Positions 1-64,000 of a stretch of DNA of 64,000 nt are shown here, piece after piece. The stretch's first letter is position 1. The number at the start of each line of letters is the position of its first letter. Source of the stretch: Isoetes taiwanensis (taxonomy: Eukaryota; Streptophyta; Lycopodiopsida; Isoetales; Isoetaceae). The DNA lies in NCBI GenBank assembly GCA_021234155.1, contig JAJEKV010000033.1:6624635-6688634 (forward strand). Direction: 5' to 3'. The notes under the pieces were generated by a model. That model was not told the origin of the DNA. It saw nothing but the letters and a program-made list of their open reading frames with translations, and did not search any database. The position numbers and the translations under genes were made by a program.

Positions 1-640
1 TCGCAGTAACATGGGAAAGGGCACAAAGATACAAGAAAATCAAGAACTTCTTCAAGCGACATCATTGATGGAAGAATTGTCTCATAAGATCTAAGTATAT
101 TGTAATTTTTTCTTAAGTATTATCATGAAGTCTATTAAATGTATTCCTATATTAATGTACTACTATGATGTTGACCTATAAATGAAGTTTTCATATGATT
201 TCTTTTGTGGCTAACAACAATTTAATTGTAAGCAATAATGATCATTGCCTAACTTAATAACACGATTAATGACCAATACTTGCAAAGAAGGAACTCAAGT
301 GCGTGGTCTCGTGACCAAAGACCCGACCACGCGAATTGGGTACCAAGGAACTTGTTCGGCAGAGAGCAGAAGACTTTGAGCAGGATATGTCACCGAGGCG
401 CTTAATGCAAGGTTGGTACAGATGAGGAATCGATGCAACACCTCATCAACGGGCGACACCTCTCATGAATGCACAGAAGATGGTCCTCCGCCTCCACCTT
501 GTGTTCCGGTGGTGACGTAAGTCCCTCGCCAGAAGGGGAGGGCAACCACGGCAACGCCGGGGACAAGAGACTAAGAAGGAGAACCAGGAGTCCATCATCA
601 TCTAGTTCCACCATCGATAGTTCTTCCAAAGGACGACAGC
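1..640. other. 5' flank and leader of decayed gypsy element
   Basis: No protein domain is readable here. The first 300 bases are AT-rich. From about 300 the composition shifts to that of the gypsy internal region, so this is probably the 5' untranslated part and start of gag. No 5' LTR and no primer binding site is visible, so the 5' LTR lies before the window or is lost. Confidence 0.4.
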
Positions 641-1610
641 TCTAGTCCGACAAAGGAGTCCGACACACCTAAGGCAAGAAAAAGGGCAAGAAAGACGGAT
701 GACTATCGAAAAAGGTGGATAGTGCTATGAGCAATGTGTGGAAGACAAGGAAGCCGGGCCGCGCCAGTGGAAAGACAGATCGTGCATGGAGGCTGAAGCA
801 TGGCTGGATGAAATGGAAGAATTTGGCAACTCATACTGGTATGAAAGACAAGGACATAGGGAAAGTTGTTACAGCCTAACCTTATTGGACCGCAAGGATC
901 CGTGGAAGGGATATGCTAAGTCCAACAAGTCAAGAGGAATAATTGCGGTGTTTAAGACCTTCAAAGAAGGCTTTTTTCCGCGAAGCACTATGTGCCGAGG
1001 TCTCATACTAGTAGACGATTCAGCCAGCTTTACAAAGTTGAATCGTGGTACCTTATCGCTGGCTAAGTATACCAAGAATTCATGAGACTTAGACTTCATG
1101 TCCCGAGTATCGAAAAGGCAAGCAAAGTGGACACCTATATTGAGGGGTTGAACAAAGAATATCAAGAGGCTTGTTAGAGCAATCAACCCAAGGTCACTTT
1201 GCAGAGGCCAAGATAAAGCTATAAGTTTGAAGAGGCACCAAAGAACTCCAAAGCAGAGAAGCAAACCAACCTTCGTGGGTAAGAGTTCGGGCAAAGATCG
1301 TGGACAATATCGTGGTAAGCAATCGCCAGCCTACACCATCGTGGAGCCAAAGAAAGAAGGTAAGGATAAGAGCAAAGCTTTTTGGGGACCGTGAAGCCAC
1401 GTAACGCATCGTGGGGAAGTGCTCTTGCCGCCTCCTAGACAAACCGGCCAAGGAAAAGAGACAGAATGCATTGAGAAGAAGTTATGCTTCGTGTGCTTCC
1501 CAGCCTGTGGGCATGTGACACATGATTGTCCATTCGCCATGCAAATCGCCTTTGGCGTAATCCTTGGATTGGGACTCCCCAACGTAAGCGGACGAGGACG
1601 ATGAAAGCCA
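640..1610 (+). pseudogene. gag: gypsy gag remnant with CCHC knuckle
   Basis: Gag would form the particle and bind element RNA. Around 1075-1180 one frame reads YQEFMRLRLHV followed by YIEGLNKEYQEAC, which resembles the end of the Retrotrans_gag domain. At 1482-1535 the frame CFVCFPACGHVTHDC is a zinc knuckle with one extra residue between the second Cys and the His, so it is probably damaged. Several frames must be combined and stops are frequent. It is followed by the protease remnant. Assignment rests on order plus these two motifs. Confidence 0.6.
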
Positions 1611-1829
1611 GGAGGGCCACGACTTCATAGATGGTGAGTGTCACATATGTGCAAACATTGAGTCGATGAGATAGAGAATCACCAACCGTCATTGCGGCTG
1701 ATGGGATCATAGATAGTAATCCTTATGTAGTCCTCATAGATACAGTGTAGCTCTCATAATTTTGCATCTCCTAGATTGGCTGCTCTAATGAAGAACAAGG
1801 TATTGAAGTCTAAGCCAAGGCCAAGCTAT

Positions 1830-2020
1830 ATGGCAAAAACGGCGCCATTCGGCACACTAAGGGGAGGAGGATCACCTTTGACATAGACCTTAGTGGGGCC
1901 AAATGGCCGATGGGAGCGTAAGTCATGGATATTGGAAGGTATGATCTTATAGTGGGAATGGAATTTTTGAAGCCGCCCAAAGCCATGATTGATTGCCACC
2001 GAATGAAGTCTCCATGACGG
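1830..2020 (+). pseudogene. gypsy aspartic protease remnant
   Basis: The frame DIGRYDLIVGMEFLK (around 1927-1971) matches the conserved C-terminal part of retropepsin-like domains of gypsy elements, normally written YD(v/I)IlGmDWL. The catalytic DTGA/DSGA motif upstream is not readable. It lies where the protease is expected, between the gag knuckle and RT. Frameshifted and non-functional. Confidence 0.6.
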
Positions 2021-2399
2021 CACCGCACGGCAGCAAGTTGATAGTGAAAGGTAAGAAGCTAGAATCCCCTATATGGTGTATTTCTTTTGAAGCAGCCTAA
2101 GGAAGAGTATAGAAAGGAATAAGGTGGATTACATCTTGAGGATGGAATCGCTTGAGCCGTGCAAAGGTGATGGAAGTGACAAAAGGGAAATCACCGCCTG
2201 TGCAAATAGCAAGGCTCATTTCGTAATTCAGTGGATGTATTTCCGGATGAAACCGCAACCGCCACCTTATAGGGGTGTGGAATGAGATCACATTGGCTCC
2301 CGGATGCGGCCCACCAAGAAGGGCCATATAGAATGAGCATCCCGTGAGTTGACGGAGCTCAAGAAACAAATGCAGAATTGCTCGAGCTTGATTTATAAG

Positions 2400-3470
2400 A
2401 GCAAGTGTGTCTCTTTTCGAGCACCTATACTCTTTGTCAAGAAGAAAGATGGGAGCTTAAGAATGTGATAGACTATCGCCACTCAATAAGCGCGCACGAT
2501 AAAGAATAAGTATGCATTGCCAAGGGCGGATGACCTAATGGATCAGCTACAAGGAGCAAAGGTATTCTCTAAGATTGATTTAAGATCAGGATACCATCGA
2601 TAAGAATAAAGGAAGAGGACATCCATAAGACCGCTTTAACGCTGCAGATGGTCATTTTGAGTTTACAAGAATGCCCTTTGATTGTCGAACGCCCCGAACG
2701 CTTATGCCTCATGAACGATATCTTCGAGAGACTTCTTGGATGAGTTTGTTATTGTCTTCTTCGACGACATCCTAATCTACAGCAAGTCCCTTTGAAGAGC
2801 ATTGTCAAGACCTCGTGAAAGTGTTGGAGAAGTTGAGACGCCATCGGTTGTATGGGAAGCTCTCTAAGTGCCACTTTCGCAAATGTGCCGGGTGGAGTAC
2901 TTGGGGCATGTAGTAACATCCGAGGGAATCTCCACGCATCCATCTAAGATTGAGGCAATAGTTGATTGGCCAGCTCCAAGGAATGTGGCGCGGTAAGAAG
3001 CTTTCTCGGGCCATGGATACTACGTAAAAGTTCGTGGAAGGACTTTGCTAAGTGGGCGCCCCCCTCCGCCGGACCTCACTAAGGCCAAGAAGATTAAGGA
3101 TTGGGCTAGCCATTGGTTAGAGAAAGTCCAAGCTTCTTTTGAGAAGCTTAAAGAGGCCTTTAACAACAAAGCACCGCTGCTTGTTCTCCGGATCCGAGTA
3201 AGGATAAGTTGATAGCAAAGATGCAAGCAAGATAGCAACAAAGGGCGCCTTTGATGCAAGAAGGAAGGGTAGTCGCCTACGACTCAAAGAAGATGAACGA
3301 CGCAGAGCAACGCTACCCAACCCATGATCAGGAGCTCCTAGCCATTGTCAGGGCATTGAGGATATGGAGGCATTATTTGCTGGGAAGGAAGTTTCAGTTA
3401 GATACCGATCACCGTGAGCCTTCAAGATCTTTTTCACCCACCCACTCCTCAACTTAAGGCAAAGGAGGTG
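2400..3470 (+). pseudogene. pol: gypsy reverse transcriptase and RNase H, frameshifted
   Basis: RT would copy element RNA into DNA. Readable blocks are FVKKKDGSLRM (about 2428-2466), [26 protein letters not shown] (palm motif A region, about 2560-2598) and the catalytic block VFFDDILIYSKS (about 2752-2790). The RNase H C-terminal part is open at 3251-3457 and reads VAYDSKKMNDAEQRYPTHDQ, then LLAIVRALRIWRHYLLG, typical of gypsy RNase H. Blocks sit in different frames, and stops lie between them, so no continuous pol remains. Confidence 0.88.
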
Positions 3471-3579
3471 GATGGAATTCCTTGAGGAATACGATTTTGA
3501 TATTATATATAAGCCCCGGTAAGCTTAATGTTGTAGCAGATGCCCCTCTAGGAGGCCATTTCGCACAAGGACGATTGTA

Positions 3580-4600
3580 ATGCGATTTCCACTTTTCGAA
3601 AGTGAGTTTGGCAAGAAGATTGAGGAGTCCTTGCCAACCGATGTGGACTTCAAGGAGGTGTGGGAAAGCCTCTCCAGGGAAGCCAGAACTGATAAGGAGC
3701 GGGAAGCCTTCAAGCATTTTAAGAAGGAAGGCAACCTGTTATACCATAAGCATAAGTTGTGTGTGCCCGAATCTTCAGGGGTAAGGAAGTTAATTCTTCA
3801 TGACACACATAACAGCCCAATAGCGGGGCATGCTGGCTTCATGAAGACCTATTTCAAGATTCGAAGTAGTTACTTCTGGCCAGGAATGAAGAGGCAGATA
3901 GCTGCATATATTCGGGATTGCCAGTTATGTCAGCAGACCAAGGCAGAGCAACTGCGGATTCCGGGTGCTTTAGAGCCATTGGGGGTGCCAAATGCAAAGT
4001 GGGAGGTCATAAGCATGGATTTCATCACAGGTCTCCCTAGAACTCTTCGAGGCAAGGATGCATTGATGGTTGTCGAGATAAGTTATCAAAGATGGCGATT
4101 TCGCGGCCTTGCAAAACTACTGACACCGCATTAGATACTGCCAAGTTATTTGTAAGAGAGATTTTTAGACTCCATGGCATGCCTCGGGAGATAATATCGG
4201 ATAGAGATTCTAAGTTCATGAGTGCCTTTTGGCGTGATCTCTTTAGCACCATCCGCATTTAAGCTCTCCATGAGTACGGGCGTATCATCCTCAAACAGAT
4301 GGCCGACGGAAAGGACCAATCGGATCATTGAGGACATGCTTCAAGCTATGTGTGGAACAAAGCAGTCCAAGTGGGATGAGTACATTCACTTGGTGGAATT
4401 CGGCCACAACAATTGCTGTGAGTCATCCCGTGATGTCGCCTTTCATGGTGAACTACGGCTACCGCTGCTTAACCCCGGACACCGCACAATCCTCGCGGTC
4501 CAAGGTAGAAGTGTCCCAACAGATGTTAGGGGATATGCAGCAGCCTAGTAGAAGAAGTAAGGGGTTACTTATTGGCAAGAAGAAGTCGGCGTAAGAGTGT
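3580..4600 (+). pseudogene. pol: gypsy integrase, zinc-binding and core domains, broken
   Basis: The open stretch 3580-4134 holds the H2C2 zinc-binding domain: H in LHDTHNSPIAGH and paired Cys in RDCQLCQQTK. It is followed by the start of the core, WEVISMDFITGLPR, with the first catalytic Asp. After a break, IISDRDSKFMSAFW (about 4189-4230) carries the second Asp. ERTNRIIEDML (about 4313-4345) carries the catalytic Glu, but its usual HPQTDGQT lead-in is altered. Integrase inserts the cDNA. This copy is frameshifted near 4080-4140 and again near 4250. Confidence 0.88.
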
Positions 4601-4605
4601 AGCCG

Positions 4606-5107
4606 ATGCAACTGGGGACCGTAAGGGAGTTTAAGGTGGGAGATACCGCTTGGTTGAAGATCAAGGTGAAGCAAGCCAAGCTGCGGATTGGGAGCTGCAA
4701 GAAGCTTGCCCCTAGGTGGGCTGGGCCGTTCAAGATTTTAGAGAGAGTGGGCTCTCAAGCCTATAAGTTGGATCTTCCAGCCCATCTTAAGGTTCACAAG
4801 GTCTTCCACGTAAGTTTATTAAAAAGGCACAATCCTAACCCTGAGGAGGTTTTGGATACTCCAACCTTGTTGGAAATGACGGAGGAGCAAGTGGAAATAG
4901 TGCCTGAAGTTGCTTCTTGATAAGTCATTCAAGAAGACTAGGAGGTCTCAATTCCTCCAATATTTGGTTAAGTGGAAGCACTTACCCGTGGAAGACGCGA
5001 CGTGGGTATTGAAGCAAGATTTGGAGAAGCAATACCCAGAATTTATGAAGGAATTTGATGGGCGAGTCGTCTCCGACTTGGTCGACCCCGACTTGCCAGG
5101 TGGTTAG
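4606..5107 (+). pseudogene. pol: gypsy integrase C-terminal SH3-like region and chromodomain
   Basis: The frame 4606-4920 reads FKVGDTAWLKIK, APRWAGPFKILERVG and HKVFHVSLLKRH, the standard C-terminal integrase extension of plant gypsy elements. After a frameshift at about 4910, the next frame (to 5107) reads QYLVKWKHLPVEDATWV, a chromodomain. This domain is known to direct chromovirus insertion to particular chromatin. The acidic tail ends at TAG, 5105-5107. Confidence 0.88.
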
Positions 5108-5950
5108 CTAGTATGTTGTTAGTTAGTTTTAAGCCCGGGCGATGCATTCTAGTTAGTAGGGTGCATGTGCCGTAACCTTGGATCGTGGTGGGCGATGATG
5201 GGATACGCCTTTAGGGCATTCTCTAGGCCACACGCACTGAGAAGCGCGCATGACCATTAGGGTCATGTGAGTGAGGAATGAGGCATGGTGGGCGATGATG
5301 GGACATCGATCGGATGATCTCTATGCCACGATGCGGGATACGCACACCTGGCCGTAGGAGGGTCATGGTGAAGCTTAAGTGATCATGCGCGATGATGGGA
5401 TCGCGGAGACGCTCCCTAGCTGAAACCCCGGGGCATGATGCATCGGGGTGTACTCGATCCGTGGGGATCGTGGTACAAGGTAGCACTCGATCATGGGCAA
5501 TGATGGGAACATCTTAAATGATCCCTAAGCTCAAACCGAAGGGCCATGATCTTGGGCAAGGTAGTAGGACAACCTTGAGCCAAGAGTTCGCTCAAGGAGG
5601 TAAGGGGTGGTCCCCTAAAACCACAAATTATTAACTAAACTAACGTAATGTGCTCCTTTTGCGTGCAAGTAGAAGGAGGACTTCAACGAGGAGCCGCTAT
5701 TTAGAAGATAGGGGGAGTCATAATTAGATTATGAACCCTAATAACTCTTATAATAAGTAGTTTGAATTATTGTAAGAAATAACGGTGTTAAGGCTATATA
5801 ATTTTGTATAAGTACAAATATAGCCTAAAATTTTGACTTGAACTAATAAAACTCGATTGCTAAGCTAAATTAAAGGTTATGACATGTTGTTTTGTTGCAG
5901 GTATAAGGTAGGTTCGTCACCTTAGCGCAATGCTGGGGACAGCATTGTCC
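5108..5950 (+). other. gypsy 3' untranslated region with degenerate direct repeats
   Basis: No coding. Between about 5183 and 5515 the block GGGCGATGATGGGA recurs four times at 100-110-bp spacing (around 5190, 5290, 5386 and 5487; the third and fourth start with one mismatch). Each is followed by a short stretch resembling ATGATCYCTAAGCTC. The remainder to 5950 is AT-rich and unremarkable. Confidence 0.6.
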
Positions 5951-5964
5951 TAAGGGGGGGAGAA
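5951..5964 (+). promoter_or_regulatory. polypurine tract of gypsy element
   Basis: A run of A and G, mostly G, ends in AGAA directly before the LTR start TGTGACGATCC. This is the usual plus-strand primer position. Confidence 0.8.
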
Positions 5965-7610
5965 TGTGACGATCCAGGGGGATATACGCTATAAATACGT
6001 ATATTCCTGGATCCGTCACTATACAAGTCTATCATTCATAGCCTTGTATACCATAAGGGTGGCACTAGGGGGCATGGCCAAGTTATTCTCATAACTTAGC
6101 CAACCATAGGTTAAGCCATTATCCATGTGGCCTTAACCTATTGGGGCACCGCCACGCAGGACTCACCCGATTGGTGCCACGTGGCATCCTAGGTGGACCT
6201 AACTTATATAGGCATAAACCCTAACCCTAGACCTCTTTCCAGCCCTAGCACCCAGAGACTCACCTACTTGTTCGAAACCCCGTTTCGAACATCGTTCGTT
6301 GTGGCATAGGGCTGGTGTAGCAGCCCCAGCCAGGTAGACCCGCTCTTGGAGGAGGAACAACAGCCTTGTGAGTCGACGATCATGGAGGCCTGGATCTGGA
6401 GGGAGAGCATCAGGAGCAGGTATGTAGGATAGTAGTTGTGATAGCTTATCTGGAATTAGCATTCCAGATATGCTAGTATCTTGTATCTAGAGTAGAGCCA
6501 TCCTAGAGCCCATATTCAACATCTTGAACCCTAATCAAGGAACCCTAACTATTAGTTAGATTTGTATGATTAGGTTAAGATGTTCTTCTTATGATTATTC
6601 TCATGATGTGATGATTATATGTTGATGGTTGATCATGTTTGCTCCTCTTGTATTGGGAAGGGGGGGGTAGAGACCTAGGGCCATATGTAGTATGTTCCTA
6701 GAGTAGATCCCTTAGTTCCTATTAGTTGCGGCTTTGGCATAGGAGCCCACCAGGCTATTGAGGCTATGATATGACTCAGCACCAGAACGGGCTAGAGGGA
6801 AAGTGGAGGGAGGATCCCTGCCGAGTGGGGCTTCGGGGGATCCCATAGTGGGCTAGGCTTATGGTCGGTCACCGTGTGGGCCGAGCATGGGTCCCGACAC
6901 CTCCCCGGGCAATGGTGTTGTTCGCCTCCTCCGAGAGCTGCAAGTGATGGCTTGGCTCTCGTTTTGGGGGTTCACCGGGCACGAATCGCGGTGTCGCCCA
7001 CGATTCTCTAGCCGCCACGGCACCTCTAGACCCCAGGAAGGGGAGATGCAACCCTTCCCGCCTCATCGGACCGGGAGATGCAACCCGAGTAGTCCCGATG
7101 GGTGATGCCATGGGATTGCGTGATCCCGGAAGGCTAGAGTCCCGCCGAGCCCTGATCTAGCCCATCCGCAAAGTATGCAATGGGAGGGGCGGATGGAGTG
7201 GTCAACCCTAGCCATTGTTCTATGCCAGCCCTCGCCATTGCCATGACTCTCCGCTGCTCTATCTTGAAGCCTAGCCCGGCCACCACCCTCCTTACGAAGT
7301 CCGAGCGGGGTAGGAGCTCTCCTGTTTTATGGTTTGTGATTATCATCTATGCATTGGTTTATGTGCGATGCACTACCCTCCGAGGTAGTATTTGTGTATG
7401 TTTTACGCTAGTTCTGACGTGTTATCGCTTCCGCTGTTATAGGAGCCCATAGGGGAAGGGCGCGCAAGACACCTTCGTGTTCCCTCCCCGCACTAAGAGT
7501 TACCTCGAGAGTGCGGGGTAGACGAAGGGCCCATGCGGTTGCTGAGCCGGATGGGGGATTTCCTGCCGGGTATACGGCTGGGCGCCGTATGTTTAGCAGG
7601 GAGCGTCACA
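5965..7610 (+). repeat. 3' LTR of gypsy element
   Basis: Starts TGTGACGATCC right after the purine tract and ends GGGAGCGTCACA, giving TG...CA ends and a short terminal inverted repeat (TGTGACG / GCGTCACA). Length about 1646 bp. It is AT-rich in the middle and GC-rich from about 6850 to 7560. No partner LTR is in the window, so the 3' boundary depends on the terminal match alone. Confidence 0.75.
6203..6211 (+). promoter_or_regulatory. candidate TATA box in gypsy LTR
   Basis: CTTATATAG lies about 240 bp into the LTR, followed by CCCTAACCCTAG. The position fits a U3/R promoter. No transcript evidence is available. Confidence 0.4.
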
Positions 7611-8120
7611 GGATCAAAATCCAGGCCGTTCATCTCGGCCCATCTCGGCCATTGAATGGTTTTCACATTTATCAAATTATTAATTTGTTACATGGGTCCT
7701 AAATGTACACATAATTTTTTTGAGGAGGGCCATTGCATGGGATAATGGTGAGGCAGTGCTTCCAGTTGAGGCAGAGGACCGTGAGCCCTTTGTGGTGGCA
7801 CCATTCGGAGCATTTTGCCATGCAATGGCATGAGGCATATAAATTATGGTTTATTTTTTTTTTACAAACATAAAAAGGGATAGGTGAAGTAACTTCAGTT
7901 GACCACTATGTTTTCGGTGGCAGTCGCCTCCGCTGGAACACTTGCTCTCATCTGGCTCACTAATATTCCACAAAATTTTGTAAATATATGTATAATGATC
8001 TATATAACCCGCCAAATTTCTAGCACTTGATCTGCCAAAAACTTTATTGGGATACATCACTCCACAAGGGTTCACTATTTTATAGTCAAATCTGGGATCT
8101 CAGATAGTAAGCATCCCACA
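7611..8120. other. non-coding, nothing recognised
   Basis: AT-rich intergenic sequence. CATCTCGGCC occurs twice in tandem near 7632. No ORF, RNA gene or element end is recognised. Confidence 0.5.
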
Positions 8121-9240
8121 ATCTGCAAATGTTGGCATGGAATATGATGATGTGGCACCAACCGTTGACATGTCATGTCGAGAGTAAGCAAGACCAACTA
8201 GGCTCCAAAATGCCACGCGGACTCCAACCCTGCATTGCAAGTAGCACAAGCGCATGCCAAGGACCATCAGAAAGCAGCTTTGCAAGTTCCATTAATAATG
8301 TAACCTTCCAGTCACCACTACAGCCATTCTTCAGTCATACTCTACAACGTTTTTGGGGTCTATACAAGTGATTTTCCTAGAAATCCTTTAACTACATATG
8401 ACTACACTAGTTTATAGCTTGACATCTCTAGTTTGGCATGTGTAAATCGTACCAAGGTCACAAAAATCCCTTATGGATCTAATGTTCAGATTGTAATCTT
8501 AGAAACCATCAATTTCCAAGCTAAAGCCCACCCCGTTTGCTTGCATGGTCATGACTTTTATGGGGTGATATGACAACGTTTGGGCAACATGTCAAGATAT
8601 GAGGCATTTTTGCAAGAAATGGATAACATAAGAAATAGGACAACTTTTTAGGGTTTTTGTATAGGGATTTTGCAAGGACAAAACAAAGGAAACTTTAAGA
8701 ACTTAGAGCAATTTTTTGTTACCTTTTGTTGACATGCGCATGATGATGTGGCATGCCATTGGTGACATATCATGCCAAGTAAGCAATGCCAACTTTTGAC
8801 TAGGCCAAAAATAAAATAAAAATGTGCAACTCTGGTTTTCCATGGGTTGATGTGGCTGGTGACATGGCAAGATATGGGTGATGTGGACATGATGATGACC
8901 CTATCACACTCTCGGGCACGTTTGTCTCCATCCTGATGCAAAAAATATAGGGTTCACGTTATGGGCTGCTGCCTTGCCACTAGTGGTCAGGATTTGGCAG
9001 CGCATGTCATTACCCTTATGGCACCAAAAAATAGCATGGAAAAGATGATGTGGCACTCCAAGTGGTGACGTGGCATGCCAAGCAAGCAAGTTCAAGTTTT
9101 GACTAGGCCAAAAATGAATAGATGTACATCTTTGGTCTTTTCATTGGGTGATGTTGGCAAATTTTGGATGACATGGCGAGATGTTGGTGGTGTGGACGTG
9201 ATGGCTAGGACTTTATGCAAGAAATTATGACAACCTTTGG
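8121..9240. repeat. degenerate repeats related to the 19-bp minisatellite
   Basis: Two copies of a roughly 160-bp block start near 8738 and 9048. Both contain GATGATGTGGCA, then CATGCCAAG and TTTTGACTAGGCCAAAAAT, then GGTGATGT and GACATGGC. A weaker copy is near 8140. The stretch CTAGGCTCCAAAATGCCACG at about 8198 matches the minisatellite units at 53-58 kb, so both regions come from one repeat family. Confidence 0.6.
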
Positions 9241-11395
9241 ATTTTTTGGTAGAGGAGTTTGGCAAGGAATAGAAAAGAGGGAACTTCAAGAACTTAAAGT
9301 GTTGGTTGTCTTCTCCAGGTCGAACAAGGCCAGCACCAGAGGGGAGAGGCCAAACCCCAGGAGATGGATCACAGAAAGGTTGTCGAGGCAGCCTTTCCTT
9401 CCAGCGCTCCTCCGGCAGGCCCTATACTAATGCCCCCCTCCCGGAACTCAGTTCCCCTGTCCAATCGTTGAATCCTCCATTCAAATAACCTGCTTTGAGC
9501 ATGTCCAAAAAAATCCACGATCGGTCTGGGAGAACTTATCAAACCACGAAGCGTCCTGTGGCAGGCCATGTAAAAACCCAAGTATTTTTTCGTTCGAACG
9601 GTACAGAGGCTCCGGAGCTCGGTTCCCCTATCTGGCCGTTGAATCTGTCGTTCATGTAACATGCTTCGAGCAGGTTCAAAAAAATCCAAGATCGGTCCGG
9701 GAGAACCTATCAAACCGCGAAGCGTCCTGCGGTCGACCGTGTAGAAACCCAAGTGTTTTGTCGTTCGAGCAGTACAAAGGCTCCGAAATGGAGATTCGAC
9801 TTCGCCATGTCATCCAGAATTGTCAAATTACCCAAATGACCAAGTTACATAGACATTTTTGGCAAAGAGAGAAATGAGAACACGCTACATGGCAGTATTC
9901 TGTAGCCACCTCCTAGGCCAATTGACTACGAATATGTTGGACATGAGCTACTTTGGCGCTTCTTGAAGAAGGGGTGGTCTTCTGCCCACAAAACTTGGTC
10001 CCTAGAGTGATGTCGACATTCTAAGTCCATTGGCAGAGTCAGTTCACAGTTCCGGAGTGGGGAGTTGCCCGTCCGTGGCCAGGGGCCTTCGAGAGATGAC
10101 ATTTGGGGAGAGCTACTTCCGGAAGGTCTTAGGGTCTGTCTTCTGGTATCAACACCCTCCCTCTACGTGATGACATTGTGCAAGATCCTGGTCGAATCTG
10201 ACATACGACCTACGAAACATAAACCCTGTGTGTTGTTAGGTTATTGAAGGGTTTACGTTATGGAGGTCGAGTTTCAGTCGGTTGCACTTGGGACATGGTC
10301 GAGAAGCTGCAGTTGAAAATGCGAAGTAATAGGAACTGACGGAATGGGGTTTGGATTTATCCTCCTCCCATTGTGGCAATTAGAAGTCAAGAGCGCCTTT
10401 TGCAGTAGCAAAATTGTTTGGGATCATTCGGGATGGCCAATAGATCCAAACTCTGTTATTTCAGTTACCATGGCTCTGCTTCCATGTTTAGAAAAGGTGC
10501 ACCTACTTATCCAAGAAAACGACCAAGTTTTGGCCTCTGAAACGTAAACCCTGTGTCTTGCTAGGTTATTGTAGGGTTTATGTTTCGGAGGCCAAAACGT
10601 GGTCGTTTTCTTGGATAACTAGGTGCACCTTTTCTTAACATGCATGTGGAGCCATGACAACTGAAATAACAGAGTTTGGACTATAGGCCATCCCGAATGA
10701 TCCCAGAAAATTTTGCTACTGCAAAAGGCGCTCTTGAATTTTTATTGCCACACTAGAAGGAGGATAGATCCAAGCTCTATTTCGTCAATTCTTCTTGCTT
10801 CGCTTTTTCAACTACAGCTTCTCGACCATGTCCCAAATGCAACCGACTACAACTCGACCTCCATAACGTAAACCCTTCAATAACCTAGCAACACACAAGG
10901 TTTACGTTTTGAAGGCCACATCCTAGTCAAATTCGACCAGGATCTTGCAAAATATCATCAGGTAGAGGGAGGGTATAGAAACCAGAAGACGGACCCTTAA
11001 AATCTTCCGGAAGCAGTTCGCCCCAAAGGTCCTCTCCTGAAGGCCCCTGGCCACGGACGGGCAACTCTCCCACTCCGGAACTATGAACTGACTCTGCTAA
11101 TGGATTCAAAATGTCGATATTACCCTGGAGACCAAGTTTCGTGGGCAGAAGACCACCCCTTCTCCAAAAAGCACCAAAGTAGCTCATGTCCAACACGTTC
11201 GTAGTCAATTGGCCTAAGAGGTGGCTGCGGAATACTGCCATGTAGAGGGTTCGTGTCTTTTTCGTTGCAAAAACTGACTGTGTAAATTAGTCCCTAGCAT
11301 AATTTTTCCATTCCGAATGACATGGCAAAGTCGAATCTCCATTCCGGAGCCTTTGTACTGCCCAAATGATAAAACACTTGGGTTTCTACACGGTA
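9240..11395. mobile_element. foldback element with about 0.82-kb near-palindromic arms
   Basis: The left arm (about 9735-10552) and right arm (about 10573-11395) are reverse complements along almost their whole length, with only about 20 bp at the centre. Paired examples are GTGTAGAAACCCAAGTGTTT (about 9740) with AAACACTTGGGTTTCTACAC (about 11370), and AAGAAAACGACCAAGTTTTG with AAAACGTGGTCGTTTTCTTG at the centre. The left side has an unpaired extension (9240-9735). No protein is encoded; the ORFs here are by-products of the repeat. A related copy is at 54.8-57.8 kb. No target duplication was found. Confidence 0.85.
9489..9775. repeat. tandem duplication of about 170 bp in the foldback left extension
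   Basis: A block containing GGGAGAACYTATCAAACC and CGAAGCGTCCTG occurs twice, centred near 9530 and 9705. Each is preceded by a Pol-less AAAAAAATCCA tract and followed by GAAACCCAAGT or a close variant. It produces a repeat-containing spurious minus-strand ORF. Confidence 0.7.
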
Positions 11396-11401
11396 GCCTG
11401 A

Positions 11402-11633
11402 GGCCAGTGCTCCCATTATTTTCAATCCCTTTGTTCACCTGCTCAAGCTTCTCTTTGGCTTTTTCCTTAGCATCTTCAACCTCTTTGTCTTCTTTACTGG
11501 TGCAATCTGCCATCACAGGTGTTTTTGCAACCCTGTGGAAATCAAATATTTTCTTCTTCTTAGAAGCACCCTTCATCTCAGCTTCGATCCTTCTTCTGGT
11601 GGCCATATTCAAGTCCCCCCTCTTTCTTCCCAT
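11402..11633 (-). CDS. lysine-rich coiled-coil ORF fragment cut by the foldback element
   Basis: A minus-strand frame starting at ATG 11633 gives about 77 residues rich in Lys and Glu (for example KEKAKEKLEQVNKG). It then runs into the foldback repeat, so the ORF is interrupted there. It lies about 610 bp downstream of the RT gene's stop on the same strand and could belong to the same element or to an unrelated gene. No family is recognised. It may be a chance ORF. Confidence 0.3.
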
Positions 11634-11639
11634 GCATCT

Positions 11640-12246
11640 AACTGGCCTGTCTCAGATGCGGCAAGGCCGAAATGGCATGCTAATGTAAGATCTACCATAA
11701 GGCCGACCCTCATGTATGCTTTTAAATCTGTGTTTGTCCCTGTACCTAATACCGTCAGGCCAAATTTGTGCATGTTTTTTTTTACTCCAGTTCTTCATGC
11801 TAGAATCTGTAACTGCCTGGTCGCTTTTTCTTGTTGGTTGGGTCTATCACTTGCTTTTCCATCCATGGATGGACGGATCCCTAATCCATCTGGAACCCTA
11901 AGATTTATTACTGATATAATTTTTTTTATCTAATGTATACCTGGTCTTTTTGTAGTGGTCTTTTTTCCATGTTCCCATAAATAGCCACGTTCCTGTTAAA
12001 ATAGAATATATGCTACTTTTCATTGCTAATTTGTTAATACATCAATTCTGCCAATACTCAATCATTCTTCTAAGCTTAATATACCTAATGCAATTTCTGA
12101 TAAAAAAAAAACCCTACCTCCTTCCGTAGTGGAGGTGGCCTTTATTGTCATATGACTGTTACAACAAGGGGAGCAGGGCCTTGTTGTAACACATAGGCCC
12201 TGCCCTCCCTATTTTTCGTATGAAAAACTCAAATCATCTGCATTTA
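11640..12246. other. 3' flank of the RT gene with a perfect hairpin
   Basis: AT-rich and non-coding. At about 12159-12191, GTTACAACAAGG and CCTTGTTGTAAC form a perfect 12-bp stem around a 9-base loop. It lies about 60 bp beyond the minus-strand stop codon at 12247. Its role, for example RNA processing or an element terminus, is unknown. Confidence 0.5.
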
Positions 12247-12688
12247 TTAGACTGCTTGTAGAATGTCCTTTAGTGTTTCCACCATCTCTTTTATATTGTA
12301 GATAAGTCCAGGGAACTTATCATTCTGGAGCGTGTGTAGTACTAATCTGATAAGCCTGTTTCTGTTAAAGCCATTATTCTGGAATGCCATTATAAGTCCT
12401 GCTATATCTGCTGCAGCAGTAGTGTGACTTGAATGCGCATATACATAGGGTAGTATTTGTGAGATAATGACTTTCATAGCCTGCCTGTATGGTCTGCAGC
12501 TATCTGCTTTGATGAATTTATTAACGTGAAAAGGTAACTTGTCTCTTTTGTCATATCTAGTCATCATGAATATGCCTCTGTCTGGGTCGGTGACTTGAAT
12601 GGTAACATTCATATAATTAATTCTATACCCCATGGAGTCAGCTTTACCTTGGTCTCCTTTTTGGTATGTGGTCTCTATGTAATTTCCT
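12247..12688 (-). pseudogene. reverse transcriptase gene, 3' part (severed by CACTA)
   Basis: This is the C-terminal part of an RT-like protein whose N-terminal part is at 44513-45865. It reads TRYDKRDKLPFHVNKF, then KADSCRPYRQAMKVIISQIL and NGFNRNRLIRLVL, and stops at TAG/TAA near 12247. This layout follows the palm in an uncharacterised eukaryotic RT family of plants, algae and protists. I cannot place it firmly among Penelope-like elements. Joining position 44513 to 12688 with one CCT removed keeps the frame open. The expected F/YxDD block between motif A and this part is missing, so the copy would be catalytically dead even without the transposon. Confidence 0.7.
12686..12688. repeat. CACTA target duplication, left copy (CCT)
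   Basis: CCT directly precedes the CACTACAAGAG terminus. The same CCT follows the other terminus at 44513-44515. Three-base duplications are diagnostic of CACTA insertion. Confidence 0.92.
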
Positions 12689-12860
12689 CACTACAAGAGG
12701 ATGGGGTTATAGTGTCAAAGCTTGTGTCAAGACATTTGGATAGTGGCAGCTGTGTGACAAATGCTACGTTCTTGACACAAAGTGCTTCCCTTGTGTCAAA
12801 ATTGTGTCATGGAGTTAGTGTCAAATATTTCATCAAAGGAATAACATTTTCTTGTCAAGT
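12689..12860. repeat. CACTA left terminus with subterminal TGTCAA repeats
   Basis: After CACTACAAGAG, the motif TTGTGTCAA or its complement or close variants occurs several times (about 12713, 12727, 12773, 12792, 12822). Such subterminal repeats are transposase binding sites in CACTA elements. Confidence 0.8.
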
Positions 12861-13194
12861 TTATATTCCATTTTATGTGCATTGTTGCAACAACTTCTAA
12901 ATAGTGTTGTACCTGAGTTGTGGCAATCTTTGCTTGAGACTTGTAACAAACCATTATTCAATATTATAACGAATACTTCGATGGAATTGTGTTGAACATT
13001 CGTACATCATTATCATACAACAACATCTAATTTGAGACAATTTTAAATCGATTTTGCATTGACTCTATAAGGATAATGAGGAGTATTAATAACTACATAT
13101 ATCAAATAACTTAATATCATAGGAATAATGGCAATACTGTTAACAATACTAACCAATGCTATGTGAATGCATCAATTTGTTCACATAGATCATG
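12861..13194. other. CACTA 3' non-coding sequence
   Basis: AT-rich sequence between the terminal repeats and the stop of the DUF4216 ORF. Nothing recognised. Confidence 0.5.
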
Positions 13195-14117
13195 TTAAAT
13201 GTCGTCTATCTCATCATCATCGAGATACAAATGTAAAGCCACACCTGTAATTGCTTTTGAATGATCATTTGCATGTTCTGTAGCCTCTTCATCTTCAATG
13301 TAATCCTCATTATATCCATGAATGTCGACTGGCGAATCGAATGGAGATCGGAGCACATAATTTGCTTCCTTATCAATCCCATATCTCTCTGGAACTGTCA
13401 ATGGTGATTTTAGAGGAACCTGTACGTCATTATTATACTCAAAGGGCAAACCACCATGAAAATAACCATCTCCTTTATACACAGCTTGCCCTTCACTATC
13501 GATATCATCTTCCACATGCAAGGATCTTTCTGCAACTTCAACTTCACTTTCTTCTAATCTAACATCATATTCTGCATCATGCAATAATGGCTCGTCATCA
13601 CCATCACCATCACCATCACCATCACCATCACCATCACCATCACCATCACCATCCCCATCACCTTCTATATTATTTTCAGTTACAGATAAATCAATCACAC
13701 GTCGGTTCCTTGGTTGACAATGTACAACAATCCACCACTTTGTGTCATTAGGATTTTCATGAATAAATATCTGCTCAACTTGACTTAGAAAGACAAATGG
13801 TTCTTTCATCTCAGGCAATACCTTTGAGGAATCTACTTCTGGAAATCCTGATGGATGACTCCTAAGTGTCCTGCCACGGCCTCTGTATATAACTTTGAAC
13901 CAGCGTGCCTTCAAGATATTCACATGGAAGCTACGATAGTCCAATTCAATGATATATCCGTTATGGTTCCAACATAGTCAAGATTACTTTCCAGAAGGTT
14001 GCGATCCCTGTTGCTAGATTGGCTTTTCTGTTCAAATTGTGCAGTAATGCCAGAATCAAATGTAACCCTATGTTTGTCAACACTGCTAATGCGGAAGTGG
14101 TGTCCATATGCCCACAT
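13195..14117 (-). pseudogene. CACTA transposase C-terminal part, DUF4216 domain, frameshifted
   Basis: Two minus-strand frames together give a DUF4216 domain. The upstream one (14117-13950) reads DKHRVTFDSGITAQF and LDYVGTITDI. The downstream one (13944-13195) reads VNILKARWFKV, PFVFLSQVEQIF and WWIVVHCQPRNRR. They are joined at about 13940-13960, where a frameshift or small indel separates them. DUF4216 normally closes TNP2-type CACTA transposases. After it comes an acidic tail with a Gly-Asp run. In an intact gene this exon should lie near DUF4218. Here it is separated from the DUF4218 exons by about 10.8 kb and by an inversion. Confidence 0.85.
13595..13655 (-). repeat. hexanucleotide repeat encoding (Gly-Asp)n
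   Basis: About ten copies of ATCACC on plus (GGTGAT on minus) lie in frame within the DUF4216 ORF and encode alternating Gly-Asp. The tract keeps the frame open because its unit is 6 bp. Confidence 0.9.
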
Positions 14118-14139
14118 TGAAGTATAAAAGCGAGCCTAA

Positions 14140-14330
14140 TATAAAAAGGTGATGCGCACGGAGGGTTGCCCTCCGTGACCCGAGAGTGAAATGGCTTAAA
14201 TCACACTTTAAAGTCATGTTTTCGAGCATATACTGACATATACTTGGAATATGCCACAAACCCACATGGATGAGGGTAAATATAATATAGCTGGCATAGG
14301 ATCTGTAAGACCACAAGGAAAGCTATACCT
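14140..14330 (-). repeat. degenerate copy of the hairpin repeat, with its own hairpin
   Basis: Around 14226-14275 the block ACATATACTTGGAATATGCC and CCCACATGGATGAGGG resembles the repeats at 18838 and 25826. At about 14156-14177, CACGGAGGG and CCCTCCGTG form a perfect 9-bp stem. It lies just upstream of the DUF4216 exon in transposase orientation. Confidence 0.6.
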
Positions 14331-17300
14331 CAAAGCCAATCAACTCTCAGTCTCCAGGATGGATGGATGGATGGAGCTAAAAAAAGGTAGCAGTTAAAAG
14401 AGCAGCCAAGCCAGTTAAAACTTTTGGCATAAGATGAAGTTTAAACTTTTTGTGGCATGCGATGTAGTTCTTGTTTTCCTGGCAGTGGAAATGGCATTAA
14501 CTATATCTAAAATTTGCCTTTGAAGTACTTGAAGCAATAATGAAATGCTTCAAGTACTTGGTAGTAGATTGTTCATCCCAGGTCAATCATACTATTGTCC
14601 GTAAATATTTGGCATCCTAGGAATTGGTGCCCTAGTGGTGCATCGCTCATCTCTCAATAACCAAAATCTTTTCCTAGTCGTTGTCATCATTGTTGTTATG
14701 GATAAGGTATGTCCGGGTTGCTTTTTGTGTATCTATGGAAGCCCGTGGTACTCTGCTAATATTTGTCTTTGGGTGTTGCTAATATTTCACAATTGCTAAT
14801 TGGGCCCATGATATTGTAATAAAAATTATACTTATTTTTCTATGATGTCGAAATGTCACACAAATCCTCTATACATCATCACATGTACATATATGCTATC
14901 GCATCTACATAGATACTATGTAGACAAAATGAATTAATCATCATCCACAAGACTAAGGGATATTGCAATCACCACAATAAGCAAGGACTTTGCGAATAAA
15001 ACAATAAGTCTCAATTCAATATGAGCCAGATCTGATCAACCTGTTTTGCATTTTTACATATGTTCACTTTGGGCTTGTTAATGATGCATTATATTTATGG
15101 GCAATGTTGATGGCAAACGTCTAATTTATTGCAAACACTAGAAAAATAAGTGGTTCCTTAATTCATGATGTCTGTATTTTTGGCATTATTACACCCACGT
15201 ACTTTTTGGCATTGTTTATATCGCAAATAATGTATCAAGAGACATAGCAAACATGTCGTCGTAATTAAGGAAGATGAATCAAGTGAATTTTGCTAAACAA
15301 AATGGCATCTTTGTTGTCGAATTACTCCAATAATCTATTGCATCCATATACTCTATAGTGTCTCTATACCCCTAGCTATCAAGATATATTTAATATTTTT
15401 CGTAAGTTCTAATGCCTGAGCATCATCTTCAATAACCTCAAATATGGTAGTAAAAGTTGTATTGATGCAATCTGTTGCAAGATGTCAAATCATTTATCAT
15501 TTCATGTATCTGAAGAGGCTATATTCAAAGCTGCAAACTTAAAAAGGAATGAATACGAACAACAGCGAGCAACACAATAATACACAGGATATAAACAGCT
15601 TGCATCACAGCCTTGAGAACTGACACCTCGATTAATGTTAGGTTGAGACGAAATAGGAATGAACAGGTCTTCCATAGCCACGGATTTCACTAGGGGTAAA
15701 AGAACAAACAGGATTTAGGAAATCAGACAATCATTTGTTGCTCCAAAATCGACCGCATAGTAAACTACGTTATGCATTTGTAATGTGCAGCCCCGGAACT
15801 TGTTCCTTCACCAAGGGAATAGCAAAATTAAAAAAAGAGCATAGCTGAACCTTAAACAATTACAAAGAAGCTGGAAGGGCAACTGCAACCTGGCTCGCTG
15901 GAAAAGTGCCCACTCGCAACACAAAATCTACTGCTTCTCAACATTGTATATCATATTTAAACTATAAATACTCCAACATTAGGACAACCTTTACGACAAA
16001 ATTAGCTCTAGTTATTATGGAATTTGTCTTGCAACTCAAATTTTGACTTCTATTATAAGAGCCATAAAGATAAGTACAATACATGTCTCCAAGTTTACAA
16101 ATGTTTCTTCTTCATTTATGAAGGGCAGTTTCATTTATGGCCCAAAAATGTTGATGTAAAGCATCTGAAATAAGATCCCTCCACAATATCTTGTCCAAAA
16201 GTTCCATAACCCTCCAGAATATTATGCATCTATTTGCCAAGAGACTGTTCCTAAGAGAAAACATCACGAGTGTTGTGTCTTTCACAAAAGAGGCAACAGG
16301 CAGAAGACAAAAACATCAAAAGCAGCCATGCAAAGGTGCGGGAATGGAAAGAAGACATTGCCTACATTGCTAAACAGCTCAAGGGCTTTAGCCACACCAT
16401 CTGGTCTATAAAGCAGATGACAAAAGTTCTTATAGAGAAGAAAGTGCAATAACAAAGCAAAGATGAAAAGAAGAAATAATCTAATGGAGCTTACTTGGCT
16501 AATCATGAATCTTCAAAGTTGTGGGCTTACTCTGTCGAAAACATGCATAGGCAAATCGTCCCTTAGTAAGGGCAAGCTAGCAACATTCAAAGATTCAAGC
16601 AAACATCTCGCGAATCGCTAGCATTGGCATACAAAAAATGCTCCTGTATTTGAGCTTCTCTAAAACGGAAAAGGGGAGTTAGTCGTAGGGGCGTAAAATA
16701 TCAACTCTGATCTTGGCGAAAAACAACTACAACGATACAAAAATAAGAAATCGCATAGATCTATTCCAATTTTGTGCACAAATTCTGAGAAAACATGCAG
16801 GAAGCTTAACAAACCTAAAATGATCGCGTAAATGATTAGCTTGAAAGAAAGAAGATTGGATTTTTGCAGTCCGGGAGTGTGTCCAGCCCATCTCGCCTTC
16901 TCTGCATGAATCTTGATAACACTGTGGCAAGTAAAATCATGGCTAACCATCTTGAAGATTTAAGCAAAATCATGGCCATGGATGGCCACAAACAACAATC
17001 CAAAATGGAAACAAAAAACAAGCACAACACATACAAACGTAAGAATAATCATGGCCAAATGCAAACCAACATGAAACAAACTGCTTTTCTTAGAACATTA
17101 GCATAGCTAACTAACAACTATGGATACATTCCATATTAAGCATCGACACCCAAGAAGATATAAAGGAACTTTTACCGTCTGGGATGTATTCTGTCAGTCG
17201 TGAAATTATTCACACCATAAACCTTTGTGATGCATTCTGACAGCTAAATATCTATTCAGTTATGATGCACAGATGTCCAGGCAAGCAGGCTATGAAATGA

Positions 17301-17430
17301 AAGAAGATTTGACCTCTTTCGACATTTTAGCAGAACCGTAGTTCAGCTGGGCAATGTAAATCTGGTGATTGAGCTGCACTAAAAAATCAAAGGATAAGGC
17401 CGAAGGTAGCAACTACGTTTAGAGCAGAAC
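14331..17430. other. CACTA interior, unassigned
   Basis: AT-rich sequence with no recognised domain over about 3.1 kb. (ATGG)n occurs near 14360. A plus-strand frame at 16270-16452 is Lys/Glu-rich (AYIAKQLKGFSHTIWSIKQM) and may be a coding remnant or chance. Nothing supports a gene call. Confidence 0.4.
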
Positions 17431-17473
17431 AATCATCAAAATCAAGAACTCGAAAATCAAGATAAAACCTTAC

Positions 17474-17700
17474 CACAAACAACATGCCAGTATTGGTGGC
17501 CTGCTTTCCCCACGCATCATAGTTTGGCAGAGTCATCAATTCCTGCAAAAAGATGATCTCCGCATATATCAAAAGCCCGACTTCCTTCAACATCGTAGCA
17601 TGAGTAAAAAAAGAAGCTTACCACAGGTGCATTTGCCAATCGGGGGTCCCATTTTTGCAAGCAAAAAAGGCAAGTAAAAATTCCTGTGTGTTTGATGGCA
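17474..17700 (-). pseudogene. two exon-like blocks of an unidentified captured gene
   Basis: On the minus strand a 69-bp block (17542-17474) is bounded by TTTTTGCAG and GTAAGG. It is open for 23 codons, including LPNYDAWGKQATNTGML. Upstream, a block ending at 17622 before GTAAGC reads KWDPRLANAPV. The splice borders suggest captured exons. They lie downstream of the BAHD fragment on the same strand and could belong to it, but I could not match them to a BAHD motif. Confidence 0.4.
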
Positions 17701-18049
17701 TGATAAATAGCGCACATAGTCCCAACTAGAGCACTGCCACTTAATTATAGCCCATGTCCTTGCTGTTCTTAAGCCTAGACAATTGTCTCGAAGTTCTAGA
17801 ATCTGTTATTCCAAATTAACATCACAGATAAACTGAGTCAATGTGTCGGCAACCTATTTTGGCTTTGCATATTTATCTGCATTATCTAAAAGTGGCTACA
17901 TACCATAGATTTATCTGTCATAGTGTGCATGCGATTGCAGACCACATATAGATGGTTTCGGCTCCATTCTTAGATCTTTTTTGACCATATCGCAGTTTTA
18001 CGATTGGTGAGCATACAGTAATCAATCAATCTACCTTTAAGTCTTCATC

Positions 18050-18475
18050 AAGCTTTCATCAATGGCAAAGGGCATCTTAGTTGCAAAAGGCAATCCCTTT
18101 ACATTTAGTTCTCCTACAGTGGTGTTGGCAACAGTAAAGGATGCTGCATTTCAAAAGTAATCCTCAGGTAGATCTGGCAGCCTGCCTCTGCAGTTGATCA
18201 ACATGGCAAGTGATGCGGTTATATCTGGCTGCATGCATCTTGCCTCACATATCTTCCGCCATATATGAGCAGAGACAATCTAGAATGAAGTGTAGTTGCA
18301 ACCCCCAATAGATCTTAACCTGTTTATCTCTGCTCTGTCAAAGTTGAAGCATCTTACAACCAAAGGTTCGGACGGTGCTGGCTCAGAAATGTTCAACACA
18401 TCTGATTTTAGTTTGAATCCTATGGACCATCTACCATTTGATGTGCATATGCAAACCCTAAACTGATATCTCCAC
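18050..18475 (-). pseudogene. BAHD acyltransferase fragment captured in CACTA
   Basis: BAHD enzymes transfer acyl groups from acyl-CoA to alcohols or amines in plant secondary metabolism. The minus strand reads VRCFNFDRAEINRLRS, then after one stop SAHIWRKICEARCMQPD, INCRGRLPDLPEDYF and ASFTVANTTVGEL. This matches the central part of the family: S-A-H-x-W-R, the D-x-R-x-R-L region and Y-F-G-N. The HxxxD and DFGWG motifs are not visible. In-frame stops (after NYTSF and after EDYF) and an N/C-terminal lack make it a pseudogene. Shikimate hydroxycinnamoyltransferase is a plausible source, but the subfamily is uncertain. Confidence 0.72.
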
Positions 18476-18539
18476 ATGCAAATCTGGTAATCTGCTCCAT
18501 AGATTATAGACTTTAGGGTTCATAGACAGATAAAACATA

Positions 18540-18837
18540 TCAAGAAAGCGAAAGAATCCATACCTGGATGAATAAAAGGGAGCTTTCCGGCGTCCATAGC
18601 TGGGTAGCATTATAGTCACATGTTTGGATGAGCTGAGCGGTAAAGAAAGAAGGGCAAAAATCTCCCAAATCGTCAAGAGTTGCATAGCTGAGATTAAGGG
18701 AGATGAGATTATGCCCTAGAGGGTATAAGGAAGGGATAAACATGTGCTCAACTCGCCAGAACCCTGACGGAAGGCGCGGAAGGGAGGGCAGAATCCGAGG
18801 TGCAAAAGCCATAGCCAAGTCCGGCGGATAGCGTTTG
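18540..18837 (-). other. open stretch between hairpin repeat and BAHD fragment
   Basis: A minus-strand frame of about 120 codons starts inside the 160-bp repeat (MLMTAKNWLLPV) and runs toward the BAHD fragment. No family is recognised. It may hold captured exon sequence. Confidence 0.35.
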
Positions 18838-18996
18838 TGTAGCAGGCTGATAATGGGGCTGGATGACCGACCATTTACAGGCAGCAGCCAGTTTTTAGCA
18901 GTCATCAGCATATGCTAGGTATATGCCAGCATATACTTGAATATGCCCACATACCCACATAAACGAGGGTTTGCCCCCCTAGGGGCAACCCAAAAA
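18838..18996 (-). repeat. 160-bp hairpin-tipped repeat, copy next to BAHD fragment
   Basis: Reading on minus, it begins GGTTGCCCCTAGGGGGGCAA, a hairpin (GGTTGCCCC / GGGGCAAACC). It continues with CCCTCGTTTATGTGGGT, GTATATGCTGGCATATACC and ACTGCTAAAAACTGG. It is the near-identical inverted partner of 25826-25985. Its body contains several CATATGC/GCATATG elements. Confidence 0.8.
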
Positions 18997-19265
18997 TTTA
19001 TAAACAAAGCGCGAAAGTGGGTTGTTCCCTCAACCTGGCGTCTTGAATTTGGTATATTTTTTTGCTAAAATGCGTAGTAATAGGTATCCCTAATAGTGTA
19101 GCGTATTTGGTGTATACTGAAGCAAACTTACAATTATATATTTGTAGAAGCAAATAAACAAATATTCTTAATGTTACTTAATTGCTTTCAAACATGTTTG
19201 TTGTTGCTATCAAGCGCTAACACTTTGTTATCCCTTATATATAGTTGATCAAGACCTTTCACGTA

Positions 19266-19270
19266 GAAAC
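19266..19270. repeat. copia target duplication, left copy (GAAAC)
   Basis: GAAAC precedes TGTTGGGATTT. The second copy is read on the minus strand beyond the other LTR at 28422-28426 (plus reads GTTTC). The match exists only if the two halves are put in the same orientation. Confidence 0.85.
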
Positions 19271-19866
19271 TGTTGGGATTTAACAAGTTGTTCATCATAT
19301 ATTTCTAGGTGAAGTTTATCATACTACCATGGGAACCAGCATACTAACTAGGTCAAAGATAAACTTCTCGATGGCCTAGCTACTTGTGTAAATATAAAAC
19401 TTGAAACCATGGAACCATGGTATAATATTGTTACTAAATTTATTGAGACGGTTAAGGCTACCGAAATGGAGCCAAAACCATTTAAAATGTTCCAGCTCAT
19501 GATCGGTAGATTCGGGAGCCTAAACCGACGATCCGATCACTGTACATATTGAGAAACTTGGAACAAATATATAGAAGATAAATTACAGGCAATTCCGGCA
19601 AGGCTTGAGTCATGGATTGAATTAAAAGATCGAACCATTATCGAATGATTTCCAGTCAATACGTCTACAGTGTTTGAGTCAATGCACGAATGAACAGTAA
19701 CTCTCTATTATAGTTCCTATGGTTTATTCATTGAATTATTCTATAGGTTCAAAGGTTATGCTGACTTGTGTATCCATTGCTTAAAGTTTGATTCTAGAAG
19801 AAGGTGTTTTGTTTGATCAAAGGTGTAGAGATCATTATACAAGAAAAATTGTTCTTAAATTTATCA
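19271..19866 (+). repeat. copia 5' LTR, 596 bp
   Basis: Begins TGTTGGGATTTAAC and ends TTTATCA, immediately before a primer binding site. It is nearly identical to the reverse complement of 28427-29022. By eye I saw about four single-base differences. Confidence 0.9.
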
Positions 19867-19868
19867 TT

Positions 19869-19880
19869 TGGTATCAGAGC
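19869..19880 (+). promoter_or_regulatory. copia primer binding site (tRNA-Met initiator)
   Basis: TGGTATCAGAGC is complementary to the 3' end of plant initiator tRNA-Met. It starts two bases after the LTR end. Confidence 0.9.
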
Positions 19881-19909
19881 TTGGTGTGCTTGATTATTCT
19901 TTGAACAAG

Positions 19910-21562
19910 ATGTCAAGCAGATTTGGTGCTAGTCTTTTGAGCAGTGTGGATATATTCAAAGGAGGAGCAGGCTTCCAGGTATGGAAAGATGCAATTAAAC
20001 ACATCCTTGAAGTAGAGGAGCTATGGGATCTTGTTGATCCAAAAGGTGTGGACTTGAGCAGTCCAGTTAACACCATTCAGAGGTCTGTGTCAGAAGGTTC
20101 AGTAAATGCAAATGCTACTAATGCAACTAATGCAGGTGAGACAAGTGCAAGGGAAACAATGGTCAGCCAAGGAGTAATGGCAGGAAGGTCATTGTATGCA
20201 CGCATTAAGGAGGCTCAAGGAATCATCTCTTGCAAGGTAAGCTCTACCATTAGGCTTAAATTGAGAGATAAAAGTCCTAGGCAGATGTGGAAGTTTCTAC
20301 TTGAGAACTATGAGGAGAAGACCTCTTCACAGATTGAATTATTGGAAAATGAACTAAGAAGCTTAAAGCTTCAAGTAGAAGGGGATGTATCAGAATACTT
20401 TAACCAGTTTGATAACATTATTGCTGACATGTCAGCAGCAGCAGTAAATGTGTCAGAAAGGAGTCAAGTCTTACAAATTTCTAGAGCCATTGACAATGAA
20501 CAACTAGGATTATTCATAAGGAATATGTGTAAAACACGAGAAGAAGCTGAAAAAGTGTTGAGAACAGAATTTGAGCAAAAGAAATTAAAGGAAGGAGAGG
20601 ATACTGCTGAAATACTTCTCACTGGTGCAAAGAAGCAGATTACATGTTATTATTGTCATGAGAATGGTCATTTTAAAAGCCAATGCCCTAAACTAAAAAA
20701 GGAATTTAGCTGTTATAACTGTGGAGGTAAGGGGCACATGGCTGCCAAATGCTCATCTCCCAAAGATTACAGTCAAGGGAGAGGAAGGGGAAAAACTCCT
20801 AGGGGAGGAAGAGGTGTTGGAAGAAAAGATGGTAGCAGACCTGCAGGTGTTCATATCACCAAGGCAACTGAAGAAGCAAACAAAGAGGAGTCCCAAGATG
20901 AGAATGAGGTAAATAACTTGTTGGTAGCACAAAATGCAAATTCTGAAACTAATAAAAGGCATGATGTTGTTGTAGTTGATAGTGGAGCTGAGAGATCAGT
21001 AGTTCAAACTACTGATCTACTCCAAACTATTGATGCTACTCGAAAGAGCAAAATTCAAGTTGGAAATGGAGAAGTGCAACTTGCTGAAGGATCTGGATTA
21101 TTGCAGCTGATAGATTTAGATGGAAATGTTGTTGACATAGAAAATGTTTTGTGTGTGCCTACTTTGATCAAAAACTTGATCTCAGTTAGTCAACTAGTTG
21201 ACTTGGGATACAAGATAAACTTTGATTCCAAAGGATGTAGTATTTATCTTGATAATATATTGAAGTTTTATGCCAAAAGGTTCGGTAATCTATTTCAAAT
21301 GGAGGGAGCAATTAAAAGTAGCATAAATTGCATTATTAATTCTGATACAGAGTTATGGCATAACAGGTTAGCTCACACTCATTGCAACAATATTAAATAC
21401 TTGGCAAAAAAGGGATGGATTTCTTGCAGAGATGACAAGTCAGACAAACTTATGTGTGAAGGATGCATGCTTGGTAAAATAAACAGGCTGCCATTCAAGA
21501 AGTCAGCAAATAGAGCTAAACATGTACTAGAATTAGTACATACAGACTTTGTGGACCTCTGA
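19910..21562 (+). pseudogene. gag: copia gag-protease and pre-integrase, separated from pol
   Basis: The ATG at 19910 (MSSRFGASLL) is preferred over the in-frame TTG that overlaps the primer site. The order is a Gag helical region (UBN2-type), two CCHC knuckles (CYYCHENGHFKSQCP and CYNCGGKGHMAAKC, about 20650-20755), the protease active site VVVVDSGAERSVV (about 20968) and the gag-pre-integrase zinc region (LWHNRLAHTH through CEGCMLGK, about 21350-21480). It ends at VHTDFVDL plus stop at the LINE-1 junction. In an intact element the frame would run on into integrase. That continuation is found at 31690 on the minus strand. Confidence 0.9.
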
Positions 21563-21565
21563 ACA

Positions 21566-23060
21566 TAAGGAAGGAAGGAAGGAAGGTACTTTTATCGTCC
21601 ACGGAGACCAATCGGTCTATGGGACCCAATACAAAAACGCAGCAAGCGGATTACTGCCCGGATTAAAAAACCCCCGCCCCGAAGGGTTTTCGAGGGAAAA
21701 ACCGTGGCAGCAATCAGCCTGCTGACAAACTAATATACAAAATGTAGAAACACCCAAATATATACAGTCATGCACCGCACCCGCAGTGCCTAATCAGCGA
21801 GCAGCCAGGCGGGGGCAAAGGTGACCTCGCAGGTCCAGTACCTCCTGAATGTACGACCCCAGGGCACGTACTGACGGTGTGTTCATCAGCAAATCTAAGG
21901 GCAAGTCCGGCCGTACTAAGGGAGCGTATCTGGCCCGGATGTGACTGAACGCTGGGCAACTCTGGAAAGTGTGAGGCTCATCCTCAATGGCACCCGTTTG
22001 ACAAGACCGACAGAGTCCGGCCCCGGGGCTCCCCAATCCACCGCCTGTCTCGATCGCGAAGATGGTGGGCACTGTATGCTTAATGGAGGCAATGAGTCTC
22101 CGCGGCTTTTCGTGGGCAGCTGGGAACGCAGGTAGAGCTGTGGGCCCCGGGCTAACACGGGGTTGATGTGCTCCTTGTAATGGGCCGTTTTGACCTGCTC
22201 TAGAGCGCCGGGGTCCCAGAGCTTGCCAAGGAAACAAGCGTCTAGCATTAGGGATTTTTTGAGATCATAAAAGGGCCTTCTAAGAATTGCTGACTAAGCT
22301 ATATGAACTACCAATCAGAAAACAGAACTGGTAATCCAGTCAGCAAAACAGTTATAACTAACTCACTGGATCACATTTTCTAGCATAAGTGTTGATAGAA
22401 AAGTCTAAATGAGCTCTTGTTTGGTGCAATAGATAGATCTCATTGAGTTCTTTCCAACCTTGGGTGGTTTGCATATCTTTTAGCCCAGTAGGATAGTAAA
22501 AAATGGTAAAAAACCATATTTTTTGGAGCTTTGACAATCATAAGTGGTTAAAATATGTGCAAAGCACCTAAGGTTGGAAAGATCTCAATGAGATCTATCT
22601 ATTGCACTAAACGAGAGCTCATTTGGACTTTTCTATCAACAGTTATGCTAGAAAATGTGATCCAGTAAGTTAGTTATAACAGCTTTGCTGACTGGACCCA
22701 TCAGGCTCTGATTTCTGATTGGTAGTTCATTTATCTTCATTTGGCTTAGTTGGCATATTTTGAAGGCCCTTTTTTAATCTCAAAAAAACCCTAATGGGTA
22801 CTCCCGCAGGCTGTCACGATCAGCCGCTGTGTCCACCTGCACGCATCTGTGCTCCTGCACGTTCCATCTGGCGAACCACTGATCTCTCTTACCCCTCCAA
22901 CAGGCCCTAAGCCGCTGCGGACTCATTGCCACAGTGTAAGCCAGGTGCGGGAGCCGAGCATCACCCATAGTAACCACTTTCAATAGACGATGTGTCTATC
23001 AAGGGCTGCCGTCACATAGACCTGGTGGTCTGCAGGCGCATATATTTATAAACATTTCAT
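21566..23060 (-). mobile_element. LINE-1: 3' part of an antisense non-LTR element (ORF2 C-terminus)
   Basis: The minus-strand frame, interrupted by a MITE, reads RACWRGKRDQWFARWNVQ, then (after MITE removal) LDACFLGKLWDPGALE. It ends in a Cys-His cluster, CRSCQTGAIEDEPHTFQSC, equivalent to the C-terminal zinc motif of LINE ORF2 (compare CKLCKMEVVEDEVHVLLQC in LINE-2). Its 3' end is a (CTTC)n tract at 21576-21595 abutting copia gag. It is the 3' piece of the element whose 5' piece is at 31705-34637. Confidence 0.75.
22251..22791. mobile_element. 541-bp foldback MITE with TA target duplication
   Basis: Ends are GGGATTTTTTGAGATC and its near-complement at 22775-22791. TA flanks each end (22249-22250, 22792-22793). 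Almost the whole element is self-complementary (for example AATAGATAGATCTCATTGAG with CTCAATGAGATCTATCTATT). Removing it with one TA restores the LINE-1 reading frame exactly, so its borders are firm. The TA duplication suggests Tc1/mariner-related mobilisation, though the ends are not the classical Stowaway CTCCCTCC. Confidence 0.88.
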
Positions 23061-23066
23061 TTCATT

Positions 23067-23211
<145 letters not shown>

Positions 23212-23216
23212 CTCTC

Positions 23217-24894
<1,678 letters not shown>

Positions 24895-24940
24895 TTTATA
24901 TTGCAACATATTTAATTATACTTCATGCACATTGCTGCAG

Positions 24941-25740
24941 CATATACTACCATGTGTGATAGGAGACTTCTTGAGCCCACAAGTGAGGAGCATTATATAT
25001 CGATTGGGTAAATTTGCAAGATGGGTGTCTTCAAAGGAAATTGAAGTGGCTGAGATATCAAATGTGGAGGAGGAAGTGATTCTATTGCTTTGTGACATTG
25101 AAAAAGAATTTTCCACTAGTTTTTTTGACCTACAGGTACAAGTAAACATATTTTTATGCAACTACAGTAATGTATTCGTAGCAATTCTAAGTGTAAATTA
25201 ATACCATACTTACATCTACAGGTACATCTATTAATACACATCCCAAATGAGATTAGATTGGCTGGACCTGCTCCTAGCAGGTGGATGTTTTTTCTAGAGC
25301 GTTATATGAAGGTGCTCAAAGATTTTGTGCGCCAAATGGCAAGACCGGAGGGTTGCATGGCTGAAGGGCATCTTGTACAGGAAACGCTTTTTTATTTAAA
25401 TGATGCCACGAGCTCATGCCATCCCGATGGTCCTAAATTATGGGAAAAGGAAGAACCCAAGGAGATCACGTCAGAAGTATTACAAGGCAAGGGAATAGAA
25501 CGAAACTTGAGCGATGACATGCTTCATGCAATAAGCACATTTGTCATTAATAATACTGCAAGCTTACAACCATGGAGGGACTTGTATGAAGTTGCTAAAG
25601 AAGATAGGTTGTCAGGACGGTCTATTTTGCCAGATGTTATCGATAACACATGGTTGTTGGCTCGTATGGATGAAGCTAAAGAAAGTGGACAAGTGATATC
25701 AGATGATGATTATGAGATTGCCCTTGGCTGCAGTAGGAAG
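24941..25740 (+). pseudogene. CACTA transposase DUF4218 exons
   Basis: Exon 24941-25135 reads HILPCVIGDFLSPQVRSII and ends before GTACAAG. Exon 25222-25740 reads VHLLIHIPNEIRLAGPAPSR, WMFFLERYMKVLKDFVR and RPEGCMAEGHLVQETL, the hallmark of DUF4218 (W-M-x-F-E-R-Y, RPEG-x-I/M-x-E-G). It continues open to GCSRKV before GTGCGT. It follows TNP2 copy 1 in the same orientation, as in an intact CACTA gene. DUF4216, which should come next, is 10.8 kb away and reversed. Confidence 0.9.
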
Positions 25741-25825
25741 GTGCGTAATTGTAAATCTTGATGCGTAGTTTTATTTTCGTGACATTTTACTTAGAATAAT
25801 ATTTCTTTATTTTTTGGTTGCCCCT

Positions 25826-25985
25826 AGGGGGGCAAACCCTCGTTTATGTGGGTGTGTGGGCATATTCAAGTATATGCTGGCATATACCTAGCATATGCTG
25901 ATGACTGCTAAAAACTGGATGCTGCCTGTAAATGCTCGGTCATCCAACCCCATTACGATGGAGGAAGCAGCGGAGGTAGATTTGG
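25826..25985 (+). repeat. 160-bp hairpin-tipped repeat, copy next to ACCase fragment
   Basis: Plus strand begins GGTTGCCCCTAGGGGGGCAA and continues as in 18996-18838 on minus, through ACTGCTAAAAACTGG and GGTCATCCAACCCC. The two copies diverge right after CCCATTA, at the start of different captured sequences. Confidence 0.8.
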
Positions 25986-26197
25986 AGCTCACTCTTGGAT
26001 TTACTCCCAAAATCACAAATCGAAAGCGGACAAAGCCAGCTTCTGATTCTTTATGCCCTTCGCATGATCAGGTCACAGGATGTTGTCTAGTGAAGTCCGT
26101 GCCAGAAAAAAAGGGAAGAGGCATTTTAAAGGTGCTAAAACAGCATGAAAATAACGTTGGAGCAAAGAAAAGAAGGAGAGTGCAAGTTGGAAAATAG
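25959..26197 (+). pseudogene. captured exon-like ORF with an EAR-like motif
   Basis: From ATG 25959 an open frame reads MEEAAEVDLELTLGFTPK. DLELTL resembles the LxLxL EAR repression motif of plant transcription factors. It ends in a basic stretch (KKRRRVQ) and a stop at 26195-26197. The gene of origin is not recognised. It lies between the hairpin repeat and the ACCase exons on the same strand and may be a separate captured fragment. Confidence 0.4.
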
Positions 26198-26539
26198 ATC
26201 TGCAAGCGTAGAAAGGTTAGATTTGAGAATGAAGTTATATCGGCCCCATCAACGGAGAGCAGTGGGCAAAATGAAAGTGGTGTATATGGGCGATTGGCTT
26301 CGCTTTAATCCAAATGCCCGAATCAATACAGGATTTTTATCCTTGCAAAACTTTGCAACATATTGAGAGCTCCTTGTCGATCGCCTTTGGGTTACTACCA
26401 AAGGCCGTGGTAAAATCGTTAGCGGTTTCCTTTTGAGATATCACAAAGAATCAGAAAAATTGTTTGCAAAATGCCATGGAATCATATTCAGTCCTAGGGA
26501 GTTTGTGCAAAGACGCCTGCTTGATTGTAGGGTTGGGAT

Positions 26540-27900
26540 TTTGCACATTCTTTCCCTTGTTAACTTCCAAGTGATGATGAACATTGACGGAATGAAATAC
26601 ACGGTGCAAATCCTTGACTTCCATTTCTTTTGAACACCTTCATACTTTCACTTGGACTGTCTCTGAATGTTCATGCTATCTTTTTTCAGTTTGAGATGAC
26701 AAAAGGGGGCCCTGGAAGTTACAAACTTAAATTGAACTCATCTGAGATTGATGCTGAGATCCACACGCTTCGGGATGGCGGGTTTCTAGTCCAGGTTAGT
26801 TGTTGCTACTAGAAATTTTTTGTGCACCTCTTTCATAGCCACAACTTGGTTTTGTCATCCACTAAAGCATATGTTAAAATACAAATATCAAAAGCATTGG
26901 TGAATTCCCTATTGCATGTAATTTAATGTATATGTTCTCTGCCGCTGAACTGATCTTAATTGTTAGCAGCTTGATGGGAACAGCCATGTTGTATATGGTG
27001 AAGAAGAGGCTGCTGGGACATGGATCCTTATTGATGGCCGGACATGCCTACTTCAGGTTGTCAGGAAGATATAATGACTATTAAGTATCAGAGTTCAAGT
27101 ATACTGGTTGTTTAATGTATGGTCCTTAATTGCAGAATGATCATGACCCTTCACGCCTTACTGTTGAAACACCATGCAAGTTGCTTAGGTTCCCATGATC
27201 CGTGCAGTTCACTTCAAGTTGACAGAGGGTCGCTATCTTTGGTAAGTGGTTAGGCCTTTTTCTTCTTGCGGGATGATAGAATGTAACTAAAAGTTTATTT
27301 TTTCGCAGTTTGGTGATTTGATTGGGTTCTTCGGACTTGGATGATCCTTCTGGCCTGAAGAAAAAGTACCCTTTGAAAGCAACTTTCCACGCCTTGGCAG
27401 CCCTACACCAATTCCCAAAGAAAGAACATCAACGCTTGTGCGGCAAGCATTAATGCAAGCACATATGGTGCTAATGGGATATGAACATGATATTGATGAG
27501 GTGATATTTCGGGCAACACATATTTGCAATTTTTGCTATGCTTACAAAGTAATGGTTATAGAACATTGTTTGAGAAATCATATTGCGTTGCTCTTTCTTA
27601 AAGCAGGTGGTGCAGACACTTTTAAATTGTCCGGATGATCCACAATTGCCACTTGTTCGATTGGCAAGAGTGTATGGTCGTGTTAGAAGCAAGGCTTCCA
27701 AAGCAACTCAAGGCGGAGGTAATTTATCTACTTGTATAATGCCCTTTTATGTCTTCTGTATAAATTAACTTTTCTTACAATCTTGACAATAACTGCAGCT
27801 TGATACGATATTTAAAGATTACGAGACCTCATCCAACACAGATTGGGGAGGTGCAGACTTTCCAGCAAAGTCTCTCTATGCAGCACTAGAGGTAATGCTT
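26540..27900 (+). pseudogene. acetyl-CoA carboxylase (homomeric) fragment captured in CACTA
   Basis: Exon blocks with introns match the eukaryotic multidomain ACCase around the biotin-carrier region. They read SLVNFQVMMNIDGMKYTV (to about 26620), GPGSYKLKLNSSEIDAEIHT and LRDGG (26690-26794), LDGNSHVVYGEEEAAGTW and LIDGRTCLLQ (26970-27056), NDHDPSRLTVETPCKLLRF (from 27136), AVHFKLTEGRYL, AQAHMVLMGYEHDIDEV and VVQTLLNCPDDPQLP. Introns keep GT-AG borders (for example 26795-26969). ACCase makes malonyl-CoA for fatty-acid elongation. Here the biotin-attachment block (EVMKM) is missing between LLRF and AVHF, and several frames are broken. It is a gene-fragment capture. Confidence 0.9.
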
Positions 27901-28420
27901 TTCCTTAAAACATTCCAAGGCATTGCCATCCAAGTGAATTAATCTAATAGATTGATTTACTCTTTTCAGAATTGTATCATTGCAATAGCATCTTTGGATT
28001 GCATGTACCGATCTTTTTCAAAATGGCAATGGATCCCTATCGTGCTAAATATAAACCTGAGGTCACATCTGCTGCATTCCATGCTTGTTTAGATCGGCTT
28101 CTACCTTGTACCTTGCACTTTGTGCTTAGAGACTATAGACACTGTATATTAATCAAATAAGCCACATCATCTACAGTATTTTCTTGTGCATCTTCATCTC
28201 CTTATAGTGACATATCTTGCACTTTGTGCTTGGTCAAGCTCGAGTATGAACTTTAATTCCAATTCAAACTCATATATGTAATAAGATTTCAGATGGAACA
28301 TAAATATATTCTAGGAATACTATTAACGTTGGCAGAAAATTTAAGTGCTTGAAGTGGTACTTAACTTCTCTGATCATTTTTATATTTAAGTCTATTCATC
28401 ATTGGATATGATTATGCCAC
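27901..28420. other. end of captured segment, unassigned
   Basis: After a 5' splice site at about 27892 there is an acceptor-like TTTTCAG at about 27969 and an open frame of about 60 codons of unknown identity. Then comes AT-rich sequence up to the copia target site. Confidence 0.4.
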
Positions 28421-28421
28421 C

Positions 28422-28426
28422 GTTTC
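28422..28426. repeat. copia target duplication, right copy (GTTTC on plus, GAAAC on minus)
   Basis: It lies directly outside the minus-strand LTR end. It equals GAAAC at 19266-19270 when read on the minus strand. Confidence 0.85.
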
Positions 28427-29022
28427 TGATAAATTTAAGAACAATTTTTCTTGTATAATGATCTCTACACCTTTGATCAAACAAAACACCTTCTTCTAGA
28501 ATCAAACTTTAAGCAATGGATACACAAGTCAGCATAACCTTTGAACCTATAGAATAATTCAATCAATAAACCATAGGAACTATAATAGAGAGTTACTGTT
28601 CATTCGTGCATTGACTCAAACACTGTAGACGTATTGACTGGAAATCATTCGACAATGGTTCGATCTTTTAATTCAATCCATGACTCAAGCCTTGCCGGAA
28701 TTGCCTGTAATTTATCTTCTATATATTTGTTCCAAGTTTCTCAATATGTACAGTGATCGGATCGTCGGTTTAGGCTCCCGAATCTGCCGATCATGAGCTA
28801 GAACATTTTAAATGGTTTTGGCTCCATTTCGGTAGCCTTAACCGTCTCAATAAATTTAGTAACAATATTATACCATGGTTCCATGGTTTCAAGTTTTATA
28901 TTTACACAAGTAGCTAGGCCATCGAGAAGTTTATCTTTGACCTAGTTAGTATGCTGGCTCCCATGGTAGTATGATAAACTTCACCTAGAAATATATGATG
29001 AACAACTTGTTAAATCCCAACA
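28427..29022 (-). repeat. copia 3' LTR, 596 bp, minus orientation
   Basis: On minus it starts TGTTGGGATTTAAC and ends ATCA, with the same length as 19271-19866 and nearly identical sequence. The polypurine tract GAAGAAGGAG (29032-29023 on minus) directly precedes it. Confidence 0.92.
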
Positions 29023-29094
29023 CTCCTTCTTCATCATATATTTCTGCATCTTTCTGAAAAATGGTACAGTTCTAACTCCATTCACTGTAAAATT

Positions 29095-31690
29095 TTAACT
29101 GCCTTTTGCATCATGAACATTTTCTCCTGTAACATTCATCTGCTGCTTGAATTTTGTGAATTTGCTTTCAACAAGAGCTTTTGTGAGAATGTCTGCTGTC
29201 TGATTCGATGTATGAACATAACTCATCTGTATATAACCTTTAGCTGCCAAATCCCTTATAAAATGAACATTCAGTTCAATGTGTTTGGTCCTGTCATGAT
29301 CTACATGATTTTTTACAATCGCCATACAACTCTGACTATCAGTGAAAATGTGTGTTGGTTTTTCTTGACCACAATCTAACTCATTCATTAGCCGTCTTAA
29401 CCATGCAATCTCTTTGGCAACCAGGGATGCAGCCACATACTCAGCTTCAGCTGTGGACATTGCTATGGCTTTCTGCTTTTTTGTTCTCCATGCTATAGTG
29501 CCACCTCCTAACATTACTACATATCCTGAGGTAGACTTTCTGCAGCTTAAATCTCCTCCCCAGTCAGCATCACTAAAAGCCTCCATTGTGAAGTTTGATG
29601 AATGGTAAGTTAGGCCATTGTTCATAGTACCTTTTAAGTACCTAAGTACCCTTTTTCCAGCTATCCAATGCTGCTTGCTAGGATTGTGATTTCTTCTGCT
29701 AAGGATATTAACAGCATATGCAATATCTGGCCTTGTGTTGTTTGCTAAGTAAAGCAAGCATCCAACCAGAGCTCGATAAGGAATTTCCTCCATTTCTTTT
29801 CTTTCAGTTTCTGAAATTTCTTCTTCTGCAGTCAGCTTATGGCCTGGAACTATTGGGGTCTTAACAGCGTTGGCCTGATCAAGGTTGAACCTTTTCAACA
29901 TATTATCTATATGTCTATGTTGTGTGAGCTTCAAAATCTTTTCCTGCCTGTTTCTTGTGACTTCTATTCCAAGGAAATGTTTTAACTCACCAAGATCTGT
30001 CATTCTGAACCTGCTCTTAAGTATCTCTTTGCAATGATTCAAACATGACTTGCTGTTTGCAAACATAATGCAATCGTCCACATAAAGAGCAATTATGCAG
30101 TATTCTCCTTCATTTTTGAACTTGTATAAGTTACCATCATTTTGTAATTTTTCAAACTTCTGTTCTCTGAGATACTTGTCAATGCAATTGTCCCTGGGTG
30201 ATTGCTTTAGGCCATATACAGCCCTATTCAATTTCCATATTTTGTTTTCTCCTTGCTCAAAGCCAGCTGGTTGCCTGAGGTATACATTCTCCTCCAATTT
30301 TGCATTTAGGAATGCAGTCTTCACATCCATATAATGCATTTCCAAATCCAGAGCATTGGCTATTGATAATAGCTTTCTAAGACTAGTTAGTTTGACAATT
30401 AAAGAATAAGTCTCCTCATAATCCTCTCCCTTTTTCTGGGTAAATCCCTGAGCCACTAGTCTAGCCTTGTGTTTCAAACTGCCATCTGCATTTGTCTTTA
30501 ACTTGAAAAGCCATTTGCTGCCTATTACATGTTTGTCTGCAGTGTTTTCTACAACATCATAAGTATGTGTTACCTTAAACGAGTCCATCTCCTCATTCAT
30601 TGCATTGATCCACATTTCTCTGTCTGAACTAGTCAACACCTCCTCATATGACCTCGGGACACTATCATCCTCTGTTATGCTCAGAATCTGATCATGATCT
30701 ACATGTAAACCTTGTAATCTTCTGCTTTTCCCTGTCTTAGTCCTGCCATATCTGTCCATGTCTATGTGAGTGTCCTCTAACAGTTTGTCTGCCTGATTTT
30801 TCCTTTGTTTCTCAACTTGGTTATCTGGTTGCTCTTCATGTTCATCTGCTGCACTTTCTTCTTGAATATGCTCAGCTGCAGTTTCAGTTAGATTATCATC
30901 CTTTGATGAGTCATTATCATCTAAGTCCAACTTTGTAAGGTCCTTGACCTGATTTTCCATTTGTTTTGCTGCTCTTTCCTGCTTATCAATGTCTGCTCCT
31001 TTTGTTTCATAGTTTCTCATTCTGTCCTTGTAAATAATATTCTCGTTGAATAAGACATCTCTGCTAATAATTATATGCTTAGAGATTGGATTATAAATCC
31101 TATAACCTTTTGCTTCCTCGGCATACCCTACTAAATAACCTACTTCAGCTTTGTTGTCCAATTTCTTCCTTAATTCATGAGGAATGTGAACATAAGTTAA
31201 GCATCCATACGTTTTGAACCTGTCATAATCAATCTTTTCATCATTATTAAACCAGAGGTTTTGAGGTACATTACCTTTAATGGCAGCAGTAGAAAGTTTG
31301 TTTTGAACAAGTGTGGCAGTTTTCAAAGCCTCCTCCCATAGATAGTTTGGAAGACCACTTTGTTTGATCATAGACCTAACAGCATCCATGAGTGTCCTAT
31401 TTTTCCTCTCGGCCACTCCATTTTGTTGGGGGCTAAACCTGCAAGTCATCTGCCTTTTAATGCCATTAGCAATGCAAAACAGTCTAAACTTTGTGGACAA
31501 ATATTCTCCTCCTCGATCTGACCTTATACACTTTACTTTGTTACCAGTTTCTCTTTCTACCTCGGCTACATATTGTTTAAAGGCTTGCAATGCTTGAGAT
31601 TTTCTTGCAAGGCAGTAAACTTTGCATTTTCGAGAGTAATCATCTATAAAGGTAATGAAGTACCTTTTATTTGATCTGCTCTCAGAGCCT
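29095..31690 (-). CDS. pol: copia pol: integrase, reverse transcriptase, RNase H
   Basis: Open on minus for about 865 codons of element sequence. The integrase core has FIDDYSRK, IRSDRGGEY and GVAERKNR, the D-D-E triad. RT has KHKARLVAQGFTQKKG, MDVKTAFLNAKLEENVYLRQ and the catalytic IALYVDDCIMF. RNase H has FSDADWGGD, AMSTAEAEYVAAS and HIFTDSQSC and ends before NQTADILTKAL. It lacks gag, because the frame starts at a LINE-1 junction (about 31690-31713, where extra LINE-derived codons precede SRSNKRYFITF). The missing upstream part is at 19910-21562 on the opposite strand. Domains look intact, so the element was active recently. Confidence 0.93.
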
Positions 31691-31704
31691 GGAGCTCCAG
31701 GGGT

Positions 31705-34637
31705 TGCGGGCAACCATCAATAGACAGAGCCAGGGTCTCCCTGCCGAGGTTCATAGTCAGCTGCAGCAGTGCAGGCAGGAGATGGCCAAGCGGCGGAAGA
31801 GCCACCAAAAGCTATGCTCCCGATTTCCTGAGGGGCCGAACGCGGCTCGGCCGCTACCTGCCCACGGCCTCCCACGCCGGCGGCCGGGCCCCGCCTTGCT
31901 GCCCCGCACTCCAGCCACTCCACGCCATCCCAGCCACCACCACCACCCCCCCAGCACGGGACCCGGCCCTCGCCCACCTTTGACCCGCGCAGCCGCTTGA
32001 GAACTCGGGAGGCCTTGGCGGAGAGGCCCAATCCGGTAGTTCGAGGCATGCCGAGCGGCGAGGGAGAGTCTCGCCCACAATATCCGAACACACATTCTCG
32101 ATCGGATGACATTCCCGGGGCCAGTTCACATTTCTCGAACAGCCCGTCATGGGGTTCAACGCCCGGGCCGTGACCGCATTGTCATATTCACGGTTGCGGA
32201 TGCAGTGCGTGATGCCATATTGCGCCAGGCTGATGCTGAGGGGACATCCACATGCGTGGACCGGGACCTCACACCCGCGCAACAGGAGGCACGCAGACAT
32301 GAGCTTGTCAGGGTCAGAGGCATTCGCCACCAGGGGGGTGCCGCAGGATTGGTTCGAGGCAGGATGCACATTTTTCCGATAGCACGCTTCTCGCTGCGGA
32401 ACCGTAGCCCCAACCGCCGGTTTGCCGTGGCCCCTTACGCTTCTTCTACCACGGCCCCCCTTCTCTCCTGCTCCTACTCCTGCTCCCTCCCACGACCCAT
32501 GCCCCTCGACCACATCTTGCCTCCGGTCCATCTACTTCTCTTTCGGCCTCGCTTCCCGTCCTCCCCGCTGACTTCGAGTGCGCGCATACCATCCTGGCGA
32601 CAAATAGGAATTGTGCCTCCGGGTGGTCTCATGGAATTGTCGAGGCTTCCCTTGGCGAGAAGGGGACGATCCCGAACTCCAAAGTGGCGGCCGATATGGA
32701 TCTCATCTTTCTCATGGAGACATGGGAGCATCTTTCGGGCACGAGGCTTCGTGATCTGTAGGGTTACCAACATTTCTCGGTCTTCAATACATGTACAGGA
32801 CAGAGGGGTCATGGTGGAGTGGCTTGCTACTACCGGACAACCTTGGCACATTCGGTTACCCTTCAGAAGACAGACAGACACAACCGGTACTTGTGGGTTC
32901 GTGTGCATAATACCAGTGGCAACCCTCTTTTTCTGGCCGCCTGTTATTTCCCTCCTTGACGGTACCTTCTATCGCAGCCACCCCGATGCGGATAGGATGG
33001 ACCCTTATGTCGATCTATATGATGATATACAGCAGCACCAGTAGTTGGGTAGGGTCGTCCTTCTTGGAGACTTCAATGCACGGACATGAGTAGAGCAGCC
33101 CATGCGACTTGACCCCCTCGCTGACGATGCCCTGCAGCTACACCCCGCAGAAGCAACCTGGCCACGAGCATCGGATGACAGCCAGGTCACTCGCTTTGGC
33201 AGACAGTTGCTCCTCCTATGTGGTATTTTTGACTTGATAATTTGCAATGGCACATCACGCGGTGGCCGATTCACCGCAAGTGCACATGCGACGGGACAAT
33301 CGGGGGGATGGTCTAGTGTGGTGGACTATGTGCTCGTGAGTTGCGCCAAGATATGCATCTCGTCGGTCGTTTTTAGGGTGGGCGCAGGGGGTCGGGATGA
33401 GGAGGTCGACTCGGATCACCTCCCACTTTATTTGGACTTGGTTTGGCAAGCGCGGGAACCCCACTATGCCAGCCCCCTCGCCGTCCTCGGTTGAGACTAG
33501 ATTATGGCGTGCGGAGGACTACGCCGAGATGCTCATGGGCGCCCTCCCGGTAGTGCGGACCTCCACACTAGAGCAGCAGATGCCAGGACCGGTGACTTAG
33601 CTATTACGGGATGCGGCCGGGCCGGGTGCTTTGGCAGAACCTCCCCTTCCCCCCTCCCGCCCGCTTCGGGGTCAGCAACATTCAGCGTAACCGATGGTTT
33701 GATGCGGAGTGTAAAAACGCATAGCGGCAGCTCCGTCACATTACGGATCCGGTACCCGCTTGGTTAGGCCACCCACGCATCGCGCCCATCCGAAGGAGAC
33801 AAAGGCGCCGTACCTTGCCGTGCATCGGGGAGATGTTGACCGGGCTTTGGACACTCATCCTCGAACCTTTGGCGCCTTGAGAGTGCTTCAAGGCCAGCCC
33901 GACCCTCTGAGGGGACATCACACCGAGGCGGTGGAAGATTTGCTGCGGCGGCTCTATGACCCGCCAGGGACGCCAGACGCCCATACCCCCCCCAGGATGG
34001 CCCCATTGGTTCTCGTGGAGGAGGATGTTGAGGAGGGCACGCAACGGTGGCTAATGGGAAGGCGGTGACCTCGATGGTATGCGTGCCGAAGTTACTCAAA
34101 TGGGCGGGGCGGTTTGCTTGTCCGGTCCTCACTACCCCTGTTCAACAGAGCATTGCGGGGAAGGTCTCCCCGACAATGGACCACAAGCGGGGTTGTTCCC
34201 ATTCACAAAGGCGGGCGACCCACACCGTCCGGCCAATTACGGACGATCATGGTTAGCTTCGGTATTTGCCAAAGCTATATCGGCATTCTCGGCGGCGGTT
34301 GACCCGGTAGGCGAGAGGCGCCAGATGTGCGAGCCCTCACACAGGCAGGCTTTAGACCCCGCCACTCAACGATTGACCATATCTTTACACTGCGGGCACT
34401 GATTGAAGACAGCCGGAATCATCGGCAGGACTTGTATTGCTGCTTTGTGGACTTCGCGAAGGCTTTTGATACGGTTCCCCGGGAAAAGCTGTGGGCTAGA
34501 CTGCGTCAACTGGATCTCCCGCTGCCTGTGCAGAATGCCATATACAGGTTGTATGAGAGTTGTTTTGGCAGGATGCAGCCGACGGGCCAAGCATTCACCA
34601 GTAGTATTGGGGTCCGGCAGGGTTGCCCCCTATCATG
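31705..34637 (+). mobile_element. LINE-1: 5' part with ORF1 end, endonuclease and RT start
   Basis: GC-rich. It contains the end of ORF1 (frame near 32106-32380: RDRIVIFTVADAVRDAILRQ, then RDLTPAQQEARRHEL), then a decayed ORF2. APE-type endonuclease motifs are ACYYR, LLGDFNAR (about 33062), VDYVLVS (about 33321) and SDHLP (about 33412). RT motifs are QAGFRPRHSTIDHIFTLRAL, CFVDFAKAFDTVPREKL and GVRQGCPLS (34346-34635). It breaks off at GCPLSCP, where LINE-2 abuts it, and its YADD part is absent from the window. In copia orientation it is an antisense insertion between gag and pol. Confidence 0.85.
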
Positions 34638-34639
34638 TC

Positions 34640-37600
34640 CTCTAGTGCATCCTCTGAAAGAAATGCACTAGACCCCTCTAACTCATCCTCTCGTATCTCT
34701 TGGATGTTAAGTTTCCTCAACATTATGTCCCTATGATCCAAGATTTTAACAATATAGTCACCGATTATGATACCTGGCATATCAAAGAAAGCTATCAAGT
34801 TACCACAAACAATATTATATGTATCTCTGATGCTTTTGTATTGCGGGCACTGTAGAAGCACATGCACTTCATCCTCAACCACTTCCATCTTGCATAGCTT
34901 GCAGAGTCTCAACTCATGGGGAATATTGCTCCAACGCCCAACTTCAACGCCAAGATGGTGTGAGCTAAGTCTCATTCTGCCAATTGTATGCCTTAACTTT
35001 AATGACACTCCTTCCCTCAAATATCTTGGAACTTGAAGTTGTGGACTGATATTCTGTCTGTAATATTCCTTCTTGACTTCTGGCACTCTCCATGATTTCT
35101 CCATAACATGTTCCAGCACCCACTCCCTAATATCCGCATGATGTTCGGCCAATCTAGATACATCTAAATCCCACTTTCTCATCCAGTTTTGTATATCGGC
35201 ATACCACCCTTTACATTTCGTTGCCTCCAAGGCCAATCGCGGTAAACTTGATACTGGCATTTCCTGTACCTTGCATACATACTTAAGCGTTCGGCACAGG
35301 GCTTCTGATTGCAATGATGTCATCCCACACTCGGCCAATAGCATGTCATATGGTGTCTGTGACTTAACACCGAGCTCTGTTCTGAGAAACTTCTTCTGTA
35401 CCTTTTCTATTTTCCTCCAAGTCTCCTCGGCCAATCCTGGAGCCCATACCTCACAGCCATACAACAATACTGTTTGCACTAGAACCCCATATAACTGCTT
35501 TTTCAATTGGAAGTTCCATATCTCATTTTTTCTACTGCTGCGCTGCATACTATATAATGCTTTCAGCCACCATTTATCCTCTGCTCTACAGCATAGTTCC
35601 AACTCGGGCTTTTATCAACCTGTATCCCTAGATATTTATATGAATCCACCAGTTCTACCGGTTCCCCCTTGTAAACAAGGTGTATGTGATCCACTTTGTT
35701 TGCCCCGAACACAATTATTTTAGTCTTTCCCATGTTCACTTTCATACTCTTGTGGTCACAAAATTCAGCCAATCCATCTAAATGTTTCTGTATTCCAGCA
35801 ATTGACCTTGACAAAAGCACTACATCATCCGCATATAAAAGTAAGAACACCACAAACCTCTCTAGAGCCATACCATCCCCTCCGTTCTGCATCATCCAAT
35901 CTTCTAGTTGGTCTATGAACAACCCAAAAAGAGTGGGAGACATGGGACATCCTTGCTTTACACCTATGTTGCTTACTACTGGTTCCTGGCCTTCTCTAAA
36001 ATAAGGAAAAGATAGCTGCACAAGTACCTTCTCATATAGTATTTTGACTGCTTGCTTTAGCTCGTTTGGCACTCCCAGTTTTTCCATGCGCTCCCATAAA
36101 TTGTCTCTGTCCACCATGTCAAAAGCTTTTGTAAAATCTACAAATAACATATAAAGTGGTTTCCTCGTTCCTGTAACTATATCCATCATCGCTCTCAAAG
36201 TAACCAAGTGATCTATGGTGGACCATTTGGGTCTAAAACCCGCTTGTCCTATAGCTCGTACACCCATTTCTTCTGCCCATCCACTTAGTTTGCTATTAAC
36301 CATAGTAGCAAAAAGCTTAGCATACAGGCTGCTGATCATAATCATCCTATAGTTGCCAGGATCTGACTTATCACCCACTTTATGTAAGGGAACAACCCTG
36401 TTTATTTGCCATTCCTGTGGGAAGCCTTCTCTCAATACCGTATTCATTAATTTCAGCAATATTTTGTGTATCTCCTCTCCTGCCCACTTAAACATCTCCG
36501 CAACCAGCCCCAAGTTATCTGCAGCTTTCCCATTTGCCAATGTTTCTAACCCCCCCTGTATATCTTCCATTGTGAATTCCCATTCTATATTTAAATCTGC
36601 CAGAGCAGTGTCTTTTATGCCTGGTACATTGTATATATTTTTAACTTGGCTGAATAGTGGTTCTACCTCAAGCAACTCACCTTGTTCCATTCTTGGCTTA
36701 AGCCTTGCCCAAAATTTCTTAGGCTCTACCAGCAAATCTCCAATCATTCGCATGTGTTTTTGGTATAGAAACTTTTTCTTTTTCGCTTTCACTAGTAACA
36801 TATATTCCCTCTTAGCCATGATTTTCTCCTCCCCCCTTGCATGTTTAAATTTTTGTCGTTTTGCTTTGCATTCCCCATCAAACCAACTGTTGCACGGTAG
36901 CCCTTTTAACCTGCGTTGGGAGACAAAACATTTCCTTGTTGCCTCTATTACCAATCAATCCTTGCACATGGCACAGGATTCACATAAGGAGTTGTACTCC
37001 TCCGCTTTGTTATACTGCATGTATATCTTTTTACTAGGGTTGTCCACCACTTTTCTTGCAATCTCTTGGCGTTTAATATGCATAGTAACAAAGATAGGCA
37101 CATGATCTGATTCCGTCCTTTCTTCACCAACATCTACATCTGAAATAGTTCTCGTTAATCTCGGGCTAGCTATCACTAAGTCCACCACACTAGCACCTCT
37201 GCAAGTGGGCTTACCAGAGTTCCTGTATTTTTGGAGACCATTATAGATGACCATATCGAGTCCTGTACACATATTTAGCACATGATTTCCTTGTGGTGTG
37301 GGCCACCTAATTCTATCTGCTGACTCTCTATGCCACCCTAGTTCCTTCATCTCATTTCCGTCATTCATTTCCATCCATAAAGGATCTCCTTCGATACTAG
37401 TCATTGCTGCTTGCTTCTGTGCTATCCTGCCATTGAAGTCACCCATTAGGATCACTTCTCCCTGCTGCATTAACTTTAGAACATCTTGTTCTAGGTCAAA
37501 AAAGGGATCATCCCTATCTATTTGCCCCCAGTTATAAACTGGTGATTCACGAGGCGGGTAGTAACACCCTGCTACGTATATTTTATTCAGTGGTCCCGCT

Positions 37601-37878
37601 ATCTCAATCCATATATATTGCAAAGATTTTATGCCATGCACTAACTGTATCATCCCTCGCAGCTCATGTTTTATGTAACAAGCAATCCCACCGAATCCCT
37701 TAAGCCTCCAGTGCTTATGATGCCATACTGAGTGCAGACATATAAAACCTGGAATGTCTAATATCCCTTTTTCCTCATTTTCACAAGTTTCTAACAGAAA
37801 GAAAACATCTACTTGTTCAACAATATCACTCATAGTTGCTACTTTAGTTGAGTTCAAGCTGTTTATGTTCCAACACAT
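34640..37878 (-). pseudogene. LINE-2 ORF2: endonuclease, reverse transcriptase, zinc motif
   Basis: The endonuclease part (37878-36955) has MCWNINSLNS, GGIACYIK, ILMGDFNGRI and TESDHVPIF. After a single in-frame TGA at about 36957 the frame continues as RT (36954-35563): VPLHKVGDKSDPGNYRMI, QAGFRPKWSTIDHLVTLRAM, LFVDFTKAFDMVDRDNLWER, GVKQGCPMSPTLFGLFID and the catalytic LLLYADDVVLLSRS. A frameshift near 35590 moves the frame to 35602-34640, which holds LLYGCEVWAPG and the CKLCKMEVVEDEVHVLLQC zinc motif. It would nick target DNA and prime reverse transcription. One stop and one frameshift disable it. Confidence 0.92.
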
Positions 37879-37899
37879 AACCCTGATGGTCCCTAATTC

Positions 37900-39087
37900 C
37901 TATGCATCTTCTTCTATTATGACTCTTCCTCTGCGCCAGTATGCTTTTTTGCCACTCTGTCTTGCCTCCTTGAAGATCTGAAGTTGTGCCTTGTACTCTA
38001 GCAGCTGGCTTTTAGTGAGATCATCATTTATCCATATATTTCTTTTCCCTTTCAACATCATTTTCTTTTTCAACACATTGATCTTATCCTCCCTGGACCT
38101 GAAACGGACTATAATGTGCCGATTGCCACTGTTCGGCTTGCCTATGCGAAATGCCTCAATCACTCCTGCGTCCATAATCTGAAGGTCCTGTTCACATAAA
38201 GCCACCACTAGCTCTTTGGTCTGTTCCCCAGTTTCTTCGGGCATGCCCACAATTCTCACATTCAATGCCTTTTCTTTCTTTTCTTGCTCTTCAATATATG
38301 CAGTAAGCTGATTTCTTACTTCCAGGATATCTTCATTAGTTTCTATCATGCCTGTAGAGCCATTGGGTTCATTATTCTGTCTTAAAACTGACTGTTTGAA
38401 TGCTTCCATTTCAATTTTCATGCATTCCTGGAAACTTTCCAATTCAACTTTCATGGCCTCTTTGCATCTATCTATTTCATTCTGTACATGGGATAACAGA
38501 AAAGATTTGAGCTCATTAACCATACCTTGCACTGAGATCTCCATAGATATTTTCATGGATACTAAGGAGTGATCCATTGCCTGTCGCATCTGGCCGATGG
38601 CTTGCAGCAAGTCTTGCTTGGTCAGTGTGTCTGGTGTTGTAACAGGAAAGCCCAAATCTTCTATTTTCTTAGAAAAGCTCAAATCTTCTGTTTTCTTTGC
38701 TCCAGCATCACCAATTGCTTCTGTTCTTGTGATTGAAAAACTCGGGCTCCCTGTTTCTCTACCGACAGCTCCTGTAGCACCAGCTCCACCTGTTCCGGCC
38801 CCTGCTCCAGTGTTATCAAAGTTTTCGACCACTGTTCCAGAGTTTTTTCCGGTTCTATCAGAGCTTTTTCCGATAGCTCCTGTGCTATCAGAGTTTTTTC
38901 AGACATCTCCTGCAGCACCAGCTCCAGCTGTTTCGGTCCCTGCTCCACCTGTTCCGGCCCCTGCTCCAGTGTTATCAAAGCTTTCGGCCACTGTTCCGAC
39001 ACTATCAGAGTCCGACGAATCATCTATTCGGTTTTCTTTTTTTTTATTTCCAACATCTGTTGCAGCCGTTCTCTTCTTTCGTGCCAT
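37900..39087 (-). pseudogene. LINE-2 ORF1: RNA-binding protein
   Basis: The start ATG at 39087 (MARKKRTAATDVGNKKK) is preferred; an upstream in-frame ATG at 39198 is possible. The N-terminal part carries a tandem repeat, with FDNTGAGAGTGGAG present twice (about 38950 and 38810). The frame is interrupted between them near 38900. The middle is coiled-coil-like. The C-terminal part has NVRIVGMPEETGEQ, HIIVRFRSREDKINVLKK and DDLTKSQLLEYKAQL, an RRM-like plus C-terminal domain typical of L1-type ORF1. It ends at 37900, 22 bp before the ORF2 start. Confidence 0.85.
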
Positions 39088-39217
39088 GCTCCCCGATACC
39101 CAAAGCATCAGAAAGCAGACCCGTAATCCCCTCAGAGCGGCATCAGAACAGCCCCCAAGCACCGTGAATGATCGATCCACAAGCACTATGGCGCCCAAAA
39201 CGAGTGCCCTAAAATTT

Positions 39218-39218
<1 letters not shown>

Positions 39219-39263
<45 letters not shown>
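39219..39263. repeat. (AG)n microsatellite, left of Harbinger
   Basis: About 22 AG units between the LINE-2 5' end and the Harbinger terminus. It is probably the same tract as 41770-41950, split by the insertion. Confidence 0.9.
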
Positions 39264-39266
<3 letters not shown>

Positions 39267-39718
39267 GTTGGCCACATGCTGACTTAGAGATGACGAGAGA
39301 GAATACGAGAGAATACGAGAGATGAGAGATGGGGGAGAGATGGGAGAGATGGGTGAGAGTGGGAAAACCCAACTCTCACCTCGAGAGATGATTCGCCCCT
39401 AACGGCCGTTAGTAGGGGTTTTCATTGCCCACTAACCAAACAATTAGCCTAATTTTTTTTTGGGCCACCAAAAAAACTGCCCGAAATGTTTCCCACACCG
39501 AATATCAGGGGCGCCATTTCCCCTGTTTCTTGATCTTCAAGGCCGCCTTATTCTTGCTACAAGTATCCAATTCCTCGAAGCAATTAGCCGATTACGATCC
39601 AGGTATTCATCCGATCACGCAGGCATTTTCATTATGTTTTTTGTGCATTTGTTCATTAATTTCTGATCGGCAATTTCCTTTTGTGTCGTCCTTATTCCTG
39701 CAATTTCCTTAAATTCAG
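39264..39718. other. Harbinger 5' region
   Basis: GAGAGA-rich minisatellite (39290-39360), then a promoter-like AT-rich part before ORF1. AACTCTCAC and complement (GTGAGAGTGGGA) lie close together near 39352-39380. No further feature. Confidence 0.5.
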
Positions 39719-40534
39719 ATGTCTAAGGCCTCTCGATCTGCTTTGCCAGCAACCAGCAAGCCTTTCGTGCCTCCTCGGATTGAAAAAATGGCACCAAGAA
39801 GGACCCGGAAAATGACAGGCCAGATCTCCATGGATGTTCAATTGGAGACTAATTCTGAGCCAATTCCCTCTTCAAGACAGTCAAAAGAAAAGAGATCCAA
39901 GCGTGTATTCAGCGAAATTCAGGCACCCTCCAATATTGTGAGTGAATCTTTAGAAACCGATTCTGCTTTGGCTATTGTTGTGCATGAGCAGGAAAATTCG
40001 AAAGTGATAGACACAAAGAATAGGAAGTCCCCTGTGCAATGGACAGATCACGGTGTCTCCACATTCCTCAATCTCCTGAACGAGATGAAATTGGTAACCG
40101 GAGGCACCCTCAACCTCTCCAACACACAGTGGAGGGAAATTATGATGAAATTGCAGCCCTTTGTTGGGGGTTTAGTGGAGCTGAGACAACTAAAGAACAA
40201 ATGGGATAAGCTGCAACCTAAATTTAAAGATGAGAAGGAGGCTTGTAGCCATACAGGTTCTGAACCATCAAGTTGGCAGTGGTATGACAGAATGGAAGAA
40301 GTTAAATATGGTGTTACCTCTGATAATCCAATACCAGGTGCTGGTGATGATGGTGAATTTGGCAATGAAGCTTTCGAGGCTGCAGACTTGCATGCCAATT
40401 TCTCAGAATCTTTCATGAATGATAGTTATTTTGAAACTGTTGGAACAGATGCAGCATTTGAACAGATGCAGCATTTGGAATTGATTTTGAATTTCATTCT
40501 TCTGGTTGCAAAAATTCATTCACTCAAAGGATGA
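39719..40534 (+). CDS. Harbinger Myb/SANT-like DNA-binding protein
   Basis: 271 codons from ATG 39719 (MSKASRSALPATSK). The N-terminal 95 residues are basic and low-complexity (MAPRRTRKMTG). Residues about 100-200 form a Myb/SANT-like domain of the Myb_DNA-bind_3 type: VQWTDHGVSTFLNLLNEM, NTQWREIMMKL, LRQLKNKWDKLQPKF and SSWQWYDRMEEV. The C-terminus is acidic. In known PIF/Harbinger elements this partner enters the nucleus with the transposase and is needed for transposition. The ORF looks intact. Its last 11 bp overlap the end of the transposase ORF on the other strand. Confidence 0.9.
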   Translation: MSKASRSALPATSKPFVPPRIEKMAPRRTRKMTGQISMDVQLETNSEPIPSSRQSKEKRSKRVFSEIQAPSNIVSESLETDSALAIVVHEQENSKVIDTKNRKSPVQWTDHGVSTFLNLLNEMKLVTGGTLNLSNTQWREIMMKLQPFVGGLVELRQLKNKWDKLQPKFKDEKEACSHTGSEPSSWQWYDRMEEVKYGVTSDNPIPGAGDDGEFGNEAFEAADLHANFSESFMNDSYFETVGTDAAFEQMQHLELILNFILLVAKIHSLKG

Positions 40535-41441
40535 CATGGCCATCCAAATTCTCAAATAGCACGTGCCTCATTTGATCACCCTGTTTTTTTAAGGACCTGT
40601 TAATGGCTTCTGTTTCATAGTAATATATTGGTGGAGGGTCTTCTTCAATTGGCAGCATATCCCAACCCTTGTCTTGCATTATACAAAAGTTCCAAAGAAC
40701 ACAACATGCATGTATAATCTTGGAGGCTTTGCCAACATGCACAGGCAAGTGTTTCAAAATTCTAAACTTTTCCTTGACAATCCCAAATCCATTTTCTACA
40801 CACACTCTGCCCCTACAGATCCTTCTGTTAAACTTTCCATATGCACCCTGATTTTGAGGAAAGACTTTAAGGAGGAAGGGCCTGCTGGAATAAGCTGAAT
40901 CACCTAATAGTAAAGGTGGAATATTTACCTGAACTTCCTGATCAGTAGGCTGCCCTTTCTTCAGTTTTCTGCCACTCAGGGTCACCATAGGTTCCTGTAA
41001 AATTTGTTTTGAGGCAATTTTATTGTAAATGGAGCTTCTCTTGAACTGGTTGGAATCATGGACTGAACCTGTTCTGGTCACACAAACATTTATAAACAAT
41101 CTGCTATGTGTAACAATTCCTTGCATGAGACATGAGTGCCTCTTATGTCTGCTGTAATAGTCTTCCCCATTGTCCTTTTTTTTGGGTTTCCTCCATAAAA
41201 AAATATGAGAACCGTCAACTGCACCATATACATTGGGCAACCCAGTTGCATCATGGAATTCCTTAATACACTGGGTTAATCTTGCACCTGTAGGCATTGC
41301 AACAAAACGTTTGTACAACAGGGTCATTGGATCTTCGAGCTCATTGAGTTCCAATAGCTGCAAACAGTATCTCTGTAATGCAAATCCGAGTGTCAAAGCA
41401 CGAAAAAGCATGGCAATCATACCAAGAATGACCGGATCCAT
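40524..41441 (-). CDS. Harbinger transposase (DDE_Tnp_4), N-terminally short
   Basis: 305 codons on minus. Catalytic residues are visible: first Asp in NVYGAVDGSHIFLW, second Asp in PPLLLGDSAYSSRPF, Glu in RVCVENGFGIVKEKFRIL. RRICRGRVCVEN and HACCVLWNFC are also typical. Family members are usually about 380-420 residues with an N-terminal helix-turn-helix. This ORF begins MDPVILGMIAM and lacks most of it, so it is probably N-terminally deleted or has an unrecognised upstream exon. Transposition would need the Myb-like partner encoded convergently. Confidence 0.92.
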   Translation of the reverse strand: MDPVILGMIAMLFRALTLGFALQRYCLQLLELNELEDPMTLLYKRFVAMPTGARLTQCIKEFHDATGLPNVYGAVDGSHIFLWRKPKKKDNGEDYYSRHKRHSCLMQGIVTHSRLFINVCVTRTGSVHDSNQFKRSSIYNKIASKQILQEPMVTLSGRKLKKGQPTDQEVQVNIPPLLLGDSAYSSRPFLLKVFPQNQGAYGKFNRRICRGRVCVENGFGIVKEKFRILKHLPVHVGKASKIIHACCVLWNFCIMQDKGWDMLPIEEDPPPIYYYETEAINRSLKKQGDQMRHVLFENLDGHVIL

Positions 41442-41768
41442 GGTTTAGTGGCCGGAATCGAAAGAAAGGGGAGGGAAAACTAGAAATGAATTATCCCACA
41501 TAGCCCGCCGAACCAAGAAATACAGGCTTGAATATCCCACAATTTGGCGCCCGAATTGAACGTTACGATCGAATTATCCCACATTTTTTCTCGTCGGGCC
41601 CGGAATTGATGCGTGATCGAAAATCCGCAAACAAAAAAAAATCGCCCAATAATGTAGGGTGTTAAGCCTCGAGATAATCGTCTCTCCTCTCCTCCCAAAA
41701 AAAATACGCACATTTTGGGAGGAACCGTATGTGACGAGATGGATTTTTTACGAGCATGTGGCCGACGC

Positions 41769-43456
<1,688 letters not shown>

Positions 43457-43567
43457 GTTCTAACCATATCCTTTACTTAATAGGATAAGAACGAAGAAGA
43501 CAATGACCATGCAGGCAATGCAAATGAAGAGGGTCATGGGGATGAACCAACAAATAGAGAGGATTGA

Positions 43568-44330
43568 GTTGCTTATGTTGATTATTTTGTTGACATGAAA
43601 ATTAGTATTTTGCCTTGAAACATTTTCTATGGGCATTTCTTATGTTGGAAATTCTGCTTAATGAAACTTCGTACTTTAGCTTTTTGATATCTAATTTGGA
43701 AAAATAAATTATTTGTTATCAAAAGAAAAAAAAAAATACCTAGATGTTTATCCTTTTGAAACAAGTCAAAATGCGCACATTGTCCCAAATTAGGTATTAC
43801 CTAGGACACACAACTTGTCACAAATTGTTATTGGTTGTCTTAGGGTAGATGGGTAGATGTAATATAGCTATCTTGTTGTCCCTAGCTTGCCATGTTGATG
43901 ATGCTATGTTGTTAGTATAGGCTTTATTTATTTGTCATAATGTGGTCACAACACTTATATTCTTTAGACACAAAACTGATAACAAAATTTCTTACTAGTT
44001 GTCTTATTATTGTAGGATTATAGCTGCTATTTTGTCACTATTTTGCCATGATAATGATGTTATGCTGTTAGTATAGGCTTTACTTATCTATCACAATGTG
44101 ATCACAACACTAGCTATTTTTTAGACACAAAAGTAATCACAAAATTTCTTACCGATTGTCTTACTGTAGATGCATTCTAGCTACTATTTTGTCACTAGCT
44201 TGCTACAATGCTGATGTAATGTTGTTCATAAGGGCTTTCATTTATTTATCACAATGTTGATAAAATCTTGTCACAAGTTTGACATTTTCTAGATTACCAT
44301 GTAGTTTTAAATTGATTTTGTGTCAATATT
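43568..44330. other. CACTA right non-coding part
   Basis: AT-rich. Two or three diverged copies of a block with TGTCTTA...TAGCTA.TATTTTGTC...TGATGTTATG recur at about 170-180-bp spacing (near 43850, 44010, 44160). No coding. Confidence 0.5.
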
Positions 44331-44512
44331 ATGACATAAATTGAAGCCACAAGCTTGACACAACATTCGACGCTATTGTGGCTTGTTTGTGACAAATGAT
44401 CACGACAAGTATAGTGTCAAGGCTGTGACAATAACTGGGTTTTGACAAGTTCTCCTTGTGTCAAGAAATTTGACGTTACACTAGACACTATAGGTACCCT
44501 TCTCTTGTAGTG
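44331..44512. repeat. CACTA right terminus with subterminal TGTCAA repeats
   Basis: Repeated TTGTGTCAA / TTGACACAA / TAGTGTCAA units lie between 44320 and 44495. The terminus is CTCTTGTAGTG, followed by CCT. Confidence 0.85.
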
Positions 44513-45865
44513 CCTTCTCTGATTCTGTACATTAAGTGAAACTTATACTTCTCTGCTACCATGTATTCCCATATCATGTCAATTACCTCGTTTAGTATTT
44601 CAATTAAGCCATCATCCCCTTCAAGAGGTATTGTCTCGTAGCAATGTGTAATATCCGCTGCAAAGACGTTATGTATCTATTCTGGTAGATTTAGAACCAT
44701 GTCATATGATGAATCAATAATCCATGATGCATTGACTCTGAAATTTCTGAACATTCTGATTTTTGCTGTTATTTTGAAGCAAACCAGGGGCCAAATTTCG
44801 AGAACATCATTCAATATTGTCGTGACCAGGTCAGCTAATTCAGAAAAGATTGTGCGTTGGTGAGCCACCTGTATTCTTGTTTGTGTGCTTTGTAGCTTGC
44901 CATAAGATATGGTAGTCTGCTTTGTATTTCTGTGTCAATACCCATAAACCTTTGGATTTCTTTCTTAGCCATTTCAGCAACACAAGTAGGACTAAGTGTA
45001 GTTTTTTCAAAGTCTGGACTATTTAGTCTTTCCTGATCTTTCTCAAATATGTGTTTCTGGCAAATGAATACTGGATTATTGCTTGCCTTATCTAGGCCTG
45101 AAATGTAAAAGTTACTAACCAGCCATTCAACATTTTTTCTTACATTGGGATCATCCCAGAGAAACCTTTTTGCTTTCATATTCTTTCTGAACTCTACCAC
45201 CTCCATATGTGCATATTGCATTAGCATGTTGCTAATGCACTGTATATCATCTGCTGTTAATTCAGTCAAGTCATCTTGATGTACTGTAAAGAACTGTGTA
45301 CACAGTGATGACTTTAAGGTGTGAAACTTTGTAAAGTTGCTATATTTTACCATTTTTTAAAATCTAGATTCGATGGTTTACTAGGATGCGTATGCTAAAG
45401 AGCTTCATAAAATCGCCAAAAGTTGATAATATTGCATCCCAATGATAGTAAATTCGCCAAATTAATGGACATTTTATAGTAAAAACCTCAATTTTATGGT
45501 AAAATATCCAATTCTACTAAATTCGTTTCTATAAAAATGTTGGAAAAATAGGAAACAATCGCCACCATTTCTATAGTCTAGAAGCAGCTAGAGGATGATA
45601 AAGTCATCACTGGTGTACACGTTATTTCGAATTCTTCCATGAATTTTTGCACACTGAAGCTGAAGTCAGGGATGTTATTAAGCCCTTTCTCAAATGCTTT
45701 TCTTAGCTTGGTATTGTGGATGATTGCTAAATCCATGGTTCTAATATATCCAATGTCACAGTCAAAAAAGGTTTTTAGATTGGGATTGGAGCAAGGGCAT
45801 CTGTTGCATCTTGCCTCGGCAAAAATAGAGAATGGTTTGTATACTATTTCTCTTAACTGGTCCAT
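44513..45865 (-). pseudogene. reverse transcriptase gene, 5' part (severed by CACTA)
   Basis: Minus-strand blocks, in order, are a Cys cluster (RCNRCPCSNPNLKTFF) with IGYIRTMDLAIIHNTKLRKA (45865-45578), FLWDDPNVRKNVEWLVSNFY, PVFICQKHIFEKDQERL and LPYLMASYKAHKQEYRWLTN (45353-44835), then FSELADLVTTIL, and palm motif A FAADITHCYETIPLEGDDG (about 44640). The fingers-to-palm order LPY(L)..KxHK...R and D-I-x-x-x-Y-x-x-I-P marks an RT. A frameshift near 44845, a TAG near 44675 and a gap at 45357-45577 show decay. The gene continues at 12688. Its native function and mobility are unknown; Penelope-like relationship is possible only. Confidence 0.7.
45357..45577. other. AT-rich insert or intron in the RT gene
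   Basis: Interrupts the RT-like frame. It contains short repeats (CTAAATTCG / GTAAATTCGCC, TTTTATRGTAAAA). No clear splice borders, so intron or insertion cannot be decided. Confidence 0.4.
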
Positions 45866-46070
45866 ATACTTTCATGCAAATATCGTTTTGTCAAGTAGCT
45901 CAATTCCTTTCCCTTCTAGAGTTTCAGATAGTACTATATGAAAAACATTTCTGACCTCGAAGTGTCCATTAAGCAAAGCTTGATGTTAACTTATTCTCTG
46001 TTTAAGAGTAAAACAAAAGAAATAGATTCTGTGATGTAAACGTGTGGAAAAATAACAGACTGAAACAAAG

Positions 46071-46352
46071 ATGGTAGCATTTATAACTATCCGTCAGTTC
46101 CCCGGAACAAAAGAAATCAATGTTAATTCTTTTAAGGATCTAGCTCTGAATCTTAAGATCCAACCTGTTATTCTGCTAGAAATCAATAACAAGGAACAAA
46201 TTAGTGAGTCTGGCAACCCAAAACTGTTTGCAGAAAAAATTCGACCTATTCTTGGGGACTCTTCAGTGAGCTCTCTGTTGGCCTCCGTGGACGTTAAAAT
46301 ATACTTCCTTCCTTCCTTCCTTCTAATATCCTACAGCCTGCAGTATACTTAA
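46071..46352 (+). CDS. hypothetical ORF, 93 codons
   Basis: ATG 46071, reading MVAFITIRQFPGTKEINV and LFAEKIRPILGDSSVSSLL, then a (CTTC)n-derived tail. Not recognised. It lies divergently, about 200 bp from the 5' end of the RT gene. It could be chance or a first exon. Confidence 0.25.
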   Translation: MVAFITIRQFPGTKEINVNSFKDLALNLKIQPVILLEINNKEQISESGNPKLFAEKIRPILGDSSVSSLLASVDVKIYFLPSFLLISYSLQYT

Positions 46353-46607
46353 ATATCTCCACCTACAAGTCAAACATATTAGTTTATTATTTTAAATTAT
46401 TATGGAAGTGTGAAACATACTTACCTGCACTTCTTCAAGTTCTACTGGTGGTATACCCCTACCTCATCCCCCACATGCACGTCCATGTCCACACCCACAC
46501 CCACGCCCTGCAACATATAGCAAAATATGTATATAGTATATTTCTAAAAGAAACAAGGGTGAAATTTATACCTATAACAGACTCATGTGGAGCTGGAGCT
46601 GTAGGTG

Positions 46608-46875
46608 TCAGTGTAGGTGGTGTGCGGGTGTAGGTGCAGGTACAGGTGCAGGTAGAGAAGGCAAGGGTGATCGATATGCAGTAGCAGCAGTGGCCTCCCG
46701 TTCTCGCATCCGTTGATCAAAGGTTGTATTAAGGACCCTGGCCTCGTTAATAGTCTCCTGAGGATTTTGGGCCCACTCACGAAACCTTTGTGCGGGATGG
46801 CCACCAGTACCATATAGGTCCCGCAATATCACGATTGCTTGATGCAACGGATCATCCAAGTTATCGCCGATCTGA
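46608..46875 (-). CDS. exon-like ORF with Pro-Ala-rich end
   Basis: A minus-strand frame preceded by CATTCAG reads DDPLHQAIVILRDLYGTG, FREWAQNPQETINEARV and REREATAATAY, then a Pro-Ala repeat from a degenerate CAGGTACAGGTG tract. Looks like a real exon but is not recognised. No following exon was found. Confidence 0.35.
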
Positions 46876-48029
46876 ATGTGAAATCAAACATTAGAAATAA
46901 AGCAAGCACAACTCAGACAAAAAATTACAACCTAGTTGCCACATCTAGTGCAATCTGCAACCCAAGTTTAGCTACAACATTTAAAACGTGCACATGCATC
47001 AAATATCCCCTTGAGTTCAAATTGTAGGATGCTCACTTGATATTTGATTAAAATATGAATGCTAGATCGCTTTAGAGGACATGTGGAATCAAGAATCAAA
47101 TTCATGAAATATCAAACCAAACATTTAACCCCATAATGACTATTAACTTGTTGTCGAAAATGTTCTAAAACTCTATGCTACAGTAAAAATAAGATAATTT
47201 TCATAGGATCATTTTCATTGCTACAGTGATTTCTACATGTCGACCATTGAATAATTATTTAGTGACCTCTTGGAATTATCAAATTAGTGACGTATTATCA
47301 AATTACTAACCTCTTGGAATATGAGTTCGGCTCTTCAAATTGACACTCCACTTGTCTTTTCCTCTTTACCAGCTTTTTCTAATTTACTGTTTTACTGCAG
47401 TTGAATATGTAATCTCAAATTTGCTTAACCTGCAATAATATTTCATATTATTGCAACTAAGATCCCCTTATACAAAGCAAACTTTGAGAAAGAAATCCAA
47501 ATAGTCTCTATACCCTAAACTAAAATGGTGGCTAATGATATCAAATTGTTAAAATTCTCAAGACACAACTAAGATCAATTTGAATCAATCTATTACTTGC
47601 TAGCAATGCACGAAATATATGCGCAAATAAAGCCACTAACACCATAAGAAGAGTTGCTAGGAAATTATTTATTGAATGAATGAAGATTATCCAATGCTCA
47701 ATGGTTCGAGTTGAATTTTACTATATCAAGAAATTATTTAATCATTTAAATCATTTCTTCAGTTTGCAATAATGGGGTCTAGAAGGTTCAGATTTGTTAA
47801 CATGTTCACTATAAGATCATGAAAGTCAAGATGTGGGTGACTTAAAAAACCTAAAGTCGCCTAAAAATACTAGCAATGCTGTTAATGCATATGAAATAAA
47901 AAGTACAAGCACAACTAGGAGCTATAAAATAGAATGAGTCAACAGCGATGAACAGTAAATCCACTTAGCAAAGTAAATCAAGGCGCACCATATGCATCTT
48001 CTGTTCAACTAACTAGTAAGCCTCCTCAT
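46876..48029. other. non-coding, nothing recognised
   Basis: About 1.15 kb of AT-rich sequence without an ORF, repeat or element end that I can identify. Confidence 0.5.
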
Positions 48030-48452
48030 TTGCGTCCTCCTTTGCCTCCTCATGTTTGCCTAGTTATAGTCAACTTGATAATAAGTTGTGTCATTTTATC
48101 GCCTATAATTGTAGCCATGGTTGATGAGTATAAGAAGCAAAACAGGTTTGATACTTGGGCTATTCTAGCCAGAGCACAGAAGGTGAACAATTATGGAAGC
48201 CAGTTTGTCTTCCTCACATTTGTAGAAGGTAGCTCCAAATTTTATAACACCCTAATTTGGTGCTCGTACATTGGTGCCTGTATTGTTTCACCACTTGGAG
48301 TACTTATTCTCACTCTGCATTACACTAAAGCTCTTAGACCTTTGCTGAAAAAATGGCTCCATAAAACTTGCTACATGTGGTGCCATGATGATGATGATGA
48401 TGATAAGAACAAAGATAGTGACAATAACACGCCTACGACGCCGATTGTATGA
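48030..48452 (+). CDS. small membrane protein ORF, hypothetical
   Basis: The frame is open from about 48030, but that start is TTG. The first ATG is at 48116 in a strong context (GCCATGG), giving about 111 residues. If the upstream part is coding (via splicing), CLVIVNLIISCVILSPIIVA is one hydrophobic helix. A second is YIGACIVSPLGVLILTLHY. Between them is a soluble segment (EYKKQNRFDTWAILARAQKV). The tail is Asp-rich from a (GAT)n tract, ending TPTTPIV. Not recognised. The two-helix layout suggests a membrane protein of unknown role. Confidence 0.4.
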   Translation: MRPPLPPHVCLVIVNLIISCVILSPIIVAMVDEYKKQNRFDTWAILARAQKVNNYGSQFVFLTFVEGSSKFYNTLIWCSYIGACIVSPLGVLILTLHYTKALRPLLKKWLHKTCYMWCHDDDDDDKNKDSDNNTPTTPIV

Positions 48453-49507
48453 AGCAGCTGTAGTGAGTCAAACCTATTATGGCTCGTGGTTGATGGATAT
48501 ATAATGAGAGTGTATGTAATGATGGAATATTCTTATTTCTATATGGGTATTCCTATTCATAATCCTATTCCTATATGTAACAATGCATATATATATGCAT
48601 TTGTACTGATCTAGTGTGTGTAATGGATGCTATGATTTGGTGGTGTATTTGAGTGGATGTACTAATGCGTATATTTAGAGTGAACACCATATCTTTATGT
48701 CTCAATCTCGGATCTTTAATGGTTTTGCATCGACGTGTCTTTCTCACACATTTTAAATTCCAAATTAAAGAAAGTGAAATACTAAGAAAGCATGCACGCT
48801 CATTACATTGCATTTTAGGGTTTCATTAGAGCATTTTTCGAAAGATTGTTGGGCATTGCTGCCAAAAACAAAAAGCCTGAGCAAAGCAAGATAGGGTTTT
48901 GAGAATAACAGGAATAGAAGACGAATGATGCAGCAATAATAGATAAGTGATATCAGAAGGTACAGAGCCTGATTTTTGACGAAGTTATAGGCTACAAACC
49001 AATTGGGTAAAGCCGTCCTGTTGGTCAGAGCCGCAACTTGAAAACCATTAATAAGAGGCAAATTATATTGGGTTGCAGGCAGGAGACGGATCTGCAAGGA
49101 ATAGATTGTATCAGGGGCTAGTTATTTTCTCAAGATTTACAGATTTGGTGTTCCATAGTTCTTTCTGGCCTGCAACTATAACAAGGAATGTGTCTTGTGT
49201 GTTTCAACCTCTTGTTTTGAGCAAGACATTCAAGGTGCTCTTTTTATATATAGAAATAGAGTTAGCTCTTTGCCGCAGTATCCTAAGTGCCTCCTTGCTA
49301 TAATTTTGCCACGTGTATATGAGGAAGCTAGTCAGGTGGCCAATCAGACTGTTATATGTAGCATAATAACAAAGGGTTTTCTTTGTGTTTTTGTACGCTT
49401 TTCACTAAGGTTTTCCTATGATTTCGTGATGTATTCAAATGGATGTACTAATGCGTACATCTAGAGTGCACCATTTCTGAGCCATTGATTTTAGCCTTTT
49501 TTTTTTC
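48453..49507. other. non-coding, nothing recognised
   Basis: Low-complexity AT-rich sequence. TACTAATGCGTA occurs at 48660 and 49447 with similar flanks (GTGGATGTACTAATGCGTAY), suggesting a dispersed duplication. Confidence 0.4.
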
Positions 49508-49509
49508 AA

Positions 49510-49626
49510 TGGTCAACAACCAATGGCTCACAACAAAAGCCCTTTTTTTGTGCGTGTGGTGCATAATGGTCAACAACCAATGGCTCACAACAAAAGCCCT
49601 CTTTTTGTGTGTGTGGTGCATAATGG
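49510..49626. repeat. 59-bp tandem duplication
   Basis: ATGGTCAACAACCAATGGCT through GTGTGGTGCATA occurs twice head to tail with a few changes. Confidence 0.9.
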
Positions 49627-50129
49627 GCACATGAAGGGCTTGAAGGGCGCATGTAGTGCAATTTCCCCGCCGGCAACACATTTCTTATCATAACTTTTGA
49701 TCCAGAGCTCTGTTTGAGATGATTTTTATTGCGTTGGAAAGCTCCCTCCGAGAACTTTTTGATAGTGTATGATATGGATATGTTTCGTTAAGTTATCTAT
49801 GCTAAAACAACGATTTTTCGGCCGGGTTTGGTAGGCTTTCACATCCTACCCGCTGATTAATACAGGATTGCGCTATTGGATATTGTTTTATGGCTCATTC
49901 CGAATGAAGCTTGCAAAAAATTACTATTTTTAGATTTTGAGGCAGTTATTAAGCAAATTCCAAGGCTTCTAGATCCTTGTGCTAACAAGCAGAAAAGTTT
50001 CCCACTTTGGTTTCTCACCACAAGAATCCATAGAGGCCAAAGGCCGCTGTTAAATTCCAGTTGAAAAATGTTTGTGTATGGGTGTTGCAAACTTTATGAC
50101 TTTCAGAATAATGGGATCAATCTGCGTTT
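49627..50129. other. non-coding, nothing recognised
   Basis: No domain. A plus-strand frame of 62 codons at 49876 is unremarkable. Confidence 0.4.
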
Positions 50130-50345
50130 GGGCGTTTAGTCTAGTGGTAACACATTAGATCTAGCAACTATAGGTCTCGAGTTCGAGACTGCCCGCACTC
50201 TGAACTGTTGGGTGTCGAAACCCACAGACGCAATGTAAACTGGTTGGGGGCAGGGCCCAACCAAGCAATGTAGTGTGGTGTGTGGTCACATGTCCAGTTG
50301 GATGCTGCCAGTGGCGTGACGTTAAAATACTATCTATCTATCTTT
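50130..50345 (+). mobile_element. tRNA-derived SINE
   Basis: The 5' 70 bases are tRNA-like: GGGCGTTTAGTCTAGTGGTA (box A region) and GGTCTCGAGTTCGAGACT (box B, with a perfect T-arm stem). A non-tRNA body of about 130 bp follows, ending in a (TATC)n-type tail (CTATCTATCTATCTTT). Box A/B form a Pol III promoter. The acceptor stem does not close, so it is not a tRNA gene. Confidence 0.8.
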
Positions 50346-50578
50346 ATGGTAACTTTTACTTATGTTCTATTTGTTTTATTGTGATGAAATTCAAAAGCTA
50401 CAGGTGATGAAAGCCTCAAATGAATTCTAGTTTTTTTCTGGTTTGAATTCTAAAATTTTTGTCACACTGGGGGACGTCCCTAAGGCCCCGAAGGGGCCAA
50501 AAAAATTTTTTTGCAACACAAACCATTAACATCCAACATATAAAAATTAAATCCCCCAACACATAACAACCATTGACA

Positions 50579-51033
50579 TTAACAACCAACACATAACTAC
50601 CATTGACATTAATTAACACAACCATTGGGTCCAACACATTTAAATTAAAATCCCACTTAAACCCCCTTTGGGTTGGGTGCATATTCACACGGGGGGTGAC
50701 GTAGGGCAGCGAGAGCCCTCATAATTGTATTTTGCACGTACGAAATCAACACCATATAGTATTCCGCTTGAAATCTTATAGTATTTTGCGAATCTTGTTA
50801 TACAGTATAGCAAATTTTGTACTTGCATACCCCACAAACGAGGAACTTTACGTACGGTGTAGATTAAGGAATAAGGGGTGAATATGCCTATCCAATAGCT
50901 CTCATTGCCCGGAGTCACCCCGTGTGAATATGCACCCAAACCAAAGGGGGTTTAAGGGGGATTTTAATTTAAATGTGTTGGACCCAATGGTTGTGTTAAT
51001 TAATGTCAATGGTAGTTATGTGTTGGTTGTTAA
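50579..51033. mobile_element. 455-bp foldback MITE with TTAA at both ends
   Basis: Arms of about 115 bp (50583-50700 and 50915-51029) are inverted copies: TTAACAACCAACACATAAC on the left, GTTATGTGTTGGTTGTTAA on the right. GTGCATATTCACACGG pairs with CCGTGTGAATATGCACCC at the arm ends. TTAA flanks both sides, fitting a TTAA or TTA target duplication. A partial extra copy of the arm lies just left, at 50510-50578. No coding. Confidence 0.8.
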
Positions 51034-51733
51034 AAGCATCCGAACAGTTGCAAGATACCACGTTGAAGAGAAGGTGTTTGATCGTTTACAATGAGAGATG
51101 CCATGAAGCATGGAATTGTCAGCGGCACAGGTTTTGCAATCTCAAACTTCATGCTTTTTGTATCATATGCTCTGAGTTTCTAGTTTTGAGCCTGCCTTGC
51201 ACGCAAAAGGGAAACGACCTTTGAAAGGGTGTTTTGGGTAAGCTTTAAAATTGGCCATACTTTATGACCATAAGCTTAAATTTCAAACTAAATGTTATTT
51301 AAATTAAACCGTACATTGAGATTGATGTGCTTTCAGAGACAACCTCTGATCTGCAACTTTACTTGGCCATGTAGAGCTATTGAATCTTTGATTAAACTGT
51401 GCACTTACTGATGTGCTTCCATAGCGATAACCTGTGCCTTCTAGCTTTTGCTCGGCCTTGCAGAGTTGTTGAGGCTTTGATCAGCAGAAAATTCATCCAT
51501 AGAAGTAAAGATAAATGTACTAAATTCTTTTCCATTTTCTTTCCTTCTCTTCTTCTGCATTCTACAATCCTTCCCTGATAATGTGGTCGAACCAAATAAC
51601 TCCCTTTTCTTTCTCTGTTTGTTTGACTTTGCCATCAAATTGATTATCACAAACTATTCTACAAAATTACAAGTTTCCTATCTTTTTGAGTATCTTTACG
51701 TATTGGACAGAACCTAAGGTGTTGTTTTCATAT
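51034..51733. other. non-coding, nothing recognised
   Basis: AT-rich sequence between the MITE and the first CACTA-like terminus. No supported ORF. Confidence 0.4.
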
Positions 51734-53015
<1,282 letters not shown>

Positions 53016-53021
53016 AACATG

Positions 53022-54795
53022 CCACACCTACTATAACATGCCAAGGTGGCTCTAACATGCCAAGGTGGCTCAAACATGCCACGTGGACTCCAACATGCCA
53101 CCTAGGCTCCAACATGCAGTGGCTCAATCATGCCACGTGGGCTCCAACATGCCAACTAGGCTCCAATACAAGGTGGCTCAAACATGCCATGTGGGCTCCA
53201 ACATGCCAAGGTGGCTCAAACATGCCACCTAGGCTCCAACATGCCAAGGTGGCTCAAACATGTCACCTAGGCTCCAACATGCCACCCAGGCTCAAACATG
53301 CCAAGGTATCTCAAACATGCCACGCGGGCTCCAACATGCCAAGGTGGCTCACAACATGCCACCTAGGCTCCAACATGCCAAGGCGGGCTCCAAAATGCCA
53401 CCTAGGCTCTAACATGCCAAGGTGGCTCAAACATGCCATGGCTCCAATATGCCACCTAGACGCCAAGGTGGCTCGAACATGCCACACGGGCTCCAACATG
53501 CCACCTAGACTCCAACATGCCAAGGTGGCTCAAACATGCCACGTGGGCAACATGCCACCTAGACTCCAACGTACCAAGGTGGCTCAAACATGCCACCTAG
53601 GCTCCAACATGCCACCTAGGCTCAAACATGCCAAGGTGGCTCAAACATGCCACGCGGGCTCCAAGGCCACCTAGGCTCCAACATGCCAAGGTGGCTCAAA
53701 CATGGCACGTGGGCTCCAACATGCCTTCTAGGCTCCAATCATACATGCCACCTAGGCTCAAACATGCAAGGTGGCTCAAACATGCCACGTGTGCTCCAAC
53801 ATGGCACCTAGGCTCCAACATGACAAGGTGGCTCAAACATGCCATCTAGGCTCCAACATGCCACCTAGGCTCCAACATGCCAAGGTGGCTCCAACATGCC
53901 AAGGTGGCTCAAACATGCCACCTAGGTTCCAACATGCCACATATAGGCTCAAACATGCCAAGGTGGCTCAAACATGCCACCTAGGCTCATACATGCCACC
54001 TAGGCTCCAACATGACAAGGTGGCTCAAACATGCCACCTAGGCTCCAACATTCTCAAACATGCCAAGGTGGCTCAAACATACCACCTAGGCTCCAACATG
54101 CCACTATAGGCTCAAACATGCCAAGGTGGCTCAAGCATGCCACCTAGGTTCAAACATGCCAAGGTGGCTCAAACATGCCACATGGGCTCCAACATGGCAC
54201 CTAGTCTCCAACATGCCAAGGTGGCTCCAACATGCCACCTAGGCTCCAACATGACAAGGTGGCTCCAACATGCCACCTAGGCTCCAACATGACAAGGTGG
54301 CTCAAACATGCCACCTAGGCTCCAAGGTGGCGCAAACATGCCAAAGTGGCTCCAACATGCCACGTAGGCTCCAACATGCCACAAACATGCCGCTATAGGC
54401 TCAAACATGCCACCTAGGCTCCAACATGCCACCTAGGCTCAAACATGCCAAGGTGGCTCAAACATGCCACGTGGGCTCCAACATGCCACGTGGGCTCCAA
54501 CATGCCAAGGTGGCTCCAACATGACAAGGCGGCTCCAACATGCCACCTAGGCTCCAACATGACAAGGTGGCTCAAACATGCCAAGGTGGCTCCAACATGC
54601 CACCTAGGCTCCAACATGCCACAAACATGCCAAGGTGGCTACAACATGCCAAGGTGGCTCAAACATGCCACCTAGGCTCCAACATGCCACCTAGGCTCAA
54701 ACATGCCAAGGCGGCTCAAACATGCCATGTGGGCTCCAACATGCCAAGGTGGATCAGGCATGCCACCTAGGCTCAACCATGCCACCTAGGCACTC
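53022..54795. repeat. 19-bp minisatellite array, block A
   Basis: Units alternate between CCAAGGTGGCTCAAACATG and CCACCTAGGCTCCAACATG with variants, for about 1.77 kb (around 90 units). Some units are truncated. The long ORFs in several frames arise because three 19-bp units equal 19 codons. They are not credible genes. Confidence 0.95.
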
Positions 54796-55860
54796 CAAGT
54801 GGAATTTTTGGTAGAGGAGTTTGGCAAGGGATAGAATAGAGGGATCTTGAAGAACTTAAAGCGCTGACATCCTTCCCCAAGTCGAACCAGGCCAGGACTT
54901 TGCGCGGCTTCCTCACCAGAGGGGAGAGGCCAGACCCCAGGAGACGGACATCAGAAAGGTTGTCGAGGCAGCCTTTCTTGCCAGCGCTCCTCCGGGAGGG
55001 AAAATGCCAATGCCCCCCCTCCCGGAGCTCGGTTTCGCTATCCAACCATTGAATCCGCTGTTCAAGTAACCTGCTTCGAGCAGGTTCAAAAAAATCCAAG
55101 ATCGGTCCGGGAGAACTTACCAAACCGCGAAGCGTCCTGCGGTTGACCGTGTAGAAACCCAAGTGTTTTGTCGTTCGGGCAGTACAAAGGCTCCGGAATG
55201 GAGATTCGACTTCGCCATGTCGCCCAGAATGGCGAAATTACCCTAGGGACCAAGTTACACGGTCATTTTTTGCAACGAAAGAAACACGAACCCTCTACAT
55301 GGCAGTATTCCGCGGCCACCTCCTAGGCCAATTGACTTTTAGGTCGAGCTGCTTTCAGAAGGTTTTAAGGGTCCGTCTTCTGGCGTCAACACCCTCCCTC
55401 TACGCGATGACATTGTGCAAGATCCTGGTCGAATCTGACTAGGATATGGCCTCCGAAACGTAAACCCTGTGTGATGCTAGGTTATTGAAGGGTTTACGTT
55501 ATGGAGGTCGAGTTCTGGTGGTTTGCACTTGGGACATGGTCGAGAGGTTGCAGTTGAAGACGCGAAGCAATATGAACTGAAGAAATGGGGTTTGGATCTA
55601 TTCTTCTCCCGCTATGGCAATTAGAAGTCAAGAGCCACTTTTGCAGTAGGAAGACATTGTTTGGGATATTCTGGATGACCGATAGATCCGAACCCCATTT
55701 CTTCAGTTGGCATGACTCTAAATTCATGTTTAGAGATGGTGCACCGAGTTATCCATGAAAAGAACCACGTTTCGGCCTCCGAAACGTAAACCCTATGAGT
55801 TGCTAGGTTGTTGAAGGGTTTACATTTTGGAGGTCGAATTTTGGTCTTTTGCACTTAGGA
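54796..55860 (+). repeat. foldback family copy, left arm orientation
   Basis: Matches 9240-10550: GTAGAGGAGTTTGGCAAGG, CGAAGCGTCCTGCGG, GTGTAGAAACCCAAGTG, AACGTAAACCCTGTGTG and others. It contains two copies of the small hairpin AACGTAAACCCT / AGGGTTTACGTT (55459, 55783). Partly inverted relative to 57130-57795. Confidence 0.85.
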
Positions 55861-55865
55861 CACAT

Positions 55866-56178
55866 GCTGTGATATGGATATGGTGTGTTAGAACCTCCAG
55901 GTTGCTTAAGGCAACCAATCTTTATGCAAAATTATGCAAAAAGGCATCAACTACATTAGGATCCCTAAAGCAAAATGAGGTAGTTGCACTTAGATCTGAA
56001 TATCTCGAGTTGTGCTTATCTTTTTCAAATGATTTTTGGAGGAACAACAAGAGAAACGTTGTGGTGACATGTGGAAGAACATTGGCTCAATTTGAAAGTT
56101 GGAAGAAAATTTGGTCAGTGCACTTCCCTGAGACAAAACAAGATCTGCACACTCAAATGATGTTATCTCGAGTTTTTC
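55866..56178 (+). pseudogene. unidentified coding fragment between repeat blocks
   Basis: A plus-strand frame about 100 codons long reads LYAKLCKKASTTLGSLKQ, SEYLELCLSFSNDFWRNNKR and FESWKKIWSVHFPETKQD. Composition is protein-like and unlike the repeats around it. It runs into the minisatellite at 56180, so it is truncated. No family is recognised. Probably a captured host exon. Confidence 0.45.
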
Positions 56179-56640
56179 AACATGCCAAGGTAGCTCAAAG
56201 ATGCCAAGGTGGTTCAAACATGCTATGCAGGCTCTAACATACCACCTAGGCTCCAACATGCCAAGGTGGATCAAACATGCCACGTGGGCTCCAAAATGCC
56301 AAGGTGGCCCAAACATGCCACGCGGGCTCCAACATGCCAAGGTGGCTCAAACATGCCACGTGGGCTCCAATATGCCACCTAGGCTCCATCATTCCAAGGT
56401 GGCTCAAATATGCCACCTAGGCTCCAACATGCCACGCGGGCTCCAACATGCCACCTAGGCTCCAACATGCCAAGGTGGCTCAAACATGCCACCTCGGCAC
56501 CAACATGCCACCTAGGCTCGAACATGCCTAGGTGGCATGTTGGAGACTAGGTGGCATGTTGGGGCCAGCTTGGCATGTTGGAGCTTAGGTGGCATGTTTG
56601 AGCCACCTTGGCATGTTGGAGCCTAGGTGGCATGTTCAAA
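56179..56640. repeat. 19-bp minisatellite, block B, with orientation switch
   Basis: Same units as block A to about 56525. From there to 56640 the units are reverse-complemented (GCCTAGGTGGCATGTTGGA and similar), making a long inverted repeat centred near 56525. Confidence 0.9.
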
Positions 56641-57130
56641 TATAAAAGCAAAAGAAAGAAAAACAAACTTCACAACCATATTACATTTCATGTAAAACGT
56701 AGCTCACATAATTTGCAAGTGCTTCAATTTCATGGATGACTCAACACTTTTCGGGTCATATGTTGCATGAGCTCCTATCTCTGTTAACACACCCAACATT
56801 CGACAGGCATGTACTTCGGAAGAGACTTTTGTTTAGCTTTTTCCCGGTTCAGGTGAAGACATGCTTTTCTCTATGATGTCAGCCCATCCTTTTTCTTCTG
56901 TTTCATTCTCGAAAATCCTATCACCCCATCCTTTTTCTTTTGTTTCATTGAGACGAATGCTATTACCCCATCCTTTTTCTTCTGATTCATTGTGAGAAAT
57001 GCTATCAGCCCATCCTTTTTCTTCTGTTTCATTGTGAGAAATGCTATCAATCCATCCTTTGCCTTCTGGTTCATTGTTAGGAATGGCATGTTGTTGGATT
57101 TTAACATCGGTTTTGTAGCGGCATCTGATC
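56641..57130. other. non-coding with a 60-bp-unit local repeat
   Basis: At 56880-57080, CCATCCTTTTTCTTYTG and TTCATTGTGAGAAATGCTAT recur four or more times at about 60-bp spacing (minus-strand peptide period 20). No recognised gene. Confidence 0.6.
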
Positions 57131-57795
57131 CGAGGCAGACGACCAGAACTCGACCTCCATAACGTAAACCCTTCAATAACCTAGCATCACACAGGGTTTA
57201 CGTTTCGGAGGCCATATCCTAGTCAGAATTGACCAGGATCTTGCACAATGTCATCGCGTAGAGGGAGGGTGTTGACGCCAGAAGACGGACCCTTAAAACC
57301 CCCTGAAAGCAGTTTGCCCCAAGAGTCCTCTCCCGAAGGCCTCTGGCCACGGACGGGCAATTGTCCCACTCCGGAAGTATGAATTGGCTCTGCCAATGGA
57401 CTCAGAACGTCGACATTACCCTGGGGACCAAGTTTCATGGGCAGAAGACCACCCCTTCTCCAAAAAGTGCCAAAGTAGCTCATGTCCAACACGTTTGTAG
57501 TCAGTTGGCTTAGGAGGTGGCTGCGGAATACTGCCATGTACAGGGTTCGTGTTTCTTTTGTTGCCAAAAATGATCGTGTAACTTGGTCCCTAGGGTAATT
57601 TTGCCATTCCGGACGACATGGCAAAGTCGAATCTCCATTCCGGAGCCTTTGTACTGCCCGAACGACAAAAAACTTGGGTTTCTACACGGTCAACCGCAGG
57701 ACGCTTCGCGGTTTGATAAGTTCTCCCGGACCGATCTTGGATTTTTTTGAACCTACTCGAGGCAGGTTACTTGAAAAGCGGATTCAATGGTCGGA
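57131..57795 (-). repeat. foldback family copy, inverted arm
   Basis: Reverse complement of parts of 55020-55500 and of 9700-10300, and direct match to 10850-11395 (GTGGGCAGAAGACCACCCCT, ATGCCATGTACAGGGTTC-type sequence). With 54796-55860 it brackets block B. Confidence 0.85.
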
Positions 57796-58430
57796 TAGGG
57801 AAACCAACATGCCAAGGTGACTCAATGCGGGCTCCAACATGCCAAGGTGGCTCAAACATGCCATGCAGGCTCCAACAAGCCACCTAGGCTCCAACATGCC
57901 AAGGTGGATCAAACATGCCATTTAGGCTCCAAGATGCCAAGGTGGCTTCAACATGCCACCTAGGCTCCAGCATGCCAAGGTGGCTCCAACATGCCACCTA
58001 GGCTCCAACATGCCAAGGTGGCTCAAACATGCCACGTGGGCTCCAACATGCCACCTAGGCTCCATCATGCCAAGGTGGCTCAAACATGCCACCTAGCCTC
58101 CAACATGCCACCTAGACTCTAACATGCCACGGAGGCTCAAACATGCCACGCAGGCTCCAACATGCCACCTAGGCTCCAACATGCCATGGTGGCTTAAACA
58201 TGCCACGCGAGCTCCAACATGCCACCTAGGCTCCAACATGCCAAGGTGGCTTAAACATGCCACATGCGCTCCAATGCCACCTAGGCTCCAACATGCCACC
58301 TAGGATCAAACATGCCACGCAGGCTCCAACGTGCCACTTAGGCTCAAACATGCCGAGGTGCACGGCATGTTAGAGCCCATGAGGCATGTTGGAGCCCGTG
58401 TGGCATGTTACAACCCGCGTGGCGTGGGTA
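57796..58430. repeat. 19-bp minisatellite, block C, with orientation switch
   Basis: Same units to about 58360. The last three or so units (58362-58430) are reverse-complemented (GGCATGTTGGAGCCCGTG). Confidence 0.9.
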
Positions 58431-58930
58431 CAAAATCCTTCTGCTGCAACTATGTAAAAGGGCTCGACTCTAGATTTTCGATGTGTTGTGTAAGGTATGT
58501 TTTTCTTTCCCTCTCTTTTTTATTTTGCAATAAATTTCGACAGTCATGGGCGACTGTTCGGTCTTGTTTTGGATTAGAAGAAGCAAATCTTGTGGTATCT
58601 GAATCTGTGTTGGAGTTGGAGGCCTTAGAACTCCGTTGGAGCATCTTCCAGATACTCAAAGAATTTCAGTTTAATCGTCATTCTGGCAGTTTAATCAAGG
58701 TTCGAGGCCTAGCCCAATCTTTTGGAGCAGCAAACAGAGCTTCATCCGTCGTCATAGTGGACGCAATGAACCAAGCGTTCCTTACGCTAGGAAATAAATG
58801 CCGCTACTCCTCAAAATTTCCTCGGTGGCACACTCGCGACTCCGCCGCTCGTGCACTGCCTCGTCTGGCAGAGTCGCCTCGAAAATTACTCATTGTAATT
58901 TTCTCATGGCACTCATTCCCTCCCTGATAC
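58431..58930 (+). pseudogene. unidentified coding fragment
   Basis: The frame 58540-58780 reads QSWATVRSCFGLEEANLVV, LELRWSIFQILKEFQFNRHS and LAQSFGAANRASSVVIV. It continues into MNQAFLTLGNK, then changes character. Protein-like, truncated by the minisatellite on the left, not recognised. An intron-like TTCCCTC...TTGCAATAAATTTCGACAG may precede it (acceptor near 58543). Confidence 0.45.
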
Positions 58931-59587
58931 TTACTTTTTGGAACATCCCATTTTGGTTATGCCCAAATCACATTATAACCCAAACTCAAAACAAAAAAAA
59001 GTTATCTACTTACGACATGTTGACAAATGGACAATAGAGCACCTCTTTGATCACACTTGAGGTACCCAGGCTTCTCTTTTTTTGGTTGGAACGGGGTAAA
59101 TTTGGGATGGGTGCCAGACTCTCCGTTGGGAACGCGACCATGTCATGTTGATTTTGGCGCCATTCACCCTTGAACTAATTTCGGGCTAACATCGCAACTA
59201 AGTTTGAGCCCATATGCGATGGCATATTTTTGGGACATGTTATTCTCATCTTTATTGGTTCCCAGGGCTCGAACATAGTCATGTCGCTAACCAGTAAAAA
59301 TGCTGTCCTATATTTCAGACTACATTTGAAAGTGCATTTTTTGGTATATTTTACTAGAATTTTTTGTTCTTAAAGCTGAAAAATTGCTAGGAACATTTTA
59401 TTTTATTTTTAGATGGTCGGATAGTTTTAAGAATGGGCGGATTTTCGGGGAGAACCCCCTATTTTCGATCCATGTCAATGGTGCCCAAGCGTTCCACGTA
59501 ATTGGGTTTACGTATTTATTTGGGTTTGATGGGTCTTATTAAATGGAAAATTGAAATTGCCTGCCCGCGGGAAACACTTTAAACTGA
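58931..59587. other. non-coding, nothing recognised
   Basis: No ORF or repeat identified. Confidence 0.4.
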
Positions 59588-60007
59588 ATGGTGCAGATTA
59601 ATCCAGGTCATCAATCCGAAGAAAAAGGATCTGATTGGCCGGACTTATGCTGGCACAAAGAACTGGTTCTACCGGAGGTCTGTCCAGGCGCCATCGTTTC
59701 TACTAGAGGTTTCAGGTTTGTCCCAAGCGCCATCGTAGCCGAAATCCAACCATGGCTTTCTGATCCGGCTGCATGCCAGAATTTCTCCTTTTACCACGTC
59801 GGCTGCATGCTGGAGCTCGGAATGGACCTGGGTAAGTTTTATTGTTCTTGTAGAACCGATACTATTCCTACCTGCCCTCTAAAAAATCTTCTTTTTCTTT
59901 CCCACCTTTTCAATCGCCTTTCTTTCTTAGTCTCTTCAATCCGCTTGCAGATCCTTTGCTTTGTCCAAGAACAAGCACAAGCCAAGAACAAGCAGGGGAG
60001 CCGGTGA
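59588..60007 (+). pseudogene. exon-like ORF in the CACTA-like element
   Basis: Reads SDWPDLCWHKELVLPEVC, FRFVPSAIVAEIQPWLSDP and FYHVGCMLELGMDL, then GTAAGT at about 59832, a good 5' splice site. The sequence after it looks intronic up to an acceptor-like CTTGCAG at about 59951. Then ILCFVQEQAQAKNKQG. Not recognised. Likely a captured host exon pair or a remnant gene of the element. Confidence 0.4.
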
Positions 60008-60540
60008 GCAAGGTCGAACGTCTTGGAGCTAAAAGTCGTAGGTGTTTCTGGTCATTACCCCGAATGTTGTGGTAAATGTTCTAAGAAGTTATAGACAGAT
60101 CTTTTGAACACCTGCCATAGCCATAGTTTTGCCATCTGATGCTGTTCTTGGGTGCAGAGGCTATTTTTGAGCTTGTTGGTTTATTTTAACTCTGGTTTTT
60201 CCTTCTTGTTCTGTAGTTCACAACATATGCATTTTTACATCTCTTTTACTTTATTTTAATGTTTTTTCCCTTCATCTTTTTCTTGAATCATATTCGAGCT
60301 TTTAATTTTAGGGAAAGAACAAAAGGGCCACTCCAGGATTTGATGCAAGGCGTTCTTAGCAAAGCTGCAAACATAACAAGGTATTGTGTTTTGTACTGAC
60401 TATTTGTTTTCTTTACTTTTATGGCGATTTTGACAATTTTTATGGTGTCTTTGTTGCAGTAGGCAGTTCGCTTCACATTGTCGCAGTAGGCAGTTCCTTT
60501 CACTGCAGAAAATATTTCTTCAGAAAATAGTATTATTGAT
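60008..60540. other. non-coding, nothing recognised
   Basis: T-rich and non-coding; GCAGTAGGCAGTTC occurs twice near 60457 and 60483. Confidence 0.4.
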
Positions 60541-60860
60541 CATATTATGACAATAGTAGATGAAGTAATAGGTCATAGTAATAGATCATATTTAGTATTA
60601 TACTTCAGCAATATGCTCGATTGTCATATTGCTATGATAATATTCAGATATCTGATTGTATACTATAACAAAATTCAGAATAATACAAAATTTGGATTTT
60701 AAGTGAAGCAAACTGTAGTATTATTAAACGAAGTAAGCATGTTATGATGGTAGATGAAGTAATAGACCATATTGTCAATATTTTGTTCAATAATATGATC
60801 CAATATATCTATTGCCATACCATATTCACATTTGATTGTAGACTTACAATATTACTATGA
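60540..60860. repeat. diverged tandem repeat, about 195 bp
   Basis: GTAGATGAAGTAATAG and CATATTGTC / CATATTGCTA-type blocks recur at about 60557 and 60751, each ending near TTTGATTGTA or TCTGATTGTA. Confidence 0.6.
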
Positions 60861-60889
60861 CATATTTCCAATGTATTGTTTCATTAAAA

Positions 60890-61329
60890 CTACAATAGAA
60901 CAGACATACTATTGTACCAAAGAAAAATATGTGGTTGCACTAAAGTAACAAAAACAATGTGTGGACAATCTAAGGAAAACTATGCCAAAAAACATACATA
61001 TGAAAACCATGCATAAAAACAACACTTAAAAACAACTAAGTAGTAATTACATTTAAAAACAACATTTTAAGACAACAGCTATTTTAGAAAACCACATGTG
61101 GATATTCTGTCAAACCACAGGTTGCTTTTTTAGTAAAAACAAAACCTAAAAACTACGCATTGAATTTTTTTCAAAAAACTGTCAAATTTTCTATGCATAG
61201 ACTTTTTAGACAAAAAATACATGTTGTTTCTAGCATTTTCGGAACATTACTATGGGTAGTCTTTAAGTGTTATTTTTTTGCAAACAAGATACCAAAAAAC
61301 TACACGTTGAGCAAATTTTGGGGTTAGTG
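60890..61329. repeat. right end of the CACTA-like element with subterminal repeats
   Basis: Repeated AAAACTAC / AAAACCACA / AAAACAAC motifs, complementary to GTAGTTTT units at the left end. It ends CAAATTTTGGGGTTAGTG. Confidence 0.6.
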
Positions 61330-61634
61330 TGAAAGGTTGAAGACCCCAAAGTTAAAGTTTGGAAGACCACTCGAAATTCAATTCGAAATTCAATGGCACT
61401 TTGCATGATTCAAGCTTTTGCCATGATGTTACTTCTTAAAAGTCGCATTTAATTAAAGTGGGTCAAATCTCGAATTTTGGGACTCGGACTGAAAATGGGA
61501 CTCATACTACAGAAAAAAAAATCTGAATTGATTGCTTGAATAGAATTACACATCACACACAAAGAATTGGGTTACTTGTTTTCCTCATAAATTTTACAAA
61601 CCACTAGTTGAGAAAGTTTTCAAGCTTCTCAATA
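61330..61634. other. non-coding, nothing recognised
   Basis: Contains the short direct repeat AATTCAATTCGAAATTCAATG (about 61377). Otherwise nothing. Confidence 0.4.
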
Positions 61635-64000
61635 TTATCTACCCTCATACAATGATATAGCATGGAGGTTGCTCATGGCTTTGTCCATCTCCCTTTTTGG
61701 GATCTTGTGTGTGTTGTCCTTTGTAATGAGAGAACTTGGATATGACCATACCACACACTCCACCAATTCCCTCCTTTGAGGATCAGCATGATTTGCCCTC
61801 CACTTCTTCTCCCAGCAGTCGGTGTATTGCTCCTTCAAGTTGCCCTTCTTGTGTCTTCCAATGGGCTCCCAATATTGAATTTGGAATCCAGGATGCAATT
61901 CCTCTCCATCAGCCATAGTGGTGGTTACATCAGAGAGTGTCACCCCTAACCATATTGGACAATCCTCATCATCAGGCCTTACTAGCACAAAGTATCCTTC
62001 CTCGATGTCCTAAAAGGGATCCCACTCAGGAAGATCAAACCACTTCGGCTTTGAGGCCTTACTTCCCACAAACCACTTGGAACCTTTTGTTAGGACCCAA
62101 GTGAACATTCTTAGACGTGCTTGCTCCTTGAGAACCCTCCCATCTGGACTCTGGCAAGAAACCATCTCTCAGCTCCCTCCCACATGGTTGTTCAGTTTCT
62201 AAGCATGTCACAACTTTCTCCCAGTACTTGATTAGGGAGTCCATGTGATTTTTCTTAAGAGTGGAGGTGTGCTTTCCATTTCGAACATCATCCCAGTGCG
62301 TTATATAATCCTTGATGCCCTTTACTAGTTGGCTAGAGTCTTTAACAGTCTTGAAGGGAGGTAGTGGTTTTGGCTGCCCTTTAGGAATGAGAACTTCACC
62401 AGCAGCACCCCGTTGCCACAACTCGATTCCTTGTACAGGCATCCACAACTTGTCACCTGGTCTCCACTTATATTGCATGATTGGTATTCCATCCCTAACC
62501 CAAAACTTGAACTGAAGTGGCTTTGTGTGTCCTATCAACTGATCCTTACCATCTAACAAGTATCCCTCAACAAATGATTTCCAATCTGCAACTTCATCCA
62601 TCAAGAAAGCCATTGGGTTTGGGTCAATGCAGCTCTCAAACACATCCATTAGTTCAGGGAGACTAGTCACGTTTTCTCTCTTGAGCTTGGTGGAGAAAGT
62701 TCCAAAGAATGCATCTATATCATCATGCGTATGCCCAACCATCATGAATCCCACTTTCACAACTTTGAATACTCCCACTGCTGTCAAGTATGACATTGCC
62801 CCAAACATCCATCTATTCTTGTTTTCTTTCCAACAATTGTCCAATTGAACACATAGCTCCTCTGGCAGTTGTTTCTCAAGTAAGGGGAAATCATCCCAAG
62901 TCCTCCTTGATTCACTGGACACCTTGGATGTGAGCTTTTTTATCTGCCTTTGGTAACAAAGCGGTTGATCATCCATCAAAGCCTCAAAAATGGGTGCTGA
63001 TGGGGAATACCTCCTCCCTTCTATCGATCCTTTCTCTAGTGTTCTCAAGCACTTGAAAATAGAGCTCACATGGAAGTTTGGATCATCCCTCCATAGATCA
63101 AGCACAAAATGACCATAGGTCCCAGTTCCATGACCATGTGTTAAGACACCCCCCAGACTTACTTTCATCTGAAAAGCGTTTTGACAACGCTTGGGTAAAG
63201 GATCTAGCTTTGGCAAGAAAGTCTTGTGTTGGTCCATTTTATCATGAATTATACACAAAAAATGTCAGTCAAGATCCGAGAAAATGTTCTCCACCGCCAA
63301 TACAACCTGTCTACATGATATTTGGTCCCTTTGGTGATCTGCAAATTGCTCCCTAATTGCCATTCTTTCTTTCTCTATTGCAGTTGATGCAAGTGTATCC
63401 TTGAGTTGAATGCAAGTGTTGCACTTTGAGAATGGCATGTGTTGCAGGACACTCACGTCTGAGAAGTGAGTGCTCCATAACTTGCTGAAATGTGATTGAG
63501 AAAGAGGCCTACCTCCAATAGTTTCTAGGATGGAGTTGACCTCTTTAAGGCACTCTTTTTGGATATAGTGTTGTGGCAACACCCTTTGCACCACTCGCAC
63601 ACCGTGCTCGTTCACCTTCGACTTGTGGGGCATAGATTGAGACATGTATCTCACAAAGCTCTCGAAGACTGCAATGGCCTTGAGAGTGTTTGCTCTAGGT
63701 TTCAAAGTGAGAGCATTGCCATGTTGGAACAAACTGTGCCCTTTTCTAATCTGCTCCCAGTATCTGTAGAATGAATACATGCTCACGCCAAGAATCCATC
63801 TCAATGCTCTCATACATACCTTAGGCCCCTCATTTGATATAGTAACCTTCCTGTGTCTTCATCATAGCTGGAATTTCTACACAAGGAGTAGATGAAATTA
63901 ATCCTATCTTTCTTAAGCTGTCCAATGTATTGGGACCTTATCGGCACGAGGTCATCCACACTGTACTGGACTGTGCAATCTAGGTTGCAACACTCTTGTC
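61635..64000 (-). pseudogene. DUF7869-like (transposase-like) gene, decayed, 5' beyond window
   Basis: Minus strand, starting beyond 64000. An N-terminal Cys-rich part (CCNLDCTVQYSVDDL) is followed by RALRWILGVSMYSFYRYW, then a Cys pair CNTCIQLK with a coiled region. DKMDQHKTFLP, GHGTGTYGHFVL, LCVQLDNCWKENKNRWMFG and VGFMMVGHTHDDIDAFFGTF follow. The order of Asp residues (DKMD, LDN, HTHDDID) suggests an RNase-H-like fold. The C-terminus (61988-61635) has PIWLGV and QIQYWEP, like a small chromatin-reader-type tail. Disablements: frameshift near 63817, TGA at about 63263, TAG at about 62010. I believe this is DUF7869, from memory of the motif. The function is not established. Confidence 0.6.

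Follow-up and report, generated by a model that had tools for sequence, protein, structure and literature searches.

We consider it very probable that the locus described here is a nested stack of transposons, in which a CACTA element carries element X, X carries a copia element and copia carries a LINE (LINE-A), and that this stack was disturbed by one small inversion. The window, that is, the whole 64,000-nucleotide stretch of Isoetes taiwanensis DNA that was analysed, contains no N and lies in a 15.8-Mb contig of an assembly that comprises 1110 contigs and 1.66 Gb. The locus is a new example of known processes, ordinary in kind and unusually legible: five nested transposons together allow a single small inversion to be proved and to be dated relative to most of the insertions. 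The obvious candidates for its breakpoints, the split ends of copia and a big inverted repeat, were both wrong, and the true breakpoints were found only by comparing other copies of each element. The relatives used are only those fetched from longer match lists (LINE-A, 43 matches; LINE-B, a second LINE, 45; CACTA/X, 46). No report of the locus was found in a limited literature search, although one may exist. The features are as follows (TSD, target site duplication).

12686..12688, host CACTA TSD CCT, left; the same CCT stands at 44513-44515 in direct orientation, beyond the inversion
12689..14147, minus, 3' part of host CACTA with terminus CACTACAAGAG (relatives L025-L032)
14143-14147, TSD AAAAA of X, the last 5 bp of the CACTA 3' part
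14148..19265, minus, element X (unclassified), one part (X relatives)
19266..19270, plus, copia TSD GAAAC (sequence and X relatives)
19271..19866, plus, copia 5' LTR (LTR alignment)
19868..21571, plus, copia gag to pre-integrase part, stopping at the LINE-A insertion
21572..23008, minus, LINE-A 3' part with (AAGG)n tail (L034-L044, L011)
22246-22796, foldback/MITE-like insertion within the LINE-A 3' part (palindrome)
23008..23009, inversion junction 1, LINE-A with LINE-B 3' end
23009..23215, plus, LINE-B 3' end with (CT)n tail (L028, L032; L057-L062)
23216..24890, plus, P2, an additional copy of part of CACTA, with its end in the (CT)n of an intron-like stretch
24891..25815, plus, CACTA continuation, DUF4218 exon (Pfam and relatives)
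25811-25815, second TSD of X, inverted
25816..28421, plus, element X, other part, with an acetyl-CoA-carboxylase-like fragment near 26680-26800 (X relatives, Pfam)
28422..28426, minus, copia TSD GAAAC, read on the minus strand (sequence and X relatives)
28427..29022, minus, copia 3' LTR (LTR alignment)
29023..31681, minus, copia integrase and reverse transcriptase part (Pfam domains and relatives)
31682..34634, plus, LINE-A 5' part, apparently 5'-truncated (L034-L044)
34634..34635, inversion junction 2, LINE-A with LINE-B body, placed to within a few bp
34635..39219, minus, LINE-B body with endonuclease and reverse transcriptase (Pfam and relatives)
39220..39263, (GA)n tract between LINE-B and the PIF/Harbinger-like element
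39264..41770, PIF/Harbinger-like element with DDE_Tnp_4 ORF (minus), Myb-like ORF (plus) and terminal inverted repeat TGCGTYGGCCACATGCT
41771..43457, minus, (GA)n tracts and P1, the original CACTA stretch
43458..44512, minus, 5' end of host CACTA with terminus CACTACAAGAG
44513..44515, host CACTA TSD CCT, right

The copia element and its two halves

The first-pass annotation had placed an LTR and gag on the plus strand and pol with a second LTR on the minus strand, and both the LTR alignment and the Pfam domains bear this out. Both LTRs (19271-19866, plus, and 28427-29022, minus) have a length of 596 bp, they are inverted relative to each other, and when the alignment proposed for this pair was run they differed by five substitutions without gaps (99.16% identity, divergence 0.84%). 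Each runs from TGTTGGG to TTTATCA. GAAAC lies directly before the plus LTR (19266-19270), and 28422-28426 again gives GAAAC when reverse-complemented, so that the matching TSD outside the minus LTR is there as claimed. The left ORF (564 aa, 19868-21562, plus) matched Retrotran_gag_2, zf-CCHC, Pol_BBD and gag_pre-integrs in Pfam, and the right ORF (872 aa, 29095-31713, minus) matched rve (residues 15-95, starting at profile position 22), SH3_retrovirus and RVT_2 (383-622). The halves are therefore complementary, one covering gag to pre-integrase and the other integrase and reverse transcriptase. A primer binding site, TGGTATCAGAGC, which presumably matches initiator tRNA-Met, lies two bases past the 5' LTR. 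With TG/CA LTRs, this primer binding site, a 5-bp TSD at a site that is found unfilled elsewhere, and integrase located before RVT_2, the element is of the Ty1/copia type. At the split, its left half extends as far as ~21571 and its right half as far as ~31681. The interval 19266..31713, which had been assigned to copia as a whole, closes with 32 bp that belong to LINE-A.

The LTR search of the genome gave at least 41 matches. In all four fetched relatives that cover the junction between the halves (L009, L010, L011 and L013), the end of gag and the start of pol abut within 1-2 bp, as the first-pass annotation had expected: left homology extends to 21569-21571 and right homology starts at 31680-31681, with a 2-bp overlap or a 1-bp gap, and short pieces from the four loci run uninterrupted through the junction point. 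The outer flanks of copia are element X, contiguous in X relatives, and the unfilled site CACGTA-GAAAC-GGTGGC, with a single GAAAC and no copia, was present in all three X relatives printed (L019, L021 and L024); L020, L022 and L023 were left out of this comparison, L020 and L022 having no coverage of the exact point. From these comparisons we take the two halves to be one copia insertion. The sole support for two separate copia copies, each with one half lost, is that the halves are on opposite strands, whereas the abutment within 1-2 bp, the GAAAC common to both halves and the outer flanks that are contiguous in X relatives all stand against it. The exact abutment, the matching TSD and the unfilled site thus leave practically no room for two copies and bear out the single insertion that the first-pass annotation had supposed.

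LINE-A within copia

A single LINE, LINE-A, has its two ends in the sequence after 21571 and in the sequence before 31681 (read on the minus strand), and inversion breakpoints at the copia split were rejected for this reason. The LINE-A search gave 43 matches, from which 11 besides the copy in the window were fetched (L034-L044). All 11 run through the sequence at 31.68-34.63 kb, continue with 612-639 bp that are absent from the window, and resume at 23010 (23004 in L042, 23012 in L041 and 23009 in L036) to extend down to 21567-21601, omitting in every case the foldback at 22246-22796. Three of the six ORFs tried from LINE-A relatives were above the Pfam cut-off (RVT_1 in L034, Exo_endo_phos in L038 and L040); the match in L042 was below it, and no Pfam match was obtained for L034:3380-4534 and the ORF of L036, or for the two plus-strand LINE-A ORFs of the window itself. 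In L040 and L044, homology, read by eye, reaches upstream of the point equivalent to 31681, and therefore the LINE-A in the window appears to be 5'-truncated, as is usual in LINEs. The overlap at its site in copia is only 0-2 bp (GA), with no clear target duplication there.

By comparison with these relatives, we judge that copia was split by LINE-A, between its gag and integrase parts, before the inversion. The earlier proposal of a single insertion later broken by an inversion is thus right as to one insertion and a later inversion, but it was LINE-A and not the inversion that cut copia.

A related LINE-A interrupts a different copia from this family (L011:2137-3507), where the overlap at the insertion point is 14 bp. 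The foldback at 22246-22796 is one of three large imperfect palindromes in the window, foldback or MITE-like, the others being at 9736-11394 and 50579-51033. In addition, a 19-bp unit (AACATGCCACGTAGGCTCA and variants) forms three arrays, at 53035-54791, 56178-56536 and 57830-58360; a piece near 56.5 kb is inverted.

Host CACTA transposon and element X

The termini of the host CACTA, at 12689 and 44512, are both outside the inversion, and its TSD, CCT, is therefore in direct orientation on the two sides. Pfam matches were to Transposase_21 (E 7.1e-8) and DUF4218 (E 1.4e-19), with a sub-threshold match to DUF4216 at 13195-13944. The search with the CACTA/X stretch gave 46 matches, and all eight CACTA relatives fetched from it (L025-L032) connect 25815 to 14147; the X site was unfilled in all seven that were printed, L029 having been left out.

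Element X has a 5-bp TSD, AAAAA, and GGT... ends, and is present in several other copies (L019-L024). AAAAA, which as a run of A is weak evidence alone, lies at both ends of X and is inverted at one of them, and X thus provides a second TSD that matches only after inversion. Pfam detected no transposase in any X ORF tried and gave no match for four further X frames. The stretch of X at 26618-26809 matches the BT domain of acetyl-CoA carboxylase (E 1.6e-6; 28.4 bits, cut-off 27). This fragment had no match among solved structures and is apparently a captured piece of a host gene. A 147-bp stretch occurs twice in X (18851-18997 and 25809-25955), 3 kb apart and in the same orientation before the inversion, and the pair is likewise present in L019, L020 and L024. 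A reading of these 147-bp copies as the LTRs of a 3-kb X was rejected, because X relatives extend beyond the second 147-bp copy.

LINE-B and the inversion breakpoints

The first sign of the breakpoints came from L028 and L032, in which the body and the 3' end of LINE-B are joined. In the window, LINE-A homology ends at 23009, where the LINE-B 3' end starts, and the LINE-B body ends at ~34635. Six of the 45 matches from the LINE-B search were fetched as short pieces (L057-L062), and in all six the body runs to 34635 or 34638 and is followed by 4-30 bp (4 bp in L060, 29-30 bp in the other five) and then by the sequence from 23010 on. The protein search with the LINE-B reverse transcriptase gave 359 matches, and the best 120, which were listed, include liverwort, fern and gymnosperm names, among others; with the CACTA, copia, LINE and PIF/Harbinger-type proteins, these names indicate a land plant.

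The inverted segment is thus ~23009-34634, ~11.6 kb, with one end in LINE-A and the other in LINE-B. A single flip of 23009-34634 makes CACTA, X, copia, LINE-A and LINE-B all continuous, and since both LINEs become continuous when this segment is turned, the breakpoints are inside LINE-A and LINE-B, not at the copia ends or in the repeats at 41-44 kb, a region that the first-pass annotation had proposed to check with long reads. The copia TSD, which had been offered as the proof of the inversion, does match after inversion; it is one proof among several, because the TSD of X, both LINEs and the order of CACTA need the same flip. At each junction the partners share 1-2 bases, read by eye, and no second copy of either junction was found in the window.

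It has been described in PMC5080602 that inversions arise by three routes, namely cut-and-paste, recombination between repeats, and staggered breaks, and that breakpoint duplications are tied to staggered breaks, with inverted duplications at the ends of inversions in Drosophila. Here one flip restores the breakpoints without any breakpoint duplication, which by the criteria in PMC5080602 points to the cut-and-paste route, two breaks with end joining; the breakpoints also lie outside the inverted repeats, contrary to what recombination between repeats would leave.

The 1.68-kb inverted repeats

P2 (23216-24890) and P1 (41779-43457) are 98.2% identical, the CT tract included. Outside the CT tract they differ at ten substitutions and several indels (~0.7%), and the differences are clustered, with eight of the substitutions within 24112-24259. 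CACTA relatives remain collinear with P1 through 43457 (L046, L047, L048 and L056 from 42898; L049-L051 from 43264-43324), whereas P2 homology ends at the equivalent point. At nearly all differences between P1 and P2, one copy agrees with the relatives, and both are without an ~840-bp stretch of L048 at 42897/42898 (equivalent to 23776/23777). The common gap, together with the agreement with relatives, suggests that P2 was copied from the same CACTA copy, and P2 looks like a local extra copy within CACTA. Before the inversion, P1 and P2 were in direct orientation, separated by the PIF/Harbinger-like element and LINE-B. Within P2, substitutions and 2-bp gaps are crowded together at 24109-24131; they are missing from P1 and from the relatives that cover this stretch, and look like one complex mutation.

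P1 and P2 are not the breakpoints, yet they are a possible flip site for the assembler or for recombination, and they are the main worry about the assembly. An inversion by recombination or staggered breaks at these repeats (23.2 and 41.8 kb) would fit the inverted duplications that are the footprint of staggered breaks at inversion ends in Drosophila (PMC5080602), but undoing a flip there does not restore the five elements and leaves LINE-A and LINE-B in separated or permuted pieces, whereas reversal of 23009-34634 restores both, and P2 adjoins the CT tail of LINE-B, not the LINE-A breakpoint. A duplicative inversion or recombination at the repeats was rejected, since the relatives place the LINE-B 3' end at 23009, and we regard it as exceedingly improbable.

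It is also improbable, to a lesser degree, that the order is an assembly error in which the assembler crossed between the two repeats and the copia halves are truly direct. The repeats are long and similar, and their placement is as given by the assembly. However, the window has no N and is within the 15.8-Mb contig, outside the CT tract P1 and P2 can be told apart by the ten substitutions and several indels, and the alternative order leaves LINE-B circularly permuted. The copia LTRs would be in direct orientation if 24891-41778 were turned, whether by the assembler or in the cell, and their inverted state rests on the correct placement of the two repeats.

Slightly less doubtful, although still unlikely, is a circle of P, the PIF/Harbinger-like element and LINE-B, joined via (CT)n and opened in LINE-B, which inserted into LINE-A, after which the P copies recombined and turned the segment. 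According to this, the circular block would have re-entered the locus in LINE-A and been flipped via the P copies, with two orientations possibly still alternating within the population, and the (CT)n tracts would be landing sites of LINE-B and the PIF/Harbinger-like family. Its novel junctions are the same three (23008/9, 23215/6 and 34634/5) as in the favored history, the length, inverted orientation and 98-99% identity of the P copies speak for it, and gene conversion might blur the argument from P1/P2 ancestry. On the other hand, it requires three events against two, and the gap shared by P1 and P2 at 42897/42898, with the agreement of one copy with the relatives at nearly all differences, demands that the circle originate at this locus or a near-identical one.

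(CT)n flanks LINE-B and the PIF/Harbinger-like element at 23072-23203, 39220-39263 and 41771-41949; the loci considered besides the window are L057-L064, L029 and L032. A long (CT)n follows four of six other LINE-B copies, with a short tract in L060 and none in L057, and upstream of the LINE-B copy on C1031 (L064) there are a PIF-like end and (CT)n. For the LINE-B copy on C1, the piece fetched from upstream (L063) had no match in the window. No CT/GA tract of at least 20 bp was found in 74.8 kb of eight fetched loci, and the six such tracts in the window are all in one nest and thus non-independent. These sequences suggest that LINE-B and the PIF/Harbinger-like family often adjoin (CT)n tracts, an association that can be tested genome-wide.

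Order of events and mechanism

In the history that we favor, a nested stack disturbed by one inversion, CACTA would have come first, followed by X into CACTA, copia into X and LINE-A into copia, with the inversion last; the LINE-B insertion and the 1.68-kb duplication would both precede the inversion. P1/P2 divergence (~0.7%) is close to that of the LTRs (0.84%), and the P2 duplication needs a separate event beyond the inversion. Judging from the junctions, the inversion likely occurred by two breaks, trimming and end joining: a double-strand break in each LINE would have been followed by trimming of the ends, with a loss of 612-639 bp from LINE-A and ~30 bp from LINE-B, and by rejoining the wrong way around with at most 1-2 shared bases, thereby reversing 11.6 kb. 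The loss from LINE-A could also predate the inversion. The inverted LTRs and the TSD that matches only after inversion are by-products of the inversion.

Comparison with known systems

The copia element shares with Ty1/copia LTR retrotransposons the LTRs, the 5-bp TSD and the order gag-integrase-reverse transcriptase, and differs in that a LINE splits it and the subsequent inversion reversed its right half. Likewise, the host has the CACTA termini, 3-bp TSD, Transposase_21 and DUF4218 of CACTA (En/Spm-type) transposons, but it bears an internal duplication and at least four other transposons. The absence of breakpoint duplication, the small losses and the 1-2 shared bp are as in the two-break cut-and-paste inversions described in PMC5080602. 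In contrast to those, this inversion is just 11.6 kb long with both ends in nested LINEs, and a large inverted repeat nearby imitates the other two routes. Nested transposon stacks in plant genomes have reportedly been dealt with by REANNOTATE (PMC2672092). As in such stacks, the insertion order could be deduced here from which element interrupts which, while the difference in this locus is that an inversion cuts across the stack.
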